From NCBI RefSeq assembly GCF_005885605.1, contig NZ_SZVP01000013.1, forward strand, positions 1 through 64,000: 64,000 nt of DNA, read 5' to 3'. The notes below the pieces were generated by a model. It was not told the origin of the DNA, did no database searches, and saw nothing but the letters and a program-made list of their open reading frames with translations. The position numbers and the translations under genes are program-made. Source of the DNA: Colwellia ponticola (GTDB lineage Bacteria; Pseudomonadota; Gammaproteobacteria; Enterobacterales; Alteromonadaceae). Of this stretch, positions 1-64,000 are shown in pieces (the first letter of the stretch is position 1; each line of letters starts with the position of its first letter).

Positions 1-11
1 ATGTTTTATCA

Positions 12-90
12 TGCTAGCCTCTGTTTTATATTGTTGACACATATAGTATGGCTCTGGTTTGTCAAACTAACCCACGTTCAGAGGCTAGCA
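12..90. repeat. 12-bp perfect inverted repeat with 55-bp interior
   Basis: The arm TGCTAGCCTCTG (12-23) is exactly reverse-complementary to 79-90. The right arm is also overlapped by a second, shorter pairing, CCCACG (71-76) with CGTGGG (94-99), so two alternative foldings compete. No open reading frame of note lies here. It could be a mobile-element end, a recombination site or the tail of a feature beyond the window edge. The sequence does not decide between these. Confidence 0.5.
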
Positions 91-99
91 CCTCGTGGG

Positions 100-480
100 A
101 AGTCATTGTGTCTATATGTCACCACGAATTCGAATCATTTAATGGTTAGTTTTTGTATTTATTAACAAAGCAGGGCGCTTGTATCGTTCTTTTTTGTGGT
201 GAGTTATGTGTTATAAAACCTTGTTATAGCTTTTGGCTTAGCAGTTTTTCGCCAACTAAGTTTCGTTGTTTATCGCTCAATACGTTTTGCGGTAATTTCT
301 AGTTTTGGAGCATTCGCTTAAGCAGTTTGGCGAGTGGCTCAAAATTCAAAGTTTGGTGTGTCGTGGTGATCTGTTTTTTAATTCTACTCATTCCACGCTA
401 TAAACTTTGGTGTTTTTGGTAAGGTAGTGCTTGCCATGTAGTTTGCATATAACAAACAAATTAACAGGACAAATAACTGC
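100..480. other. gene-free region upstream of the RAYT gene
   Basis: I find no convincing coding sequence, tRNA or terminator in this stretch. Its texture (GTTT/TTTGG-rich runs, a GCATATAAC block near 447) reminds me of DNA at cassette ends in Vibrio-type chromosomal integrons. That is a memory-based impression only: no canonical attC core pair (GTTRRRY/RYYYAAC) could be identified. Confidence 0.3.
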
Positions 481-504
481 TACTTATCATGCCACCCATA
501 ATAA
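481..504 (+). repeat. REP-like palindrome, copy 1
   Basis: A 24-bp sequence identical to the two copies at 2841-2864 and 2877-2900. Its core folds as TTATCATG / CATAATAA around a CCACC loop, with one mismatch. This copy is nested between ACAGG (464-468) and CCTGT (505-509). It lies 67 bp before the RAYT gene, the usual arrangement for REP sequences and their cognate transposase. Confidence 0.65.
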
Positions 505-570
505 CCTGTCTATATTTCACTCAATGCACTAGACTTACTTTACCTTTTCTCACTTAGCTTGGTGATTGTC

Positions 571-1551
571 ATGGCGAAGCCTCGTTCACAACAAATTAGT
601 TTATTGGATACGCCTTATTATCACCTTTGCAGTCGCACGGTACGTAAGGCGTTTTTATGTGGAGTAGATAAGGAGACGGGTGTCAGTTTTGAACACAGGC
701 GTAGCTGGATTGAAAAGCGACTGTTTCAATTATCTCAAGTCTTTGCTATCGATATTTGCGCTCATGCGGTGATGCATAATCATTTACATTTAGTGTTGCA
801 TGTTGATAGTGAGCAAGTGAAAAGTTGGTCAATTGATGAAGTATTAATGCGCTGGCATCAGTTATTTAAAGGCACATTACTCACCCAACAATATGCTAAA
901 AAACAAGCTCTTGATAAGTTTCAACTCGCCATGGTTGAAAGCACTGCGAAGGTTTACAAACAGCGGTTAATTGATATCAGCTGGTTTATGCGCTCACTCA
1001 ATGAGCCGATAGCACGCCAAGCGAACCGAGAAGATAACTGCACAGGGCACTTTTGGGAAGGGCGCTTTACATCCCAAGCACTGCTTGATGAAGGGGCGTT
1101 ATTATCGTGTATGGCTTATGTTGATTTAAACCCAGTACGGGCAGCGATTGCAGCGACGCCAGAGCAATCTGATTTCACCAGTATTCAATTACGTATCAAA
1201 GCCGCCATTAAAGGCAAGCAACCCAAAAAATTATTACCCTTTGTTGGTAATGCACATCAAACCCAATGCAAGGGTATTTGTTTTAGTTTACAAGACTATT
1301 TAACACTGGTTGATGAAACAGGGCGAGTACTTAGAGAAGATAAACGCGGCGTAATCAATGCAGAGGTAACCGATATCCTAAGCAGACTTCACCTCAGTGA
1401 TGAAAGTTGGTTAAAATTAACCAATGATTTTGAAGTTATCTTCACCGGTGCGGTAGGTACTGTCGAGCACTTATGTGAATTTAGTGCGCATGTGGGTCTG
1501 CAGCGCACTCATGGCATAGCGAATGCTAAAGCTTGCTTGAATAGCGCATAA
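571..1551 (+). CDS. REP-associated tyrosine transposase-like protein (RAYT, Y1_Tnp/COG1943 family)
   Basis: A 326-residue protein of the HUH single-strand transposase superfamily, which in characterised RAYTs nicks REP hairpins. The HUH pair is visible as H71-L-H73 in MHNHLHLVLH. The family block CTGHFWEGRF (about 157-166) is followed by the conserved MAYVDLNPVRA. The reading frame opens at a TTG at 559, but the ATG at 571 gives the usual MAKPRS-type N-terminus and was preferred. The catalytic tyrosine, usually just before the GxxWxGR block, is not obvious: the aligned stretch reads LNEPIARQAN, and the nearest upstream tyrosine is Y129. One REP-like palindrome lies upstream and two lie 1.3 kb downstream. 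The HUH family assignment is firm; nicking activity is uncertain. Confidence 0.85.
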   Translation: MAKPRSQQISLLDTPYYHLCSRTVRKAFLCGVDKETGVSFEHRRSWIEKRLFQLSQVFAIDICAHAVMHNHLHLVLHVDSEQVKSWSIDEVLMRWHQLFKGTLLTQQYAKKQALDKFQLAMVESTAKVYKQRLIDISWFMRSLNEPIARQANREDNCTGHFWEGRFTSQALLDEGALLSCMAYVDLNPVRAAIAATPEQSDFTSIQLRIKAAIKGKQPKKLLPFVGNAHQTQCKGICFSLQDYLTLVDETGRVLREDKRGVINAEVTDILSRLHLSDESWLKLTNDFEVIFTGAVGTVEHLCEFSAHVGLQRTHGIANAKACLNSA

Positions 1552-1866
1552 CGTATCAATGCATAGATTAATGGATAAATATTATCGTTACCTTCAAGAT
1601 AGCAGGCGTAGCTATATCAAAATTACACTAATCCCTTCGACTTAAAGACTATAAGTGTAAAAGTTAATAGAAAAATAGTTCATCACACTCTCAATTCGCT
1701 TTATGTAGATTACACCTCTTTAATCATTACTTCATCTGTAACACTATCGTTATTATGGCTGGCACGATAAGCAGGCGATAAGCATAATTCATAATGATCT
1801 ACTTGACTATTATATCCGTATTAATCATTACACTTGATATTTAACTAATGTTTAACGGGAGTCACC
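1552..1866. other. intergenic, no gene seen
   Basis: An AT-rich 315-bp spacer between the RAYT gene and the DUF2189 gene. The only functional element I can support is the ribosome binding site CGGGAG at 1856-1861 for the following gene. Confidence 0.5.
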
Positions 1867-2670
1867 ATGGCTACTTCGCATATTGAATACAGTAAAGAAA
1901 AAACAAACACAGTAAAAACGAGAGATTTTAGTCGAGCTATTGATGCTAATGTTGTTTCAGCTTTTGCGCCTTTTCATTGGCTAAGTTTAGCAGTGAAAGA
2001 CTTTTTCAATGCACCATTAATTGCATTAAGCTACGGCTTGTTGTTTAGTATTGTACCGATCAGTATTTGCTTCTTAGTGTTATCTACTCAAAATCATTTA
2101 TTTATTCTACCGGCAACGGTGGCCTTTGCGGTTATTGGGCCTGCTTTTGCGACCGGTTTATATGATGTGGCTTGGGAGTTAGAAAAAGGCCATACCCCAA
2201 CATTTACCCATAGCTTGAAGTCAATGTTTCGTAATCCTGTAGGTGAGTGGGGCTTTGCATTGGTATTAGTTATTATTATGATGGCATGGATGCGTATAGC
2301 TGCGCTTATACACGTTTTATATCCTAGCCAAGTCGATCCTTCTCTTGAACAGTTAATTAGCTTTCTTGCTATGGGAGTAACAGCAGGTGCGATAATATCA
2401 GTGGTTGTTTTTACTCTATCAGCCTTTACGCCACAAATTATGGTGGAAAGGCGTGTTGATATTATGACCGCATTAACAACGTCGGTTAAAGCGGTCAATA
2501 AAAACGCGATGACCATGTTTATTTGGTCTTTGATCATTTTAACTATGGTAGGTGTTAGTGTTTTAACGTTAGGGATTGGATTTATTATAACGATGCCAAT
2601 TTTAGCTTTTGCTAGCTGGCACGCCTATATTGCCGTTATCAAAACAAAACGCCAACGAGATTATGAATAA
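1867..2670 (+). CDS. DUF2189 family integral membrane protein
   Basis: A 267-residue inner-membrane protein of unknown function. The N-terminus (about 1-35) is polar and is followed by SAFAPFHWLSLAVKDFFNAP, the typical DUF2189 entry segment. About six hydrophobic helices follow, roughly at 50-70, 80-100, 128-150, 162-188, 215-237 and 238-258. The motif GPAFATGLYDVAWELEKG between helices 2 and 3 is characteristic of the family. The start is supported by CGGGAG six bases upstream. A strong hairpin terminator closes it, so it is probably monocistronic. No enzymatic motif is visible. The family is often noted near respiratory genes, but these neighbours give no such hint. Confidence 0.85.
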   Translation: MATSHIEYSKEKTNTVKTRDFSRAIDANVVSAFAPFHWLSLAVKDFFNAPLIALSYGLLFSIVPISICFLVLSTQNHLFILPATVAFAVIGPAFATGLYDVAWELEKGHTPTFTHSLKSMFRNPVGEWGFALVLVIIMMAWMRIAALIHVLYPSQVDPSLEQLISFLAMGVTAGAIISVVVFTLSAFTPQIMVERRVDIMTALTTSVKAVNKNAMTMFIWSLIILTMVGVSVLTLGIGFIITMPILAFASWHAYIAVIKTKRQRDYE

Positions 2671-2695
2671 GTTTATTTACTAATATTTCATCCAG

Positions 2696-2722
2696 AAAAG
2701 CCACTGTTGAGTGGCTTTTTTA
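2696..2722 (+). terminator. intrinsic terminator after DUF2189 gene
   Basis: GCCACT (2700-2705) pairs with AGTGGC (2710-2715) around a GTTG loop. The stem is preceded by AAAA and followed by a T run. Confidence 0.85.
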
Positions 2723-2840
2723 TTATATATACTACAGAAAAATATACCCAACCTGACTTAAAACTCATTGATTGAAATACACTTTTACTTTACGCACAAT
2801 AATGAAATCTACTACTTAAGTTGATATTATTATTTTTTAG

Positions 2841-2900
2841 TACTTATCATGCCACCCATAATAAAGGGTTTGGTAGTACTTATCATGCCACCCATAATAA
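2841..2900 (+). repeat. tandem pair of REP-like palindromes, copies 2 and 3
   Basis: Two exact 24-bp copies (2841-2864, 2877-2900) lie head to tail at a 36-bp period and match copy 1 upstream of the RAYT gene. Each folds as TTATCATG/CATAATAA with a CCACC loop. Copy 3 is preceded by GGTAG, reminiscent of the GTAG foot recognised by some RAYTs. Copy 1 lacks it. The pair lies in the 308-bp spacer between the DUF2189 terminator and the outer-membrane protein gene. Confidence 0.7.
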
Positions 2901-2978
2901 AGTGTTTGTGTTTATAACTGTGATGGCGACTAGCTAAAATATGGAATATGTCGTTCGCAAATTAAGGATAATAACTCA

Positions 2979-3839
2979 ATGAAAAAAATAGTTTTTTCAG
3001 TAATGCTTATGGCATTTTTTACTGCTAATGTACAAGCTGCGTTTACTTTTACCCCACAAGAAAATAATAAGGTTGGTCTATATCTGGGCGGTCAAATCTG
3101 GCAAAGTGAGGTAAGTGGTTTTTTTGGTAAAAAAAATACGCTAAGTGGCTTTAATTTAAAAAAAACACAGCAAAGTAACTACTTTATTGGCGTTAAACAT
3201 CCATTCTCTATGCTCCCTAATCTACGTATTTCAAGTACTAGGCTTGATAATGTAGGGAAAACTAATTCAACGCAAAGGTTTAGCATCGACAATGACAGTA
3301 CCGTTATTTATAACAATGTTGATACAGATGTTGATATCAGTTATGTAGATTATACCTTATATTACCCATTATTTGATAACGGCTTATTTTCATTTGATTT
3401 GGGTTTAACCGCTAGAGATTTTGATGGTGCTGTCACTGAAACGGATACAACAACTACTGTTATGACAAGTCATGATGGTGGTTTGGATGCTGAAGAGCAC
3501 CCAGAACATGGCCATATTGTTACAGAAACAACAACGACTATTGCGACAGATAAAATAAAGACCAACGACATTGAGCCTATGCTCTATGTTGCTACAAACA
3601 TTAACTTACCGCTAAGGGGGCTAAGTGTATTTGGCCAAGGTGATTTTTTATTAATCGCGGATCATTCACTTTATGACTATCAAGTTGGCTTAAGTTACGA
3701 TCTAGTTGATAGCAGCGTGGTGGCTTTTAATGTGACCTTAGGCTATAGAATTTTGAAAATGGAATTTGAAGATGTAGATAATTTATATACTGAACTTGAA
3801 TTTAAAGGTGTTTTTTTCGGCGTCATGACACATTTTTAA
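2979..3839 (+). CDS. outer-membrane beta-barrel protein (TIGR04219-like)
   Basis: A 286-residue exported protein. The signal peptide runs about 1-20 (MKKIVFSVMLMAFFTANVQA, cleavage before AFTF). The mature N-terminus carries VGLYLGGQIWQ, the Gly-Gly motif I associate with the TIGR04219 outer-membrane family. The rest alternates polar and hydrophobic residues, with strand-like segments ending in aromatics and a C-terminal Phe (GVMTHF), as expected of a barrel. A Thr/His-rich insertion at about 155-190 (TTTTV..HPEHGHIVTETTTT) probably forms an exposed loop and could bind metal, but that is speculation. AAGGAT precedes the start. The gene appears monocistronic. Confidence 0.7.
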   Translation: MKKIVFSVMLMAFFTANVQAAFTFTPQENNKVGLYLGGQIWQSEVSGFFGKKNTLSGFNLKKTQQSNYFIGVKHPFSMLPNLRISSTRLDNVGKTNSTQRFSIDNDSTVIYNNVDTDVDISYVDYTLYYPLFDNGLFSFDLGLTARDFDGAVTETDTTTTVMTSHDGGLDAEEHPEHGHIVTETTTTIATDKIKTNDIEPMLYVATNINLPLRGLSVFGQGDFLLIADHSLYDYQVGLSYDLVDSSVVAFNVTLGYRILKMEFEDVDNLYTELEFKGVFFGVMTHF

Positions 3840-3956
3840 ACGTTAATGTTTTAGTATGAACGCTATAAAAGCTAAGTTGCTCAACCAGAGTAAAAACAGT
3901 TGGCTTTTACTGCTTGGTCGCTTATTTTAACCGATAATATTAATTGAGGTGTTTAA

Positions 3957-4586
3957 ATGGAACTTATACAAGGTTTATTATTAATTTCATCTATCCATTT
4001 GTTAGCGGCGGCATCGCCTGGACCTGACTTTGTTTTAGTCTCACAGCAAACCTTATGCAATGGAAAAAGAGCAGGGTTAATGTGTAGTATTGGCATTACA
4101 TTAGGGCTTTCTATTCATATTACATATTCTGCTTTTGGCTTAGCCACTGTGGTTGCCAATTCATCAAGTGCTCTTTGGGCTATTAAAATACTAGGTGGTG
4201 GTTACCTTATTTATCTGGGGATTAAAGGTCTTAACGCTAAATCTACGGGTAAAAACGAAACGAATGCCACTACAGCGAAAAAATATTCAGCAAAGAAAAG
4301 CATCGGGGTCGGTTTTTTATGTAATGCCTTAAATCCTAAGGCACCAATATATTTTGTATCTCTGTTTACCGTTGTTTTATCTCCGGATATGCCGATATAT
4401 CAAATAGCTATATACGGTGCATGGATTATGCTCATACAATTTGCTTGGTTTTCGTTACTGGTTGGTATTTTATCACGGCCTTCAATTAATCTTCGCTTTA
4501 AGCAGTATGGTCATTGGATAGACCGTACTCTAGGTGGGGCAATGGTAGCATTGGGTATAAAAGTTATTGTCACTCGCTCAAATTAA
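3957..4586 (+). CDS. LysE/RhtB family amino-acid exporter
   Basis: A 209-residue inner-membrane translocator of the LysE superfamily, which exports amino acids or their derivatives. The family signature AAASPGPDFVLVSQQTLCNG sits at about 17-36. A glycine-rich helix ILGGGYLIYLGIKGL (about 78-92) and GFLCNALNPKAPIYFV (about 119-134) follow, both hallmarks of RhtB-type proteins. About six membrane helices are expected. GAGGTG upstream supports the ATG. Substrate cannot be read from sequence, and no regulator is adjacent in the same orientation except the AraC gene 285 bp downstream. Confidence 0.9.
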   Translation: MELIQGLLLISSIHLLAAASPGPDFVLVSQQTLCNGKRAGLMCSIGITLGLSIHITYSAFGLATVVANSSSALWAIKILGGGYLIYLGIKGLNAKSTGKNETNATTAKKYSAKKSIGVGFLCNALNPKAPIYFVSLFTVVLSPDMPIYQIAIYGAWIMLIQFAWFSLLVGILSRPSINLRFKQYGHWIDRTLGGAMVALGIKVIVTRSN

Positions 4587-4871
4587 TGGTTATCAACCTC
4601 ACTGCGCAGCTATTACTCCTTGGTTGCAAAAATGACAAACGTAATTGAAGCGCTATTTATCTTCACTCAACACTACTCAAACAATCATTTTATCATCAGT
4701 GAGGTCAGTATAATCAACACCTGTTGAATAGAACATGTATGTCGTTTATTCTACTTACACTTCAATGTACTGCATCAGCTTCACGGTAAGCTGATTATTA
4801 TAAGGAATAAAGTCATATATACTGATGCACGTTATATTATTTGGCTGCTCGATTTTCTTGCTAGTGTCGGC

Positions 4872-5828
4872 ATGGATGCTAAGGCCATTGCCGCCAAAAA
4901 TGCTATTAATGATATTGATCTTCACGGACATGATGCGTTAATTAGTGCAAAACAGCATAAAGGCTTGTTAGTTGATGCTCAGCGTAGTTATAAAGGCAGT
5001 GACCTAGGATTAATATTAGGATTGCAGCGCTCAATTGCGACGCATGACCAACTTGCCTACTTAATGATAAGTAGCGCCACTTTGCGTGAAGCGAGTAACG
5101 CAGGATTGAAGTATCAAAGTTACTCAGGACGGTTTTCAGGTAACTTAGTGGTAACCTCTTTTAGCGAAATTCAAGCGCAAGGTTGTTATCAAATTGATGC
5201 TAAAACAGAGCTTGGCGAACTGCGTTTACTTGCCATTGAAGATATCTTAGCAAATATTGTTACTACGGCTCGTTGGGTGCTTGGTCAGGCATTGCCAATC
5301 ACCAAATTGAGGTGCAATTACCCAGCACCTGCTCATATTGCGCGTTATGAAGCTATTTTTCAGTGTCCTATTGAATTTGATGCACCCACGACGCAACTAT
5401 TCTTTAGCGCAGACATTTTAGATAAACCCTTGCCTCAGGCCAGTCCGCAAAGTGTGACGCTATATAAAAAACTTTGTGAAGAAAAAAGTATTACCCACAA
5501 TCAAGGCGATATTGCATGGCGTCTTTCACAAATTATTGTTGAAGACCCTGCCGCGCCACCTTCTCTACATGCAGCAGCTATGAGGCTACACTGCAGCCCA
5601 CGTACCTTAAGCCGTAAGTTGTTGGCTCAAGGTTGGCGATATCAGCAGCTTATTGACCAAGTCAAAGAAATTCACGCCAGACGCCATTTAAGCGATCCTA
5701 CTTTGTCTATTACCCGAATAGGGCAACAACTTGGCTATGCAGACAGCTCTGGCTTTCATCGCGCTTTTAAAAAATGGACTGGGCTTTCGCCACGTGCCTT
5801 TCGACAAGCCTTGTTTGACGTTAAATAA
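4872..5828 (+). CDS. AraC family transcriptional regulator (Arabinose_bd + HTH_18)
   Basis: A DNA-binding regulator with an N-terminal effector/dimerisation domain of the OruR/ArgR-like type (about 1-190) and a C-terminal double helix-turn-helix. The latter spans about 215-315 and includes MRLHCSPRTLSRKLLAQGW and IGQQLGYADSSGFHRAFKKW. Coordinates begin at the first canonical ATG, but the frame stays open back to 4728. The codons from about 4815 read YTDARYIIWLLDFLASVG, which looks like the usual N-terminus of this family. A good ribosome site AAGGA (4802-4806) sits eight bases before ATA 4815, and no ATG/GTG/TTG exists between. The real start may be a non-standard codon, or the start codon is mutated. 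It probably controls the downstream aldolase/dioxygenase genes. Confidence 0.88.
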   Translation: MDAKAIAAKNAINDIDLHGHDALISAKQHKGLLVDAQRSYKGSDLGLILGLQRSIATHDQLAYLMISSATLREASNAGLKYQSYSGRFSGNLVVTSFSEIQAQGCYQIDAKTELGELRLLAIEDILANIVTTARWVLGQALPITKLRCNYPAPAHIARYEAIFQCPIEFDAPTTQLFFSADILDKPLPQASPQSVTLYKKLCEEKSITHNQGDIAWRLSQIIVEDPAAPPSLHAAAMRLHCSPRTLSRKLLAQGWRYQQLIDQVKEIHARRHLSDPTLSITRIGQQLGYADSSGFHRAFKKWTGLSPRAFRQALFDVK

Positions 5829-6063
5829 TATCTGTAGGTAGATAGCCATAGATAGTCCCTGTAGATGATGTCCTTTTAATGGCTATATCAGATAATAAAT
5901 TGGCTAAATTGGACAAGCTTAGCTAAGGCGTATTACCTACTATATTAGCGACTATCTTAACGACGACTTAATATTTTATAGCAAATAAAAGGCTGTTTAT
6001 TACTCGTCCAAGTGTAGGTAAAGCTTTTATTTTCTGCGTTTAAACAACAGGATGACATTTATC

Positions 6064-6834
6064 ATGAAAAAATATGACGGCGTTAACCAGGCTATGCTCG
6101 ATCGATTTGCAACACGACCAGGGCGTAAAGCATTACTACCAGAGCTAAGCGATAAAGCGCAAGTTGCGCTGATGTGCCGTATGCTGGTGCGTGAAGGCTG
6201 GGATGATCATATTGCTGGACATATCACCTATCGTTTACCAAACGGTAATATTTTAACTAACCCATGGGAGTTAGCGTGGAGTGAATTGACAGCCAGCGAT
6301 ATTGTAACCCTCGACCCCAAAGGTAATGTTATTGAAGGTGAATGGAACGTGACCCCCGCCATTGGTCTGCATTTACAGCTACATGCTATGCGCCCTGATG
6401 CGCACGTGGTTATTCATAACCATCCACACTACAGCGGTATTTGGGCGTGCATGCAAAGAGTACCACCCGTTTATGATCAGGCTAGTGCCTACTGTGGTGT
6501 TGAGCTGCCTTTGTATAACGAATATGAAGGTACCTTTGAAAATGAAGCGACCAGTATGTCTGCGGTTGAAGCTTTAGGCGATGCTAAATGGGCCTTGTTA
6601 GCTAATCATGGCTCATTAGTGGTTGGTAAAGATTTGCGTCAAGCACACCTTCGCGCCATTACCTTAGAGTGGCGCAGTAAGCGTGCTTATCAAGTTGAGT
6701 TAGGCGGCGGCGGAACCCCGCTAAGTGATGAAGAAGTTAACAAAGTTTCTATTGCTGATGACAACGGATTTCCGTTTATTTGGGAAGCCATGGCGCGCAA
6801 AGAGTTGCGCCTTGATCCGAATTTAGTGGAGTAA
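6064..6834 (+). CDS. class II aldolase/adducin family protein
   Basis: A cytosolic Zn-dependent protein of about 256 residues in the fuculose-phosphate aldolase/adducin fold. Visible family elements are CRMLVREGWDDHIAGHITYR, the metal-site histidines in VVIHNHPHYSG, and the later LLANHGSLVVG with a further His. The length matches aldolase/decarboxylase members. An ATG at 6052 is in frame, but AGGA (6049-6052) overlaps it and is ideally spaced for the ATG at 6064. Upstream is an AraC regulator; 34 bp downstream is a 2-oxoglutarate dioxygenase gene, so the two enzymes probably act on one organic acid or sulfonate-like substrate. The exact reaction is not inferable. Confidence 0.85.
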   Translation: MKKYDGVNQAMLDRFATRPGRKALLPELSDKAQVALMCRMLVREGWDDHIAGHITYRLPNGNILTNPWELAWSELTASDIVTLDPKGNVIEGEWNVTPAIGLHLQLHAMRPDAHVVIHNHPHYSGIWACMQRVPPVYDQASAYCGVELPLYNEYEGTFENEATSMSAVEALGDAKWALLANHGSLVVGKDLRQAHLRAITLEWRSKRAYQVELGGGGTPLSDEEVNKVSIADDNGFPFIWEAMARKELRLDPNLVE

Positions 6835-6868
6835 ACTTCTACAGCTTAGCGTTAAAAATAAGGAATAA

Positions 6869-7798
6869 ATGATGACACTTACCGTTACTCCGCTTGATAA
6901 TGTTGGTGTAGAAGTATCAGGTTTTGATATTAATGCCCCGTTAACTGATGAAATAAAAGCAGCGTTAAAAGCCTTGTGGTACGAGCATGCAATATTGGTG
7001 TTTCGCGATCAAGACGTCGATCCTGAAAAACAAATAGCATTTAGTCGCATTTTTGGTGATTTAGAGCTCCATCCTTTGAAAGTCACGCAAAACGACGAAT
7101 ACCCAGAGTTATTTGAATTGAAAAATGGTGGCGACATGGATAAATTCCAAACCGCCTTTTATAAAGGTCAAGAAATAGTAGGCCGCTTAGATTGGCACAT
7201 GGACTTACACTACACGGCTAGACCAAACCATGGCGCACTTTTGCGAGCGGTAGTGGTGGCTGAAGAAGATGGTCTTACTGGCTTTGGTGATTTAGCCAAA
7301 GCCTATGACGCCCTTGATGATGAAACCAAAGCCATACTTGAGAAATTAGAGGTAGTGTATAGCTTCAGCATGCAGCGTCGGCACATGCGTTATGTCAATG
7401 TAGACGGTTATGAGCCAGGACCTAATAGCCCAATGAAGCCAACGGATATAGGTTTTCCTGACTTTCCTGATGCAGCCTACCCAGCGGTAGTTACGCACCC
7501 TATCAGCGGTCGTAAAGTCCTGGAAGTAGTAGAGCAATTTTTGGACAGAGTGGTGACGCCTCAGCAGTTTGGTTTATCAAATGATGAGTCTATTGAGCTA
7601 TTAGAGCGCTTAATAAAACACACGACTCAGCCAGAGTTTACCTATTTTCACCAATGGCGAAAAGGCGATTTGGTTTTATGGGATAACTGGCGTGCAATGC
7701 ATTGTACAACCGGTACCAAGGTAGGTGTAAAACGTGTGATTAACCGCACGACGATTAAAGGTGATGTGACGCTTGGTAGAGTGTTAACAACTGAATAA
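6869..7798 (+). CDS. TauD/TfdA family Fe(II)/2-oxoglutarate-dependent dioxygenase
   Basis: A 309-residue non-heme iron oxygenase. The facial triad is visible: H-x-D in LDWHMDLHYT (about 108-117) and the distal His in WRAMHCTTG (about 277-285). An Arg for 2-oxoglutarate lies near KRVINRTTI. The N-terminus VTPLDNVGVEVSGFDIN is typical of TauD/TfdA enzymes, which hydroxylate substrates such as taurine or aryloxyacetates. Two adjacent ATGs (6869, 6872) follow AAGGAA. It is probably co-transcribed with the aldolase gene. Its stop codon lies at the edge of a 9-bp tandem repeat. The substrate is unknown; key taurine-specific residues were not assessed. Confidence 0.88.
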   Translation: MMTLTVTPLDNVGVEVSGFDINAPLTDEIKAALKALWYEHAILVFRDQDVDPEKQIAFSRIFGDLELHPLKVTQNDEYPELFELKNGGDMDKFQTAFYKGQEIVGRLDWHMDLHYTARPNHGALLRAVVVAEEDGLTGFGDLAKAYDALDDETKAILEKLEVVYSFSMQRRHMRYVNVDGYEPGPNSPMKPTDIGFPDFPDAAYPAVVTHPISGRKVLEVVEQFLDRVVTPQQFGLSNDESIELLERLIKHTTQPEFTYFHQWRKGDLVLWDNWRAMHCTTGTKVGVKRVINRTTIKGDVTLGRVLTTE

Positions 7799-7859
7799 TT
7801 GAAATAATTGAAATAATTGAAATAATTGAAATAATTGAAATAATTGAAATAACTGAATA
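7797..7859 (+). repeat. 9-bp tandem repeat (AATTGAAAT)n
   Basis: Six perfect AATTGAAAT units run from 7797 to 7850, followed by a degenerate AACTGAATA unit (7851-7859). A related AACTGAAT (7789-7796) forms the last sense codons of the dioxygenase gene, and the stop TAA (7796-7798) overlaps the first unit. The array therefore seems to have grown out of the gene terminus. Nine bases keep frame, so unit loss or gain does not shift reading. Confidence 0.9.
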
Positions 7860-7861
7860 AG

Positions 7862-7891
7862 GGATAGCGATTTTAATAAACATCGCTATCC
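7862..7891. other. 10-bp perfect hairpin between convergent genes
   Basis: GGATAGCGAT (7862-7871) pairs with ATCGCTATCC (7882-7891) around a 10-nt loop. It lies between the convergent dioxygenase and Dcp genes. No T run follows on either strand, so it is a weak terminator candidate or an mRNA 3'-end stabiliser. Confidence 0.5.
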
Positions 7892-7933
7892 ACTTAACTA
7901 TATCACTAACTAAGCCGCTAATTAAGTCGTTAA

Positions 7934-10069
7934 CTAGTCGACTAAACCACGGCGTTTAAGTAGTGCATCTGTCGTTGGTTTTTGGCCTCTAAACTCAATA
8001 TAGCTCTGCATTAAGTCGCGGCTGTTACCTTTAGACAGGATTTCTTTACGGAACTTATCGCCATTTTCACGCGTCAAGCCACCGTTGTTTTCCATGTGAG
8101 TAAAAGCGTCTGCGGCAAATACTTCAGTCCATAGATAAGCGTAGTACCCTGCGGAATAACCACCAGCAAAGGTATGGCTAAAGTAGTTTGACTTGTAACG
8201 CGGTGGTACCGGGTAGTAATCAATACCGTGTGCTTTTAATGCATCACTTTCAAACTGCTGTACGTCAGCAACTTTCTTATCAGAACCAAATGAATGCCAT
8301 TCCATATCCAGTAGTGCGGCAGCTAAGTATTCAGTGGTACCAAAACCTTGGTTGAACTTTTGCGACTCAAGTACTTTATTTAGTAGTGCTTGAGGGATTG
8401 GCTCACCTGTTTTGTAATGTTTAGCGTAGTTAGCTAATACACTTGGCTCAATCATCCAATCTTCATTCGCTTGAGATGGAAATTCAACAAAATCACGAGC
8501 GGTGGCAGTACCCGCAAGGCTTGGGTATTTAACGTCAGAGAAAAGCCCGTGCGCCGCATGACCAAACTCATGGAATAAGGTTGATACTTCGTCAAACGTC
8601 ATGAGCGTTGGCTCGCCTTCAGCCGGCTTTGGAATATTTTGTGCGTTGTAAATAACAGGTTTAGTGCCTTTTAAGCCGCTTTGGCTTACGTATGCACTCA
8701 TCCATGCACCGCCACGCTTACCTTCACGTGCATATGGGTCCATGTAAAATAAACCAATGGCGCTGCCATCGGCGTTAAATACTTCAAATGCCATTACATC
8801 GTCGTGGTAAACCGGCAGGTCTTTACGCTCTTTAAAGGTAATACCGTAAAGTTTTTCCATAGCGAAGAACAGACCGTTATGGATAACCGACTGCATTTCA
8901 AAGTAAGGCTTAACCAATGCTGGATCTAGGTCGTATTTTTCAGCGCGTACTTTTTCTGCGTAGAAAGACCAATCCCATGGTTTAAGTTTAAAGTTTTCAC
9001 CCGAATCATGAATTACTTTTTGAATTGCTTGTGCTTCTGCTTGCGCTTTTTCAACGGCTTTTGGCGCTAAGTCATCTAAAATGCCGTACACGTTATCAGT
9101 AGTTTGCGCCATGCGTGAAGTCATTACATATGAGGCCCAATCTTTAAAGCCTAACAGTTCTGCTTTTTGTGCGCGCAGGTTAGTTTCTTTAATAATGATA
9201 GGGCCGTTTGTTTTAGCAGCACGATTGGTTGATGCTTTAAAAATTTGCTCACGTAGTTCGCGATTTGCAAGGCTTGCTAAAATAGGTTGTTGCGTGGTGT
9301 TCACTAAGGTGATCATGTAGCCATCTTTGCCTGCTTTTTCAGCAGCGGCTGCAAGACCGGCAATTTCACCTTCAGATAAACCCGCAAGTTTGCTTTTATC
9401 AGTAACCACAATGACATCTTCTTTAAACGATTTTAATACGTTTTGAGAAAATTCAGTTGATAGTTTTGCAAGCTCTGCGTTGATTTCACGCATTTTTGCT
9501 TTTTCAGCATCGTTTAATTTTGCACCGGCTTTTACAAACTGTTTGTAGTAAAAATCGACTAGGCGTTGATCTTCAGCGCTTAACTTATCTTTATTGTCGT
9601 ATACCGTTTGTACACGTTTAAACAATGCACCATTTAAATAAATGTCATCAGAGTGAGCCGAGAAAACCGGCGCCATTTTTTTATCAATACGTTGGTATTC
9701 GTCGTTTGAAATAAGGCCTGATAGGTTATAAAACGCAGCTGATGCACGGTTTAGTAGCTCGCCTGCCAGTTCCATTTCAACTAAAGTGTTTTCAAAAGTG
9801 GCTGGCGCTGGGTTGTTGGCAATGGCCAGTATTTCTGCATTGTGCTGTGCAATACCTGCATCAAATGCGGCTTGGTAATCTTTGGTGCCAAATTTAGTAA
9901 ACTCAGGTGCCATATATTGTAAGGGGCTTGGTTTAAGCAAGACATTGTTAGCGTTAATGTGTTGCTCTTGGGTAGCGCTTTCTTTTGCCATATTGTTTGA
10001 ATCGTTTGATGTGCAGGCTGATAATATAAAAACACTAGCAATTGTAGTCGCGATTAATGTCTTACGCAT
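7934..10069 (-). CDS. dcp: M3 family peptidyl-dipeptidase, lipoprotein form (Dcp-like)
   Basis: A 711-residue zinc metallopeptidase of the thimet oligopeptidase/Dcp family, which removes C-terminal dipeptides from oligopeptides. The zinc motif is H500-E-F-G-H504 in STLFHEFGHAAHG. The family regions WDWSFYAEKVR and FYMDPYAREGKRGGAW are present. Unlike cytosolic E. coli Dcp, it begins with a lipoprotein signal peptide whose lipobox LSAC places the lipidated Cys at 19, so it should act in the periplasm, anchored to a membrane. TGGAG lies upstream of the start. Convergent to the dioxygenase gene. It probably recycles peptides taken up in a marine, protein-rich niche. Confidence 0.92.
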   Translation of the reverse strand: MRKTLIATTIASVFILSACTSNDSNNMAKESATQEQHINANNVLLKPSPLQYMAPEFTKFGTKDYQAAFDAGIAQHNAEILAIANNPAPATFENTLVEMELAGELLNRASAAFYNLSGLISNDEYQRIDKKMAPVFSAHSDDIYLNGALFKRVQTVYDNKDKLSAEDQRLVDFYYKQFVKAGAKLNDAEKAKMREINAELAKLSTEFSQNVLKSFKEDVIVVTDKSKLAGLSEGEIAGLAAAAEKAGKDGYMITLVNTTQQPILASLANRELREQIFKASTNRAAKTNGPIIIKETNLRAQKAELLGFKDWASYVMTSRMAQTTDNVYGILDDLAPKAVEKAQAEAQAIQKVIHDSGENFKLKPWDWSFYAEKVRAEKYDLDPALVKPYFEMQSVIHNGLFFAMEKLYGITFKERKDLPVYHDDVMAFEVFNADGSAIGLFYMDPYAREGKRGGAWMSAYVSQSGLKGTKPVIYNAQNIPKPAEGEPTLMTFDEVSTLFHEFGHAAHGLFSDVKYPSLAGTATARDFVEFPSQANEDWMIEPSVLANYAKHYKTGEPIPQALLNKVLESQKFNQGFGTTEYLAAALLDMEWHSFGSDKKVADVQQFESDALKAHGIDYYPVPPRYKSNYFSHTFAGGYSAGYYAYLWTEVFAADAFTHMENNGGLTRENGDKFRKEILSKGNSRDLMQSYIEFRGQKPTTDALLKRRGLVD

Positions 10070-10329
10070 AATAACTCCATAAAAGTATTAGCCGAAATAG
10101 GCTATGCGGATGGGAAACTTAGTTAATTTACCAAATGTAGCGTTATATACAATCTTGTTCATCGGTAATAAATGGGGTTTAAACGCAAAAGTGTAAGAAA
10201 TTATAGACGGCTAGGTCATAAGTCGCTCTAAAAACAGTCAAAAAGCAGCATTGTCGCTTACTGGTGCTTGCTTAGCGTTACCGTTTTGTTGATAAATATT
10301 GGCGCATAACTCTCTTGTTAACTAGCTCG

Positions 10330-11139
10330 TTAACTGGCATTAGCCTGAGTAATATTGACCACCAAAACGCTATCTAAGGTGGTGAATCGCCATTGAATAT
10401 TTAAGTCATATAAGCTCATACCATACAGCTTATCGTCTGCTTTGCCTCGTTTATAAGCAGGTCTAGGGTCTTGCTTTAACACTTGTTCTATCAATAACGC
10501 CAATTCGCTATTATGCTGTTTATAGTGGAGTAAATCAGCTTGTGCTTGTTCGCTAAAAACCACGGATAAACTGGTATCAGGTTGCTGTTGAGCAAAGCCT
10601 GCTTTGGCATCAACAATGGCATCGGAGTAAGGCACATAAGGCTTTATATCGATAATTGGTGTGGCGTTTAATAAGTCCAGCCCAGAAATATGTAAAATGG
10701 TTTGTTGGTTTTTAGTCACTACTTTATCAAGCTTGACCACCGACATACCAATAGGGTTTGGTCGAAAGGTAGAGCGGGTCGCCAGTACACCGGTTTTTAC
10801 ATTACCACCTAAACGAGGAGGGCGTACTAGGGGTTTCCAGCCTTGCTCTTGGGTGCCATGAAAAACAAACAGTAACCATAAATGACTAAACTGCTCAATA
10901 TCGCGCACCAATTCATGGTTATTAGCGTCACCGATAAGTACCACTTTACCTTTGGCTGCAGTGACTAAGTTGGGTTGGCGAGGAATAGCAAATTTTTCTT
11001 GATAGGGAGACTCAATAACGCCTATGGCATTAAAGGTATAAGCCTGATTTTGTTCTTTAATTTGATTTGGTTTTTCACTTAACTTTTTACTCTGCCTGTT
11101 ACTTTTATTTTGAGCAAAGCCTTCACAGTTTATTGACAT
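10330..11139 (-). CDS. trmO: tRNA (t6A37-N6)-methyltransferase TrmO
   Basis: Uses S-adenosylmethionine to N6-methylate threonylcarbamoyladenosine at position 37 of tRNA-Thr. The body is strongly TrmO-like (formerly YaeB/TsaA): FNAIGVIESPYQEKFAIPRQ (about 36-55), HLWLLFVFHGTQEQGW, RPPRLGGNVKTGVLATRSTF, PNPIGMSVVKL and DPRPAYKRGK near the C-terminus. At 269 residues it is about 30 longer than the E. coli protein, because of a Lys/Gln-rich N-terminal extension (1-33). A shorter start may be used, but no other ATG lies between. It begins five bases after rcsF, matching the rcsF-trmO adjacency of enterobacteria, and is probably translated from the same message. Confidence 0.93.
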   Translation of the reverse strand: MSINCEGFAQNKSNRQSKKLSEKPNQIKEQNQAYTFNAIGVIESPYQEKFAIPRQPNLVTAAKGKVVLIGDANNHELVRDIEQFSHLWLLFVFHGTQEQGWKPLVRPPRLGGNVKTGVLATRSTFRPNPIGMSVVKLDKVVTKNQQTILHISGLDLLNATPIIDIKPYVPYSDAIVDAKAGFAQQQPDTSLSVVFSEQAQADLLHYKQHNSELALLIEQVLKQDPRPAYKRGKADDKLYGMSLYDLNIQWRFTTLDSVLVVNITQANAS

Positions 11140-11144
11140 TACTA

Positions 11145-11564
11145 TTACTCTATTGGCTCATGTGGAGGCCCTAATCGGTAGGCTTTACCATAACAAACCG
11201 TTTGCGCAACACAGTGCTTAGTTTCTATTGCAATACAGCTAGTAAAAATAACGCCATTGGCCTGTTGTAAAAATGCCGCTTGTCTTGCTTGAGTACGCGC
11301 GTTAGCGGCGTCAGGTGGTGCAAGGTGTGGCTTTTCTTGACAATCAAAACCTTCAACTAAGCCGACATAGTTAAAGCTTGACATAAACTCAGCTTCATCG
11401 TTAAACACTTTAACCTTGCTCGCGCTAAAGTATTGCTTAGCATTGTCAGGCTTAACATTACTATTGAAAGTATAGTTACCGCTACAACTCGCTAGCATAA
11501 CGGTGAGTAAAGTGGTTGCTAGCAGCTTTTTTGATATAAACGTTGTCATAAAAATAAAACGCAT
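11145..11564 (-). CDS. rcsF: RcsF-like outer-membrane lipoprotein
   Basis: A 139-residue lipoprotein. The lipobox LASC follows MTTFISKKLLATTLLTVM, with the lipid Cys at about residue 27. The C-terminal domain keeps the RcsF pattern: VGLVEGFDCQ, then ANARTQARQAAFLQQANGVI, then FTSC, HCVAQTVCYGKA. The four cysteines form the paired disulfides of RcsF. In enterobacteria RcsF senses envelope stress for the Rcs phosphorelay. No other rcs gene is in the window, so here only structural homology is claimed. AAAGGA precedes the chosen start. Gene order rcsF-trmO supports the call. Confidence 0.82.
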   Translation of the reverse strand: MRFIFMTTFISKKLLATTLLTVMLASCSGNYTFNSNVKPDNAKQYFSASKVKVFNDEAEFMSSFNYVGLVEGFDCQEKPHLAPPDAANARTQARQAAFLQQANGVIFTSCIAIETKHCVAQTVCYGKAYRLGPPHEPIE

Positions 11565-11614
11565 ACGATATCCTTTAATTATGTATGAAGTGACAGTATA
11601 AAGTGACAGGTAAT

Positions 11615-11647
11615 AAAAAAGGCATAGTGCATTACCATACCTTTTTT
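11615..11647 (-). terminator. intrinsic terminator after metG
   Basis: On the minus strand AAAAAAGGUAUGG pairs fully (with two G-U wobbles) with CUAUGCCUUUUUU around a seven-base loop. It closes metG and separates it from rcsF. On the plus strand the stem has mismatches. Confidence 0.7.
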
Positions 11648-11686
11648 GTGAGTTTTACGTAGAGTAGTACTTAACGTATTGTTTAG

Positions 11687-13834
11687 CTACTTAACACGCA
11701 TACCGGCTTTAGCACCGTCTTCTGGATTTAATATCCATAAGTCTTTGTCGCCAGGTCCTGCAGCTAATACCATACCTTCTGACATGCCAAAGCGCATTTT
11801 TCGTGGTGCTAAGTTAGCGACCATTACCGTGTGCTTACCAATTAAATCTTCTGGTTGATAAGCGGATTTAATGCCGGCAAACACTTGACGTGTTTCGGTG
11901 CCGGCTTCATCAAGTGCTAAGGTAAGTTTTAATAACTTATCTGCTTTTTCAACATGTTCAGCGTTAACTATTTTAGCAATACGTAAGTCAATTTTAGCAA
12001 AATCATCAAAGCTAATTTCTTCAGAAAGAGGGTCTGCTGCTAACGGGTCTGCTAAGGCAGCTGAATTATCAACGGCTTTACTTGGCTTAGCGGCTTTCTT
12101 CTTGGCTGGTTTTTCATCTGCTTGTTCTGCGCCGCCTAAGCTGTCTTTTGACGCCTCGGTCATGGCATTAACTTTATCCATATCAACGCGTTGCAGTAAT
12201 GCTTTGAATTTATTGATTTTATGGTCTGTTAATAAGGTTTTGTGGCCTTCCCAAACTAGCTCATCATTTAAGAACGCTGCTGTGCTATCGCCAAGTACCG
12301 GCAATACTGGTTTTAAATAGATCATTAGAGTACGGAACATATTAATACCTAGCGAACAAATGTCTTGTACTTCTTGTTGCTTGGTTTCATCTTTCACTAA
12401 CTGCCATGGTTCTTTAATGGCGATATATTCATTGACTTTATCAGCTAATGCCATGATTTCTCGCATAGCACGACCAAAATCACGCGATTCATAATGAGCC
12501 GCAATACTGTCACCCGCAGCCATTACTTCATCAGCTAGTGCTTGGTTGTCTATATTCGTTGATAACATGCCATCAAAGCGTTTACTAATAAAGCTTGCAC
12601 AACGAGAAGCGATATTAACTACTTTACCGACTAAGTCAGAGTTAACGCGTTGGGCAAAATCTTCCAGATTTAAATCTAAGTCATCAATACGGCTGGTTAA
12701 TTTAGCTGCATAATAATAACGTAAATATTCTGGGTTTAAGTTGTCGAGGTAAGTACGACCTTTGATGAAAGTCCCTTTAGATTTAGACATTTTTTCGCCA
12801 TTTACGGTAACAAAACCATGGGCAAAAACACTGGTTGGTTTACGATACCCAGCGCCTTCGAGCACTGCGGGCCAGAAAAGACTATGGAAATAAATAATGT
12901 CTTTACCAATAAAGTGATAAAGCTCAGCATCAGAGCCTTCCTTCCAAAAACTGTCAAAATCAATCGTGTTATCTTTATTACAAAGATTTTTGAAGCTGCC
13001 CATGTAACCAATAGGTGCGTCTAACCACACATAGAAAAACTTACCTGGAGCATTGGGTATTTCAAAACCAAAATACGGCGCGTCGCGACTAATGTCCCAT
13101 TGTTTTAAGCCTTGCTCAAACCATTCAGACAGTTTGTTGGCCATTTCTTCTTGCAATGCACCACTGCGGATCCAGTCTTTAAGCATGCCTTCAAACGCTG
13201 GCAAGTCAAAAAAGTAATGCTCAGAGTCTTTTAATATGGGGGTAGCGCCTGATACTACTGAGCGAGGGTTAATGACCTCAGTCGGTGAGTACGTTGCGCC
13301 ACAGCTATCGCAGCTATCGCCGTTTTCATTTTCACTTTTACATTTAGGGCAAGTGCCTTTAATAAAGCGATCAGGTAAAAACATACCTTTTTCAGGATCG
13401 TATAGTTGAGAAATAACGCGTGTTTTTATATGACCTTTAGCATGTAAACGATTATAAATATCGCTAGCCAGTGTTTGGTTTTCTTCACTGTGTGTGGTGT
13501 GGTAGTTGTCAAAGCTGATATGAAAATCGGCAAAATCGCGCATATGTTCTTCGCGGACACCATTAATCATTTCTTCAGGGGTAATACCTAATTCCTGAGA
13601 TTTAAGCATGATAGGCGTACCGTGTGCATCGTCAGCACAAACAAAATACGTTTCATGACCACGCATACGCTGAAAGCGTACCCAGATATCAGTTTGAATA
13701 TGTTCGAGTAAGTGACCTAAATGAATTGAACCATTGGCATAAGGTAGGGCACAAGTGACAAGAATTTTACGCTTTTCTTGTAAAGCATTTGAAGCAGTGT
13801 TTGAAGTAGCTGCAGATAAAGTAGTGTCAGACAT
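11687..13834 (-). CDS. metG: methionyl-tRNA synthetase
   Basis: Charges tRNA-Met with methionine. The 715-residue protein has the class I HIGH-like motif H38-L-G-H41, a zinc knuckle (CPKC...CDSCG), the anticodon-region [14 protein letters not shown] block and the KMSKS loop [12 protein letters not shown]. The C-terminus is a fused EMAPII/Trbp111-type tRNA-binding domain (about 610-715, [15 protein letters not shown]). A frame extension upstream to 13900 encodes a Lys/Ile-rich stretch unlike MetG; the MSDTTLSA start at 13834 fits the family and was chosen, though no strong ribosome site precedes it. It is divergent from mrp, the same arrangement as in E. coli. A low-complexity Lys/Ala linker (about 575-605) precedes the tRNA-binding domain. 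Confidence 0.95.
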
Positions 13835-13953
13835 GAAAAATAATCGTTTTTTGATGGCAATAATGTTGGCAATAGTACAGAATTTACTAATGATTTTCAT
13901 TAGTTGAATGCAACTAATTTAGCAATTTTTTTTATAAAGGTCTCAAAGTTACT

Positions 13954-15168
13954 ATGTTAGGTCAAAAGTTAGGTAAAAAGTTTGGTAAAATATTCTCACA
14001 AAAAACGCCCGAAGTTGATATGAAATCAAACAACGAAACACTAACGCCCGTTGAAATAGAGCAATTAATTAACGAGTCATTGTCGCATTATGTGACTGAT
14101 AATTTTCCGCAAGGTGTGCTGGCTGTTTGCCAACAATTAACGATTACGCAAGATCATAACAAAGCAAAAAAACCTAAAAAAATCACCATTAATTTAGTGA
14201 TGCCATTTGTTTGTCAAGGTGAGCTCGATTTACTGGCGCAAACATTAACGCAAAGCCTAGTATGCCCGGTAAGTATAAACGTTGAGTTAGCGATAAAACC
14301 GGTACGTCAATTTACCCTGAACAAAACACAAAACGGCACTGAACAAGCAAGCCCAGCACAAGGTAAAATTGCTAATATTATTGCCATCGCATCAGGTAAG
14401 GGTGGGGTGGGGAAATCAACGACAACCGTTAACTTAGCTTATGCGTTAATGGCAGAGGGCGCTAGCGTAGGTATTTTGGATGCCGATATATACGGTCCAT
14501 CAATTCCCTCGATGTTAGGTATTAAAAACGAAAAACCAAGCTCTAGTGATGGTAAGCTAATGACGCCGCTAAATGCTAAAGGCTTAAGCGCTATGTCGAT
14601 TGGCTTCTTAGTTGATGAAGCCGATGCTACCGTATGGCGAGGTCCTATGGCGAGTACGGCCTTTAATCAGTTATTAAATGAAACCGACTGGCCTGAGCTT
14701 GATTATTTACTCATTGATATGCCACCGGGTACGGGTGATATTCAACTGACTTTGGCGCAGAAAGTGCCTGTGGCAGCTGCCGTGATAGTGACGACACCAC
14801 AAGATATAGCCTTAATTGATGCCGTGAAAGGTATTGCCATGTTCGATAAAGTTAAGGTACCAGTATTAGGTATTGTTGAAAATATGAGTTATCACCTTTG
14901 TGAAAACTGTGGTCATAAAAGTCATATTTTTGGCGAAGCAGGAGGTGAGCATATGGCACAAGATTACCAAACCCATTTGTTAGGGCAATTACCTTTAGAT
15001 ATTGGTATTCGCCAAGACGCTGATTTTGGAGAATCGGACATAATTGAAAATAGCACTGGTGAAATAGCTAATCATTACCGTAAAATAGCGCGAAATATGT
15101 CGGCCCAATTATTTTTACAGTGTGATAATGCCAGCCCACTCACTGCAACAGTAATTGTTAAGCCTTAA
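13954..15168 (+). CDS. mrp: Mrp/ApbC iron-sulfur cluster carrier ATPase
   Basis: A 404-residue P-loop ATPase that carries or transfers Fe-S clusters to apoproteins. The deviant Walker A motif GKGGVGKST starts at residue 148. Switch residues are in ILDADIYGPSIPSMLG and DMPPGTGD. The cluster-binding CxxC is C316-x-x-C319 (HLCENCGHKS). The N-terminus contains a degenerate MIP18/DUF59-like domain (about 30-120). The start could also be the internal ATG at residue 23; a weak AAAGG lies 13 bases before the chosen one. It is divergent from metG with a 119-bp shared promoter region, and dcd follows 98 bp downstream. Confidence 0.94.
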   Translation: MLGQKLGKKFGKIFSQKTPEVDMKSNNETLTPVEIEQLINESLSHYVTDNFPQGVLAVCQQLTITQDHNKAKKPKKITINLVMPFVCQGELDLLAQTLTQSLVCPVSINVELAIKPVRQFTLNKTQNGTEQASPAQGKIANIIAIASGKGGVGKSTTTVNLAYALMAEGASVGILDADIYGPSIPSMLGIKNEKPSSSDGKLMTPLNAKGLSAMSIGFLVDEADATVWRGPMASTAFNQLLNETDWPELDYLLIDMPPGTGDIQLTLAQKVPVAAAVIVTTPQDIALIDAVKGIAMFDKVKVPVLGIVENMSYHLCENCGHKSHIFGEAGGEHMAQDYQTHLLGQLPLDIGIRQDADFGESDIIENSTGEIANHYRKIARNMSAQLFLQCDNASPLTATVIVKP

Positions 15169-15266
15169 CGAGCATTAGGCCAAGTAAGCCCAATTCAGCT
15201 TTGCTTAGTTCAGCAAATTAAATTAAAAAATTAACCCAAGTAAATTAAGAGTATAGACAAACCATT

Positions 15267-15857
15267 ATGAGATTAAGTGATAAAGATATAGAAAAATACC
15301 TTGATGAAGGTTCAATTATTATTGAGCCACAACCTGATATTTCAATGATCTCAGGGGTAAGTGTCGATATTAGATTGGGTAATGAATTTAGAGTGTTTCA
15401 AGAGCATACCGCCCCCTATATTGACTTGAGCGCACCTAAGGCGCAAGTACAAGAAGCAATGAACTCTATTATGAGTGATGAAATTCATGTTGCTGATGGT
15501 GACGCGTTCTTTTTACATCCAGGTGAACTAGCATTAGCGGTAACGTTAGAGTCAGTCACCTTACCAGATAATATTGTTGGCTGGCTTGATGGTCGTTCAT
15601 CATTGGCGCGTTTAGGCTTAATGGTTCATGTAACCGCACATCGTATTGATCCAGGTTGGTCTGGTCAAATCGTGTTAGAATTTTATAATAGTGGTAAGTT
15701 ACCGCTAGCCCTTCGTCCTAAAATGAAGATAGCGGCGTTAAACTTTGAAACCATGTCATCAAGTGCTCAGCGCCCTTATAACAAACGTGAAGATGCAAAA
15801 TATCGAGGTCAAAAAGGCGCTGTTGCTAGCCGGATAAGCCAAGATGATCACAAATAG
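15267..15857 (+). CDS. dcd: dCTP deaminase
   Basis: Converts dCTP to dUTP, feeding dTMP synthesis. At 196 residues it has the usual length. The trimeric dUTPase-fold motifs are clear: [32 protein letters not shown], then [17 protein letters not shown] (catalytic Arg/Glu region), and [19 protein letters not shown]. The C-terminus [17 protein letters not shown] closes the active site of the neighbouring subunit. Located downstream of mrp and followed by a strong terminator. Confidence 0.96.
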
Positions 15858-15896
15858 CCTTTAATTTACTTTAGAAAAACAGTGGTAAGGTAATGG

Positions 15897-15926
15897 TAAA
15901 ATAGCGAGCTTAGCTCGCTATTTTTG
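15897..15926 (+). terminator. intrinsic terminator after dcd
   Basis: TAGCGAGC (15902-15909) pairs with GCTCGCTA (15913-15920), flanked by AAAA and TTTTT. It also works on the minus strand. Confidence 0.85.
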
Positions 15927-15970
15927 TTTTAGTTGGACTAGGTGTTTGTGTTATACCAATTCTATTAAAT

Positions 15971-16199
15971 TTATTCCCAACTCAGCGCTATATTAGCGAG
16001 CTTAGAACAAGCAAAATTGGTTGAGTATAGTTAGACTATATTTCATCAATTTTGTGCGGTTATCAGTTTGCTAATAAGCTCCCAAGGGCCAGTTTAAAAG
16101 GCTTATAGCCGGCGTTATTGATTTTGACAAGGGAATAACCATTCTCTGCAATCAATGCCTTGCCTCTAAGCCTTTTAATTCTGGCTGAGTGGGAAATAA
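15971..16199. repeat. MITE-like dispersed repeat, copy A
   Basis: About 229 bp bounded by imperfect terminal inverted repeats: TTATTCCCAACTCAG (15971-15985) and CTGAGTGGGAAATAA (16185-16199). There is no coding capacity. An ATACCAATT motif lies just outside the left end. Related sequence recurs at 18899-19060 (GGCTTA...GCGTTATTGATTT...GACAAG) and, inverted, at 20876-20950 (GCTTAGAGGCAAGG matching CCTTGCCTCTAAGC at 16159-16172). The right end touches the stop codon of the YvcK-like gene. Confidence 0.6.
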
Positions 16200-16200
16200 C

Positions 16201-17088
16201 TTAATAGATTGGTATTAAACAGGCTTCTAATGCACTAATGAGTTTGGCTTTATCATGATGATGCGCCACGTCATCATTACGCAGGTCCTGGCAAATAATA
16301 TTGACTCTATTTGAGTTCAGTTGTTCATCTTGACAAATAACACTATCAATGGGCATACAACCAATATTTCTTTTAATCCAGTCAAGCTTTTCATCTAGGG
16401 ATAATGCTGCAGCTGGGCTTTTTTCGGCAACAATATTCTCAATAAAAACACAGTGGCCTTTGCGCTTATCTAATGCTTTGGCAATATCTCTTACTAAAAG
16501 AGGCGGCACTACACTGGTTAAGAAACTACCAGGACCAAGAATAATAAGATCGGCATTATTAATGGCGTCAATACAGGGCTTAACGGATTTAACCAAAGGC
16601 GCTAGCATAAGGTCGGTAGGCATAATTGGCATTTCATCGACAGACAACTCACCAAGGCGACAGCGCCCTTCAGGATAAAAAGCCATTAAATCAGTGGGTG
16701 TTTCCGACATCGGTAATACATGAGTTCTTACCCCTAATATACGGCGTACTAGCTTAATAGAGTCCATGGGGCGTGATTGCACTTTACCAAGGCCATATAA
16801 GATTAAGTTACCTAGGTTATGACCACCAAGCTCATCATTACCTTCAAAGCGAAAATTAAATAATTGGCTACCAACGGTGTTTGGATCAACTAACTGCGTT
16901 AAACAATTACGTAAATCACCCCAAGCAATACTACTGCTTCGTTGTCTTAAGCGACCTGTTGAACCGCCATTGTCAGTGGTTGTTACAATACCGGTGAGTT
17001 TATTGCCCATAAATGAAAGAGTAGAAAGTACACGACCTAAGCCGTGTCCGCCACCAATAGCGACGATGTTAATTTTTTTGAGCGGCAT
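16201..17088 (-). CDS. YvcK/YbhK-type CofD-family protein
   Basis: A 295-residue Rossmann-like protein of the CofD/UPF0052 group. In Bacillus YvcK is a nucleotide-sugar-binding factor needed for growth on gluconeogenic carbon and for cell shape. Key elements are the N-terminal IVAIGGGHGLGRVLSTL, TTDNGGSTGRLR, GDLRNCL, GHNLGNLIL and NADLIILGPGSFLTSVVPPLLV. The protein is shorter than YvcK of Gram-positives and about the size of E. coli YbhK. The start lacks an obvious ribosome site. The 3' end abuts a MITE-like repeat, so no native terminator is visible. Whether it synthesises or senses a metabolite is not decided by sequence. Confidence 0.88.
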   Translation of the reverse strand: MPLKKINIVAIGGGHGLGRVLSTLSFMGNKLTGIVTTTDNGGSTGRLRQRSSSIAWGDLRNCLTQLVDPNTVGSQLFNFRFEGNDELGGHNLGNLILYGLGKVQSRPMDSIKLVRRILGVRTHVLPMSETPTDLMAFYPEGRCRLGELSVDEMPIMPTDLMLAPLVKSVKPCIDAINNADLIILGPGSFLTSVVPPLLVRDIAKALDKRKGHCVFIENIVAEKSPAAALSLDEKLDWIKRNIGCMPIDSVICQDEQLNSNRVNIICQDLRNDDVAHHHDKAKLISALEACLIPIY

Positions 17089-17519
17089 ACGCTTTACTGC
17101 TTTATTTGTATATATAGCTAAGATCTATAAACCATACCGTTAAATGACATTAAAATAAAGTAGGCAAGCTCAGCTAAGCCAATATAACGATATAGAGAGT
17201 TATCCCGATGGCATTGCCTCATTATGCTTAAATAGACAGGTTAAGTAAGATGCATAAATGACTAAGCTATTTTGTCTGGTTAATAATTACACTAATATTA
17301 CAGCAAGTTAGTTTGTATTAGTTAATAAATAGTCAGGTTGGTTATTATGCGATCAAACAAACACTTTCTTCGTAATTAAATGCTTTTTTTTACAAATAAG
17401 TGTTGACAGTTTATCGGCTGCTGCTCATAATGCGCCTCGTTTTCAGCAAGTGTTAGGTCCACTGGTTGAAAGCATGTTTAATAGCTATTAGGCCAGTTGT
17501 TAAACAACTCGAATAATTC
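17089..17519. other. spacer upstream of the tRNA cluster
   Basis: 431 bp without a plausible gene. It contains the divergent promoter region of the YvcK-like gene and, near the right end, the promoter described separately for the tRNA operon. The leader from 17432 to 17519 includes a GTTAAACAAC stretch just before tRNA-Ala. Confidence 0.5.
17403..17431 (+). promoter_or_regulatory. sigma-70 promoter for the tRNA cluster
   Basis: A perfect -35 TTGACA (17403-17408) and -10 CATAAT (17426-17431) are separated by 17 bp. A GC-rich discriminator (GCGCC) follows, as in stringently controlled stable-RNA promoters. Confidence 0.75.
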
Positions 17520-17595
17520 GGGGCTATAGCTCAGCTGGGAGAGCGCTTCGCTGGCAGCGAAGAGGTCTGCGGTTCGATCCCGCATAGCTCCACCA
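17520..17595 (+). tRNA. tRNA-Ala(GGC)
   Basis: A 76-nt cloverleaf with encoded CCA. The acceptor GGGGCTA pairs with TAGCTCC (one G-T pair). The anticodon loop CTGGCAG gives GGC. The T arm contains GGTTCGATCC. Confidence 0.97.
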
Positions 17596-17708
17596 TATTA
17601 GGTTTTTTGTTAACGTGAACTGTAAAGTAATCATTAACAAAAAATAGATAGTTTAGTTAGTTCGTTACTATTATAAATAATATTTTTATAATAAACATTC
17701 TACCTTGT

Positions 17709-17784
17709 GTCCCTATCGTCTAGAGGCCTAGGACACCGCCCTTTCACGGCGGTAACAGGGGTTCGAATCCCCTTAGGGATGCCA
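17709..17784 (+). tRNA. tRNA-Glu(TTC), copy 1
   Basis: A 76-nt cloverleaf ending in encoded CCA. The acceptor GTCCCTA pairs with TAGGGAT (one G-T pair). The anticodon loop CTTTCAC gives TTC, and the T arm contains GGTTCGAATCC. First of five identical copies. Confidence 0.97.
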
Positions 17785-17914
17785 CTATTCTCTTTATCTT
17801 TTAATCTATATGTATATAGATAGAAGGTAAGGGAAATTAAGTTACTTAGACTTATGAAAAATTAAGTATGTTCTGTATTTAGCTGTGTTGCTTTAGTAAT
17901 CCACTAAATCCTGT

Positions 17915-17990
17915 GTCCCTATCGTCTAGAGGCCTAGGACACCGCCCTTTCACGGCGGTAACAGGGGTTCGAATCCCCTTAGGGATGCCA
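17915..17990 (+). tRNA. tRNA-Glu(TTC), copy 2
   Basis: Identical in all 76 bases to copy 1. The spacer before it ends in CCACTAAATCCT, shared with copy 3. Confidence 0.97.
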
Positions 17991-18096
17991 ATTCTCTTTT
18001 GAGAATGAGCATTAAGTAAAAAAGTTGCTTAGACTTTTAAAAATTAAGCATGTTCTGTATTTAGCTGTGTTGCTTTAGTAATCCACTAAATCCTGT

Positions 18097-18172
18097 GTCC
18101 CTATCGTCTAGAGGCCTAGGACACCGCCCTTTCACGGCGGTAACAGGGGTTCGAATCCCCTTAGGGATGCCA
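18097..18172 (+). tRNA. tRNA-Glu(TTC), copy 3
   Basis: Identical to the other copies. It starts 182 bp after copy 2, and the spacers on both sides are near-duplicates. Confidence 0.97.
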
Positions 18173-18271
18173 ATTCTCTTTTGAGAATGAGCATTAAGTA
18201 GAAAAGTTGCTTAGACTTTTAAAAATTAAGCGGTTCTGAATTTAGTCATGTTAGTAACGACTAAATCCTGT

Positions 18272-18347
18272 GTCCCTATCGTCTAGAGGCCTAGGACACC
18301 GCCCTTTCACGGCGGTAACAGGGGTTCGAATCCCCTTAGGGATGCCA
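18272..18347 (+). tRNA. tRNA-Glu(TTC), copy 4
   Basis: Identical to the other copies. It starts 175 bp after copy 3, with a slightly diverged spacer. Confidence 0.97.
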
Positions 18348-18573
18348 CTTATTTATACGTTAACGGTATAATAAAGAGAGCATACAGTTATCTTATTACT
18401 GAAAAATATTATGTTAATAATATTTAAATAAGAAATTTAGAGTTTTATTTTTCAATGATGTTTAATCGTATTGTTGATTAAGTAAATCAGCAGAGTGATC
18501 TGCTAGATAGTTTGAAATGATTTTATATCTACTGCTATTTATCGTTATTAATAGAGTGATTAAATCAATCAGT

Positions 18574-18649
18574 GTCCCTATCGTCTAGAGGCCTAGGACA
18601 CCGCCCTTTCACGGCGGTAACAGGGGTTCGAATCCCCTTAGGGATGCCA
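18574..18649 (+). tRNA. tRNA-Glu(TTC), copy 5
   Basis: Identical to the other copies. Its 226-bp upstream spacer is unrelated to the duplicated ones. A strong terminator follows. Confidence 0.97.
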
Positions 18650-18690
18650 CTTTATTTAACTAAATAGAGTGAACTAAATAAATAATGAGA

Positions 18691-18730
18691 AAACCCACGC
18701 AATATGTAGATATTGCGTGGGTTTTTTTTT
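18691..18730 (+). terminator. intrinsic terminator of the tRNA cluster
   Basis: A 12-bp perfect stem, CCCACGCAATAT (18694-18705) with ATATTGCGTGGG (18710-18721), has a GTAG loop and is followed by nine T. It ends the six-tRNA transcript. Confidence 0.95.
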
Positions 18731-18898
18731 GCTTAATTTTTAGCTGTCAATTATCAGCTTGGCTGAGCAACGATTCTTTCTCCCTCTTTATTTACAACAT
18801 TTGGTATAAATAAGTGACCACTTAGAACAGCATGGACGACATTAGCACAAATAAAATTTGTGTCGATATAGCTTAATTCCCCATCCAATAGATTTTGT

Positions 18899-19060
18899 GA
18901 CGTTATCATGGTGCCTATACGCTCCCAGAGGGCGAGTCCCTAATCAAAGGCTTACATGCTGCGTTATTGATTTGACAAGAGCGTTACACGCAGGTAGCTT
19001 ATTAGAGAATGCAGGAGCACATTTTCCTGAACAAGCATTCTTTTCCCCCTTTATTTAGCC
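18899..19060. repeat. MITE-like dispersed repeat, diverged copy B
   Basis: The core GCTCCCA.AGGGC...AAAGGCTTA...GCGTTATTGATTT..GACAAG parallels copy A (about 16078-16130). It covers most of the 526-bp gap between the tRNA terminator and the gntR gene. The rest of the gap (18731-18898) shows nothing apart from a CCCTCTTTATTTA motif at about 18782 that is echoed at 19046. A 66-codon frame here is repeat-derived and was not called. Confidence 0.5.
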
Positions 19061-19116
19061 CCTAAACTACCACTTATCAAGGTTATTAGCCTCAATACTC
19101 ACTACAAATATTTAAT

Positions 19117-19128
19117 ATTGTCGACAAT
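19117..19128. promoter_or_regulatory. palindromic operator 1 (ATTGTCGACAAT)
   Basis: A perfect 12-bp palindrome upstream of the gntR/prp promoter. The same TTGTCGACAA core recurs at 19190-19199. FadR-subfamily GntR regulators bind short palindromes of this kind, so this is the likely autoregulatory site. Confidence 0.7.
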
Positions 19129-19143
19129 TATACTTAAGTCTAC

Positions 19144-19171
19144 TTGAATATTACTTTAAATAGGTTACTAT
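19144..19171 (+). promoter_or_regulatory. candidate promoter of the prp operon
   Basis: A -35-like TTGAAT (19144-19149) and -10-like TACTAT (19166-19171) have a 16-bp spacer. They lie between the two palindromic operators. Moderate match only. Confidence 0.45.
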
Positions 19172-19188
19172 GGATTCATATCGTTAGG

Positions 19189-19200
19189 TTTGTCGACAAT
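19189..19200. promoter_or_regulatory. palindromic operator 2 (TTTGTCGACAAT)
   Basis: The TTGTCGACAA core is identical to operator 1. The centres are 72 bp apart, close to seven helical turns, which would allow both sites to face the same side and loop. Confidence 0.7.
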
Positions 19201-19256
19201 TTTATGTTTTGGTGACAAAGCTAATATGACTTTTATATCAGGCTTAAAAGACAGTT

Positions 19257-19961
19257 ATGTTTTTACAAAATCCAACAACACAGGCGGCAGTTACCACTGC
19301 GGATAAAGTTTTTGAACAACTTCAGCATGCTATTGTTGAAGGAGATATGGCTGCAGGCAGTAAAATAAGTGAGCCCGGGCTTGCGAAACACTACCAAATA
19401 AGTCGCTCTACGTTGCGTGAAGCGTTAAATCGCCTAGAAAAATGTCATTTAATTGAACGTAAAGCCAATGTTGGTTCACGCGTTGTCGATTGTACCATTG
19501 AAGGTTTACTTGAACTTTATATCACTCGAGAAGCACTAGAAGGTATGGCGTGTCGACAAGCCGCGTTGAATATGACGGATGAAGAGATAGCCTATATGCA
19601 AGACATGCTAACTCAACATGCTGGTGATAAAGCATTGCAAGATGGTGTAGCTTACTACCAAGAAAAAGGAGATCTTGATTTTCATTATAAGGTTATTCTT
19701 GGTAGCCATAATCAGCAGTTAATTAATCTTATTTGTGGGCAGTTATACCACTTAGTTCGCATGTACCGTTGTCAATTTGGCATGAATAGCCCAAGAGCTA
19801 GTCGTGCTTTTGATGAACATTCTCGAATAATTCAAGCGATTGCAGATAGAGATGGAGAATTAGCAGAAATGCTAATGCGACGTCACATTGCTGCATCACG
19901 AAAAAATATTGAAAATAAAATTGCTTTACAAGAAGCAGCCCAAAAATCTGAGGAGATCTAA
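19257..19961 (+). CDS. GntR family (FadR/FCD) regulator of the methylcitrate operon
   Basis: A 234-residue DNA-binding repressor/activator. The N-terminal winged helix spans about 15-80, with [20 protein letters not shown] and [17 protein letters not shown]. The C-terminal FCD ligand domain spans about 85-215; it shows the metal-binding pattern D..H (LDFHYKVI), a further His in AFDEHSRII, and MRRHI. It is the first gene of the cluster: its stop (19959-19961) is one base before prpB, so they are co-transcribed. Two TTGTCGACAA palindromes flank its promoter, indicating autoregulation. The natural ligand is presumably a methylcitrate-cycle intermediate (inference from context). No strong ribosome site precedes the ATG. 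Confidence 0.93.
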
Positions 19962-19962
19962 G

Positions 19963-20868
19963 ATGTCAGTAAATGTATCAACAAGAGCACTTTCACCGGG
20001 TAAAAAGTTTCGTCTTGCCCTAGAAAACAACAAACCCTTGCAAGTGGTCGGTACCATTAACGCTTACTGTGCAATGATGGCTCAGCAACTTGGTCACCAA
20101 GCTATTTACTTATCTGGTGGCGGGGTTGCTAATGCTTCTTACGGCTTACCTGATTTAGGTATGACTTCCCTCAATGATGTGGTTGCCGATGTACAACGCA
20201 TTACTAACGCATCAAGCTTACCGTTATTAGTTGATATTGATACCGGCTGGGGTGGGGCGTTTAATATTGCTAAAACAATTCGAGATATGGAAAAAGCCGG
20301 TGCAGCAGCGGTACATATAGAAGATCAAGTGGCGCAAAAGCGTTGTGGCCATCGCCCTAATAAAGAAATTGTTTCAACCGAAGAAATGGCAGATCGTATT
20401 CGCGCTGCTGTTGATGCGCGTATTGACCCTGACTTTTTTATTATGGCGCGTACAGATGCGTTTGCACAAGAAGGTATTGAAGCCGCATTAGAGCGTGCAA
20501 AAGCCTATGTTGCTGCAGGCGCTGACGGTATTTTTGCTGAAGCGGTAAAAACACAAGAGCATTACCGCGCCTTTACACAAGCATTAGATGTACCGGTATT
20601 AGCTAATATTACTGAATTTGGTGAAACAGAGTTGTGGAATAAAGAACAATTAGGTGAGTGGGGCTGTGCGATGGTACTTTATCCATTATCAGCATTTCGC
20701 GCGATGAATAAAGCAGCTGAATCCGTTTATAGAACCTTATTAGCTGATGGCGATCAAAAAGCTGAAATTGAAAATATGCAAACCCGTATGGATTTATATG
20801 ACTACCTTGGTTATCACGATTATGAGCAGAAGCTAGATGCGCTCTTCTCTGAAGGTAAGAATAAGTAA
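19963..20868 (+). CDS. prpB: 2-methylisocitrate lyase
   Basis: Splits 2-methylisocitrate into pyruvate and succinate, the last step of the methylcitrate cycle. The 301-residue protein is of the PEP mutase/isocitrate lyase superfamily. The catalytic motif KRCGHRPNK lies at 126-134 with C128. Mg-binding Asp residues lie in [11 protein letters not shown], and VHIEDQ carries the conserved Glu/Asp. The frame opens further upstream inside gntR, but GAGGAG (19950-19955) and the normal PrpB N-terminus fix the start at 19963. It directly follows gntR and is separated from prpC by 170 bp containing a repeat and a hairpin. Confidence 0.96.
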
Positions 20869-20875
20869 TAATACC

Positions 20876-20950
20876 AATCCATATAAGAAAGTGATCTCTT
20901 AGCCAGAGTTTAAATGCTTAGAGGCAAGGAATTGATTGTAAGGAATGGTA
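20876..20950 (-). repeat. MITE-like dispersed repeat, partial inverted copy C
   Basis: Read on the minus strand, CCTTGCCTCTAAGC followed by CTCTGGCTAAG parallels the right part of copy A (16159-16190). It starts with ATACCAAT, as at the flank of copy A, and ends at GGTATAAC. It sits inside the prpB-prpC interval. Confidence 0.55.
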
Positions 20951-20961
20951 TAACGTCTGTA

Positions 20962-20986
20962 GTTACTGAGCGACTAGCTCAGTAAC
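20962..20986. other. perfect 10-bp hairpin between prpB and prpC
   Basis: GTTACTGAGC pairs with GCTCAGTAAC around a GACTA loop. No T run follows, so it is not a classical terminator. It could stabilise or be a processing site in the prp message. Confidence 0.55.
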
Positions 20987-21038
20987 CTTGATACAAAAAA
21001 TTATTTGTGATGAATATTATAAAATAAGGAAAAAGATT

Positions 21039-22190
21039 ATGACCGATACAACAGCAGAAAAAACAGTGGCTAGCAAACCAGTAAATACGGCAGGACTTCG
21101 CGGACAAAGCGCCGGTGAAACTGCACTTTGTACCGTAGGTAAATCAGGTTCAGGGTTAACTTACTGTGGTTATGATGTTGCTGACTTAGCTGAAAACGCA
21201 ACGTTTGAAGAAGTGGCTTACCTACTTTTTAATGGCGAATTACCAAACCAAGCGCAATTAGCGGCTTATAAGTCAGCGTTAAAACCAATGCGCGACTTAC
21301 CTGATGCAGTAAAATCGGTATTGAAATTAATTCCTAAAGATACTCATCCTATGGATGTTATGCGAACGGGTTGCTCTATGTTGGGCAATATTGAACCAGA
21401 AAAAGATTTTTCTGAACAAAATCAAGCAGCTAATCGTTTGCTAGCGGCGTTTCCTGCCATTATGTGTTATTGGTATAAATTTTCACATGACGGTGTTGAA
21501 ATTGACTGTATGACCGATGAAGACTCATTAGGTGGCCACTTCTTACGCTTATTAAATCAAGAAGAGCCTTCAGAGCAGCATAAACGCGTGATGGATGTTT
21601 CGTTAATTTTATACGCGGAGCATGAATTTAACGCGTCAACCTTTACCGCTCGTGTTTGTGCATCAACTTTGTCAGATATGTTCTCATGTATTACGGGTGC
21701 TATTGGTACCTTGCGTGGACCATTGCACGGCGGCGCTAATGAAGCGGCGATGGATATGATTGAAAAATTCAAATCACCTACTGATGCTAAAGAGCAAATG
21801 TCTGGTATGTTAGCCCGCAAAGAAAAAATCATGGGCTTTGGTCATGCTATTTATCGCACTTCAGACCCGCGTAATACAGTTATCAAAGCGTGGTCTGAAA
21901 AATTAGCCGCGGAGAATGGTGATACTTCTTTATACGACATTTCAGTCGCGTGTGAAGAATTTATGTGGGATACCAAAAAATTATTCTGTAATGCTGATTT
22001 TTTCCATGCTTCTACTTATAACTATATGGGTATTCCTACCAAGTTATTTACGCCGATTTTTGTTTGTTCACGCTTAACCGGTTGGGCGGCTCACGTGATG
22101 GAGCAACGTGCTAATAACCGTATAATTCGTCCAAGTGCTGATTATACGGGTAGTGAGCCACGTAAGGTTCAGCCTATCTCTGCTAGATAA
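21039..22190 (+). CDS. prpC: 2-methylcitrate synthase
   Basis: Condenses propionyl-CoA with oxaloacetate. The 383-residue citrate-synthase-fold enzyme keeps the PrpC-type N-terminus (NTAGLRGQSAGETALCTVG), GPLHGGANEAAM with the catalytic His, KIMGFGHAIYRTSDPR with the second His, and a late Asp in FCNADFFHAS. The arginine-containing C-terminal NNRIIRPSADYTG is typical. AAGGA (21026-21030) places the start at 21039 rather than the upstream ATA-rich extension. It lies between prpB and acnD in the operon. Confidence 0.96.
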   Translation: MTDTTAEKTVASKPVNTAGLRGQSAGETALCTVGKSGSGLTYCGYDVADLAENATFEEVAYLLFNGELPNQAQLAAYKSALKPMRDLPDAVKSVLKLIPKDTHPMDVMRTGCSMLGNIEPEKDFSEQNQAANRLLAAFPAIMCYWYKFSHDGVEIDCMTDEDSLGGHFLRLLNQEEPSEQHKRVMDVSLILYAEHEFNASTFTARVCASTLSDMFSCITGAIGTLRGPLHGGANEAAMDMIEKFKSPTDAKEQMSGMLARKEKIMGFGHAIYRTSDPRNTVIKAWSEKLAAENGDTSLYDISVACEEFMWDTKKLFCNADFFHASTYNYMGIPTKLFTPIFVCSRLTGWAAHVMEQRANNRIIRPSADYTGSEPRKVQPISAR

Positions 22191-22210
22191 GCAGACTTGG
22201 TATTTGCTCT

Positions 22211-22290
22211 GATTTCGTCGTTGGACCTCAACGCGCATAGTAAACTATGCGTCGTATCGTCCGCCTTGAACTCAAAGCAACTCCCCTCGT
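22211..22290 (-). repeat. hairpin repeat element, copy 1 (minus orientation)
   Basis: Read on the minus strand: CAAGGCG, ten bases, a hairpin (CGCATAGT/ACTATGCG, loop TT), nine bases, then CAACGACG. The same spacing and flanks occur at 25042-25100 and 25237-25294. Located between prpC and acnD. Confidence 0.65.
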
Positions 22291-22306
22291 CTAGACTCGA
22301 TTAATA

Positions 22307-22336
22307 TAAAGGTATTTTTTAATACCTTTATTTTTA
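22307..22336 (+). terminator. terminator or attenuator between prpC and acnD
   Basis: TAAAGGTATT (22307-22316) pairs with AATACCTTTA (22321-22330), loop TTTT, followed by TTTTT. It has an intrinsic-terminator shape inside the operon, 36 bp before acnD, so it could lower acnD-prpF expression. The stem is AT-rich and probably leaky. Confidence 0.5.
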
Positions 22337-22371
22337 ATTATTGTTATTAGAAATATTCACTGGATTAAGTT

Positions 22372-25026
22372 ATGAATTACCAATATCGCAAACCGTTACC
22401 GGGTTATAAAGTAAATGGCATTAATGTAGATTTTTACGATACCCGTGAAGCCGTCGAGGCCATTGCGCCAGGTGCTTACGCTAAACTACCTTACACGTCA
22501 CGTGTACTTGCCGAGCAATTAGTGCGTAAATGTGATCCCGCAACACTGACCGATTCGTTAAAGCAAATTATTGAAGTTAAACAAGATCTTGATTTTCCTT
22601 GGTATCCAGCACGTGTTGTTTGTCATGACATTTTAGGACAAACCGCGTTAGTTGATTTAGCCGGCCTTCGTGATGCTATTGCCGAACAAGGCGGTGACCC
22701 TGCCAAAGTCAATCCGGTAGTACCAACTCAGTTAATTGTTGATCACTCTTTGGCTGTAGAAGCGCCAGGGTTTGACCCAGAAGCGTTTGATAAAAACCGC
22801 GCTATTGAGGACAGACGTAACGAACAGCGTTTTCACTTTATTGAATGGACCAAAACGGCGTTTAAGAACGTTGATGTTATTCCAGCCGGTAACGGTATTA
22901 TGCACCAAATTAACTTAGAGAAAATGTCTCCGGTTATTCAATCTCGTGATGGTGTTGCTTTCCCTGATACTTGTGTGGGTACTGATTCCCATACACCACA
23001 TATTGATGCCTTAGGTGTTATTGCTATTGGTGTCGGTGGTTTAGAAGCTGAAACGGTTATGTTAGGTCGTCCATCGATGATGCGCTTACCTGATATTATT
23101 GGTGTTAAGTTAACGGGTAAACGTCAACCCGGCATTACCGCGACCGATATGGTACTAGCAATCACTGAATTTTTACGTGATCAAAAAGTGGTCTCATCTT
23201 ATTTAGAATTTTTCGGTGAGGGTGCTAAAACCTTAACCATTGGTGATAGAGCAACTATCTCAAACATGACACCAGAATATGGTGCCTCGGCCGGTATGTT
23301 CTATATTGATGAACAAACCATTGATTATTTGAAAATGACTGGCCGTGAACCTGAGCAAGTAGAGCTCGTTGAAACTTATGCCAAACACACCGGTTTATGG
23401 GCCGATGATTTAGTTGAAGCCCAGTATCCACGGGTAATCGAATTTGATTTATCAACGGTTACACGTAATTTAGCAGGTCCTTCTAATCCGCATCGCCGTT
23501 TAGCAACTAGCGACTTAGTGTCAAAAAGTATTGCTAAAGACTTAAGCACTTGTAAAGAACAAGAAGCGAATGGTCAAATGCCCGATGGCGCAGTCATTAT
23601 TGCCGCTATCACTTCATGTACTAACACCTCAAACCCTCGTAATGTTGTTGCTGCTGGCCTTATCGCTAAACGCGCTAACGAACTAGGTTTAGTGCGTAAA
23701 CCTTGGGTTAAATCGTCATTTGCCCCAGGTTCAAAAGTCGCCAAGCTTTACTTAGAAGAAGCAGGACTTCTGACTGAAATGGAAAAGCTAGGCTTCGGTA
23801 TTGTGGGTTATGCCTGTACTACTTGTAACGGTATGAGTGGCGCGTTAGATCCTAAAATTCAACAAGAAATTATTGACCGTGATTTATACTCAACAGCGGT
23901 ATTGTCAGGTAACCGTAACTTTGATGGTCGTATTCATCCCTATGCCAAGCAAGCGTTTTTAGCATCACCACCATTAGTGGTTGCTTATGCGATTGCAGGT
24001 ACGATGCGTTTTGATATTGAAAGAGACATTTTAGGTCAAGATCAAAAGGGTAATGATATTACCTTGAAAGACATTTGGCCATCAGATGAAGAAATCGATG
24101 CTATTGTTGCTTCATGTGTTAAGCCTGAGCAATTTAAGAAAATTTATACGCCAATGTTTGATTTAGGTGCGTTTGAACCAGCTAAAAGTCCATTATATGA
24201 CTGGGACTTAACCAGTACTTATATCCGTCGTCCACCTTATTGGAATAAAGAAGGTGAAGGGGCGATGGCTGGGATTCGTACTATGAAAGGTATGGTGCCA
24301 TTAGCAGTACTTGGCGATAACATTACGACCGATCATTTATCACCGTCAAATGCCATTCAGTTAGACAGTGCAGCGGGTGCCTACTTAGCTAAAATGGGTT
24401 TACCTGAAGCGGACTTTAACTCTTACGCTACCCATCGTGGTGATCACTTAACCGCGCAACGAGCAACGTTTGCTAACCCGAAATTATTTAACGAAATGTG
24501 TAAAGATGATAACGGTGAAGTAAAACAGGGTTCTTTAGCGCGTATTGAGCCAGAGGGTACTGAGTCTCGCATGTGGGAAGCCATTGAAACCTACATGCAG
24601 CGCAAGCAGCCATTAATCATTATTGCCGGTGCTGACTATGGTCAAGGCTCTTCACGAGATTGGGCGGCCAAAGGGGTTCGTTTAGCCGGTGTTGAAGTCA
24701 TTATATCTGAAGGTTTTGAGCGTATTCACCGTACTAACTTAGTGGGTATGGGCGTATTGCCACTTGAGTTTGTACAGGGTGAAACTCGTCATACTTATCA
24801 TATTGATGGCACTGAAACCTTTGATGTTGAAGGCGTTAACAGTGAAGGGCATATTGAAAACATGACTCCTGGTGGCACTATGAGTGTATTGATGACACGT
24901 AGAAGTGGTGAGCAAGTTGAAATACCAGTGAAGTGTCGTTTAGATACCGCAGAAGAAGTATCTGTTTATGCTGCTGGTGGGGTGTTACAAAAGTTTGCCA
25001 ACGATTTCTTGGAGTCTAATGCCTAA
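22372..25026 (+). CDS. acnD: Fe/S-dependent 2-methylcitrate dehydratase AcnD
   Basis: An 884-residue aconitase-family enzyme that dehydrates 2-methylcitrate, replacing PrpD. The three [4Fe-4S] ligands are C416 (ITSCTNTSNPRN) and C482/C485 (YACTTCNG). Active-site blocks include DSHTPHIDALG, GAGADYGQGSSRDWAAKG-type Arg/Ser (written here as ADYGQGSSRDWAAKG) and SGNRNFDGRIHP. AcnD makes an isomer that needs PrpF, whose gene follows 306 bp downstream. The length fits AcnD. The two flanking spacers carry hairpin repeats. The N-terminus (PLPGYKVNGINVDFYDTREA) is AcnD-like rather than AcnA/AcnB-like. Confidence 0.96.
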   Translation: MNYQYRKPLPGYKVNGINVDFYDTREAVEAIAPGAYAKLPYTSRVLAEQLVRKCDPATLTDSLKQIIEVKQDLDFPWYPARVVCHDILGQTALVDLAGLRDAIAEQGGDPAKVNPVVPTQLIVDHSLAVEAPGFDPEAFDKNRAIEDRRNEQRFHFIEWTKTAFKNVDVIPAGNGIMHQINLEKMSPVIQSRDGVAFPDTCVGTDSHTPHIDALGVIAIGVGGLEAETVMLGRPSMMRLPDIIGVKLTGKRQPGITATDMVLAITEFLRDQKVVSSYLEFFGEGAKTLTIGDRATISNMTPEYGASAGMFYIDEQTIDYLKMTGREPEQVELVETYAKHTGLWADDLVEAQYPRVIEFDLSTVTRNLAGPSNPHRRLATSDLVSKSIAKDLSTCKEQEANGQMPDGAVIIAAITSCTNTSNPRNVVAAGLIAKRANELGLVRKPWVKSSFAPGSKVAKLYLEEAGLLTEMEKLGFGIVGYACTTCNGMSGALDPKIQQEIIDRDLYSTAVLSGNRNFDGRIHPYAKQAFLASPPLVVAYAIAGTMRFDIERDILGQDQKGNDITLKDIWPSDEEIDAIVASCVKPEQFKKIYTPMFDLGAFEPAKSPLYDWDLTSTYIRRPPYWNKEGEGAMAGIRTMKGMVPLAVLGDNITTDHLSPSNAIQLDSAAGAYLAKMGLPEADFNSYATHRGDHLTAQRATFANPKLFNEMCKDDNGEVKQGSLARIEPEGTESRMWEAIETYMQRKQPLIIIAGADYGQGSSRDWAAKGVRLAGVEVIISEGFERIHRTNLVGMGVLPLEFVQGETRHTYHIDGTETFDVEGVNSEGHIENMTPGGTMSVLMTRRSGEQVEIPVKCRLDTAEEVSVYAAGGVLQKFANDFLESNA

Positions 25027-25041
25027 ACGATTATTTTCATG

Positions 25042-25100
25042 ACAGCTGCGTTGGTCGTGCTCATGTGTAGGTACACATTGTGCGCGACCGTCTTGCTCTC
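25042..25100 (-). repeat. hairpin repeat element, copy 2 (minus orientation)
   Basis: Read on the minus strand: CAAGACG, ten bases, hairpin ATGTGT/ACACAT, nine bases, then CAACGCAGCT. Same architecture as the copies at 22211 and 25237. Lies just after the acnD stop. Confidence 0.7.
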
Positions 25101-25236
25101 TTATAAAAATAATTCGTTGAATCATCAAACGTAATTAAATAATTTTAACAGTAAGTTAGCGAAGTCATTTAGAAAGATAACTGAGAAAGCTAATTCGCTG
25201 TTTTTCATTAGTTTAAAAATCGCAAAGCAAAAGGTT

Positions 25237-25300
25237 ATTTAGCAAGGCGAATCAGAGAAGCATAGATTTCTATGTGACGTCATTCAACGCAGCTAAATCT
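25237..25300 (+). repeat. hairpin repeat element, copy 3 (plus orientation)
   Basis: CAAGGCG, about eleven bases, hairpin CATAG/CTATG with loop ATTT (25261-25274), ten bases, then CAACGCAGCT (25285-25294). It shares the ten-base CAACGCAGCT tail exactly with copy 2, in opposite orientation. The remainder of the acnD-prpF spacer shows nothing else. Confidence 0.7.
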
Positions 25301-25332
25301 CCTTTTGAGCAGTGAAAACATAAAGGAATACT

Positions 25333-26553
25333 ATGCAATACCAACCACAAATCAAAATACCGGCTACTTATATGCGTGGCGGTACGTCCAAAGGGGTATT
25401 TTTTAATTTAACAGACTTACCCGAATGCTGCCAGGTGCCAGGTGAGTCACGCGATAAGTTGTTATTACGCGTGATCGGTAGCCCAGATCCTTATGGCAAA
25501 CAAACTGATGGAATGGGCGGGGCAACTTCTAGTACCAGTAAAACGGTAATCCTAGCAAAATCAGCGCAAGCCGATCACGATGTTGATTATTTATTTGGTC
25601 AAGTCGCTATTGATAAAGCCTTTGTTGACTGGTCAGGTAATTGTGGCAATTTAACCGCTGCGGTGGGTTCATTTGCGATTATGTCAGGTTTAGTGAGCCC
25701 AGATCGTATTCCTGAAAATGGTGTGTGTATTGTGCGTATTTGGCAGAAAAATATTGCTAAAACTATTATTGCACAAGTTCCTATTACGAACGGTGAAGTA
25801 CAAGAAACCGGTGACTTTGAGCTTGACGGCGTGACCTTTCCTGCCGCTGAAGTACCGGTTGAATTTATTGCACCGGTAGACCCCTCAGAAGCCATGTTCC
25901 CAACGGGAAATGTGGTTGATGAGTTAGCCGTACCTGGTGTAGGTACGTTTACAGCGACGATGATCACTGCAGGTATCCCAACTATTTTCTTAAATGCGGC
26001 AGATATTGGTTATAGCGGCATTGAACTGCAAGACGCGATTAACAATGATGAAGATGCGCTGGCACGTTTTGAAACTATTCGCGCTTATGGCGCTATTAAA
26101 ATGGGTTTAATTAGTCATGTTGAGGAAGCAAAAGCACGCCAACACACGCCAAAAGTTGCTTTTGTGGCACCGGCACAAGACTATGTTACTTCCAGTGGTA
26201 AAAGTGTTGCGGCTAGTAATATAGATTTACACGTGCGCGCGTTATCTATGGGTAAATTACATCATGCGATGATGGGCACAGCAGCGGTTGCTATTGGTAC
26301 GGCGGCAGCTATACCAGGGACTTTGGTCAACTTGGCGGCTTGTCGTACTAAGGCAAATATAGAACCTACTGACGAGTCAGTTACTCAAAACCAAGTAGAG
26401 AGTTCAGTGACCTTTGGTCATCCGTCCGGCACGCTCAAAGTAGGCGCACAAGCGGTAGAAATTGACGGTAAATGGACAGTAAATAAGGTAATAATGAGCC
26501 GAAGTGCTCGGGTACTGATGGAAGGTTGGGTACGGATACCGACTTTATCATAA
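25333..26553 (+). CDS. prpF: 2-methylaconitate cis-trans isomerase PrpF
   Basis: Isomerises the trans-2-methylaconitate made by AcnD to the cis form used by aconitase. The 406-residue protein has a two-domain diaminopimelate-epimerase-like fold. PrpF signatures are IPATYMRGGTSKGVFF at the N-terminus, SPDPYGKQTDGMGGATSSTS, DWSGNCGNLTAAVG (catalytic-pocket Cys) and GHPSGTLKVGA near the C-terminus. AAGGAA precedes the ATG. It is the last gene of the prp cluster and converges on the TonB receptor gene. Confidence 0.95.
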   Translation: MQYQPQIKIPATYMRGGTSKGVFFNLTDLPECCQVPGESRDKLLLRVIGSPDPYGKQTDGMGGATSSTSKTVILAKSAQADHDVDYLFGQVAIDKAFVDWSGNCGNLTAAVGSFAIMSGLVSPDRIPENGVCIVRIWQKNIAKTIIAQVPITNGEVQETGDFELDGVTFPAAEVPVEFIAPVDPSEAMFPTGNVVDELAVPGVGTFTATMITAGIPTIFLNAADIGYSGIELQDAINNDEDALARFETIRAYGAIKMGLISHVEEAKARQHTPKVAFVAPAQDYVTSSGKSVAASNIDLHVRALSMGKLHHAMMGTAAVAIGTAAAIPGTLVNLAACRTKANIEPTDESVTQNQVESSVTFGHPSGTLKVGAQAVEIDGKWTVNKVIMSRSARVLMEGWVRIPTLS

Positions 26554-26600
26554 TAAATCACAATAGGTGATTGGTTAATAGAGTAAGTATATCAATAATA

Positions 26601-26641
26601 AAAAACGCAGAGTAATCTTAAATCGATCACGCTGCGCTTTT
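26601..26641 (-). terminator. terminator between prpF and the TonB receptor
   Basis: On the minus strand AAAGCGCAG pairs with CTGCGTTTT (one G-U), followed by T-rich sequence. The loop is long (21 nt). A weaker version exists on the plus strand. Confidence 0.5.
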
Positions 26642-26680
26642 AGTTAGTGCATAGTTGTTATTAGTTAGGACTACATCAGC

Positions 26681-29257
26681 CTAGAATGTAAATTCAGCAC
26701 CGGCATAGTAAAATGCACCATTAAAACCAAAAGGTGCTGAGCGACGTGAATAAGTAAATACGCCAGGGCTACTGACGACAATATTACCGTTAGCATCTTC
26801 TATGGTGCCAGAGCGTGAGTTACCGATAGTATTTTTATCAGGGTAAACATCAAACAAGTTATTACCGCCAACATTAAGCGATAAATTCTTCGTTACTTGA
26901 TAGTTGATACGTAAATCCGTTAACACTTCAGCGCCATAGGTTTGCGTGCCGCCATCGGTTACTGTGTATTCACCATAACGGTTAAAGGCTAAGTTAATAC
27001 TGACATCACCAATAGTGTATAAACCACTTAAACTGATACGGTCTTGTGGTTGCCATTCTTCAATAATAGAAATAGCTTGCTCTGAAAAAACATCACTAGG
27101 GTCAATACCATCTAATGCACTGTTTGGCGGAGTATAGATATTTACCACGTCGGTTTCAGTAAAGTTAGCCGCAGCGGTTAAGTTAAAGTCTCCCCCTAAT
27201 AACTCAGTATTCCAAGTAGCAATAATATCAACGCCTGTGGTCTCAGTATCAGCACCGTTAAGGAAAAATTGTCCGGCACCAGCACCTGAAGCGGTTAAGG
27301 CTGCGTCTAAAGCGGGTGATAAGCCTTGACCTAATGAATTACTCAAGACAATACGATCATCAATATCAATTGAATACCAATCAATGGTTAAGTTAATGTT
27401 ATCAGTAATATTAATCACGGTACCTAAACTAAAGTTGGTGGCTTCCTCTTCTTTCAATTCAGGAATGCCAATCGCTTTAGCTAGGTTTGAGTCATTACGA
27501 AAGGTACCCACTTGTACGGCAATTTGATCGCCGCCAGGGTTGTTCGGATTAGTTTGAAACTGCGTACTAATGTTGTCAGTATAAAGTTGCTGCATTGATG
27601 GCGCTCTAAAACCCGTACTCATAGCGCCACGAATAGCGATAGTTTCAGTCACTGACCAATTAGCCGCAAGCTTGAAGTTAGTACTGTCACCAAAGCCTTG
27701 GTAATCATCATAACGAACCGCACCACTGACCATTAAATCTTCAGTAATATCAGTTTCAACATCAATATAAAAAGAAATAACATCACGAGTTTCATCTACG
27801 GCTTGCATAGGAGCTGTGCCGCCAAAACCTTGAGTGCCTGCTGCGCGATCATCAGGATATAAACTGTTACCCAATTCATCAGTGTCGTAGTCGCGGTAGG
27901 AGTATTCATCACCTGCGGTGACGATAAACTGATCCGTTCTAATTTCTGCGCCCATGGCTAATGAAAATAGATCATAGTCTTGGGTATAATCAAGGTTTAA
28001 CGTTTGCAATGATAACTCTAATCCGTAAGCCGCTGCTTGACGCGGAATAGATGCTCGAATTGCATCTGATGTCATATCAGAAAGCGTGCCATTAGGATTG
28101 TATTGTAATGCATTAGCGTAAGAAGAGTTAATGGTATCACTGGTGACATAATCAATATTATTTTGACCATAAGTGTATGAAAGGTCTAAGGTTGAACCAT
28201 CAGAAAAACTGGTTTGATAGCCAAAGTTATAAGAAAAGTCTTTGATATCGGTATTGATTTTCGGTAAAAAACCCGCAGGTATCGTTGCATCACCATCTTG
28301 TAGAGGGGCATTACCACCAGTATTGTCGTTGTGACGGAAAAAGGCCGCTGATTCATTATCGCGATTTGAATAGGTAAGGAAACCGTATAATTCACCGTCA
28401 CCTAGTTCATAACCGGTATTAATGGTTAAACCAAACTGACTAGAGTCTGCATCGCCAATTCTAAAGGTATTACGATCTGCAGTAATTTCTCTTGGGTCAC
28501 CTACTAAGAAATTACCATTGGCTAGCTCAGTACAGCCAGAAAATTGACATGAGCCATGTAAACCTGCGCGATCAGTGTAGCCACGGTCTCTAAAGTTTAA
28601 GGTAGTATTTAAGTAACCATTGTCTCCTAAACTAAAGCCTTTAGAAATATCCACATTGGTTGTTTCTCCGTCACCTTCAGAGTATTCGCCATACGATACT
28701 GCAACTTTACCACCTTCACTGGCATCATTAAGCACAATATTGATAACCCCTGCGATAGCATCAGAGCCATACTGCGCGGCAGCGCCATCGCGTAAAACTT
28801 CAATGCGTTTAATAGACGCAGCTGGAATAGCGTTCATATCTGTACCAGCAGTGCCACGACCCACAGAAGTGTTGATATGAATTAAACTGGCTTGGTGACG
28901 ACGTCGACCATTAATCAGTACTAAGGTTTGATCTGGCCCTAGGCCGCGTAAGGTCGCAGGGCGTAATGCATCCGTACCATCACTAATAGAAGAGCTAGAG
29001 AAGTTAAAAGAAGGTGCAATAGCTTGTAACATACGGCCGACTTCGGTTTGACCGGTATTACTTAATGCTTCAGCCGATAAGATATCGACCGGTACGGGTA
29101 AATCCTCAGCAGATCGACCAGCGACTCGGCTACCAATAATCGCTATTTTTTCTACTTCAGTTTCAGTGGCTTGAGCTGGCTCTTGTGCTAGGGCGGTTTG
29201 ACTGGCTGCGCTAAGTAAAAAAGGAATGAGTGCGATAGGTATGCTTTTATTCTTCAT
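26681..29257 (-). CDS. TonB-dependent outer-membrane receptor
   Basis: An 858-residue receptor for energised uptake of a large or scarce nutrient. It has a signal peptide at about 1-24 (ending ALAQ), a TonB-box-like EVEKIAIIG (about 34-42) and a plug domain (about 55-180, with GLGPDQTLVLINGRRRHQAS and VLRDGAAAQYGSDAIAGVIN). A 22-strand barrel follows, with terminal AGAEFTF. The length suggests substrates such as peptides, oligosaccharides or siderophores, but none can be named. GAGAGAG precedes the ATG. It stands next to the prp cluster without obvious functional tie. The upstream 390 bp carry its promoter. Confidence 0.93.
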   Translation of the reverse strand: MKNKSIPIALIPFLLSAASQTALAQEPAQATETEVEKIAIIGSRVAGRSAEDLPVPVDILSAEALSNTGQTEVGRMLQAIAPSFNFSSSSISDGTDALRPATLRGLGPDQTLVLINGRRRHQASLIHINTSVGRGTAGTDMNAIPAASIKRIEVLRDGAAAQYGSDAIAGVINIVLNDASEGGKVAVSYGEYSEGDGETTNVDISKGFSLGDNGYLNTTLNFRDRGYTDRAGLHGSCQFSGCTELANGNFLVGDPREITADRNTFRIGDADSSQFGLTINTGYELGDGELYGFLTYSNRDNESAAFFRHNDNTGGNAPLQDGDATIPAGFLPKINTDIKDFSYNFGYQTSFSDGSTLDLSYTYGQNNIDYVTSDTINSSYANALQYNPNGTLSDMTSDAIRASIPRQAAAYGLELSLQTLNLDYTQDYDLFSLAMGAEIRTDQFIVTAGDEYSYRDYDTDELGNSLYPDDRAAGTQGFGGTAPMQAVDETRDVISFYIDVETDITEDLMVSGAVRYDDYQGFGDSTNFKLAANWSVTETIAIRGAMSTGFRAPSMQQLYTDNISTQFQTNPNNPGGDQIAVQVGTFRNDSNLAKAIGIPELKEEEATNFSLGTVINITDNINLTIDWYSIDIDDRIVLSNSLGQGLSPALDAALTASGAGAGQFFLNGADTETTGVDIIATWNTELLGGDFNLTAAANFTETDVVNIYTPPNSALDGIDPSDVFSEQAISIIEEWQPQDRISLSGLYTIGDVSINLAFNRYGEYTVTDGGTQTYGAEVLTDLRINYQVTKNLSLNVGGNNLFDVYPDKNTIGNSRSGTIEDANGNIVVSSPGVFTYSRRSAPFGFNGAFYYAGAEFTF

Positions 29258-29648
29258 TATTATCTCTCTCTTATTATGTTGATTATTGAATGATGTAAAT
29301 CAATATTTAGTTTACTCTTTAGCTGGATGTTCAATGTAGTACTCGTTGACACTGCTGTTAATGACATGATTGGTCAACATCATCAGTATAGGCACGCTCC
29401 ACTAGTAATGACATGTATACTTTAGTTTTACGTGTAAGTTAGGAAAAAAATATTATTAAAAATACTTAGAAATAAATGAAGAAGTACTTTGATTTAGCTA
29501 AGGTTTTTCAATATGTGTCATAGCTGCAATAACTATAGATTTAAGTAAACACCTAAGTAATAACCTTTTTTTACTCGAATTTACTTTAATTCAGTCGTTA
29601 GTCAGTTTATAAAGGAGGTTACTTATCATTGTTGTAAAGGATTCAAGT
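29258..29648. other. divergent promoter region
   Basis: 391 bp between the divergent TonB receptor and DUF2057 genes, without a gene. It contains a GTTGAC...GTCAAC inverted pair (29343-29348 and 29372-29377) that could be a regulator site. It also has a strong ribosome site AAAGGAGG (29611-29618) with no in-frame ATG/GTG/TTG at the right distance for the following gene. Confidence 0.4.
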
Positions 29649-30365
29649 TTGTCTATATTATCCACGAGTAAGCTAACCCGCTGTAAAAATTTATTTAATC
29701 AATCAGTCGTCAGTAGTCTTTGTGCTAGCCTATTATTAAGCGGTTTTATTGCGGTTCAGGCCAGTGCAGCGACCTTAACGGTTACTGATAATTTGATAGT
29801 GCGTGATGTTGATGATAAAACCGTTGACCATGGTTTTTTGTCTAAAAAGCAACAGCTTGAATTAACGCCAGGACAGCATAGCTTAGTGATTAAGTACAAA
29901 GATGTGTTTGAAGACATTGATTTTGCAGAAGATAGACTAGTAACGTCAGATTACTTTGTTGTTAGATTTAACGTTACAACGCAGCAAAAGCTTTTATTAA
30001 GTACCACTGAGATTAATAACTTAGCAGCCGCAGAGCGTTTTGTGAGCTCGCCTGAGTTAACTTTACGTGATGAGCATAAGCAAGAGCTGGTGTTAGCGCT
30101 ACAAAAACTAGATGATTATAAACTGGCGCAACAGGTTGCTAAGGTAGTGACCTCTTTGTCAGCTCCGGCCGCTATATCTCATCTTAACAATGATAACATT
30201 AATGAGAATACCGCCAATCCAATCACCGATGATCAAACATTTAGCGAGCAAGTGATAAAAAATGCGGATACGGTTGCCATGCTTAAATATTGGTGGCAAA
30301 AAGCCAGCGCAGATGAAAAAAATAAATTTCTTGATTTTATGAGTAAAAACAAAGCACTTAACTAA
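29649..30365 (+). CDS. DUF2057 (YccT/UPF0319) family exported protein
   Basis: A 238-residue periplasmic protein of unknown function. The signal region covers about 20-41 (ending VQASA, then ATLTV). The mature part fits DUF2057: LTVTDNLIVRDVDD, LTPGQHSLVIKYKDVFED, DYFVVRF and a C-terminal MLKYWWQKAS helix. The frame begins with TTG at 29649, seven bases after AAAGGA. A stronger AAAGGAGG lies further up but would serve an in-frame ATT at 29628. Start remains uncertain. The next gene, a SIMPL protein, follows at 97 bp; both are envelope proteins. Confidence 0.82.
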   Translation: MSILSTSKLTRCKNLFNQSVVSSLCASLLLSGFIAVQASAATLTVTDNLIVRDVDDKTVDHGFLSKKQQLELTPGQHSLVIKYKDVFEDIDFAEDRLVTSDYFVVRFNVTTQQKLLLSTTEINNLAAAERFVSSPELTLRDEHKQELVLALQKLDDYKLAQQVAKVVTSLSAPAAISHLNNDNINENTANPITDDQTFSEQVIKNADTVAMLKYWWQKASADEKNKFLDFMSKNKALN

Positions 30366-30462
30366 GTAAAACTAACTAATTAACTACATTATATAACCAC
30401 TATGTAGATGAAGCAGACTAACACGGTTTTAAAAATTTAATATCTTAACTGAAGGAATTGTG

Positions 30463-31254
30463 ATGAGTTTATTCACTTTTATTCGTACAGCAAGTGCTAC
30501 AGTATTATGTATCTTCCTATTGTTTTCATTGACGGCTTATGCCGATGTCGGTATTGAGGTGTCAGGCCAGGGCAGTGTTGTTGTTACCCCTGACAAATTC
30601 TCCTTAACGTTAACTATTACTGAGCGTGGTCGTATGCCAAGTAAGTTAAAAGTGTTGGTTGATAAAAAAAGTGATATGGTCGTTGCTGCTGCTAAATCGC
30701 TGTCAATAGAAGAAAATAATATCGCTTCTGCACGGGTTAATTTACGCATAGTAGAAGAAGATCCTTCAATTACAGTACAAGGTCTTGAGTATCAAAAAGC
30801 TAAACAAGGCAATATTTATATTGATGGTCAAACGATAAAGCAACAAACTAACCATATTAATGAACATAAAAAACCTTTGTTTGAATTAAGTCGTCAAATC
30901 ACGGTTAATTTTAATGATATAGAGCAGTACGATCATTTTCTAACACAGATTATTAAAGTCAATGTGAGCCATATTTCCGCATTGTCTATGAGCGTAGCAG
31001 GGCGTGAAGAGTATTATCAACAAGCGTTATTACAAGCGATTAGTCAGGCAAAACAAAAAGCGCAACGTATGAGTAAACAGGCAGGTCGGGATTTAGGTGA
31101 GTTAATCTTAATAAAAGAGCTTTCAAGTAATCACTATAGACCGATGTACGCTAAAGCAATGATGAGTGATAGCAGTGAAACTTCACATACCTCGTTAACC
31201 GGTAGCCAAACCATTACTGCCCGTGTTTTGGTTGAATTTAGCTTTAAAGAGTGA
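30463..31254 (+). CDS. SIMPL (DUF541) domain periplasmic protein
   Basis: A 263-residue exported protein with one SIMPL domain. The signal peptide ends at about 27 (LTAYA, then DVGIEVSG). The domain opens with GQGSVVVTPDKFSLTLTITE and contains QAISQAKQKAQRMSKQAGRD, the typical helix before the last strands. Family members bind signalling partners or act in oxidative-stress tolerance, but function is generally unknown. The ATG at 30463 is preferred over GTG 30460 because GAAGGA (30451-30456) spaces better. Confidence 0.85.
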   Translation: MSLFTFIRTASATVLCIFLLFSLTAYADVGIEVSGQGSVVVTPDKFSLTLTITERGRMPSKLKVLVDKKSDMVVAAAKSLSIEENNIASARVNLRIVEEDPSITVQGLEYQKAKQGNIYIDGQTIKQQTNHINEHKKPLFELSRQITVNFNDIEQYDHFLTQIIKVNVSHISALSMSVAGREEYYQQALLQAISQAKQKAQRMSKQAGRDLGELILIKELSSNHYRPMYAKAMMSDSSETSHTSLTGSQTITARVLVEFSFKE

Positions 31255-31371
31255 TTAATGAGCTTATAATAAGTAAAAGTTGGGCAATTGCTCGAGAAAA
31301 GCTTTAATTATTGTGCATTTTTAGGTATGTTAGCGCCTTTTAATTAGTGCTTTAACTAATGGTATTTTTTT

Positions 31372-31836
31372 ATGAGTAAACAAGCAGAATTTTATCAAGA
31401 ATTATTAGGGCAAACAAAAGCACTAATAAGTAATGAATCTGATATTATTGCGAACATGGCTAATATTAGCGCCTTACTTTTTGAACGACTAGAGGATGTT
31501 AACTGGGTTGGCTTTTATCGTCTTGTTAACGACGAGTTAGTACTTGGACCTTTTCAAGGTAAGGTTGCCTGTATTCGGATACCTTTGGGTAAAGGCGTTT
31601 GTGGTACTTGTGCCGCAACCGCTAAAATTCAACGTATTGCTAATGTCCATGATTTTGATGGTCATATCGCTTGTGATGCCAGTAGTAACTCAGAACTCGT
31701 TATCCCTGTCATTGTATCAGGTAAGGTTATTGCTGTTTTAGATATCGACAGCACTGTCTTTGAACGCTTTGACTTGCAAGATGAACAAGGCATGCAAGCC
31801 ATAGTAGCAGCATTTGAACAATCTATAGTAGAGTAA
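31372..31836 (+). CDS. msrC: free methionine-(R)-sulfoxide reductase (GAF domain)
   Basis: A 154-residue cytosolic single GAF-domain enzyme that reduces free Met-R-sulfoxide. The three redox cysteines are in KVACIRIPLGKGVCGTC and HIACDASSNSELVIPV. NWVGFYRLVNDELVLGPFQG is the family N-terminal block. The gene precedes an unknown acidic protein gene, proQ and prc; the same yebR-proQ-prc order is known in E. coli. No clear ribosome site is visible before the ATG. Confidence 0.93.
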   Translation: MSKQAEFYQELLGQTKALISNESDIIANMANISALLFERLEDVNWVGFYRLVNDELVLGPFQGKVACIRIPLGKGVCGTCAATAKIQRIANVHDFDGHIACDASSNSELVIPVIVSGKVIAVLDIDSTVFERFDLQDEQGMQAIVAAFEQSIVE

Positions 31837-31924
31837 CAAGGTTAACACCTCAGTCGTTATGCTTGGTAACATCAGTTGTGCTAATTCGTTGTAGTAACTA
31901 ATAACAGAGCAAAGTGAAGGTTTA

Positions 31925-32212
31925 ATGAAAGAATTTGTGGTCATTCATGACTACCTAGTCACCCAAGAAATTGTTGGTGACTGGGATGGTCAAGAAGAAG
32001 AAGTTGCTGAACGTATGAATGAAATTTATCATACTATGTACGACCTAGCTGACGAAGATATTGAAACGGAAATATTAGAGCAGTTATTAGCATTGATTTG
32101 GGATACTTGGATAGGTCAAGAAGAAATTGCTGATATAGAAACAGATGATATATACGATTGGTGTAAGCATGTGCTTGATAATCCAGAGCAACATCTCCAA
32201 TCAGAAGAGTAA
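31925..32212 (+). CDS. small acidic protein of unknown function between msrC and proQ
   Basis: A 95-residue, strongly acidic protein (many Asp/Glu, few Lys/Arg) that I cannot assign to a family. It has no signal peptide or membrane segment. The sequence is predicted helical, with DWDGQEEEVAERMNEIY and ILEQLLALIWDTWIGQEE segments and one Cys. GAAGG precedes the ATG, and it lies in a tight same-strand run msrC-orf-proQ-prc. It may be a partner or anti-nucleic-acid mimic of ProQ, but that is speculation. Confidence 0.7.
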   Translation: MKEFVVIHDYLVTQEIVGDWDGQEEEVAERMNEIYHTMYDLADEDIETEILEQLLALIWDTWIGQEEIADIETDDIYDWCKHVLDNPEQHLQSEE

Positions 32213-32332
32213 TGTTAAAAATAAAGATAAACATTGGCGCTATTTTCTTGTCGATAACTCTCCTGTTGAGTCATTCTTCTTGAAAAATCAAGTTAGCTTA
32301 ATTTAATTTAAATTGTATAAAAAAGTGTAGTC

Positions 32333-32995
32333 ATGGAAACTGAAATTAAACGTACAAGTACTAAAGATATTATCGCTTACTTAACTGAAAAATTCCCCGC
32401 GTGTTTTTCAATTAAGGGTCCTGTTAAACCACTTAAAATTGGTATATTCCAAGACTTAGCTGAAAAGCTTGATGGTGATGAAACGGTTAGTAAAACCCGC
32501 TTACGTCAAGCATTAAGACATTATACAAGCAGCTGGCGCTACCTTAAAGTGATTAAAGTTGGCACTGCTCGTGTAGATATTGAGGGTAAAGAAGTTGCTC
32601 AAATAGATGAAGAGCAAGCTGCTTATGCCAGTAAAGCACTTAAAGAAAGCCAAGAAAAATTTGGTAACAAAAAAGTGACAGACAGCGATAGCAAAAAACC
32701 GTATAAAGCTAAGCCAAGCTCAACAGAAGCGGCGACTTCTAAGCCAGCAGATAAAAAGCGCGATACAGCTAAATTTAAAACAGTTAAGTCAGCCGCTAAA
32801 AAGCCCGCTAAGCAAGAAGTAGCGCCACTTAAGCCTGTTGAATCAACGTCAATCAAAGTGGGTAGTCAAGTGAGAGTTCAGCTAGGTAATTCACCAATGA
32901 AAGCCACTATCACTGAAATTTCAGGTAAAGATATTAGTGTGCAACTTGACTCGGGCATGGTTATTAAAACCCAGTTACAAAACATTTACTTATAA
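32333..32995 (+). CDS. proQ: RNA chaperone ProQ
   Basis: A 220-residue FinO-domain RNA-binding protein that matches small RNAs with mRNA 3' ends and stabilises transcripts. The FinO domain (about 1-120) includes DIIAYLTEKFPACF, LKIGIFQDLAEKL and LRQALRHYTSSWRYLK. A Lys/Ala/Ser-rich linker (about 125-172) follows, then the C-terminal Tudor/KOW-like domain (KVGSQVRVQLGNSPMKATI). It precedes prc by 116 bp, the conserved order. Confidence 0.95.
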   Translation: METEIKRTSTKDIIAYLTEKFPACFSIKGPVKPLKIGIFQDLAEKLDGDETVSKTRLRQALRHYTSSWRYLKVIKVGTARVDIEGKEVAQIDEEQAAYASKALKESQEKFGNKKVTDSDSKKPYKAKPSSTEAATSKPADKKRDTAKFKTVKSAAKKPAKQEVAPLKPVESTSIKVGSQVRVQLGNSPMKATITEISGKDISVQLDSGMVIKTQLQNIYL

Positions 32996-33111
32996 AAAGT
33001 GAACAGGTCGTCATTAGTAATGTCTCATTAGTTATTATAAATTCACTACATTTGGCGACTAGGCTCAATAAAATTTTGGGTCATATAGCAAATTGAATAG
33101 GAAGTTAATGC

Positions 33112-35178
33112 ATGCAAAAATTTTGTCGTATCGCTCTCGCTGTTTCTTTATCGGTAGGTTTATCAGTCAGTGCTTTTGCGTTTGAAAAACCACATACCCC
33201 AGAAGAGCTTCCTGTACTCATGCCTGAATCTCAGCATACTACAGCAAGTAAGCGAATTACGTCACGATTTACCCGTGCACATTATAAAAAAGTAACGATT
33301 GATGATGCGTTATCAGGCGAAGTCTTTGATCGCTTTATTAAGCAACTCGATTATGCGCGCACTGTTTTCTTAGCTACTGATATTGAAAGCTTTCAACAAC
33401 ATCGCCTTGAATTTGATACGGTGTTGATGCGTGGCAAGCTAGACATTGCTTACACCATTTTTAATGTTAACTTACAACGACGTTTAGAGCGCTATGAATA
33501 CGCAGTCAGTTTGTTAGATAGCAAGGGAGATAAAAATCCTTTTGATTTTACCAAAGAAGAGCTTTATGTTTTTGATCGTGAAGAGGCTCCTTGGCCTGCT
33601 AATACAGCAGAACTAGACGAACTATGGCGTTTAAAGGTTAAATCAGACGTATTAAACTTGATACTAACCAATAAAGAATGGCCAAAAATTAAAGAAGTAT
33701 TAACTAAACGTTACAATTATGCGATTAAACGCTTAAAACAGAGCGAAAGTGAAGATGCTTTTCAGCTGTTGATGAACAGTTTTGCACGAGTTGTTGAGCC
33801 ACATACGTCGTATTTATCGCCACGCAATGCTGAACGTTTTCAAGTCGATATGAACTTATCGCTAGAAGGCATTGGTGCAGAGCTTCGCTCTGTTGAAGAT
33901 TATACTGTTATTCACCGTGTTGTTACTGGTGGGCCGGCAGATAAATCAAACCAACTTAAATCAAAAGATCGTATTGTTGGTGTCGCTCAAGGTGATAAGG
34001 ACTTTGAGGATGTTATTGGCTGGCGTTTAGATGATGTAGTTGAGTTAATTAAAGGCGCTAAAGGCACGACCGTACGTTTACAAATACTTTCTGGTGATAG
34101 TGACGATGCGGCTAATATTACTATTGTTTCTATCGTTAGAGATATTATTAAATTAGAAGATAGAGCAGCCAAGTCAGCGGTTTATTTAGAAAAACCAGAA
34201 GATGCTGATAGTCAAAAGCTGGGTGTTATTACTATCCCAAGTTTTTATAATAATTTATCGCAAGATGTTAAAAAAGAAATAGCTAGCTTAAAAGAGCAAG
34301 GCGTTAAAGGTATTATTGTTGATTTACGTGGCAATGGTGGCGGTTCATTAAGTGAAGCAACATTATTAACCGGTTTGTTTATCGACAAAGGCCCTGTGGT
34401 ACAAATTAGAGATGGCGCAAACCGTATTCAAGTCAATAGTGACCGCGATGGCGTTAGCTTTTTTGATGGCCCATTAAGCGTGATGGTTGACCGTTATAGT
34501 GCTTCTGCCTCGGAAATATTTTCAGCGGCAATACAAGACTATGGTCGTGGCGTTATTATTGGTGAGCACACGTTTGGTAAAGGCACTGTACAGCAGCACC
34601 GTGGCTTAGGTCGCGTATATGATTTGTACGAAAAGCCTTTAGGTAGTATTCAATACACTATTGCTAAATTCTATCGTATCAATGGTGGTAGTACACAACA
34701 CCGTGGTGTGTTACCAGATATATCTTTTCCTACAGCAATAGATCCAGAAGATTGGGGTGAAAGCAAAGAAGAAAATGCGCTACCTTGGGATTTTATACCG
34801 CAGGCAAGTTACACGCCATTGCATGTGCTTAATAAAGATATTGAGTATTTAAGTTCACGTTATCAACAGCGTATTAAGGATAATGCGGAGTTTAATGATT
34901 TACTTGAAGACATTAATACTTACAAAGCAGAAAAAGATGATAAAACCATTTCATTAAATCTTGTAACCCGAAAAGCTGAACGAGAAGAGCGTAAAAATAA
35001 ACGTCTATTACGGGTGAATAAACAACTTGCGCTGTTAGGTAAAGATAAGGTTACCGATTTGGAGGACCTACCTGAAGAGCTTGATGAACTTGACCCATTT
35101 TTAGATGAAGCCGCTCGTATAACCTTTGACTTCATTTCATTAGATAAAATAGCACAAACACAAAACAGTAAAAAATAA
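33112..35178 (+). CDS. prc: carboxy-terminal processing (tail-specific) protease Prc
   Basis: A 688-residue periplasmic serine protease that degrades proteins with nonpolar C-termini and processes envelope substrates. The signal peptide spans about 1-24 (VSAFA). The order is N-terminal helical region, PDZ (about 240-330, GIGAELRSVEDYTVIHRVV), then the protease core. That core has the catalytic Ser in DRYSASASEIF and the Lys in GEHTFGKGTVQQH about 25 residues later. A DUF3340 C-terminal domain follows. TAGGAAG lies upstream. It follows proQ as in E. coli and ends in a strong terminator. Confidence 0.95.
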   Translation: MQKFCRIALAVSLSVGLSVSAFAFEKPHTPEELPVLMPESQHTTASKRITSRFTRAHYKKVTIDDALSGEVFDRFIKQLDYARTVFLATDIESFQQHRLEFDTVLMRGKLDIAYTIFNVNLQRRLERYEYAVSLLDSKGDKNPFDFTKEELYVFDREEAPWPANTAELDELWRLKVKSDVLNLILTNKEWPKIKEVLTKRYNYAIKRLKQSESEDAFQLLMNSFARVVEPHTSYLSPRNAERFQVDMNLSLEGIGAELRSVEDYTVIHRVVTGGPADKSNQLKSKDRIVGVAQGDKDFEDVIGWRLDDVVELIKGAKGTTVRLQILSGDSDDAANITIVSIVRDIIKLEDRAAKSAVYLEKPEDADSQKLGVITIPSFYNNLSQDVKKEIASLKEQGVKGIIVDLRGNGGGSLSEATLLTGLFIDKGPVVQIRDGANRIQVNSDRDGVSFFDGPLSVMVDRYSASASEIFSAAIQDYGRGVIIGEHTFGKGTVQQHRGLGRVYDLYEKPLGSIQYTIAKFYRINGGSTQHRGVLPDISFPTAIDPEDWGESKEENALPWDFIPQASYTPLHVLNKDIEYLSSRYQQRIKDNAEFNDLLEDINTYKAEKDDKTISLNLVTRKAEREERKNKRLLRVNKQLALLGKDKVTDLEDLPEELDELDPFLDEAARITFDFISLDKIAQTQNSKK

Positions 35179-35207
35179 GCAAAACAACACTGACAATATG
35201 AACTTGA

Positions 35208-35240
35208 TAAAGCCGCCCGCAGAGGCGGCTTTATTTTTAT
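35208..35240 (+). terminator. intrinsic terminator after prc
   Basis: TAAAGCCGCC (35208-35217) pairs with GGCGGCTTTA (35224-35233), loop CGCAGA, then T-rich sequence. Confidence 0.9.
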
Positions 35241-35284
35241 TTTAATACCTTCGTTATCGATAAATAAGAAAAGGCTTCCATTTC

Positions 35285-36763
35285 ATGGCCAAGTTAACTA
35301 AAAGTAAAAGCCCAACTATATTGGATGCTTCTATTCCTGTGATCACTTTAGTTACGTTACTCACCGTAGCCGTTAGTTACTTCGGGGATAGCTCCTCCTA
35401 CGGACCTAACCAAATTGCACTGCTTATCGCCATGGGCGTAGCGATTGTCATTGGCATAAAAAATGGTCATCAATGGCATGATGTTGAAAAAGCGATCACT
35501 AACGGTATTGCTTTGTCATTAGGCGCAGTCATGATTTTATTAGCGGTGGGCTCACTTATTGGTACTTGGTTGTTATCTGGCACCGTGCCCACTATGATTT
35601 ATTACGGTTTGAACATACTCGATCCATCTTGGTTCTATGCTGCAGCTTGTGTTATGTGTGCAGTGGTATCAATGAGTATTGGCAGCTCATGGACAACAGC
35701 TGCCACCATTGGTGTCGCATTAATTGGTATCGCGCAAGGTTTGGGGTTATCGCCAGCCATTACTGCAGGTGCTGTTATTTCTGGCGCCTATTTTGGCGAC
35801 AAAATATCACCTTTATCTGAAACAACTAACTTAGCACCAGCCATTGCTGGTAGTGAGCTATTTGCTCATATACGCTATATGTTTTGGACTACTATGCCGT
35901 CTATTGCCACGGCGTTAATACTTTTTATTATTTTAGGGTTTACTGAAACAACGAGTAATAATTATCAATCAATTGAGTTATTAAGTAAGCAACTAAGCGA
36001 GCAATTTAACTTATCTTTGTTTAATTTAGTGCCTTTATTTGTCCTTCTAGCGTTAGCCATTAAAAAAGTACCGGCTTTTCCTGCAGTGGCTATTGGTGCT
36101 TTAACCGGTGGACTATGGGCAGTGTTATTTCAACAAGAACTTATTTTACGCTTAGCCAGTAGCAATACCGATGTGTTAACCGCTAATATTACCGTGGTAT
36201 GGACTGCTTTTTTTGATGGCGTTGTCATTGAAACAGGTAATAAAGATTTAAATGAATTACTCAGCGGTGGTGGCATGTCAAGTATGCTTAATACCGTGTG
36301 GCTTATCATTTGTGCGTTAAGCTTTGGTGCTGTGTTAGAGTACCTAGGTATGTTGAAAAAATTTGTTGATGTTATTTTAAAATCAGCAAAATCAACGGGT
36401 AGCCTTATCGCTAGTACCGTAGCAACCTGTATTGGTGCTAACATATTAACAGCAGATCAATATATAGCCATCGTAATGCCCGGTCGTATGTATAAAGAAG
36501 AGTATGCGCGTAGAGGCTTAGATCCATTGGTCTTGAGTAGAACATTAGAAGATTCAGCGACAATCACCTCACCACTTGTTCCATGGAATAGCTGTGCGGT
36601 TTATATGTCAGGGGTATTGTTAGTTAATCCGCTTGACTACATGTTTTACTGTTTCTTTAACTGGATAAACCCTATTTTAGCGGTTGTTTATGGTTTTATT
36701 GGTTTTAATATAAAAAAATTAACGCAAAAAACGAGTGATAATACAGCCGAACAAGCTGTGTAG
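35285..36763 (+). CDS. nhaC: NhaC-family Na+/H+ antiporter
   Basis: A 492-residue inner-membrane exchanger with about 11-12 hydrophobic helices. NhaC/DcuC-superfamily hallmarks are SIGSSWTTAATIGVALIGIA, GAVISGAYFGDKISPLSETTNLA, GANILTADQYIAI and EDSATITSPLVPWNSCAVYM. It exchanges sodium for protons, useful for pH and salt balance of a marine cell. A weak AAGG precedes the ATG. Located between prc and pepN with no co-transcribed partner; a second, unrelated Na+/H+ antiporter (NhaD) lies at 61.1 kb. Confidence 0.92.
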   Translation: MAKLTKSKSPTILDASIPVITLVTLLTVAVSYFGDSSSYGPNQIALLIAMGVAIVIGIKNGHQWHDVEKAITNGIALSLGAVMILLAVGSLIGTWLLSGTVPTMIYYGLNILDPSWFYAAACVMCAVVSMSIGSSWTTAATIGVALIGIAQGLGLSPAITAGAVISGAYFGDKISPLSETTNLAPAIAGSELFAHIRYMFWTTMPSIATALILFIILGFTETTSNNYQSIELLSKQLSEQFNLSLFNLVPLFVLLALAIKKVPAFPAVAIGALTGGLWAVLFQQELILRLASSNTDVLTANITVVWTAFFDGVVIETGNKDLNELLSGGGMSSMLNTVWLIICALSFGAVLEYLGMLKKFVDVILKSAKSTGSLIASTVATCIGANILTADQYIAIVMPGRMYKEEYARRGLDPLVLSRTLEDSATITSPLVPWNSCAVYMSGVLLVNPLDYMFYCFFNWINPILAVVYGFIGFNIKKLTQKTSDNTAEQAV

Positions 36764-36834
36764 TAAGTATGAGTCATGCAGTAAGCAACACAGTAAACGA
36801 CGACTTAATTTTTATATTCAAGTAAGGCACTTTT

Positions 36835-39453
36835 ATGTCAACCACCTTATCAGATACAGCACCACGATTTTTAGCCGATTACCGTCCTGCTGACTTTACT
36901 ATTAGTACGGTAAATTTAACGATTTATTTAGAGGATAGCTGTAGTCAGGTGATTAGCGAACTGACCATAGCGCGACAGGGCGATAGTCAACAAGCATTAG
37001 TACTAAACGGTGAGCATTTAAGCTTAGTCTCCTTAGTGCTTAATAACCAAGCCTTAAGTACAGAGCAATATCAGCTTAGTGAAACATTGTTAACTATCCC
37101 AGCAAGTAGTTTACCAACAGATAAATGCTTTACGTTAACTATTACTACTGAGATAAACCCACAAGAAAATACCGCATTAGAAGGCTTATTTAAATCAGGC
37201 GACGCATTTTGTACTCAATGTGAAGCGGAAGGCTTTCGCAGAATTAGCTATTATCTTGATAGGCCTGATGTGATGGCCACTTTTACCACTAAAGTTATTG
37301 CCGATAAGGCTTTATATCCTTATTTATTATCTAATGGTAATAAAATAGCGAGTGGCGAGTTAGCTAATAATAAACACTTTGTTACTTGGCATGACCCTTT
37401 CCCCAAACCGAGTTACTTATTTGCCGTTGTTGCTGGTGACTTTGACTTACTTGAAGATAAATTTATCACGGCATCTGGACGTGAAGTCGCCTTGGAAATA
37501 TTTGTTGATAAAGGGAATTTGTCTAAAGCTAAACATGCCATGGTGTCATTACAAAAATCAATGACGTGGGATGAACAAACCTTCGGCCTTGAGTATGACT
37601 TAGATAGTTACATGATTGTTGCGGTTGACTTTTTTAATATGGGGGCAATGGAAAACAAAGGCTTAAATGTTTTTAATTCAAAATATGTCCTAGCCGATAG
37701 TCAATGTGCTACCGATAGCGATTATTTTAATATTGAAGCGGTAATTGCCCATGAATACTTTCATAACTGGACAGGTAACCGCGTTACCTGTCGTGATTGG
37801 TTCCAATTGAGTTTAAAAGAAGGCTTAACGGTTTTTAGAGATCAACAATTTAGTGCCCAAATGCATTCCAGTGCGGTAACGCGAATTCAAAATGTCCGCT
37901 TATTACGCTCGCAACAATTTGCAGAAGATGCTGGTCCAATGGCGCATCCAATACGTCCTGAAAAAGTACTTGAAATGAATAACTTTTACACCTTAACCGT
38001 GTATGAGAAGGGCGCAGAAGTTATTCGTATGTTACATACCTTAATTGGTGTTAATCACTTTAGAAAAGGTATGGACTTATACTTCTTTCGTTTTGATGGC
38101 ATGGCAGTTACCTGCGATGATTTTATTAACGCGATGAGTGACGCCAGTGGTAAAGACTTAACACAATTTAAGTTATGGTATAGCCAATCAGGAACGCCAG
38201 TTATTACCGTTGAAGAAGATTTTGATCAACAAAATAATCTCTATACATTAACGTTATTACAGCAATCCCCAGTAACTCATAAACAGCCAAATCCACAAGC
38301 GTTACATATTCCTATTAACGTTGAGTTGATTAGCCACAGCGATGGCATAGCAAGCCAGCGTCAATTACTTGAATTAACGCAAACTAAGCAATGTTGGCAG
38401 TTTAGTGGTTTTAGTAGCAAGCCTACGTTAGCAATGTTAGCTGATTTTAGTGCGCCGGTTAAACTTGTTTTTGCTCAAGATGACAGCGCTTTGCTTACTA
38501 TCATGAAGCAAGCTGATAATAGTTTTTGTCGCTGGGATGCAGGGCAAAAGCTTGTTATGTCTTACATACAGCAATTAACCTTTGATGCAAGCTATGTTAT
38601 TCCTGATGTTTTAATCACTAGTATTAATGACATATTAACCAGTGGTGGCGATCGCGCTTTTATTGCAGAACAATTATCCCTGCCTAGCTTTGATGAAGCA
38701 GCGAGCTTAATGGCTGATATTGACCCTATTGCGTTAACTAATGCGTTAAACACATTAGCAAGTTTTATTGCTCAAGGCGCTGGGCAGCAATTACTTGTTA
38801 ATTATCAAGAGTGTCAGCAGTCTAATGCTTCACACAGTGCTGCGGCGACAAGAGCATTGAAAAATGTTTGTTTAAGTTATTTAAGTCTCTTACCTGATTA
38901 TCATTATGTCGTTGCTGAGCAATACCAGCAAGCGACTAACAATAATGATACTGCTCAAGAAAATATGACCGATAGCTTGGCGGCTTTAACCTGTAGCGCC
39001 AAAAATAACTTAGCTGATTTGGCTCAACAGTTACAACATTTTGAACAAAAGTGGCAGCAGACCACGTTAGTGATGGATAAATGGTTTGCACTTAATGCGA
39101 GTGTCGTTAGTGATGATATTTTTAGTCAATTAAACAGCTTATTAGCTCACCCGCAGTTTAGTTTAAAAAATCCTAATAGAGCGCGTTCTTTAATTGGCGC
39201 TTTTGCTATGAACAATCCGCGATATTTTCATTGTCCAACAGGGCGAGGTTATCAGTTTTTAGCGGCGCAAATTGCTAAATTAAATGAAATTAATCCACAA
39301 GTAGCCTCACGATTAATAACACCGTTAATTCAGTATAAGCGCTTTACCCTAGCGCATCAGCAGCTAATGAAAGCGGCATTGATAACATTACACACACTGC
39401 CTAATTTATCGAATGATTTAAAAGAAAAGCTTGATGCAGCGTTAAGTGATTAA
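36835..39453 (+). CDS. pepN: aminopeptidase N
   Basis: An 872-residue M1 zinc metallopeptidase that removes N-terminal residues from peptides in the cytosol. The exopeptidase motif GAMEN (in NMGAMENKGLN) and zinc motif HEYFHNWTGNR with the downstream Glu in SLKEGLTVF are intact. The C-terminal domains DUF3458 and the alpha-helical ARM region (about 440-872) have normal length. AAGG lies upstream. It is followed by an 18-bp hairpin and a short tandem repeat, with no canonical terminator. Confidence 0.96.
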   Translation: MSTTLSDTAPRFLADYRPADFTISTVNLTIYLEDSCSQVISELTIARQGDSQQALVLNGEHLSLVSLVLNNQALSTEQYQLSETLLTIPASSLPTDKCFTLTITTEINPQENTALEGLFKSGDAFCTQCEAEGFRRISYYLDRPDVMATFTTKVIADKALYPYLLSNGNKIASGELANNKHFVTWHDPFPKPSYLFAVVAGDFDLLEDKFITASGREVALEIFVDKGNLSKAKHAMVSLQKSMTWDEQTFGLEYDLDSYMIVAVDFFNMGAMENKGLNVFNSKYVLADSQCATDSDYFNIEAVIAHEYFHNWTGNRVTCRDWFQLSLKEGLTVFRDQQFSAQMHSSAVTRIQNVRLLRSQQFAEDAGPMAHPIRPEKVLEMNNFYTLTVYEKGAEVIRMLHTLIGVNHFRKGMDLYFFRFDGMAVTCDDFINAMSDASGKDLTQFKLWYSQSGTPVITVEEDFDQQNNLYTLTLLQQSPVTHKQPNPQALHIPINVELISHSDGIASQRQLLELTQTKQCWQFSGFSSKPTLAMLADFSAPVKLVFAQDDSALLTIMKQADNSFCRWDAGQKLVMSYIQQLTFDASYVIPDVLITSINDILTSGGDRAFIAEQLSLPSFDEAASLMADIDPIALTNALNTLASFIAQGAGQQLLVNYQECQQSNASHSAAATRALKNVCLSYLSLLPDYHYVVAEQYQQATNNNDTAQENMTDSLAALTCSAKNNLADLAQQLQHFEQKWQQTTLVMDKWFALNASVVSDDIFSQLNSLLAHPQFSLKNPNRARSLIGAFAMNNPRYFHCPTGRGYQFLAAQIAKLNEINPQVASRLITPLIQYKRFTLAHQQLMKAALITLHTLPNLSNDLKEKLDAALSD

Positions 39454-39461
39454 ACTTATCT

Positions 39462-39505
39462 AGGGTCAGGTGTTTTGTTGACGACTTAACAAAACGCCTG
39501 ACCCT
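39462..39505. repeat. 18-bp palindrome with AGGGTCAGG/CCTGACCCT ends (REP-like)
   Basis: The arm at 39462-39479 pairs with 39488-39505; the only deviation is one G-U pair. The loop is eight bases. There is no T run, so it is not a simple terminator. AGGGTCAGG-type ends are, from memory, common in REP-like elements of Alteromonadales. The sequence is unrelated to the TTATCATG palindromes at 0.5 and 2.8 kb. Confidence 0.6.
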
Positions 39506-39549
39506 ATAACAGAACACTCCTATCTTTAGTAACAAATTTAACGACAGCC

Positions 39550-39605
39550 CTATAAAACTATAAAACTATAAAACTATAAAACTATAAAACTATAAAACTA
39601 TAAAA
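39550..39605 (+). repeat. 8-bp tandem repeat (CTATAAAA)7 abutting a start codon
   Basis: Seven perfect CTATAAAA units end two bases before the ATG of the DUF2835 gene, so the array fills the place where promoter spacing and ribosome binding site would be. Eight is not a multiple of three, but the array is non-coding here. Slippage would change spacing rather than frame. Confidence 0.92.
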
Positions 39606-39607
39606 CG

Positions 39608-39823
39608 ATGAAATATTACTTTTCTATTCATATTACCACGACAGAGTTTTTTCCTTATTATCAAGGAAAAGTTCAAAACGTTGTTGTCACCACAACTCAA
39701 GGTATTAAAGTGCAGTTTCCGGCGATGCACTTACGAAAGTACCTAACAGCAAGCGGTATTCAAGGTACCTTTTGTTTGCAAACTCAGCAAAATAAATTTT
39801 TATCGTTAACCAAAATTAAATAA
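39608..39823 (+). CDS. DUF2835 family small protein
   Basis: A 71-residue cytosolic protein of a small gammaproteobacterial family without known function. The sequence follows the DUF2835 pattern: YYFSIHITTTEFFPYYQGK, then VVVTTTQGIKVQFPAMHLRK, a GIQGTFCLQ turn and a terminal KFLSLTKI. It is predicted all-beta, SH3-like in look. There is no ribosome binding site: the eight bases before the ATG are repeat sequence. The message may be leaderless, or initiation may depend on the repeat. Confidence 0.85.
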   Translation: MKYYFSIHITTTEFFPYYQGKVQNVVVTTTQGIKVQFPAMHLRKYLTASGIQGTFCLQTQQNKFLSLTKIK

Positions 39824-40198
39824 TTTTATTATATTTATTTTAAATAGAGTAAAGACTTGAAACGGTGGTCTGACCATTTGGCTTAACGATTTCTTATCGT
39901 AAGCTAAACAAATAAGCGTTATTTCATGAACTTATAAAACAAACACTATTCTATATTTTTTGATTTTCAAACAGTAGTTTTAAACGAAACATTAAAATAC
40001 ACGACTACTTGAATGCAAGTCATTAAAAAATAGCGCTTTAACTCACATCTTTAACGCTTGCTACCTAAGTCAAATGATGTAATTATTGCTGATGTTAGAT
40101 AAATAATATAACAAAAACTAACTTTTGATTACATTCATGCTGATGAACTTAACGTGATATTTTATTTAGCGTTATGTTCTGAACAGGGGAGAGAATAG
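39824..40198. other. upstream region of the DUF1302 module
   Basis: 375 bp with no gene. It contains a palindrome TGGTCTGACCA (39866-39876) and an imperfect hairpin GCTTAACGAT/ATCGTAAGC (39881-39904). Either could be a regulator site or a terminator for the small upstream gene. GGGGAGAG (40187-40194) is the ribosome site of the DUF1302 gene. Confidence 0.45.
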
Positions 40199-42280
40199 AT
40201 GAAAAACAAGCCTCAACATGGCTTTGCCAAAAAACCTTTAGCTATTGGTATTGCTGCTGCGCTTTCAATGACATTATTAACTTCTGTGGTTAATAATGCT
40301 CAAGCAGCAAGATTTGAGTTGGGTGATGTAGAGATCAGTTTTGATTCTACCTTCAGTGTTGGTTCAAGCTGGCGTACCGAAGATAGAAACTGGAATGATA
40401 ATGTCGGTAAATCTAACAATACCAATAATGGTTATGATTTTAGTAATTACTCAATATTCTCACCTTCGCCAACCAAAGAAGATATATGGGCACAAGGCGA
40501 AGGCGGTTACTCTACTAACGGTGATAACGGTAACTTAAATTATAATGCCGGCGAAAGCTTCTCTAAAATATTTAAAGGTGTGCATGAGTTAGACGTTCAC
40601 TATCAAAATGTCGGTATATTCATGCGTGGTATGTATTTTTACGACTTCGCTATGATGGATGATGATAGAGCCGCGTCTAACGTACTTACCGGTGATGTTT
40701 TCGACCCTTGTCGTGATGGTGAAGCCAGAGAGCAAGTATGTAAGGATATTCGTTTACTTGATGCTTATGTTTATGGCGACTTTGAAATCTCCGGTATGCC
40801 TTTTTCAGTACGTGTTGGTGAACAAGTCATTAGTTGGGGTGAAAGTACCTTAATTTCACACGGCATTAGTGAAATTAACCCGGTTGATGTTGCCCGTTTA
40901 CGTGCACCTGGCGCAGAAGTTAAAGAAGCCTTTATTCCGTTTGGTGCGTTGTGGGCGTCTTTAGGTGTTACTGATAACTTTAACGTTGAAATGTTTTATC
41001 AGTACAGCTGGGAAAAAACGATTTTACCGCCACCAGGAAGTTATTTTTCAAATAACGACTTTGCTGGCGACGGCGGCCAATATAATAGCGTGCAGTTAGG
41101 TTTTGGTGGCAGCCCAGATATGAATTTAGATGATCTGATGGAGAGCCTAAACGATATAGGTACTGCGGTTAAAACGGGTAATATAACGCCTGAGCAAGCA
41201 GGTAAAATGTACGCTGCTTATGCAGGTAGTGTCACTTTACGAGCGCCAGGCACTAAAGCTGAAAATGAACCTGAAAACGGTGGCCAATATGGCTTACGTT
41301 TATCGTGGTTTTTACCTGAATTTAATGACACTGAAATTAGTTTATACCATGTCAACTATCATAGTCGCCGACCTATTTTCTCAGGGGTTACTGCTGACTT
41401 TAGTGCGACGTCTATTGGTGGCGATATTGGCTATTTAGCGGCTAATGAAATTAATGAAGGTAACTATACCGAGTTAACTACCTTTTCTCGTGTTGAGCTT
41501 GATTATGTAGAAGACATTAAAATGTATGCGATGAGCTTTAACACCACAGTCGGTAACACGGCAGTGGCGGGTGAAATTAGTTATCGCCAAGATGAACCAT
41601 TACAAATTGATGATGTTGAGTTGTTATTTGCGGCGGTGCCACAACAACTTTATAATTCAGGCAACCCGGCTTACGCTGCTTTAGACGGTGTTTCGCAAAT
41701 GGTTAAAGCTGACGGTTCAGCTTATGGTGCAGGTGAAACGGCCAATGGTTATATCCTATCTGACACCATACAAGCACAAGTGACGTTAACACACTTGTTT
41801 GGGCCAATGTTTGGCGCCAGTCAGTTTGTTGGTTTAGTGGAAGTGGGCGGTATTAATATTAATGATATGCCAGATCAAGATACCTTGCGTTTAAATGGAC
41901 CAGGTACTGCACGTAGTGGTGGCATTGCTTCTGCACCAGGTCTGAACCAAGCCTTACAAGGCGGCGTTGAAACCAACCCGTTCCCAACAGAGTTTGCTTG
42001 GGGCTATCGCGCTATTGCAAAACTTGACTATACCAACGTTGTTGCTGGCATTAACATGTCACCACGTTTAGTGTTTGCACATGATGTTACCGGTATTACG
42101 CCCGATCCATTGTTTATGTTTGTCGAAGATAGAAAGTCAGTGTCGTTAGGCTTAACCTTTGACTATCAAAGCAGTTGGTCAGCAGATGTTACCTATAACA
42201 GTTTCTTCGATGGTGTTGGCACAACGAATCAAATGGAAGATCGTGACTATGTTTCTTTCAGTATCAAATATTCAATCTAA
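40199..42280 (+). CDS. DUF1302 family outer-membrane protein
   Basis: A 693-residue exported protein of unknown function, probably a large outer-membrane beta-barrel. The signal peptide spans about 1-36 (ending NNAQA, then ARFELGDVEISFDST). DUF1302 features are VGSSWRTEDRNW near the start, DAYVYGDFEISGMPFSVRVG, QVISWGESTLISHGISEINP, a long middle region and a terminal strand ending FSIKYSI. First of four same-strand genes (DUF1302, DUF1329, YCF48-like, MMPL) that recur together in marine proteobacteria. FadL-like or lipid-handling roles are suspected by context only. Confidence 0.85.
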   Translation: MKNKPQHGFAKKPLAIGIAAALSMTLLTSVVNNAQAARFELGDVEISFDSTFSVGSSWRTEDRNWNDNVGKSNNTNNGYDFSNYSIFSPSPTKEDIWAQGEGGYSTNGDNGNLNYNAGESFSKIFKGVHELDVHYQNVGIFMRGMYFYDFAMMDDDRAASNVLTGDVFDPCRDGEAREQVCKDIRLLDAYVYGDFEISGMPFSVRVGEQVISWGESTLISHGISEINPVDVARLRAPGAEVKEAFIPFGALWASLGVTDNFNVEMFYQYSWEKTILPPPGSYFSNNDFAGDGGQYNSVQLGFGGSPDMNLDDLMESLNDIGTAVKTGNITPEQAGKMYAAYAGSVTLRAPGTKAENEPENGGQYGLRLSWFLPEFNDTEISLYHVNYHSRRPIFSGVTADFSATSIGGDIGYLAANEINEGNYTELTTFSRVELDYVEDIKMYAMSFNTTVGNTAVAGEISYRQDEPLQIDDVELLFAAVPQQLYNSGNPAYAALDGVSQMVKADGSAYGAGETANGYILSDTIQAQVTLTHLFGPMFGASQFVGLVEVGGININDMPDQDTLRLNGPGTARSGGIASAPGLNQALQGGVETNPFPTEFAWGYRAIAKLDYTNVVAGINMSPRLVFAHDVTGITPDPLFMFVEDRKSVSLGLTFDYQSSWSADVTYNSFFDGVGTTNQMEDRDYVSFSIKYSI

Positions 42281-42295
42281 TTTAAGGCATAACTC

Positions 42296-43669
42296 ATGAG
42301 AAATAACATGAATAAAGTCACATTATTATCATTGGCCATCTCTATGGTCTTATCAACGGGCGCTGTAGCAAAAATATCTGCTGAGCAAACGGCAAAATTA
42401 TCATCAGAACTAACACCGGTTGGCGCAACACGTGCTGGCAATAAAGATGGCTCAATTCCTAAGTGGACGGGTGGTATTACTAAGGCACCTGCTGGTTACA
42501 CGGTAGGTGAGCATCATGTTGACCCTTATCCTGATGATAAAATTCAATTTACTATTACTGCAAGTAATCTTAGCGATTACAAAAACTTGTTAACTCCAGG
42601 TCAAATTAAGTTATTTGAAACCTATCCTGATACTTACAAGATGAATATTTATCAAACACGTCGAAGCGCTTCATACCCTGAGCATGTTTATCAGGCCGTG
42701 AAAGATAATGCTACCCGCGCTGAGCTTGTTCAAGAAGGTAATGGCATTAAACAAGCAGCAGTCGGTATTCCTTTTCCGGTACCGGCAAACGGTTTAGAGG
42801 TTATTTGGAATCATACGCTGCGTTATCGTGGTGAAAGTGTTACTCGACAAGCCGGTCAAGCATCGCCGACATCATCGGGCAGTTTTACCTTTGTTGGTTT
42901 AGATGAAACATTACTGTTACCTTACGGCGTTGAAGGTGCTTCACCTGAAGAGCTAGAGCAAACTAATATTTTGTTTAAATTTAAACAAAAGGTAACAGAG
43001 CCTGCACGTTTAGCCGGTACTGCGTTATTAGTACATGAAACCATGGATCAAATTAAAACTCCTCGACAAGCATGGACCTATAATACGGGTCAACGCCGCG
43101 TTCGCCGTGCGCCAAATGTTGCTTATGATGCACCAGGTACAGCGTCAGATGGTTTAAGAACCACTGATGACTTTGATATGTACAATGGCGCACCAAATCG
43201 CTACAACTGGACATTAAAAGGTAAACAAGAGTTACTGATCCCTTACAATGATTATCGACTGCACAGTAATAAAGTAAAGTATGAAGATATTTTACATGCG
43301 GGTCATATTAATCCTGACTTAGTACGTTATGAAAAACATCGCGTTTGGGTGGTTGAAGCGAACCTTAAAGAAAGTACTCGTCACATCTATAAAAAGCGTG
43401 TTTTCTATATTGACGAAGATAGCTGGCAAGTTGCGGTAACCGATATTTATGATAACCGTGATGAATTGTACCGTGTCGGTGTTGCTCATGTGATCAACTA
43501 TTATGACGTACCAACACTGTGGTCGACACTTGACGTATTCCATGATCTGCAATCACGTCGTTACATTGCCATGGGCTTAGATAACGAAGCGAAAATGTAT
43601 GACTTTACCCAAAAACTTGATGAAGGGGATTTCACGCCGGCGGCATTAAGGCGCGAAGGTCGTAGATAA
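42296..43669 (+). CDS. DUF1329 family exported protein
   Basis: A 457-residue periplasmic protein. The signal peptide lies at about 5-25 (ends GAVA, then KISAEQTAKL). Family blocks include ELTPVGATRAGNKDGSIPKW, NHTLRYRGESVTRQAG, YNTGQRRVRRAPNVAYD and the C-terminal RRYIAMGLDNE. DUF1329 proteins are thought to have a LolA/LolB-like hydrophobic pocket (from memory, unverified), which suits a lipid carrier. The gene is 15 bp after the DUF1302 gene, so translation is likely coupled. An internal ATG at 42308 is an alternative start. A hairpin terminator follows. Confidence 0.88.
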   Translation: MRNNMNKVTLLSLAISMVLSTGAVAKISAEQTAKLSSELTPVGATRAGNKDGSIPKWTGGITKAPAGYTVGEHHVDPYPDDKIQFTITASNLSDYKNLLTPGQIKLFETYPDTYKMNIYQTRRSASYPEHVYQAVKDNATRAELVQEGNGIKQAAVGIPFPVPANGLEVIWNHTLRYRGESVTRQAGQASPTSSGSFTFVGLDETLLLPYGVEGASPEELEQTNILFKFKQKVTEPARLAGTALLVHETMDQIKTPRQAWTYNTGQRRVRRAPNVAYDAPGTASDGLRTTDDFDMYNGAPNRYNWTLKGKQELLIPYNDYRLHSNKVKYEDILHAGHINPDLVRYEKHRVWVVEANLKESTRHIYKKRVFYIDEDSWQVAVTDIYDNRDELYRVGVAHVINYYDVPTLWSTLDVFHDLQSRRYIAMGLDNEAKMYDFTQKLDEGDFTPAALRREGRR

Positions 43670-43681
43670 TCAGTAACAAAG

Positions 43682-43712
43682 AAACGGCTGACAAATGTTA
43701 GCCGTTTTTTTT
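43682..43712 (+). terminator. intrinsic terminator after DUF1329
   Basis: AAACGGCT (43682-43689) pairs with AGCCGTTT (43700-43707), extended by a TGACA/TGTTA pairing, and followed by a T run. It separates the first two module genes from the last two. Confidence 0.85.
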
Positions 43713-43801
43713 AATACTGTGTCATCTTTACTGTTTGATCTGTAGCATTTTAGTTCAGTTCTTTATTTATTTTATTATCAGAAAATTAAAAGAGTAGTGT
43801 T

Positions 43802-44836
43802 ATGCGTTTATTAATTGTTTTCGCAGTAGTTTGCTTTATTTCTTTGCCGTCGGTTCATGCTCAGAGCAAAGCAGCTACTTCGGCCACCACGCCGGCAACG
43901 CAGTCAGTCCTAGCCAGTAAATCTTTGTTATTAGATATTTCACCTCTAGGGGAAGAAAAACTGGTAGCGGTGGGGCAATATGGGCATATATTACTATCAA
44001 GTGATGGTGAAAATTGGCAACAAGCCAATGTGCCTGTACAGGCGACCTTAACCAGAGTGTTTTTTTTAAATGAGCAACTAGGTTGGGCTGTGGGTCACGA
44101 TGCCACCATATTACATAGTCAAGACGGTGGGCTTAATTGGCAAATACAGCAATATTTACCGTCATTGCAAAAACCCCTGTTAGATATTTATTTTAAGGAT
44201 GCACAACAAGGTATTGCCGTTGGTGCTTATGGACAAGTTTTTCGTACTAACGACGGTGGTAGCAGCTGGGAAAGTGAATTTCACCAAGAATTTTTACTCG
44301 CCGATGACGTCGATTATATCAATGACTTAAAAATAGAAGATGAGCAAGCTTATCTTGATGAAATTGCCTTTATTTTACCGCACTTTAACGGTCTAGTTTC
44401 ACATGGCGATAATCTTTTTCTTATCGGTGAAACGGGCTTATTAGCACAAAGTAAAGACTTTGGTTTTACCTGGCAAAAAGTTAACGGCTTTTATCAAGGC
44501 TCTTTCTTTTCATTAGCGAGCACAGGCAAAGGTGATTTTTTAGTTGCCGGACTGCGTGGTCATGTTTTTCGTCGTGCTCAAGAGCAAACTCAGTGGCATG
44601 AAATTAGCACAGACACAACGGCATTATTAAATGATATTGTTGTTGGCAAAGATAATGGTCGTATCTTTATTTTAGGTAATAACGGCGTATTACTTGTTAG
44701 CACTGATGAGGGTAAAAGCTTTACTACAAAAATTCAGCACGATGGTAAAACCTTAATCGCAGGCGTGTGGTTTAAAGGACGTTTAATCGCGGTGTCTGAT
44801 GTCGGTGTTAAAGTAATCAATTTATCGAAAGGTTGA
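43802..44836 (+). CDS. YCF48-like/BNR-repeat exported protein
   Basis: A 344-residue exported protein predicted to be a beta-propeller of the photosystem II assembly factor YCF48/BNR type. The signal peptide ends near 20 (VHAQS). Repeats of the type VGQYGHILLSSDGENWQ, VGHDATILHSQDGGLNWQ, VGAYGQVFRTNDGGSSWE, GETGLLAQSKDFGFTWQ and GNNGVLLVSTDEGKSF are visible. In this genomic setting such proteins accompany MMPL transporters and may be assembly or scaffold factors. It is followed by the MMPL gene at 159 bp. Confidence 0.88.
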   Translation: MRLLIVFAVVCFISLPSVHAQSKAATSATTPATQSVLASKSLLLDISPLGEEKLVAVGQYGHILLSSDGENWQQANVPVQATLTRVFFLNEQLGWAVGHDATILHSQDGGLNWQIQQYLPSLQKPLLDIYFKDAQQGIAVGAYGQVFRTNDGGSSWESEFHQEFLLADDVDYINDLKIEDEQAYLDEIAFILPHFNGLVSHGDNLFLIGETGLLAQSKDFGFTWQKVNGFYQGSFFSLASTGKGDFLVAGLRGHVFRRAQEQTQWHEISTDTTALLNDIVVGKDNGRIFILGNNGVLLVSTDEGKSFTTKIQHDGKTLIAGVWFKGRLIAVSDVGVKVINLSKG

Positions 44837-44995
44837 TTGTCAATTAAGTCATAAGAGACATCCCCAATAAGTATATAACCGTTGAGCCTTAATACATTAT
44901 TTCCCAGGTAATTTTTCTCTGGTAGTTACCACAATGAAGTAATGATGATTGGAATGACATTAAAAAAAATATAATAAAGTTCGGAAAGTATTACT

Positions 44996-47311
44996 ATGAA
45001 AATTTCTCTGGCTAATCGTGTTGAAATAGGCTTATTTCGCCATAAATTTCTGGTGTTAATGTTGTTTGTTATCACCAGCGCTTTCTTTTTGTTTCAAGCA
45101 ACTCAAATTAGACTTGATGCATCATTTACTAAAAATATACCATTAAATCATAGTTATATGAAAACCTATCTAAAGCATAGGGCAAACTTTGGTGGTGCTA
45201 ATAACATTCTTATTTCGGTTTGTGATGCTAATGGAGATATTTTTAATCCAGAATTTTTTAACGCGTTAAAAGGCGTACACGACAAGCTTTTCTTTATTCC
45301 AGGGGTTGATAGAATTCAAGTTAAATCGTTATTTTCTCCGAGTACGCGATTTGTTGAAGTGGTTGAAGACGGTTTTGCCGGTGGTCCGGTTATTCCTGCC
45401 GATTTTCAACCAACAGCCAAAGGCCTTGGCGTTGTTAAAGGTAATATAGAAAAAGCTGGCATTGTTGGAAGTATTGTTTCTGACGATTATAGCTGTGCCA
45501 TGGTAAAAGCGGCTTTATTAGATATAAACCCTGATACGGGTGAAAAATTAGATACCCTTGAAATAGCAGCACAACTAGAAAACGATATTCGTCAAGAGTT
45601 TGAACGTGACAACATCAGTGTCCATATCATTGGTTTTGCTAAAATGGTCGGTGATGTTGCACAAGGCGCTAAAGGCGTGGTGTTGTTCTTTGCATTGGCT
45701 ATCGCTATTACGGCGGTCATGGTTTATATCTTTAGTCACTCAATCCGTTTAACTATTCTCCCTATCTTTTGTTCATTAGTTGCCGTGGTTTGGCAAATGG
45801 GCATGCTGTCAAGCCTAGGTTTTGGCCTTGATCCTATGTCTATTTTGATTCCCTTTTTAGTGTTTGCTATTGGCGTCAGTCATGGCGTACAAATGATTAA
45901 CTCGGTAGTTAAAAAAGTGGCGACAGGGCTAACACCTGCCTCAGCGGCACAAGCGAGTTTTCGCGCCTTATTAATTCCTGGTGGCGTGGCACTAGTGTCT
46001 GACACGGTTGGCTTTTTAACACTACTGTCTATTGATATTGGTATTATTAAAGAGTTAGCTATCACGGCATCTATTGGTGTGGCGATGATTATTCTAACCA
46101 ACCTTATTTTACTGCCTATTTTATTGTCATTTACCAAAATAAAAGTCAGTGCAAAAGTGGGGCAGTTAAGTGAACAAAGTGCGGTTTGGACCGTGATGGC
46201 AAGTTTTGCCAGTAAAGGTCCTGCCAAAGTTATACTCTTTTTTACCGTTATTTTATTTGTAGTGGGTTTTTATAAAGGTCAGGCGTTAAAAATAGGTGAG
46301 TTACATGCCGGCGCACCTGCTTTACATGAATCATCACGTTATAACCAAGATACCTTCTTAATTACCGACAGATATGCCATCAGTGTTGATTATATGTCAG
46401 TCATTATAGAAACAACGCCTAATGCGTGTACCTATTACGACACCATGGCCACGATAGATCGCTTTCAGTGGGAAATGGAAAATATACCAGGCGTGCAATC
46501 AGCGGTAAGTTTATCGTCTATCTCTAAACTGGTAAATGCTGGCTACAACGAGGGTAACCCTAAATGGCGAGTGATCCCGCGTAATCAACAAACCTTAGTG
46601 CAATCTATTGCGCGTGTGCCATCTTCTAGTGGTCTGCTTAATAATGACTGTAGTGTTATGCCGGTTATTCTATTCTTAGAAGATCATAAAGCTAATACCA
46701 TTGATACCGTTGTTGATGCGGTTAAAACTAAAGCGCAAGACTTGGGTAGTGAGCAGGTACAATTTAAGTTGGCATCAGGTCCTGTTGGGGTGATGGCTGC
46801 AACCAATGAAGCGGTAGCAGCAGCGCAGTTACCTATGATGCTTTATGTTTATGGCGCGGTGATTGCACTATGTTTAGTAAGCTTTAGAAGTATTAGAGCA
46901 ACCTTAGTTGTCGTGGTACCTTTGTATGTAGTATCAACCCTTGCCCAGTGGTTAATGACGGCACTGGATATTGGTTTAACAGTATCAACCTTACCTGTTA
47001 TAGCATTAGGTGTTGGTATTGGTGTTGATTACGGTATTTATATCTTATCAACCATGAGCACTAAACTCAAAGAGGGGATGGATGTTCATGATGCTTACCT
47101 TGCGGCCTTAAAAGAACGAGGTAGTGCGGTGCTAATTACTGGCTTAACGTTAGCGATTGGTGTATCGACTTGGTTTTTCTCAGACTTAAAATTCCAAGTC
47201 GATATGGGTATTTTATTGACCTTTATGTTCCTGGTTAATATGTTGGCGGCCATTATTATTTTACCTGCGCTATCCGCTTTTTTATGGCCAAGTAAAAGCA
47301 ATAAGAGATAG
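44996..47311 (+). CDS. MMPL/RND superfamily transporter
   Basis: A 771-residue inner-membrane transporter with twelve expected helices in two MMPL/SSD-like halves. Helix 1 is near 17-35. Large periplasmic loops lie at about 40-215 and 420-600. The membrane motifs are GLDPMSILIPFLVFAIGVSHGVQ-type (GVSHGVQMINS) in the first half and ALGVGIGVDYGIYILS in the second. These contain the Asp/His residues expected in proton relay. Family members move lipids, hopanoids or other hydrophobic compounds across the envelope. Last gene of the DUF1302 module, with a strong terminator downstream. Substrate unknown. Confidence 0.92.
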   Translation: MKISLANRVEIGLFRHKFLVLMLFVITSAFFLFQATQIRLDASFTKNIPLNHSYMKTYLKHRANFGGANNILISVCDANGDIFNPEFFNALKGVHDKLFFIPGVDRIQVKSLFSPSTRFVEVVEDGFAGGPVIPADFQPTAKGLGVVKGNIEKAGIVGSIVSDDYSCAMVKAALLDINPDTGEKLDTLEIAAQLENDIRQEFERDNISVHIIGFAKMVGDVAQGAKGVVLFFALAIAITAVMVYIFSHSIRLTILPIFCSLVAVVWQMGMLSSLGFGLDPMSILIPFLVFAIGVSHGVQMINSVVKKVATGLTPASAAQASFRALLIPGGVALVSDTVGFLTLLSIDIGIIKELAITASIGVAMIILTNLILLPILLSFTKIKVSAKVGQLSEQSAVWTVMASFASKGPAKVILFFTVILFVVGFYKGQALKIGELHAGAPALHESSRYNQDTFLITDRYAISVDYMSVIIETTPNACTYYDTMATIDRFQWEMENIPGVQSAVSLSSISKLVNAGYNEGNPKWRVIPRNQQTLVQSIARVPSSSGLLNNDCSVMPVILFLEDHKANTIDTVVDAVKTKAQDLGSEQVQFKLASGPVGVMAATNEAVAAAQLPMMLYVYGAVIALCLVSFRSIRATLVVVVPLYVVSTLAQWLMTALDIGLTVSTLPVIALGVGIGVDYGIYILSTMSTKLKEGMDVHDAYLAALKERGSAVLITGLTLAIGVSTWFFSDLKFQVDMGILLTFMFLVNMLAAIIILPALSAFLWPSKSNKR

Positions 47312-47356
47312 GGCAATATCGGGTGTTAACTTAGTAAAAAAAAGAACAATCTGAAT

Positions 47357-47406
47357 AAAGCACTTAATTAACAACCTCGTTGTATAATTAAGTGCTTTTT
47401 TTTTGC
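47357..47406 (+). terminator. intrinsic terminator after the MMPL gene
   Basis: A long stem, AAAGCACTTAATTA with TAATTAAGTGCTTT, is extended by ACAAC/GTTGT and followed by a run of nine or more T. Confidence 0.92.
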
Positions 47407-47897
47407 GTAAAGAGAATGAAAAAGACGGTGAAATAAAATAAAAAATATTTACAGCCACTGCATAAATAAACAATAAAAATGCGGTTTATTAACTATCTAT
47501 TTATCATAACTGCATAAAGATAATCTACTGTAAAATAAACCGTTCAATAACTGATATAGTGTTTAAAATTAACTGATTATAAAAAAAAATATCGCTCGCA
47601 AAAGCCTAGCTTTATTCATAAGATTCAATACATAAACTAGTGTAGGCTAGGTTTTTGGTTTATATGTTGGTCACTACTCAAGAAAATAACCCCTTTAGTA
47701 ACAATATATAATGTCGAAAGTTAGCCTCATAATAAAGATAGTTACAGTGTAAATACACTGTCAACCAAGTATTTGATGAGTAATGGCTATATATAATGAT
47801 AAAGGTTACTCTTACTCAATATGTAAAATACAGGCTTTATAAAAAACAAAAAATCAGTTATTTCAAACTTTCTTTTTAAAAGGAAAAGGTAACATCT
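47407..47897. promoter_or_regulatory. long leader and palindrome upstream of gdhB
   Basis: 490 AT-rich bases without a gene. A perfect palindrome, ACAGTGT/ACACTGT (47744-47761, AAAT loop), lies about 140 bp before the ATG and could be a regulator site. A second imperfect pairing links AGCCTAG (near 47604) with CTAGG (near 47649). A ribosome site AAAAGGAAAAGG precedes the start. Confidence 0.45.
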
Positions 47898-50800
47898 ATG
47901 GCATCAGTAAATGGTTCTCCTTCGGTTATACTCAGTAATGTCGCGCATATTATTCAGCAGAAAGTTGACAGTAAAACAGCGCCTTTAGTCGAGCAGTTTG
48001 CTCATATCCTTTATGGCAGTATGTCAACGCTAGATCTTGACCATCGTAATGAAAGCGATATGTATGGTGCGGTACTTAGTTTGTGGAGCTCACTTAATGA
48101 ACATAAAGATGATGCGCCTATCATTCATGTTTTTAATCCTTCAGTAAGTAAAAATGGCTGGAAATCTAGTCATACCATTATTGAAGTGATTATTCAGGAT
48201 ATGCCATTTCTAGTAGACTCTATCCGTATTGCCTTAAACCGTTTAGGTTTATCACCGCATTTAATGTTAAATGCCCCTCTTAAAATTATCCGTGATAAAA
48301 AGCACGAGGTGACTAAACTAGCTCCCATTGTTGATAATAAAATTAAAGCAACGTCAGAAGAAACGGTTTTTTTAATTGAAATAGACCGTCAAGCAACCCA
48401 AGACGAGCTAGACGTGATTAAAAGCACTCTATTATCTGTAGTTGAAGATATTCATTTAACCGTCAGTGATTGGCAGCCTATGTTAGCGTGTTTAAATGCA
48501 GTCATTGAAGATGTGAAACAAACCAGCTACCCCGGCAGTAAAAAAGAAAAAGAAGATACCTTACGCTTTTTAAGCTGGGTTGCTGCTAATAACTTCACCT
48601 TAATGGGATATCGCTCATATAATCTCAATGCGGTAAAAGGTGATATTTCACTTGATGCGGACATTGAATCTAGTCTTGGTTTAATGAAAAATTCACAAGG
48701 CTCAGCGCCACTTTTAGTCTCAAGCTTAAGTGAGTCAGGTCGTAAAATAGCCTTGGGTAAAAATCATCTGGTGTTAACCAAAACTAATTCACACTCTCGA
48801 GTACATCGCCCAGCGCAATTAGATTATATTGGTATTAAACGTTTTGATGAGCAAGGTAATGTCATTGGTGAAGCACGTTTTATTGGCCTGTTTGGCTCGG
48901 CTTTTTATACCAGTAGCGTTTTAGACTTACCTTTTATAAACGTTAAAGTAAAAGCAGTTTGTGACGCTTCTCTTTTTGCCAAGGGTACCCATAATTATAA
49001 AACGCTGATTAATATTTTAGAAACGTATCCCAGAGATGAAGTTTTACAGTCGACTGTTGAAGAGCTATTGCATAGCGTAACAGGCATCTTACAAATGCAA
49101 GAACGTGACTATACTGGTTTATTTGTGCGTCGTGATGCTTTTGATCGTTTCTATTCTTGTATGGTTTATGTACCAAGAGAGCGCTACAACACACAATTAC
49201 GCATAGAAACGCAAAAGTTATTACAAACAGTATTTAAGAGTAATGAAGAGGTTGATTTTACTACCTTTTTCTCGGAATCGGTTCATGCAAGAACTCATTA
49301 CATTGTGCAAGTAAATTCAACAAAAGTAGACTTTAACGTGAAAGAAATTGAAAAAAATCTAAATGAAGCGGCACGTAATTGGGACGATAAATTAGTGAGC
49401 GCTTTAGGGGTGCATTACGGTGAAGCAGAAGCAAAAGCATTAAGTCGTAAATATGTTAAATTTCCGCAAGCTTATAAAGATGAGGTGTTACCAGGCTCAG
49501 CCATTGTTGATATAGAAAAGCTTGAAAATATTAGCGCAGATAACAGTTTAGAGATGCTTTTTTATCAACCACTGGAAGAAAAGTCAGATAGTCGCTTTGT
49601 AAAATTAAAGTTATTTCACAAAGGTGATCCCATTCACTTAAGTGATGTACTGCCTATGCTTGAAAACTTTGGTTTACGTGTTATTGGCGAAAGACCTTAT
49701 GAAATTAAAACGACAGAAGAGGAGACTAGTTGGATACTCGATTTTTCAATGTATCTAACGGGTGAAGGTAAGTTTGATATTTATAAAGTTAACACCCTGT
49801 TTCAAGACGCGTTTGCAAAAGTTTGGCATGGCAATCTAGAAGACGATGGCTTTAACCGCTTAATTTTAGGTGCCGGTATTGAAGGACGTGCGGTGTCAGT
49901 ATTACGTGCCTTTGCTAAATATGAACGTCAAATTGCTGGTCGCTTTAGTCAAAGCTATATTGAAAATACTTTCTCGCGCTACCCAGAAATTGCTGAATCA
50001 CTGATCAACTTATTTACGTTACGCTTTGATCCAAAGAGTAAATCAAGTGCAACAGCAAAAGAAAAAGCCACGACTAAGTTATTAGCAGATATTGAAAGTT
50101 CACTTGATAACGTGGCTAACTTAGATGATGACCGTATCATTCGCCGTTTTGTTGAAATGATTAATGCCACTATTCGTACTAACTACTTTCAGGCAGACCC
50201 TGTTACGGGTGATAAACCCTATATTTCATTTAAAATATTGCCAGAATTAATTAGTGAAATGCCACAACCAGTGCCTAAATTTGAGATTTTTGTTTATTCG
50301 CCGCAAATTGAAGGGGTACATTTACGTGGCGGTAAAGTGGCTCGTGGTGGCTTACGTTGGTCTGACAGAAGTGAAGATTTTCGCACTGAAGTGCTTGGCT
50401 TAGTGAAAGCCCAGCAAGTAAAAAATAGTGTGATTGTCCCTGTTGGCGCTAAAGGTGGTTTTGTGTGTAAACAACTACCTGAAGGCTCTCGCCAAGAAAT
50501 ATTTGAAGCAGGAAAAGCGTGTTACCGCACCTTTATTCGCGCGTTATTAGATATCACCGACAATATTGTGGCCGGTGAGATAGTGCCGCCTAAAGACGTA
50601 GTACGTTTAGATGAAGATGATGCTTATTTAGTTGTTGCTGCCGACAAAGGGACGGCAACATTCTCTGATGTTGCTAATGCTATTTCTGATGAATATAACT
50701 TTTGGTTAGGTGATGCTTTCGCCTCAGGCGGTAGTGTTGGTTATGATCATAAAGCGATGGGGATTACCGCAAAAGGCGCATGGGAGTCGGTTAAACGTCA

Positions 50801-52802
50801 TTTCAGAGAAATGGATATTGATTGTCAAACGACCGATTTTACCTGTGTTGCTATTGGTGATATGGCTGGTGATGTATTTGGTAATGGTATGTTGTTATCA
50901 AAGCATACTCGGTTACAAGCAGCCTTTAACCATATGCATATTTTTATAGATCCAAATCCTGAAGCAGCAAGCTCTCATACAGAGCGCAAACGTTTATTTA
51001 ATTTACCAGGTTGCTCATGGGACGATTACAATAAAGCCCTTATCTCTGACGGCGGAGGGGTATTTAGTCGTCATGATAAAGCCATTAAATTAACGCCAGA
51101 AATTAAAAAAATGATTGGTACCCAAAAGCAAAGCATGGCACCTAGCGATTTAATACAAGCACTATTATCAATGAAAGTTGATTTACTGTGGAATGGTGGT
51201 ATTGGTACCTATGTTAAAGGCAGCAAAGAAACTGATCTTGAAGTCGGTGATAGAGCGAACGATACGTTACGTATTAATGGCGTTGATTTACAAGCTAAGG
51301 TTGTCGGCGAAGGGGGTAACTTAGGTTTTACCCAATTAGGGCGTATTGAATATGCGACTAATCGCGGCCGTATTAATACCGACGCCGTCGATAACGCCGG
51401 TGGTGTTGACTGCTCAGATAACGAAGTGAATATTAAAATATTACTCAACACCTTAGTGAAAAATGGTGATTTAACGGTTAAGCAACGTAATAAACTGCTT
51501 TATGATATGACCAAGGAAGTCGGTGATATTGTTATTGAAGATTGTTACCGCCAAACTCACTCGTTATCTATTACGGCAATGCGTGGCGTTAATCAATTAA
51601 AAGAGCAAGTGCGCTTTATTCAAGAATTAGAGCGTTCAGGTAAATTAAACCGAAGTTTAGAGTTTATCCCTGATGATGAAGAAATCGCTGAGAGGTTATC
51701 ACAAGGTCGAGGATTAACTCGTCCAGAGTTAGCTGTACTGCTTGCTTATAGTAAAATGGTACTAAAAGATGATTTAGTCCATGCTGAAATTACCGATAAC
51801 CCATACCATAACCGTTTACTTTTTGAGGCGTTCCCTGCACAGTTACGTGAAAAATATCAAACAGAAATGCAGCAGCATCCGCTACGTGCCGAAATTATTG
51901 CGACTAAACTTGCCAATAAAATTGGTAACGACATGGGCTTTAATTTTGTTAACCGTATGCAAGAAGAAACAGGCGCTAGTGTTGCTGAAATAGCTAACTG
52001 TTATACCATTGCTAGCGCGGTGTTTGAGCTAGGGACTTTTTGGAATGAAATCGTCGCGTTAGATAATCAAATCTCAACCGCTATTCAAACAGAAATGTTA
52101 TTCCAGTATCGCAGAACAGTGCGTCGAGTAACTCGTTGGTTCTTACGTCACCGTAATAAATCACTGCCTTTAGCTGAGTCTATTGCGTTGTATCAACCTA
52201 CCTTTACTATTTTGTCAGAAAAATTAGCAGACTTTGTTGTTAGTGATGAAATTAATGCGTTAACACGCATTGCCAGTGATCTAATCGACGCGAATGTGCC
52301 TACTGCTATTGCGACACGAGTTGCCCAATTAAGTACGTTATTTTCAACGATGGATATTGCTGAAATCGCACATGAAAATAGTTGTACTGTTGAGCAAGCG
52401 GCTAGTTTGTACTTTAAACTAGGTGCTCGTCTTGAGTTACATTGGTTCCTTGACCAAATTACTCGTCAACCCGTAGCTAATCATTGGCAAGCGCTGGCGC
52501 GTGCCTCATTTAGAGAAGAGCTTGATTGGCAACAACGTTCACTAACATCGGTGGTGTTACGTTGTCAATGTGATGCTCAATTTACAGAATTAGATCAGTT
52601 GATTAGTGAGTGGATTAACACTAATGAGCAACCACTTGAGCGCTGGAAACACATTTTAGCTGATTTTAAAATCGGGCAAACCCATGACTTTGCTAAGTTC
52701 TCAGTTGCCTTACGTGAGTTAATGTTATTGAGCCTAAATTGCCAATCTGTTACACCTAAGAAAAGCAAAAAAAAGGGTAATAATAACGCAACAGTAAGTT
52801 AA
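47898..52802 (+). CDS. gdhB: NAD-specific glutamate dehydrogenase, 180-kDa type
   Basis: A 1634-residue enzyme of the large GDH class that oxidises glutamate to 2-oxoglutarate and ammonia with NAD, mainly in catabolism. N-terminal ACT-like regulatory segments occupy about 1-700. The catalytic core is near 800-1200 with VHLRGGKVARGGLRWSDRSE, VIVPVGAKGGFVCKQL (catalytic Lys), GDMAGDVFGNGML and GEGGNLGFTQLGRIEYA. The C-terminal helical region completes the normal length. It is followed by a terminator and then pyrD. It fits an amino-acid-consuming heterotroph, together with the peptidases in the window. Confidence 0.96.
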   Translation: MASVNGSPSVILSNVAHIIQQKVDSKTAPLVEQFAHILYGSMSTLDLDHRNESDMYGAVLSLWSSLNEHKDDAPIIHVFNPSVSKNGWKSSHTIIEVIIQDMPFLVDSIRIALNRLGLSPHLMLNAPLKIIRDKKHEVTKLAPIVDNKIKATSEETVFLIEIDRQATQDELDVIKSTLLSVVEDIHLTVSDWQPMLACLNAVIEDVKQTSYPGSKKEKEDTLRFLSWVAANNFTLMGYRSYNLNAVKGDISLDADIESSLGLMKNSQGSAPLLVSSLSESGRKIALGKNHLVLTKTNSHSRVHRPAQLDYIGIKRFDEQGNVIGEARFIGLFGSAFYTSSVLDLPFINVKVKAVCDASLFAKGTHNYKTLINILETYPRDEVLQSTVEELLHSVTGILQMQERDYTGLFVRRDAFDRFYSCMVYVPRERYNTQLRIETQKLLQTVFKSNEEVDFTTFFSESVHARTHYIVQVNSTKVDFNVKEIEKNLNEAARNWDDKLVSALGVHYGEAEAKALSRKYVKFPQAYKDEVLPGSAIVDIEKLENISADNSLEMLFYQPLEEKSDSRFVKLKLFHKGDPIHLSDVLPMLENFGLRVIGERPYEIKTTEEETSWILDFSMYLTGEGKFDIYKVNTLFQDAFAKVWHGNLEDDGFNRLILGAGIEGRAVSVLRAFAKYERQIAGRFSQSYIENTFSRYPEIAESLINLFTLRFDPKSKSSATAKEKATTKLLADIESSLDNVANLDDDRIIRRFVEMINATIRTNYFQADPVTGDKPYISFKILPELISEMPQPVPKFEIFVYSPQIEGVHLRGGKVARGGLRWSDRSEDFRTEVLGLVKAQQVKNSVIVPVGAKGGFVCKQLPEGSRQEIFEAGKACYRTFIRALLDITDNIVAGEIVPPKDVVRLDEDDAYLVVAADKGTATFSDVANAISDEYNFWLGDAFASGGSVGYDHKAMGITAKGAWESVKRHFREMDIDCQTTDFTCVAIGDMAGDVFGNGMLLSKHTRLQAAFNHMHIFIDPNPEAASSHTERKRLFNLPGCSWDDYNKALISDGGGVFSRHDKAIKLTPEIKKMIGTQKQSMAPSDLIQALLSMKVDLLWNGGIGTYVKGSKETDLEVGDRANDTLRINGVDLQAKVVGEGGNLGFTQLGRIEYATNRGRINTDAVDNAGGVDCSDNEVNIKILLNTLVKNGDLTVKQRNKLLYDMTKEVGDIVIEDCYRQTHSLSITAMRGVNQLKEQVRFIQELERSGKLNRSLEFIPDDEEIAERLSQGRGLTRPELAVLLAYSKMVLKDDLVHAEITDNPYHNRLLFEAFPAQLREKYQTEMQQHPLRAEIIATKLANKIGNDMGFNFVNRMQEETGASVAEIANCYTIASAVFELGTFWNEIVALDNQISTAIQTEMLFQYRRTVRRVTRWFLRHRNKSLPLAESIALYQPTFTILSEKLADFVVSDEINALTRIASDLIDANVPTAIATRVAQLSTLFSTMDIAEIAHENSCTVEQAASLYFKLGARLELHWFLDQITRQPVANHWQALARASFREELDWQQRSLTSVVLRCQCDAQFTELDQLISEWINTNEQPLERWKHILADFKIGQTHDFAKFSVALRELMLLSLNCQSVTPKKSKKKGNNNATVS

Positions 52803-52850
52803 TTTAAGCCAAACAGAGCAAGTTTATTGTAATGCTCGGTTTAACTGATA

Positions 52851-52877
52851 AAATCCTCGCCTAGCGGGGATTTTTTA
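52851..52877 (+). terminator. intrinsic terminator after gdhB
   Basis: AAATCCTCG (52851-52859) pairs with CGGGGATTT (52865-52873) with one G-U, then T residues. Confidence 0.85.
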
Positions 52878-52903
52878 TTTCAATTATTTGCAATCGAGGC
52901 ATT

Positions 52904-53914
52904 ATGTTTTATCCAGCCATTCGTAAAGTACTTTTTCAGTTTGACGCTGAAACCATCCATGAATTAACGATTAAAGGCTTAAAAAGCACAGGGAAGTCGC
53001 CATTTAATAGACTTTACAAGCAACAAGTACAAAATAAGCCAGTTACCGTTATGGGGATTAATTTTCCAAATCCGGTTGGCTTGGCTGCAGGTCTTGATAA
53101 AAATGGTGAGTGTATTAATGCTTTTTCAGCCATGGGTTTTGGTTTTGTTGAAGTGGGCACGGTAACGCCACGTCCACAACCGGGTAATGACAAACCACGT
53201 ATCTTTAGATTACCAACGGCTAATGCGGTTATTAATCGTATGGGCTTTAATAACAAAGGAGTGGACTACTTAGTATCACAAGTACACGCGGCTAATTTTA
53301 ACGGTGTGCTAGGTATTAATATTGGTAAAAACAAAGATACACCTGAAGAAAATGCCAAAGATGATTATTTGCATTGTATGCGTAAAGTCTATGATTTGGC
53401 TTCTTACATTACCGTGAATATCTCTTCACCAAACACTCCCGGTTTACGTTCATTGCAATATGGTGATGCACTAAATGAATTATTATCAGCGTTAAAAGCC
53501 GAGCAGGGCATTTTAACGGAAAAGTACGGTAAGTATGTCCCCCTTGCTGTTAAAATTGCCCCAGACTTAAGCAGCGATGAAGTGAAGTCAATTGCCAAAT
53601 CGTTAATTGATAATGGTATTGATGGCGTTATTGCCACGAATACCACCTTGTCACGAGAAGGTGTTGAAGGGTTAGAATTTGGTGATGAACAAGGCGGTTT
53701 AAGTGGACAGCCGGTTAAAGATAAAAGCACGCAAGTGATTAAGTTATTAAGTGAAGCACTTGATAATAAATTACCCATTATCGGCGTAGGTGGCATTGCA
53801 TCAAGTGACGATGCTAATGAGAAATTGCAAGCAGGTGCTAGTTTAATACAAGTGTATACCGGCTTTATTTACCAAGGACCGCCTCTAGTTAAAAACATAG
53901 TTAATGGTTTATAG
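52904..53914 (+). CDS. pyrD: dihydroorotate dehydrogenase (quinone), class 2
   Basis: Oxidises dihydroorotate to orotate in pyrimidine synthesis, passing electrons to the quinone pool at the inner membrane. The 336-residue protein has a class 2 N-terminal helix ([20 protein letters not shown]) and FMN-site motifs [14 protein letters not shown] and [16 protein letters not shown]. The catalytic Ser lies in [14 protein letters not shown], and [17 protein letters not shown] and [12 protein letters not shown] follow. GAGG precedes the ATG. Confidence 0.96.
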
Positions 53915-54137
53915 GCTTTGTGATATTTTATCATGGCTCAGTGTTTAGCTGTCAAGGCTACTAATGGACATTACAACTTTTTAAGTCTTGGTATTAGAAC
54001 TACTTGAAGTTGTCACACATTGCGTTAAGATAGACGGTTAATACCAATAAAAAACATATAATTAATTCATATATATTAGTAAGTATTATTAGTGAGTAAT
54101 GTTATTACGTAATACTACTATTTAAGGGAGTATACCG

Positions 54138-54617
54138 ATGAGTGTTCTGAAAAAAAGTATTGTAGCGGTAACAGTAGCAGCAAGTTTATTAACAGCAACT
54201 ATTAGCATGGCGCAGCCAGCAAGCTCTGAAAAACATGCCATTAAAGCGACTGAATTACGTCAGTCAGTCTTTAAACTATTAGGCAGTAATATGGGTCCTT
54301 TAGGTGCAATGGCTAAGGGTAAAATACCGCTTAATGCTGAAGTAGTTGAACAAAATGCTATTCGCATCAATCAACTATCATTAATGATTGCAGACTATAC
54401 ACGCGTTGATACCTCAAAATTTGACGTGAAAACCTCAGCTTTAAATAAAATTTGGCAAGATCAAGAACATTTCGGTCAAAGTATTGATAAATTAACTAAA
54501 GCATCAGCAGCATTAATTGTTGCAGCCAAATCTAATGATGAAGGCACTCTTAAACAAGCCATTGGCGCGGTAGGTAAAACGTGTGGCGGTTGCCATGATG
54601 ATTATAAAGAAGAATAA
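54138..54617 (+). CDS. cytochrome c' (class II c-type cytochrome)
   Basis: A 159-residue periplasmic heme protein. The signal peptide covers about 1-25 (TISMAQ). The single heme site is near the C-terminus, C149-G-G-C152-H153, typical of cytochrome c' four-helix bundles. These bind or detoxify nitric oxide or act in electron transfer. AAGGGAG gives an excellent ribosome site. Terminated just downstream. A cytochrome b561-type gene lies 2.8 kb away on the other strand; such pairs are often adjacent elsewhere. Confidence 0.92.
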   Translation: MSVLKKSIVAVTVAASLLTATISMAQPASSEKHAIKATELRQSVFKLLGSNMGPLGAMAKGKIPLNAEVVEQNAIRINQLSLMIADYTRVDTSKFDVKTSALNKIWQDQEHFGQSIDKLTKASAALIVAAKSNDEGTLKQAIGAVGKTCGGCHDDYKEE

Positions 54618-54645
54618 CCCTAGCACCTGCTAAGATTATTACCCT

Positions 54646-54678
54646 AAAGCCCTCACATACGTCGAGGGCTTTTTTATA
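54646..54678 (+). terminator. intrinsic terminator after cytochrome c'
   Basis: AAAGCCCTC (54646-54654) pairs with GAGGGCTTT (54664-54672), then T residues. Confidence 0.9.
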
Positions 54679-54804
54679 TTCTACTTTTAAAATTCTATTG
54701 TTATACGTCCATTATTACCTAGAATTTAGTTTATATATGTATTAGACTAAGTCGCTTGTATTATAAAATAAGTATTATTTAACATAACTTTATAGGGATT
54801 TATT

Positions 54805-55299
54805 ATGAAAAAACTATTAATCGTATCAACATTGTTAGCCTCTACTTCACTAGTGTCTACAGCCGCTTTAGCAGATGCACCAGGTAGCCAATCATGTGGT
54901 TGGGGTAACATGCTTTTTGCTGGTCAATCAGGCACTCCTAGCCATGTACTTGCTGCAACAACAAATGCTTCTACAGGTAATAACACTTTTGGTATGTCAT
55001 TTGGTACTAATGGTTGTTCGACCACGGGTACGTTGACTTATGGCGGCAAAGAAATGATCGACTTAAGCATGATTATGGACGAGTTTAGTGAAGATGTTGC
55101 CCGCGGCGACGGTGAAGCTATTACTGCTCTTGCTGTTTCTTTAGGTGTTAAAGAAGCGGATCGTGCATTATTTAAAGCGACGCTACACAACAACTTTAAT
55201 ACATTATTTCCTTCAGAAAACGCTACAACAGAGCATGTAGTAAGCTCAATGTTTTCTTTAATGAAAAATGATGCAGCGTTAGTTAAATACACCGTTTAA
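54805..55299 (+). CDS. DUF3015 family exported protein
   Basis: A 164-residue periplasmic protein of unknown function. The signal peptide ends at about 24 (AALA, then DAPGSQSCGWGNMLFAG). Conserved Gly/Cys blocks are SCGWGN, TFGMSFGTNGCS and a mid-region EDVARGDGEAITALAVSLGV. The two cysteines of the mature N-terminus may form a disulfide. AGGGAT precedes the start and a terminator follows, so it is monocistronic. The next gene, DUF4105, has an unknown role too. Confidence 0.88.
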   Translation: MKKLLIVSTLLASTSLVSTAALADAPGSQSCGWGNMLFAGQSGTPSHVLAATTNASTGNNTFGMSFGTNGCSTTGTLTYGGKEMIDLSMIMDEFSEDVARGDGEAITALAVSLGVKEADRALFKATLHNNFNTLFPSENATTEHVVSSMFSLMKNDAALVKYTV

Positions 55300-55320
55300 T
55301 ACTCAGTATTTACCCATGAA

Positions 55321-55350
55321 AAAAGGCTACGGTAAGTAGCCTTTTTTATT
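55321..55350 (+). terminator. intrinsic terminator after DUF3015
   Basis: AAAAGGCTAC (55321-55330) pairs with GTAGCCTTTT (55336-55345), followed by T residues. Confidence 0.92.
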
Positions 55351-55381
55351 CGCTAGATTTAATGTCAATTCATGCACAAAC

Positions 55382-57298
55382 ATGTCGATTAATTATAATT
55401 TTATGAAACGTAACGCGGTTCTTTTTCTAATAACATTAATAGTTTTTTTCTCTGTAAAAGCTTACTCACAACAAGCTCAAAAATCACATCAACAACTGGT
55501 TGAAGTGAGTGACAAAACACTGACTCAGTTATCTAAAACTGACCATTGGCGTGCGTTATTACATATTAATTCCCATTCAAAAGAGAGTGCGTTAGAAAGT
55601 TACGTTGATGATGTGAATTTCTTTTTAGCCAGTGATGGCGCAACCCATCCTGAAAGTGAATTAAGAGCCACCATATCAGCATTAAAAAATAACGCGGAAA
55701 CACAATGTAAATTCCCCGCCAGAAGTGCTTTTTTATTGGCACAGATAAAAGGCTTACGTGAAGAGGTTAAGCCCGCTATTTGTCAAGAGTATGTCGATTG
55801 GCGAAATAAGCTAAATACCGCCAATGTAGTACTCGTTTTTGCATCAGCGCAATTAAACAGTCCTTCCTCTATGTACGGGCATACTTTCTTACGCTTTGAC
55901 CCCGCCAGTGTAGAGCAAGACTCAACTTATCTTTCTTACGCATTAAATTTTGGTGCCACGGTATCTGAAGGGGACAGCGGTTTTTTATATGCCGCGCGAG
56001 GGTTAACCGGTGGTTATCCCGGTTATTTTGCCGCCAACCCATATTTTGAAAAAATTAAAGAATACAGCCGTTTAGAAAATCGAGATTTGTGGGAATACCA
56101 ACTTAACTTAACTCGTGATGAAATAAACACCATGTTAGCGCATATTTGGGAACTACAAGGCATCAGTTTTGAATATTACTTTTTTGATGAGAACTGTTCA
56201 TTTCGATTACTTGAATTACTTGACGTAGCTAGGCCAAATTTATATCTAGCTAACCATTTTCCTGTTACTGCTATGCCCTTAGATACGGTCAGAGTCGTCG
56301 AAGACGCTGGTTTAATTGCGCAAACACATTACCGCCCTTCAATATTGACTGAGTTAAAAGCACAACTGGCGATGTTAACAGATGAAGAAAGAAATATTAC
56401 ACTGGCTTTATCTAAAGATATTAGCCTGTTAGAGAAAAAGGTATTTACCGATTTACCTAAAGCACAACAACAACTTATTGTTGATAGTGCTTATCGTTAT
56501 TTACGCTATCAAAACACCTTTAATGGTCGACCAAAAGCGACCACGCGCCGCAGTTTTTTATTACTAAAACAGCTCAATGAAAACCCAGTAACATTTACTA
56601 TACCTATTGAACAGCCACAAAGACCTGACAAAGGGCATAAAACCGATATGTTAGGTGTTAGTATCGGGCAAAACTTAGGTAACTCGTTTGTCGAATTTAA
56701 ATACCGAGGTAGCTTTCACGATTTACTTGATCCTATGCCTGGCTATTATCAAGGTATGTCATTGAATATGGTTAACGTGATGATCAGAGCTTATGAAGGA
56801 GGTAAGGTAAAAGTTGAAAACATAGAACTACTTGATATTGTCTCGTTATCCGCAAGAAACAGCTACTTTTCTCCTTGGTCTTGGAAAGCGAATATTAGTA
56901 TTGAGCAACAATGGACATTAGATAAAGAAGTACTGATCACCCAAGGCTCTGGTGGTGGTGGTGTAAGTTACCAACCGATAGACAATAGTTATGTATTTTT
57001 ATTTGCCACAGGTAGACTAGAGCTTAATGGTAAGCTTGATACTTATGCATCAGTTGCACCGGGCTTACATACCGGGTTTCTCTATTACTGGCCTAAAAGT
57101 ACGTTATTAATTGAAGCAGAGCATTATCAATTCTTATTCGACCAAACCAAACGTAGTCGGGTAAGTTTACAGCAAAGTGTGCAACTTGGTGATAATGATA
57201 GTTTACGCTTTTCAGCAGATTTTCATCATGTTGAAAGTACACTACATGATAATAAGGCTTTTCAAGAGTTTACGCTGGAATACCGTCGTTACTTTTAA
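55382..57298 (+). CDS. DUF4105 (Lnb N-terminal-like) exported protein
   Basis: A 638-residue envelope protein. A signal peptide starts at residue 8 (MKRNAVLFLITLI...VKAYSQ); the second ATG, 55403, is an equally good start, and neither has a ribosome site. The DUF4105 domain (about 130-320) includes VFASAQLNSPSSMYGHTFLR (His), a Gly-rich AARGLTGGYPGYF and FDENCSFRLLELL with a Cys. This Cys/His arrangement resembles the Lnb-type cysteine transferases of lipoprotein modification. The C-terminal half is strand-rich and ends in YRRYF, suggesting a barrel. Function unproven. Confidence 0.85.
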   Translation: MSINYNFMKRNAVLFLITLIVFFSVKAYSQQAQKSHQQLVEVSDKTLTQLSKTDHWRALLHINSHSKESALESYVDDVNFFLASDGATHPESELRATISALKNNAETQCKFPARSAFLLAQIKGLREEVKPAICQEYVDWRNKLNTANVVLVFASAQLNSPSSMYGHTFLRFDPASVEQDSTYLSYALNFGATVSEGDSGFLYAARGLTGGYPGYFAANPYFEKIKEYSRLENRDLWEYQLNLTRDEINTMLAHIWELQGISFEYYFFDENCSFRLLELLDVARPNLYLANHFPVTAMPLDTVRVVEDAGLIAQTHYRPSILTELKAQLAMLTDEERNITLALSKDISLLEKKVFTDLPKAQQQLIVDSAYRYLRYQNTFNGRPKATTRRSFLLLKQLNENPVTFTIPIEQPQRPDKGHKTDMLGVSIGQNLGNSFVEFKYRGSFHDLLDPMPGYYQGMSLNMVNVMIRAYEGGKVKVENIELLDIVSLSARNSYFSPWSWKANISIEQQWTLDKEVLITQGSGGGGVSYQPIDNSYVFLFATGRLELNGKLDTYASVAPGLHTGFLYYWPKSTLLIEAEHYQFLFDQTKRSRVSLQQSVQLGDNDSLRFSADFHHVESTLHDNKAFQEFTLEYRRYF

Positions 57299-57435
57299 AG
57301 AACTTAATGCTTATTAATCAGCTCTATTAACGAGTCTATAAGTAGCGGACTAAATCCTGCTAACGGGTGTTAGTAAAATTACACCAGTGATGTCAGAAAA
57401 ATTAGTCGCTACTTCGCTTATTATTAATCTTGCTA

Positions 57436-58116
57436 TTAAAAATAAAACTCTTCAATAACCGGTGCATTAATAACGACTAACCAGTACACAAAAGCCGCAC
57501 AAGCGATGGCGATGATACAGCCAAGCAGTATTTTTGAATGAGGAATAGCGTCAGATGCGTTCACTTGCTCAGCGGTTTTTTTACCGGTGATCATCGGTAC
57601 CACTAAATTATCTTTCTTAACCCGCCAGTAAAAAGTAATAGCAGCGATATGTAAGACAATAGCGGCAATCATAAAGTCAAAAACATTATGGTGTATAAAC
57701 AACATTATTTTTTCTAAGTCGTTACTGATACTGCCATAATAAGGGCCTGATGAATAAACATCGTCATTAATAAATAACCCACTGACCGCCTGTAATGAGA
57801 TAAGTACTATCATTAACACAACCATTAAAGCTCCCATTGGGTTATGACCTGGTGTTTTGCTGTTTGGGTTGCGCACATAATTGATCAGTCTTTTAGGGGA
57901 GGGAATAAACTGTGCAAATCGCGCATGTTTAGGACCGACCACACCCCATAAAATTCGAAAAACAATTAATGCTAAAGCAACAAAACCTAATTGCATATGA
58001 ATATCAATTAAATCATCACCTTGCTCCGCGGTATACCAAGAGCCGAGTATAGTGGCAGCAAAGCTCCAATGAAAAATTCGTAAGGGTAAATCCCAAATGA
58101 GGTATTTTTTTGTCAC
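57436..58116 (-). CDS. cytochrome b561-type membrane protein
   Basis: A 226-residue inner-membrane di-heme cytochrome b. Four core helices are visible, with axial histidines in LRIFHWSFAAT, DIHMQLGFVAL, LFIHHNVFDF and IVLHIAAITFYWR. A fifth helix closes the C-terminus (LLGCIIAIACAAFVYWLVV). GTG at 58116 is the start, with AAGG upstream. Such proteins hand quinol electrons to a periplasmic c-type cytochrome; the cytochrome c' gene is nearby, not adjacent. Monocistronic by spacing. Confidence 0.9.
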   Translation of the reverse strand: MTKKYLIWDLPLRIFHWSFAATILGSWYTAEQGDDLIDIHMQLGFVALALIVFRILWGVVGPKHARFAQFIPSPKRLINYVRNPNSKTPGHNPMGALMVVLMIVLISLQAVSGLFINDDVYSSGPYYGSISNDLEKIMLFIHHNVFDFMIAAIVLHIAAITFYWRVKKDNLVVPMITGKKTAEQVNASDAIPHSKILLGCIIAIACAAFVYWLVVINAPVIEEFYF

Positions 58117-58240
58117 GTGATAACCTTAGTTAAGTTAATAAATAGTTAAGTTAATAAAGCCTAGATAAGCCATAGTGATATTCTACTCAAGTTGTCTGTT
58201 GATGTTAAGTGACCAAATGTATAATGACAACCTAGACATT

Positions 58241-58274
58241 AAAAAAGCCGATAATGATAATTATCGGCTTTTTT
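58241..58274. terminator. bidirectional terminator between asnB and cytochrome b561
   Basis: A 15-bp perfect stem (58241-58255 with 58260-58274) has a GATA loop. It starts with six A and ends with six T, so it works on both strands. It ends asnB on the minus strand. Confidence 0.92.
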
Positions 58275-58334
58275 ATCGCTATTTACCTTAACAACCATGC
58301 ACTTAATAAGCGGTTAGTTAAGGGTTAGAGAGTG

Positions 58335-59999
58335 TTAGTAACTTTCATTATGAACACTTAATACCGCGCGACCCGATGGATCAGCATTGTTTTTAAAGCT
58401 TTCATCCCAAGCAAGCGCTTCTTCAGTACTACAAGCGACTGACTTACCGCCAATAACACAATCAGCAGCTGAGGCTAACGGGAATCTTTCTTCAAAAATA
58501 CAACGATAGAAGTAACCTTCTTTATTATCAGGGGTATTTACTGGAAATCTAAAGCTGGCATTTTCAAGTTGTTTATCGGTCACTTGTGCTTCAACATGGG
58601 CTTTTAAGCCATCAATCCATGAGTAACCAACACCGTCAGAAAACTGCTCTTTTTGACGCCATAAAATCTCTTTAGGTAAGTAACCTTCAAATGACTCACG
58701 TAAAATAGCTTTTTCCATTTTACCATTGCCACATAATTTATCTTCAGGGTTGATGCGCATCGCAACATCCATAAAGTTTTTATCTAAAAATGGTACACGT
58801 GCTTCAATGCCCCAAGCCGACATGGATTTGTTAGCGCGTAGGCAATCAAATTTATGTAGTCGCTCAAGTTTACGGTTAAGTTCTTCATGGAACGCTTGTG
58901 CATTTGGCGCTTTATGGAAATACAAATAGCCACCAAATATTTCATCAGCACCTTCGCCAGAAAGTACCATTTTAATCCCCATAGCTTTGATTTTACGCGC
59001 CATTAAGTACATCGGGGTAGAGGCACGAATCGTGGTAACATCGTAAGTTTCTAAATGATAGATAACTTCTTTAAGTGCATCAATACCTTCTTGTTCAGTA
59101 AAAATAACACTGTGATGAATAGTACCAATACTATCGGCTACTGTTTGAGCGGCAATTAAGTCTGGTGAGCCAGCAAGACCACAGGCAAAAGAATGCACTT
59201 TTGGCCACCATGCTTCAGCTAAATCATTATCTTCAATACGACGAGCCGCAAATTTTTGGGTAATCGCTGAAATTAATGATGAATCTAAACCACCCGATAA
59301 CAATACACCGTAAGGTACATCAGTCATCAAATGACTTTTTACCGACTCTTCTAACGCTTCACGAATTTTTGTGGTGCTAGTGGTGTTGTCTTTTATTGCA
59401 GCGTAATCTTGCCAGTTGCGTTTATAGTACTTTTGTACTTTACCAACACGGCTATCTAAAATATGCCCAGGAGGAAATTCACTTACTGTTTTACAGATAG
59501 GCATAAGTGCTTTCATTTCTGAAGCAACATAAAAGTTTCCTTCGCTATCATAGCCAGTATACAACGGAATAATACCAATATGATCGCGGGCGATTAAGTA
59601 TGAATTATCTTTTTCGTTATATAAAATAAAAGCAAACATACCTTGCAGTTTGTCAACAAAATCAACACCAAATTCTTCATATAAAGGTAAAATTACTTCA
59701 CAATCTGAGGCTGTTTGAAAATCATAATCAACGTTTAACTTGCTCGCTAACGCTTTGTGGTTATAAATTTCACCATTGACGGCTAATACATTGGTTTTGT
59801 CGTTATTGTATAACGGTTGAGCGCCATGCTCAGTATCGACAATAGATAAACGTTCATGCACTAATATGGCATGTTCGCTATGATAAATACCTGACCAATC
59901 AGGACCGCGGTGACGTAAAAGACGAGAACATTCTAACGCTATAGGACGAAGTGCATCAGCACCTGTTTTTATATCTAATATACCAAAGATCGAACACAT
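58335..59999 (-). CDS. asnB: asparagine synthase B (glutamine-hydrolysing)
   Basis: Makes asparagine from aspartate, ATP and glutamine ammonia. The 554-residue protein has the Ntn glutaminase nucleophile C2 (MCSIFGILD), RHRGPDWSG and NGEIYNH in the N-terminal half. The synthetase half has the PP-loop SGGLDSSLISA and the GEGADEIFGGYLYFHKAP block. Normal length for AsnB. AAAGGAG gives a strong ribosome site. Monocistronic: a terminator lies downstream and a 338-bp spacer upstream. Confidence 0.96.
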   Translation of the reverse strand: MCSIFGILDIKTGADALRPIALECSRLLRHRGPDWSGIYHSEHAILVHERLSIVDTEHGAQPLYNNDKTNVLAVNGEIYNHKALASKLNVDYDFQTASDCEVILPLYEEFGVDFVDKLQGMFAFILYNEKDNSYLIARDHIGIIPLYTGYDSEGNFYVASEMKALMPICKTVSEFPPGHILDSRVGKVQKYYKRNWQDYAAIKDNTTSTTKIREALEESVKSHLMTDVPYGVLLSGGLDSSLISAITQKFAARRIEDNDLAEAWWPKVHSFACGLAGSPDLIAAQTVADSIGTIHHSVIFTEQEGIDALKEVIYHLETYDVTTIRASTPMYLMARKIKAMGIKMVLSGEGADEIFGGYLYFHKAPNAQAFHEELNRKLERLHKFDCLRANKSMSAWGIEARVPFLDKNFMDVAMRINPEDKLCGNGKMEKAILRESFEGYLPKEILWRQKEQFSDGVGYSWIDGLKAHVEAQVTDKQLENASFRFPVNTPDNKEGYFYRCIFEERFPLASAADCVIGGKSVACSTEEALAWDESFKNNADPSGRAVLSVHNESY

Positions 60000-60337
60000 T
60001 GAAGCGCTACTCCTTTAATTATTGTTGAATTGAATTGTGAGTTTACTATGTTTGTTGAGTACGTTGACTAAATATATAAGTTAAATAAGTAGGTTAAGTA
60101 AATACTCAGAGGTGATACAGTGCCACATTGACAGAAAAAAACAAGACTTTTAAAGTAAAGTTTTTACACCCATTGTTATACGGCAACGGGAAAGAACAAA
60201 AAGTGGACGATAAGAGTCATTAATTATTTCTCTTATCGTCCACTTTCATCACTGTTTGGCTTTCGTGGTTAATTTAGGTAGTTAATTATCATGGGTAAAC
60301 GTCCACTAAATTCCCCAAGATTAACAAGCAGTAGTTG
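60000..60337. other. spacer upstream of asnB
   Basis: 338 bp with no gene. It holds the asnB promoter and, near its left-middle, the hairpin terminator of the CBS-domain gene described separately. Confidence 0.5.
60193..60246 (-). terminator. 17-bp hairpin terminator of the CBS-domain gene
   Basis: AAAGTGGACGATAAGAG (60200-60216) pairs perfectly with 60230-60246 around a 13-nt loop. On the minus strand it is followed by TTGTTCTTT, a U-rich tail. Confidence 0.65.
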
Positions 60338-60898
60338 TTAACCGTTAATTACTTTAAATATATGACTAAAAGAAGATTTTCCATAAATGTCTATATGTAA
60401 ATGTAGTTTTCGCGCAATATCGCTAGATGATATAACACCTCTGATATGATGATGTTCTCTATCTAAAACTAGGCAATGGCGTAAGCCATAATTTTCTAAA
60501 GCAGCCACTACATCATTAACGGTAGCGACTTCTAGTTCAGCAAAATCAAACGCATGCAGCATGTCTCTTGGTACCATTAAATCACTAACCAATACATCCT
60601 TTCGATCAGTGCCTTTAGCCACTTCAGCGACGATATATCGTTCTGATAATTCTTCAGTACTAATAATGCCCATGAAATCATTAGTCTTTGATAACACTAT
60701 TTGCATTCTAACGTGTGCTTGAAACATTAAATTTAATGCTTCAACCGCGGGCGTAGAATCTTCAATGACTAGTGCTTTATGAGTTTTAAAATCAGTAAAT
60801 ATATTTTTAGCAGGAGATGTTAACGTTGTTTGTTCAAAATGTTCAGGAGAAACGACTTTGTCGATTAAATCTAAATCAAATAATTGTAATTTTTTCAT
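60338..60898 (-). CDS. CBS-domain pair protein
   Basis: A 186-residue soluble protein with two CBS motifs, at about 45-105 (KALVIEDSTPAVEALNLMFQ, FMGIISTEELSERY) and 110-175 (VATVNDVVAALENYGLRHCL, HIRGVISSSDIAR). CBS pairs bind adenosine nucleotides and sense energy state. No fused effector domain is present, so it likely acts on a partner. GAGG precedes the ATG. The upstream NhaD antiporter gene is on the same strand but 200 bp away, and a link is possible but unproven. Confidence 0.85.
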   Translation of the reverse strand: MKKLQLFDLDLIDKVVSPEHFEQTTLTSPAKNIFTDFKTHKALVIEDSTPAVEALNLMFQAHVRMQIVLSKTNDFMGIISTEELSERYIVAEVAKGTDRKDVLVSDLMVPRDMLHAFDFAELEVATVNDVVAALENYGLRHCLVLDREHHHIRGVISSSDIARKLHLHIDIYGKSSFSHIFKVING

Positions 60899-61102
60899 AA
60901 TAACCTCTTAATTTAGTAAAATATATCAGCCCTTAATAGGCTTAAGTATATGTAACACTAGTTATTTTGTATATTGTGTAATTATTTTTTTTTCAAGATG
61001 ATAAATTTTTTGAGCGTTATTTAGTGTTAATGAGTAAAAATAAATGCCACTTAACTAAGCCTAGCCCCCCTTATATGCAAGGGGACTATGCCTGTTTTTA
61101 TA

Positions 61103-62347
61103 CTAGGCAATCAGCCAGTTAGCAGCAAAATAAACACCAACATAACCTACCGTGTATGCGGTAATTAAATAGAAAGCATTACGTAAGTAACTAATAAAGT
61201 TTAACTCTTTAATTTTACTCATCGCGATAATACCTGCGGCAGAGCCAATAACTAAAATTGAGCCACCAACGCCTGTAGCATAAGTTAACATTAACCACTC
61301 AGTAGTTTTCATCTCAACTTCTGATTTTAATAAGGCAGCGGTTAACGGTACGTTATCAATCACAGATGACATAAAGCCAACTAAATAGTTAACGCCAATC
61401 GCAGGGAAGTGTTGATATAACTGAGTAAAACCATTAAGTACGCCAATTTCTTTTAAAATACCTACCAGTAATAACACCCCTAAAAAGAACAGCAGCGCAT
61501 CGTATTCAACTTCACGTATATAGTTTAAAGCATCTTTATTGTTTTTATTAGGCAGCATATTAGCGACTAAAAACATGACAGATAAACCAAATAAGAAGGT
61601 TAATACCGGTGGAATTTGAAATAACACATTAGCTAATAACGTTGCTGAAATAGTTAACACAAAAATGACGGCAATAATAATATCGGATCTATCAATTTTA
61701 ATGCGAGTTTGAGCCAGTTCAACTTCACCGGTAAGTTTCATCGATAATAAGGTGGCAAGCGTTAGCACACCTAAGAATGATGGCACGACAAGAATTAGTA
61801 AGTTAGCAATAGTTACTTTGTCTTCTAAAAATATCATTAAGGTAGTGACATCACCGGTAATAAGCGAGACACCACCGCTGTTCACTGAAAATATAATTAA
61901 CGTGGCATACTTTAAGCGTTTCTTTACCTCTAATTGTAAATTCATTACCACGGCAATAGAGACTAAGGTGGCGGTAACGTTATCGGCAAAAGAAGAAAAT
62001 ACAAAAGCGAATATAGCAATAACGAACATTAAACCACGTTCAGATATTTGTTTTGGCAATATTCTTTGTACTAGTGCTGAAATAAAACCTTTACTATTTA
62101 AGTAAGCAACAAAAGTCATTGCAGACATAAGAAAGAGCCATAAGGTGGCAATTTCAAGTAAGTTTTCATTAAGTTGATGGGTGGTGTTGCTGGTTAAGCT
62201 ATTATTTATTGGAAAAATAAAAGCCAACATCCAGCAAAGTGTACCAATAAAGAGTGTTGTTTTTGCTTTGTTGATGTGAATTATATCTTCAGTAATAATC
62301 ATCAAAAAACTGATGATAACTAAGATAAGAATAACAGTATTAATCAT
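61103..62347 (-). CDS. nhaD: NhaD-type Na+/H+ antiporter
   Basis: A 414-residue inner-membrane antiporter of the NhaD/ArsB (IT) superfamily, with about 12 hydrophobic segments. Family landmarks are ATLWLFLMSAMTFVAYLNSKG, FSSFADNVTATLVSIAVV (cation-site residues), SVNSGGVSLITGDVTTLMIF, SSVIDNVPLTAALLKSE and ATGVGGSILVIGSAAGI. It should exchange sodium or lithium for protons at alkaline pH in marine conditions. No ribosome site is obvious. It stands apart from its neighbours. Confidence 0.93.
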   Translation of the reverse strand: MINTVILILVIISFLMIITEDIIHINKAKTTLFIGTLCWMLAFIFPINNSLTSNTTHQLNENLLEIATLWLFLMSAMTFVAYLNSKGFISALVQRILPKQISERGLMFVIAIFAFVFSSFADNVTATLVSIAVVMNLQLEVKKRLKYATLIIFSVNSGGVSLITGDVTTLMIFLEDKVTIANLLILVVPSFLGVLTLATLLSMKLTGEVELAQTRIKIDRSDIIIAVIFVLTISATLLANVLFQIPPVLTFLFGLSVMFLVANMLPNKNNKDALNYIREVEYDALLFFLGVLLLVGILKEIGVLNGFTQLYQHFPAIGVNYLVGFMSSVIDNVPLTAALLKSEVEMKTTEWLMLTYATGVGGSILVIGSAAGIIAMSKIKELNFISYLRNAFYLITAYTVGYVGVYFAANWLIA

Positions 62348-62485
62348 AATAAGGGCTACTAACGCGCTAAGTTGGCTGTTATAACAAATTAATTGTTAGT
62401 GAACAGTCCGGCTTAATTAAAAGGGAATGCGATACTCGTTGAATGCTACTTATGTGTAGCACATATCGTATTGATTGCTGTTTAC

Positions 62486-62767
62486 CTAATGAGCTAACGG
62501 TGGTCCACGATTACAGCAAGGTAATACCTGACTTTGTTTGTTTTTGAGAGCGTTTTTTTTAATAACTAGGTCGAGGTAACGGCTAGTATTTATAGTGATA
62601 TTAGTGTTAACAAATAGATAGGGTTCAGGTTGCTCATCAATACAAAGATGATAATAAACATCATTAGTTACTTGAGCTTGCACCAAGTAAGGCTGTGCAT
62701 AACTCGTGCTTAAAAAGCAAAAGCATAATAAACAACACAGTAAAGCTAACGCTTTATGAGTAGTCAT
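62486..62767 (-). CDS. small exported Cys-rich protein of unknown function
   Basis: A 93-residue protein from the ATG at 62767 (an in-frame start at 62815 would add a non-signal stretch). The signal peptide covers 1-24 (LALLCCLLCFCFLSTSYA, then QPYLVQ). The mature part has one central Cys (HLCIDEQ) and a C-terminal CCNRGPPLAH. I do not recognise the family. The Cys-Cys pair at the exposed tail suggests metal binding or disulfide exchange. It is divergent, with 348 bp between, from the TlpA-DUF4266 operon, so both may belong to one envelope redox or metal process. Confidence 0.6.
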   Translation of the reverse strand: MTTHKALALLCCLLCFCFLSTSYAQPYLVQAQVTNDVYYHLCIDEQPEPYLFVNTNITINTSRYLDLVIKKNALKNKQSQVLPCCNRGPPLAH

Positions 62768-63115
62768 TATTTGAGTGAACCCTGAATTAGTGCCATAGCC
62801 GCGCAGTATATACACAAGTGACTTTTAAGGGAATGATAATCTATGCTATTAGCGTAATAATTAAGCGCAGTTGAACTGAGCATTAACAAATGTTTAACCC
62901 GGTTCGGTTTGATATTGGGACGTCATCATCGCTTTTTTATGGGAGTTCACCAGAGGAGAAGGGCTCTGTCTTGTATAAATACGCAATAAAAAGCGCTAAT
63001 AAAATCGCTAAAGATCATCAATTCTTTAGCGTTAAGTATTCTTAAGTTTTAGTTAAGTTTACTTAACTATTCTTGTAACACTAGCTTTATATTAAATAGT
63101 GTCGAGAGAGATATA
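62768..63115. other. divergent spacer before the TlpA operon
   Basis: 348 bp without a gene; about 300 bp if the longer start of the small upstream gene is used. It presumably contains two divergent promoters. TTTATATT near 63091 is a possible -10 region for the TlpA gene, and GAGAGAG (63104-63110) is its ribosome site. Confidence 0.4.
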
Positions 63116-63679
63116 ATGAAAAAAACACTCGCTTTGGTTGTCGTACTACTAAGCATCACCTTTTCAGCGGTATCGGCCGAACAAGCCCTTAGCCCTCAAC
63201 AGCAGCTTGAACAAGCGTTGTTAGCACAAACCGGTAAAGTGGTTTATATCGACTTTTGGGCGTCTTGGTGTGGTCCTTGTGTTAAGTCTTTTCCTTGGCT
63301 GAATAAAATACAAGAGCAATATAAAGCGCAGGGCTTTACGGTGATCAGCATTAATGTTGATGCGGATAAAAATAAGGCGAATCAATTTTTACAAGCAAAC
63401 CCGGCATCATTCGCTGTTATCTTTGATAGTAAAGGTAGTCTCGCTAAGCACTTTGGGATTCAGGGGATGCCAACCAGTATGTTAATTAACCGTGATGGTG
63501 TTATTACTTATCGTCACAGTGGTTTTTTTACCAGCAAAATAGATAATTATCAAAGTGAAATCAAACAGTTGCTTAATGAGTCACCTACGACACTGTCTAC
63601 AGTGACAAACTCTACAATCAACAATATTCCTACTACATCAGCAAATAAAATCAAGCGAGCTAGCCATGCAAGTCTATAA
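63116..63679 (+). CDS. TlpA-family thioredoxin-like protein
   Basis: A 187-residue periplasmic thiol-disulfide oxidoreductase. The signal peptide ends near 21 (VSAEQ). The thioredoxin active site is C52-G-P-C55 in FWASWCGPCVK, and the cis-Pro is in QGMPTSMLIN. An unusual Thr/Ser/Asn-rich tail (about 155-187) follows the fold and overlaps the next gene by 14 bases. First gene of an operon with a DUF4266 lipoprotein and a further exported protein, so it probably keeps cysteines of the DUF4266 protein reduced. Confidence 0.92.
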   Translation: MKKTLALVVVLLSITFSAVSAEQALSPQQQLEQALLAQTGKVVYIDFWASWCGPCVKSFPWLNKIQEQYKAQGFTVISINVDADKNKANQFLQANPASFAVIFDSKGSLAKHFGIQGMPTSMLINRDGVITYRHSGFFTSKIDNYQSEIKQLLNESPTTLSTVTNSTINNIPTTSANKIKRASHASL

Positions 63680-63929
63680 ACCCGTATTGAAAACGTTTTT
63701 ACACGTTAACCCTAAAATCAAATTGTTTTTATTAACCGCTATTACCCTTAACCTTAGCGCTTGCAGCAGTTTAGGTGTAGAGCCATGGGAACGTGATTTA
63801 TTGGCAACTAAAGCAATGGCGCTAACGTCTAGCCCTGTTGATGCTGCTTTAGATGATCACATTTATTTTTCAAAAGAAGCCTCAAGCGGTGGTAAGAGCT
63901 TTGGTGGCGGCGGCTGTGGGTGTAACTAA
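63666..63929 (+). CDS. DUF4266 family lipoprotein with C-terminal GGGGCGCN
   Basis: An 87-residue lipoprotein. The lipobox LSAC puts the lipidated Cys at 33, after a long leader (1-32). The mature part has the DUF4266 pattern VEPWERDLLATKAMALTSSP, then ALDDHIYFSKEASSGG, then FGGGGCGCN with C84 and C86 as a vicinal-type CxC. The start overlaps the TlpA gene by 14 bases, and its stop TAA overlaps the next ATG (TAATG), so translation is coupled. A metal or cofactor attachment role for the tail is inference. The upstream thioredoxin-like protein fits Cys maturation. Confidence 0.9.
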   Translation: MQVYKPVLKTFLHVNPKIKLFLLTAITLNLSACSSLGVEPWERDLLATKAMALTSSPVDAALDDHIYFSKEASSGGKSFGGGGCGCN

Positions 63930-64000
63930 TGAGCAATTTAGACGGTAAATCAAAAACAATGAATAAAAAAAATCATCTCAAAGCGGCGTTATCTTTAGCG
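63929..64000 (+). CDS. start of next operon gene, probably DUF3570 protein (partial, runs off window)
   Basis: The first 24 codons of a gene that begins inside the DUF4266 stop (TAATG overlap). The visible part, with KKNHLKAALSLA, looks like the start of a signal peptide; a second ATG at 63959 is also possible. In related genomes a DUF3570 outer-membrane-type protein follows DUF4266, so that is the likely identity. Only context supports it. Confidence 0.5.
   Translation, partial: MSNLDGKSKTMNKKNHLKAALSLA

Follow-up and report, generated by a model that had tools for sequence, protein, structure and literature searches.

What do four adjacent genes for envelope proteins of the DUF1302, DUF1329, YCF48-like and MMPL families carry across the cell envelope of Colwellia ponticola, and in which direction? 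The genes, referred to here as A to D, lie in a stretch of 64,000 nucleotides (the window), and an initial annotation had read them as a module of unknown substrate forming a trans-envelope pathway for hydrophobic compounds, with B as the carrier and A as the port; that interpretation is partly supported by the present analysis. The answer toward which we lean, with appreciable reserve, is that the cassette takes up long-chain fatty acids, and perhaps their simple esters, as a chain independent of FadL and expressed within the PsrA regulon. The features of the locus are as follows.

39967 to 39982, no strand assigned: predicted PsrA-like operator TCAAACAGTAGTTTTA, from matrix score and conservation
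40058 to 40086, + strand: conserved promoter-like block TTGCTA-N17-AATTAT, from the genus upstream alignment, boxes assigned by eye
40199 to 42280, + strand: gene A, predicted DUF1302 outer-membrane barrel of 693 aa, signal-peptide-like start (by eye)
42296 to 43669, + strand: gene B, predicted DUF1329 LolA-fold periplasmic carrier of 457 aa, signal-peptide-like start (by eye)
43682 to 43712, + strand: intrinsic terminator between B and C, hairpin of -14.5 kcal/mol followed by eight T
43802 to 44836, + strand: gene C, YCF48-like (BNR repeat) protein of 344 aa, probably periplasmic (PF14870, 76 bits)
44996 to 47311, + strand: gene D, MMPL/HAE3-like RND transporter of 771 aa (PF03176, 80 bits)
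47358 to 47404, + strand: intrinsic terminator after D, hairpin of -18.1 kcal/mol followed by nine T, closing the unit before gdhB

The open reading frame calls and Pfam agree with the annotated order of four same-strand genes, and the DUF1329 gene indeed follows the DUF1302 gene after an intergenic gap of 15 nt. The families also occur together elsewhere, a point on which the initial annotation had made its reading depend: the genes follow one another as A-B-C-D, uninterrupted and on a single strand, in 29 of the 40 regions fetched from the genus and order and likewise in 63 of the 80 named loci (the best 80 of 588, from several phyla by their titles), and as both sets were picked by similarity to B (DUF1329), they tilt toward close relatives. 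The order exceeds chance. In the genus Colwellia, the cassette forms a core locus, pepN-ABCD-gdhB, which contains all four genes in 22 of the 22 genomes from which it was fetched (of 36 with a full-length DUF1329). Its neighbours here are nhaC-like, pepN, DUF2835 (39608-39823, between pepN and A) and gdhB genes, with no monoterpene-metabolism genes among them, and the genome contains one DUF1302 match and one DUF1329 match. The internal terminator previously placed at 43682 was also recovered; similar hairpins are present in 21 of 21 genus relatives examined and, by a loose criterion, a terminator is present in 57 of 86 B-C gaps, a conservation that fits a possibly unequal expression of A-B and C-D. 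A generic site scan of the window listed neither this terminator nor the promoter-like block at 40058 to 40086.

The assembly itself is not new. In Castellaniella defragrans, the same cassette has been described as AmeABCD and is read as a monoterpene efflux system (PMC6394551): four genes in the same order encode DUF1302, DUF1329/LolA, COG4447 (photosystem II assembly-factor-like) and HAE3 RND proteins, although AmeABCD lies in a monoterpene island and is up on alpha-phellandrene, whereas the present cassette is pepN-ABCD-gdhB with a PsrA-like site. The order on one strand and the families of A, B and C that define the AmeABCD type were found in C. ponticola. In P. putida, PP_0765, PP_0766, PP_2018 and PP_2019 are reported as essential on the fatty-acid ester Tween 20, and this set likewise combines DUF1302, DUF1329, a periplasmic protein and a transporter, but in two separate loci, PP_0765/PP_0766 and PP_2018/PP_2019 (PMC10866462). 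The predicted contacts are weak for B-A and B-D and strong for C-D, and the authors put the set forward as a possible new transport system; neither a regulator nor a fatty-acid substrate is named in the part of that paper covered here (PMC10866462). Furthermore, in a regulon paper on Betaproteobacteria all four families appear as candidate proteins of solvent stress. The module of the initial annotation had therefore been described already in these three settings, and its label of unknown substrate gives way to a lead through the predicted fatty-acid degradation regulon, which is what is added here.

The predicted folds are consistent with the roles proposed earlier for A and B as port and carrier. 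DUF1302 (PF06980, 546 bits, cut-off 23.2) is the sole Pfam family of A, by which FadL identity is ruled out, and the structure model of A (pLDDT 88.3) suggests a porin-like barrel, its nearest folds among the matches listed being Occ/OprD porins, MOMP and AlgE at Z of about 21-23; FadL-type structures were not among the 50 matches listed, which is no proof of absence. B matched DUF1329 (PF07044, 527 bits) and LolA_like (PF17131, 41 bits), and its model (pLDDT 88) resembles the LolA/LolB half-barrel, as compared with LolA3 (9tp6; 236 residues aligned at Z 20.6 and rmsd 2.6; TM-score 0.84 when normalised by target length). B is thus modelled as a LolA-fold carrier that differs from LolA and LolB in having about 160 additional residues at its N-terminus, counting the signal peptide, which lie outside the matched part. 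Sequence searches of solved structures yielded no convincing match to either A or B. C was scanned with PSII_BNR/YCF48 (PF14870) rather than COG4447. The best NCBIfam match of D is HAE3 (TIGR00921) at 149 bits, below the model cut-off of 351.9; D resembles MmpL, HpnN and NPC1-type proteins in that its profile matches parts of MmpL3/4/5, HpnN and NPC1-related PDB chains, but it scored only 56 bits with the HpnN model TIGR03480 (cut-off 752). S295-H296 and D678-Y679 are invariant in 22 aligned homologues of D. RND proteins usually move their substrates outward, and the pair NPC2-NPC1 offers a carrier-to-membrane-protein comparison for B and D, were the cassette to run inward. A separate candidate, MetJ control of A, was set aside: a Kangiella DUF1302 gene is discussed in connection with MetJ, and the homologues of other Alteromonads are without metboxes (PMC3228920).

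The substrate lead comes from the region upstream of A. A first probe, AAACGCTAGTTT with one mismatch, was too weak (33 hits in the genome versus 25 for the control), and of the 17-mer AAACNNNNGTTTTAAAC, which has a single copy in the genome, ahead of A, and is shared by 32 of 37 genus genomes, the palindromic core alone is informative. The pattern TNAAACNNNNGTTTNA, derived from the cassette upstream region only, precedes A in every one of the 22 genus copies checked, with constant spacing to a conserved block, and occurs at 18 sites in the genome versus 5 for the backward control. Seven of these sites lie well within open reading frames and one is that of the cassette; 8 of the 10 others precede fatty-acid-use genes, the site-bearing genes being fadBA, fadD (where the site overlaps the final codons of the preceding frame), two acyl-CoA dehydrogenases, etfBA/ETF-QO (two sites), a VolA/Pla-1 phospholipase and psrA, whose product scored 310.5 bits with NF053516 (cut-off 300). 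One palindrome is thereby common to the cassette, the fad genes and psrA, and it is assigned to PsrA because of its position before psrA and its likeness to what we take to be the PsrA consensus. Since TNAAACNNNNGTTTNA also precedes psrA and the fatty-acid degradation genes, the cassette is placed in a predicted PsrA (fatty-acid degradation) regulon, to whose operators PsrA would bind. No efflux gene was found among the regulon genes with assigned identity, and few site-adjacent frames fall outside that set.

A scoring matrix was derived from 8 further genomic sites; these were found with the cassette-derived pattern, so that the matrix is not wholly independent, while the lead of the pattern to the fad genes is. 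The operator at 39967 to 39982 is the top matrix site in the 64-kb window (17.8; runner-up 14.8) and recurs at each of 22 genus loci, where it precedes an ATGATG block by 104-106 nt. Judging by promoter boxes assigned by eye, it lies about 115 nt upstream of the transcription start, an unusual position for a simple repressor. Among the named loci (the best 80 of 588), sites scoring at least 12 occur upstream of A in 17 of 71, before C in 3 of 63, before gdhB in 2 of 31, and before B (0/70), D (0/62) and pepN (0/32) in none; random windows gave 13 of 1600. Outside Colwelliaceae, a score of 12 is reached at only 3 of 24 pepN-ABCD-gdhB loci from the same 80, and PsrA-like control is consequently not general. 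Furthermore, three genomes (G042, G049 and G051) encode PsrA-like proteins, yet have no good site upstream of A (L052, L032 and L055), so that PsrA alone is no predictor of the site, and one genus genome (G004, 93% complete) has DUF1329 and the site with no PsrA match found. The open-licence papers searched gave no connection between DUF1302, or this cassette, and either PsrA or the absence of FadL, which is a weak negative.

FadL is called the only known long-chain fatty-acid uptake protein of Gram-negative bacteria in a 2022 abstract (PMC9496633). A search of the present genome with the FadL profile (PF03349) gave no match in a draft of 238 contigs that is 100% complete by table; the E. coli control was matched, and POTRA (BamA-type) domains were detected in the same genome, as were FadB, FadA, FadD and a VolA-type phospholipase. 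Among the 37 genus genomes, FadB is present in 37, full-length DUF1329 in 36 and FadL in 13 (10 clear, 2 divergent, 1 broken), and no site of at least 12 lies within 600 nt upstream of the FadL genes, examined one per genome in 12 of these 13 with the broken FadL of G005 left out. At the order level, all 8 families with full-length DUF1329 have FadB. The complementarity of FadL and DUF1329 among families has the expected direction and is not significant (p = 0.13). In this comparison, DUF1329 meant a full-length match above 400 bits and FadB a match with E no higher than 1e-200; weak LolA-like matches, like the remote DUF1329 of G039, did not count as DUF1329, and the weak FadL of G039 was accepted as FadL. 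In one family that has FadB (G060), both FadL and full-length DUF1329 are missing, which implies another route or no uptake. Of the four families with DUF1329 and without FadL, two have the whole cassette (G042, G049) and one has A-B only (G048), the fourth (G052) being left out of this check.

The predicted co-switching with fatty-acid degradation genes and the lack of a FadL match together make the cassette probably a fatty-acid uptake path. The computed results are the order and families of the genes, the predicted folds, the common site and the missing FadL match; from these we infer binding by PsrA, a fatty-acid substrate that moves inward, the parts played by C and D, and the energy coupling. 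Fatty acids released by the VolA-type phospholipase/lipase of the same regulon would pass the outer membrane through barrel A, would be shielded and ferried over the periplasm by the LolA-fold B, and would be taken at the inner membrane by D with C as its partner; D may use the proton gradient to power delivery, after which FadD and then FadB/FadA would degrade the delivered acids. A would share with FadL the entry of long-chain fatty acids at the outer membrane, but it is a DUF1302 protein, and the route proposed here also involves a periplasmic carrier and an RND protein. In this genome, the cassette stands under the same predicted operator as the fad genes and would take the place of FadL after VolA, which in V. 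cholerae is shown feeding FadL according to a figure legend (PMC12208996). More tentatively, with doubt slightly outweighing belief, DUF1302-DUF1329-YCF48-MMPL may be a second Gram-negative long-chain fatty-acid route, comprising a port, a ferry and a proton-driven RND receiver, which is PsrA-wired and FadL-replacing in Colwellia and has plasmid or island copies specialised for other substrates, e.g., terpenes and aromatics. Two DUF families thereby gain a concrete, cheaply testable uptake hypothesis, which also has consequences for the efflux interpretation published for AmeABCD.

For uptake speak the site shared with fatty-acid-use genes, the Tween 20 phenotype of P. putida and the LolA fold of B; against it, the one physiological study of such a cassette considered here argues for export (PMC6394551). 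The main rival, which we regard as unlikely, is an efflux or tolerance pump that would expel toxic hydrophobics (free fatty acids, monoterpenes, aromatics) from the inner membrane through B and A, on the model proposed for AmeABCD, and that PsrA would induce as protection during lipid degradation. D belongs to an efflux superfamily, the exporter AlgE is among the near folds of A in the matches listed, and the Betaproteobacteria paper points to solvent stress. In C. defragrans, ameABCD deletion lowered monoterpene tolerance, the mutant on acetate grew like the wild type up to 5 mM limonene and not above, and the CCCP-treated mutant accumulated slightly more Nile Red (PMC6394551). However, the same mutant grew poorly on the hydrocarbons and kept pace with the wild type when given perillyl alcohol, aldehyde or acid (PMC6394551), a pattern that poor uptake would explain as well, although weak growth on perillic acid is also reported for an ameB transposon mutant (PMC6394551). 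The failure of the P. putida mutants on Tween 20 (PMC10866462), the absence of efflux genes from the identified regulon and the lack of a FadL match in this genome also argue against efflux.

A further reading, which we consider quite improbable, is envelope lipid housekeeping, in which the cassette would shuttle the cell's own phospholipids or their breakdown products from one membrane to another, and its control by PsrA would mirror the turnover of acyl chains, e.g., in the cold. The core locus with its conserved neighbourhood outside any catabolic island, the LolA fold of B and the terminator that parts A-B from C-D would suit it, but most plasmid copies examined lie near genes named as catabolic, and the paralogous cassettes of relatives adjoin acyl-CoA ligase, aldehyde dehydrogenase, GMC oxidoreductase or thiolase genes. 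That A-B and C-D are mere neighbours serving two pathways is very improbable: the conserved B-C terminator, the A-B pairs without C-D in the fetched stretch of 7 named loci of at least 19 kb (L235, L241, L242, L249, L251, L258 and L259, from the best 80 of 588) and of regions L045, L060 and L062, and the divergent A-B and C-D of fetched regions L057-L059 would favour it, but the P. putida pairs share one phenotype and predicted contacts (PMC10866462), and the four genes are contiguous in 63 of those 80 loci, from several phyla by titles.

Gene order, predicted folds and a predicted regulon place a four-gene cassette of Colwellia ponticola in fatty-acid utilisation; its substrate and direction are inferred, with uptake favoured. 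The cassette and its putative operator comprise:

39967-39982: predicted PsrA-like palindromic operator upstream of gene A
40199-42280, + strand: gene A, DUF1302
42296-43669, + strand: gene B, DUF1329
43802-44836, + strand: gene C, YCF48-like
44996-47311, + strand: gene D, MMPL

The order, coordinates and common strand of these genes in the initial annotation were borne out by ORF calls and their family labels by profile matches, and the intergenic gaps are 15 nt (A-B), 132 nt (B-C) and 159 nt (C-D). The terminator it had placed between B and C (near 43682) is present as a hairpin with a T run, which recurs in 21/21 genus relatives examined; under a permissive threshold (-8 kcal/mol or better preceding four T), such a hairpin is present in 57/86 B-C gaps. 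A strong terminator also lies 3′ of D, ahead of gdhB. Single DUF1302 and DUF1329 matches were obtained in the genome by profile search, and D is its top-scoring MMPL match (64.9 bits vs 35.4 for the next). S295-H296 and D678-Y679 of D are invariant in an alignment of 22 homologues and, from their position in the two RND repeats, are candidate proton-relay residues.

The locus reads nhaC-like, pepN, DUF2835, A-B-C-D, gdhB. The expected recurrence of the four-gene order was found upon survey: A-B-C-D is contiguous in 29/40 fetched regions around DUF1329 genes (genus and order relatives) and in 63/80 named loci (the best 80 of 588), both sets being picked by similarity to DUF1329 and thus leaning to close relatives. 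Among the same best 80 of 588, pepN and gdhB directly flank the cassette in 31, in genera including Colwellia, Litorilituus (L. lipolyticus is a member of the Colwelliaceae), Rheinheimera, Pseudoalteromonas, Alteromonas, Shewanella and Ferrimonas, and 17 lack contiguous A-B-C-D: seven carry A-B alone in at least 19 kb (six of them pseudomonads), L212 shows only B, and the other nine are short or incomplete. DUF1329 was matched in 42 plasmid records, and the ten examined all carry the four families (one C bearing the annotation 'hypothetical'), in the order A-B-C-D on eight, B-A-C-D on one, and C-D, transposase, A-B on one. Going by annotated names, most of these ten copies have genes for the catabolism of aromatic or acyl compounds nearby. 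On a Pseudomonas aeruginosa plasmid (NZ_CP017294.1), pepN is followed by an insertion sequence and the entire cassette, so some of the chromosomal neighbourhood has apparently been transferred.

The predicted structure of B (mean pLDDT 88.0) best matches LolA3 (9tp6), DUF1329 (4z48) and 3bk5 (Z 18-21, 230-236 residues), followed by LolB and LolA. The model of A (mean pLDDT 88.3) is a barrel, whose nearest folds are Occ/OprD porins, MOMP and AlgE (Z about 21-23, 300-357 residues aligned, 7-12% identity). Occ barrels have 18 strands.

The palindrome AAAC-N4-GTTT, which we take to be a PsrA site from the PsrA consensus and from its place before psrA, precedes A in 22/22 genus loci, one in the window and 21 in relatives. 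Its spacing to a conserved ATGATG block is 104-106 nt throughout, whereas the block itself lies anywhere between 125 and 192 nt ahead of the start codon. The form TNAAACNNNNGTTTNA occurs 18 times in the genome, vs 5 for a backward control; seven occurrences are deep inside ORFs, and the other 11 lie at the cassette, fadBA (FadB, 1139 bits; FadA, 398 bits on a 229-residue piece cut by the end of its stretch), fadD (909 bits, cut-off 884; the site overlaps the last codons of the preceding hydrolase ORF), two acyl-CoA dehydrogenases, between etfBA and ETF-QO (two sites; both ETF subunits are identified by matches under curated cut-offs), a VolA/Pla-1 phospholipase (931 bits, cut-off 384; an SDR gene diverges from it), psrA (310.5 bits, cut-off 300), an alpha/beta hydrolase and a 141-aa ORF without a family name. 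The acyl-CoA dehydrogenase and ETF-QO domains exceed their cut-offs. With a matrix from eight fatty-acid sites, the cassette site tops the 64-kb window (17.8 vs 14.8 for the next). In Shewanella and further gammaproteobacteria, PsrA is described as a regulator of fatty-acid degradation (PMC3223726; PMC5343134). It was found in 35/37 genus genomes, the exceptions being G030 (76% complete) and G004 (93% complete), the latter having DUF1329 and the site yet no PsrA match.

Among the named loci from the best 80 of 588, a score of at least 12 within 400 nt upstream of A was found in 17/71 (7/7 Colwelliaceae, five Pseudomonas, two Shewanella, and one each of Ferrimonas, Atopomonas and Niveispirillum), against 0/32 for pepN, 0/70 for B, 3/63 for C, 0/62 for D, 2/31 for gdhB and 13/1600 random windows. 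Yet just 3/24 non-Colwelliaceae loci with full pepN-ABCD-gdhB, from the same best 80, score at least 12, and no scored plasmid copy does. The predicted site is therefore firm in the Colwelliaceae and plausible in certain pseudomonads, but for most of the other relatives tested it is weak or absent.

FadL (PF03349) was not matched in the genome, where a control outer-membrane family was found. Across 37 genus genomes, FadB is present in all, full-length DUF1329 in 36 (the exception is G030) and FadL in 13 (10 clear, two divergent, one broken by a stop). A site of at least 12 was found within 600 nt upstream in 0/12 genus FadL genes checked and in 1/8 from other families (G044, 18.2, which lacks full-length DUF1329). 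In 24 order-level families, all eight with full-length DUF1329 have FadB and all seven without FadB also lack full-length DUF1329 (p = 0.054), and the 17 FadB-positive families comprise four with DUF1329 only, four with both, eight with FadL only and one with neither (G060), with p = 0.13 for complementarity; these samples are small and mutually related.

The cassette is a known kind already, as its families or operons are described in three reports. The ameABCD genes, identical in families and order, show a phenotype on unfunctionalised monoterpenes when deleted and were read as an exporter (PMC6394551); in P. putida, the DUF1302/DUF1329 pair is reported essential on Tween 20 together with a periplasmic/transporter pair, and a new transport system was suggested (PMC10866462); and the four families were found as operons under aromatic-compound regulators (PMC6449761). 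Efflux, the main rival, is the sole direction argued from experiment in this literature. Uptake is nevertheless favoured on three grounds: the cassette shares its predicted operator with lipase, FadD and beta-oxidation genes; FadL, the usual port, was not found in the genome; and growth of P. putida on a fatty-acid ester requires its relatives of these genes.

Further divergent cassettes (L056, L057, L059 and L064; D 39-45% identical) adjoin AraC regulator, GMC oxidoreductase, aldehyde dehydrogenase, acyl-CoA ligase or thiolase genes, and in L056 a strong PsrA-like site lies 81 nt ahead of the A gene of that cassette. Loci L065-L068 have a very divergent DUF1329 (about 25% identity) next to C-like and D-like genes, arranged differently.

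Within the window, a long inverted repeat (39462-39505; 18-nt arms, one mismatch), perhaps a small mobile element, lies directly 3′ of pepN, and about seven tandem 'ctataaaa' units (39550-39606) immediately precede the small DUF2835 gene (39608-39823; PF11197, 87 bits) between pepN and A. The large NAD-glutamate dehydrogenase gene gdhB (47898-52802), 3′ of the cassette, has no obvious functional link to it. Six tRNA genes, five equal in score, cluster at 17520-18646, and a series of GntR/FCD regulator, PEP-mutase/isocitrate-lyase-type enzyme, citrate synthase, aconitase and PrpF genes (19257-26550) resembles a cluster for the 2-methylcitrate (propionate) cycle.
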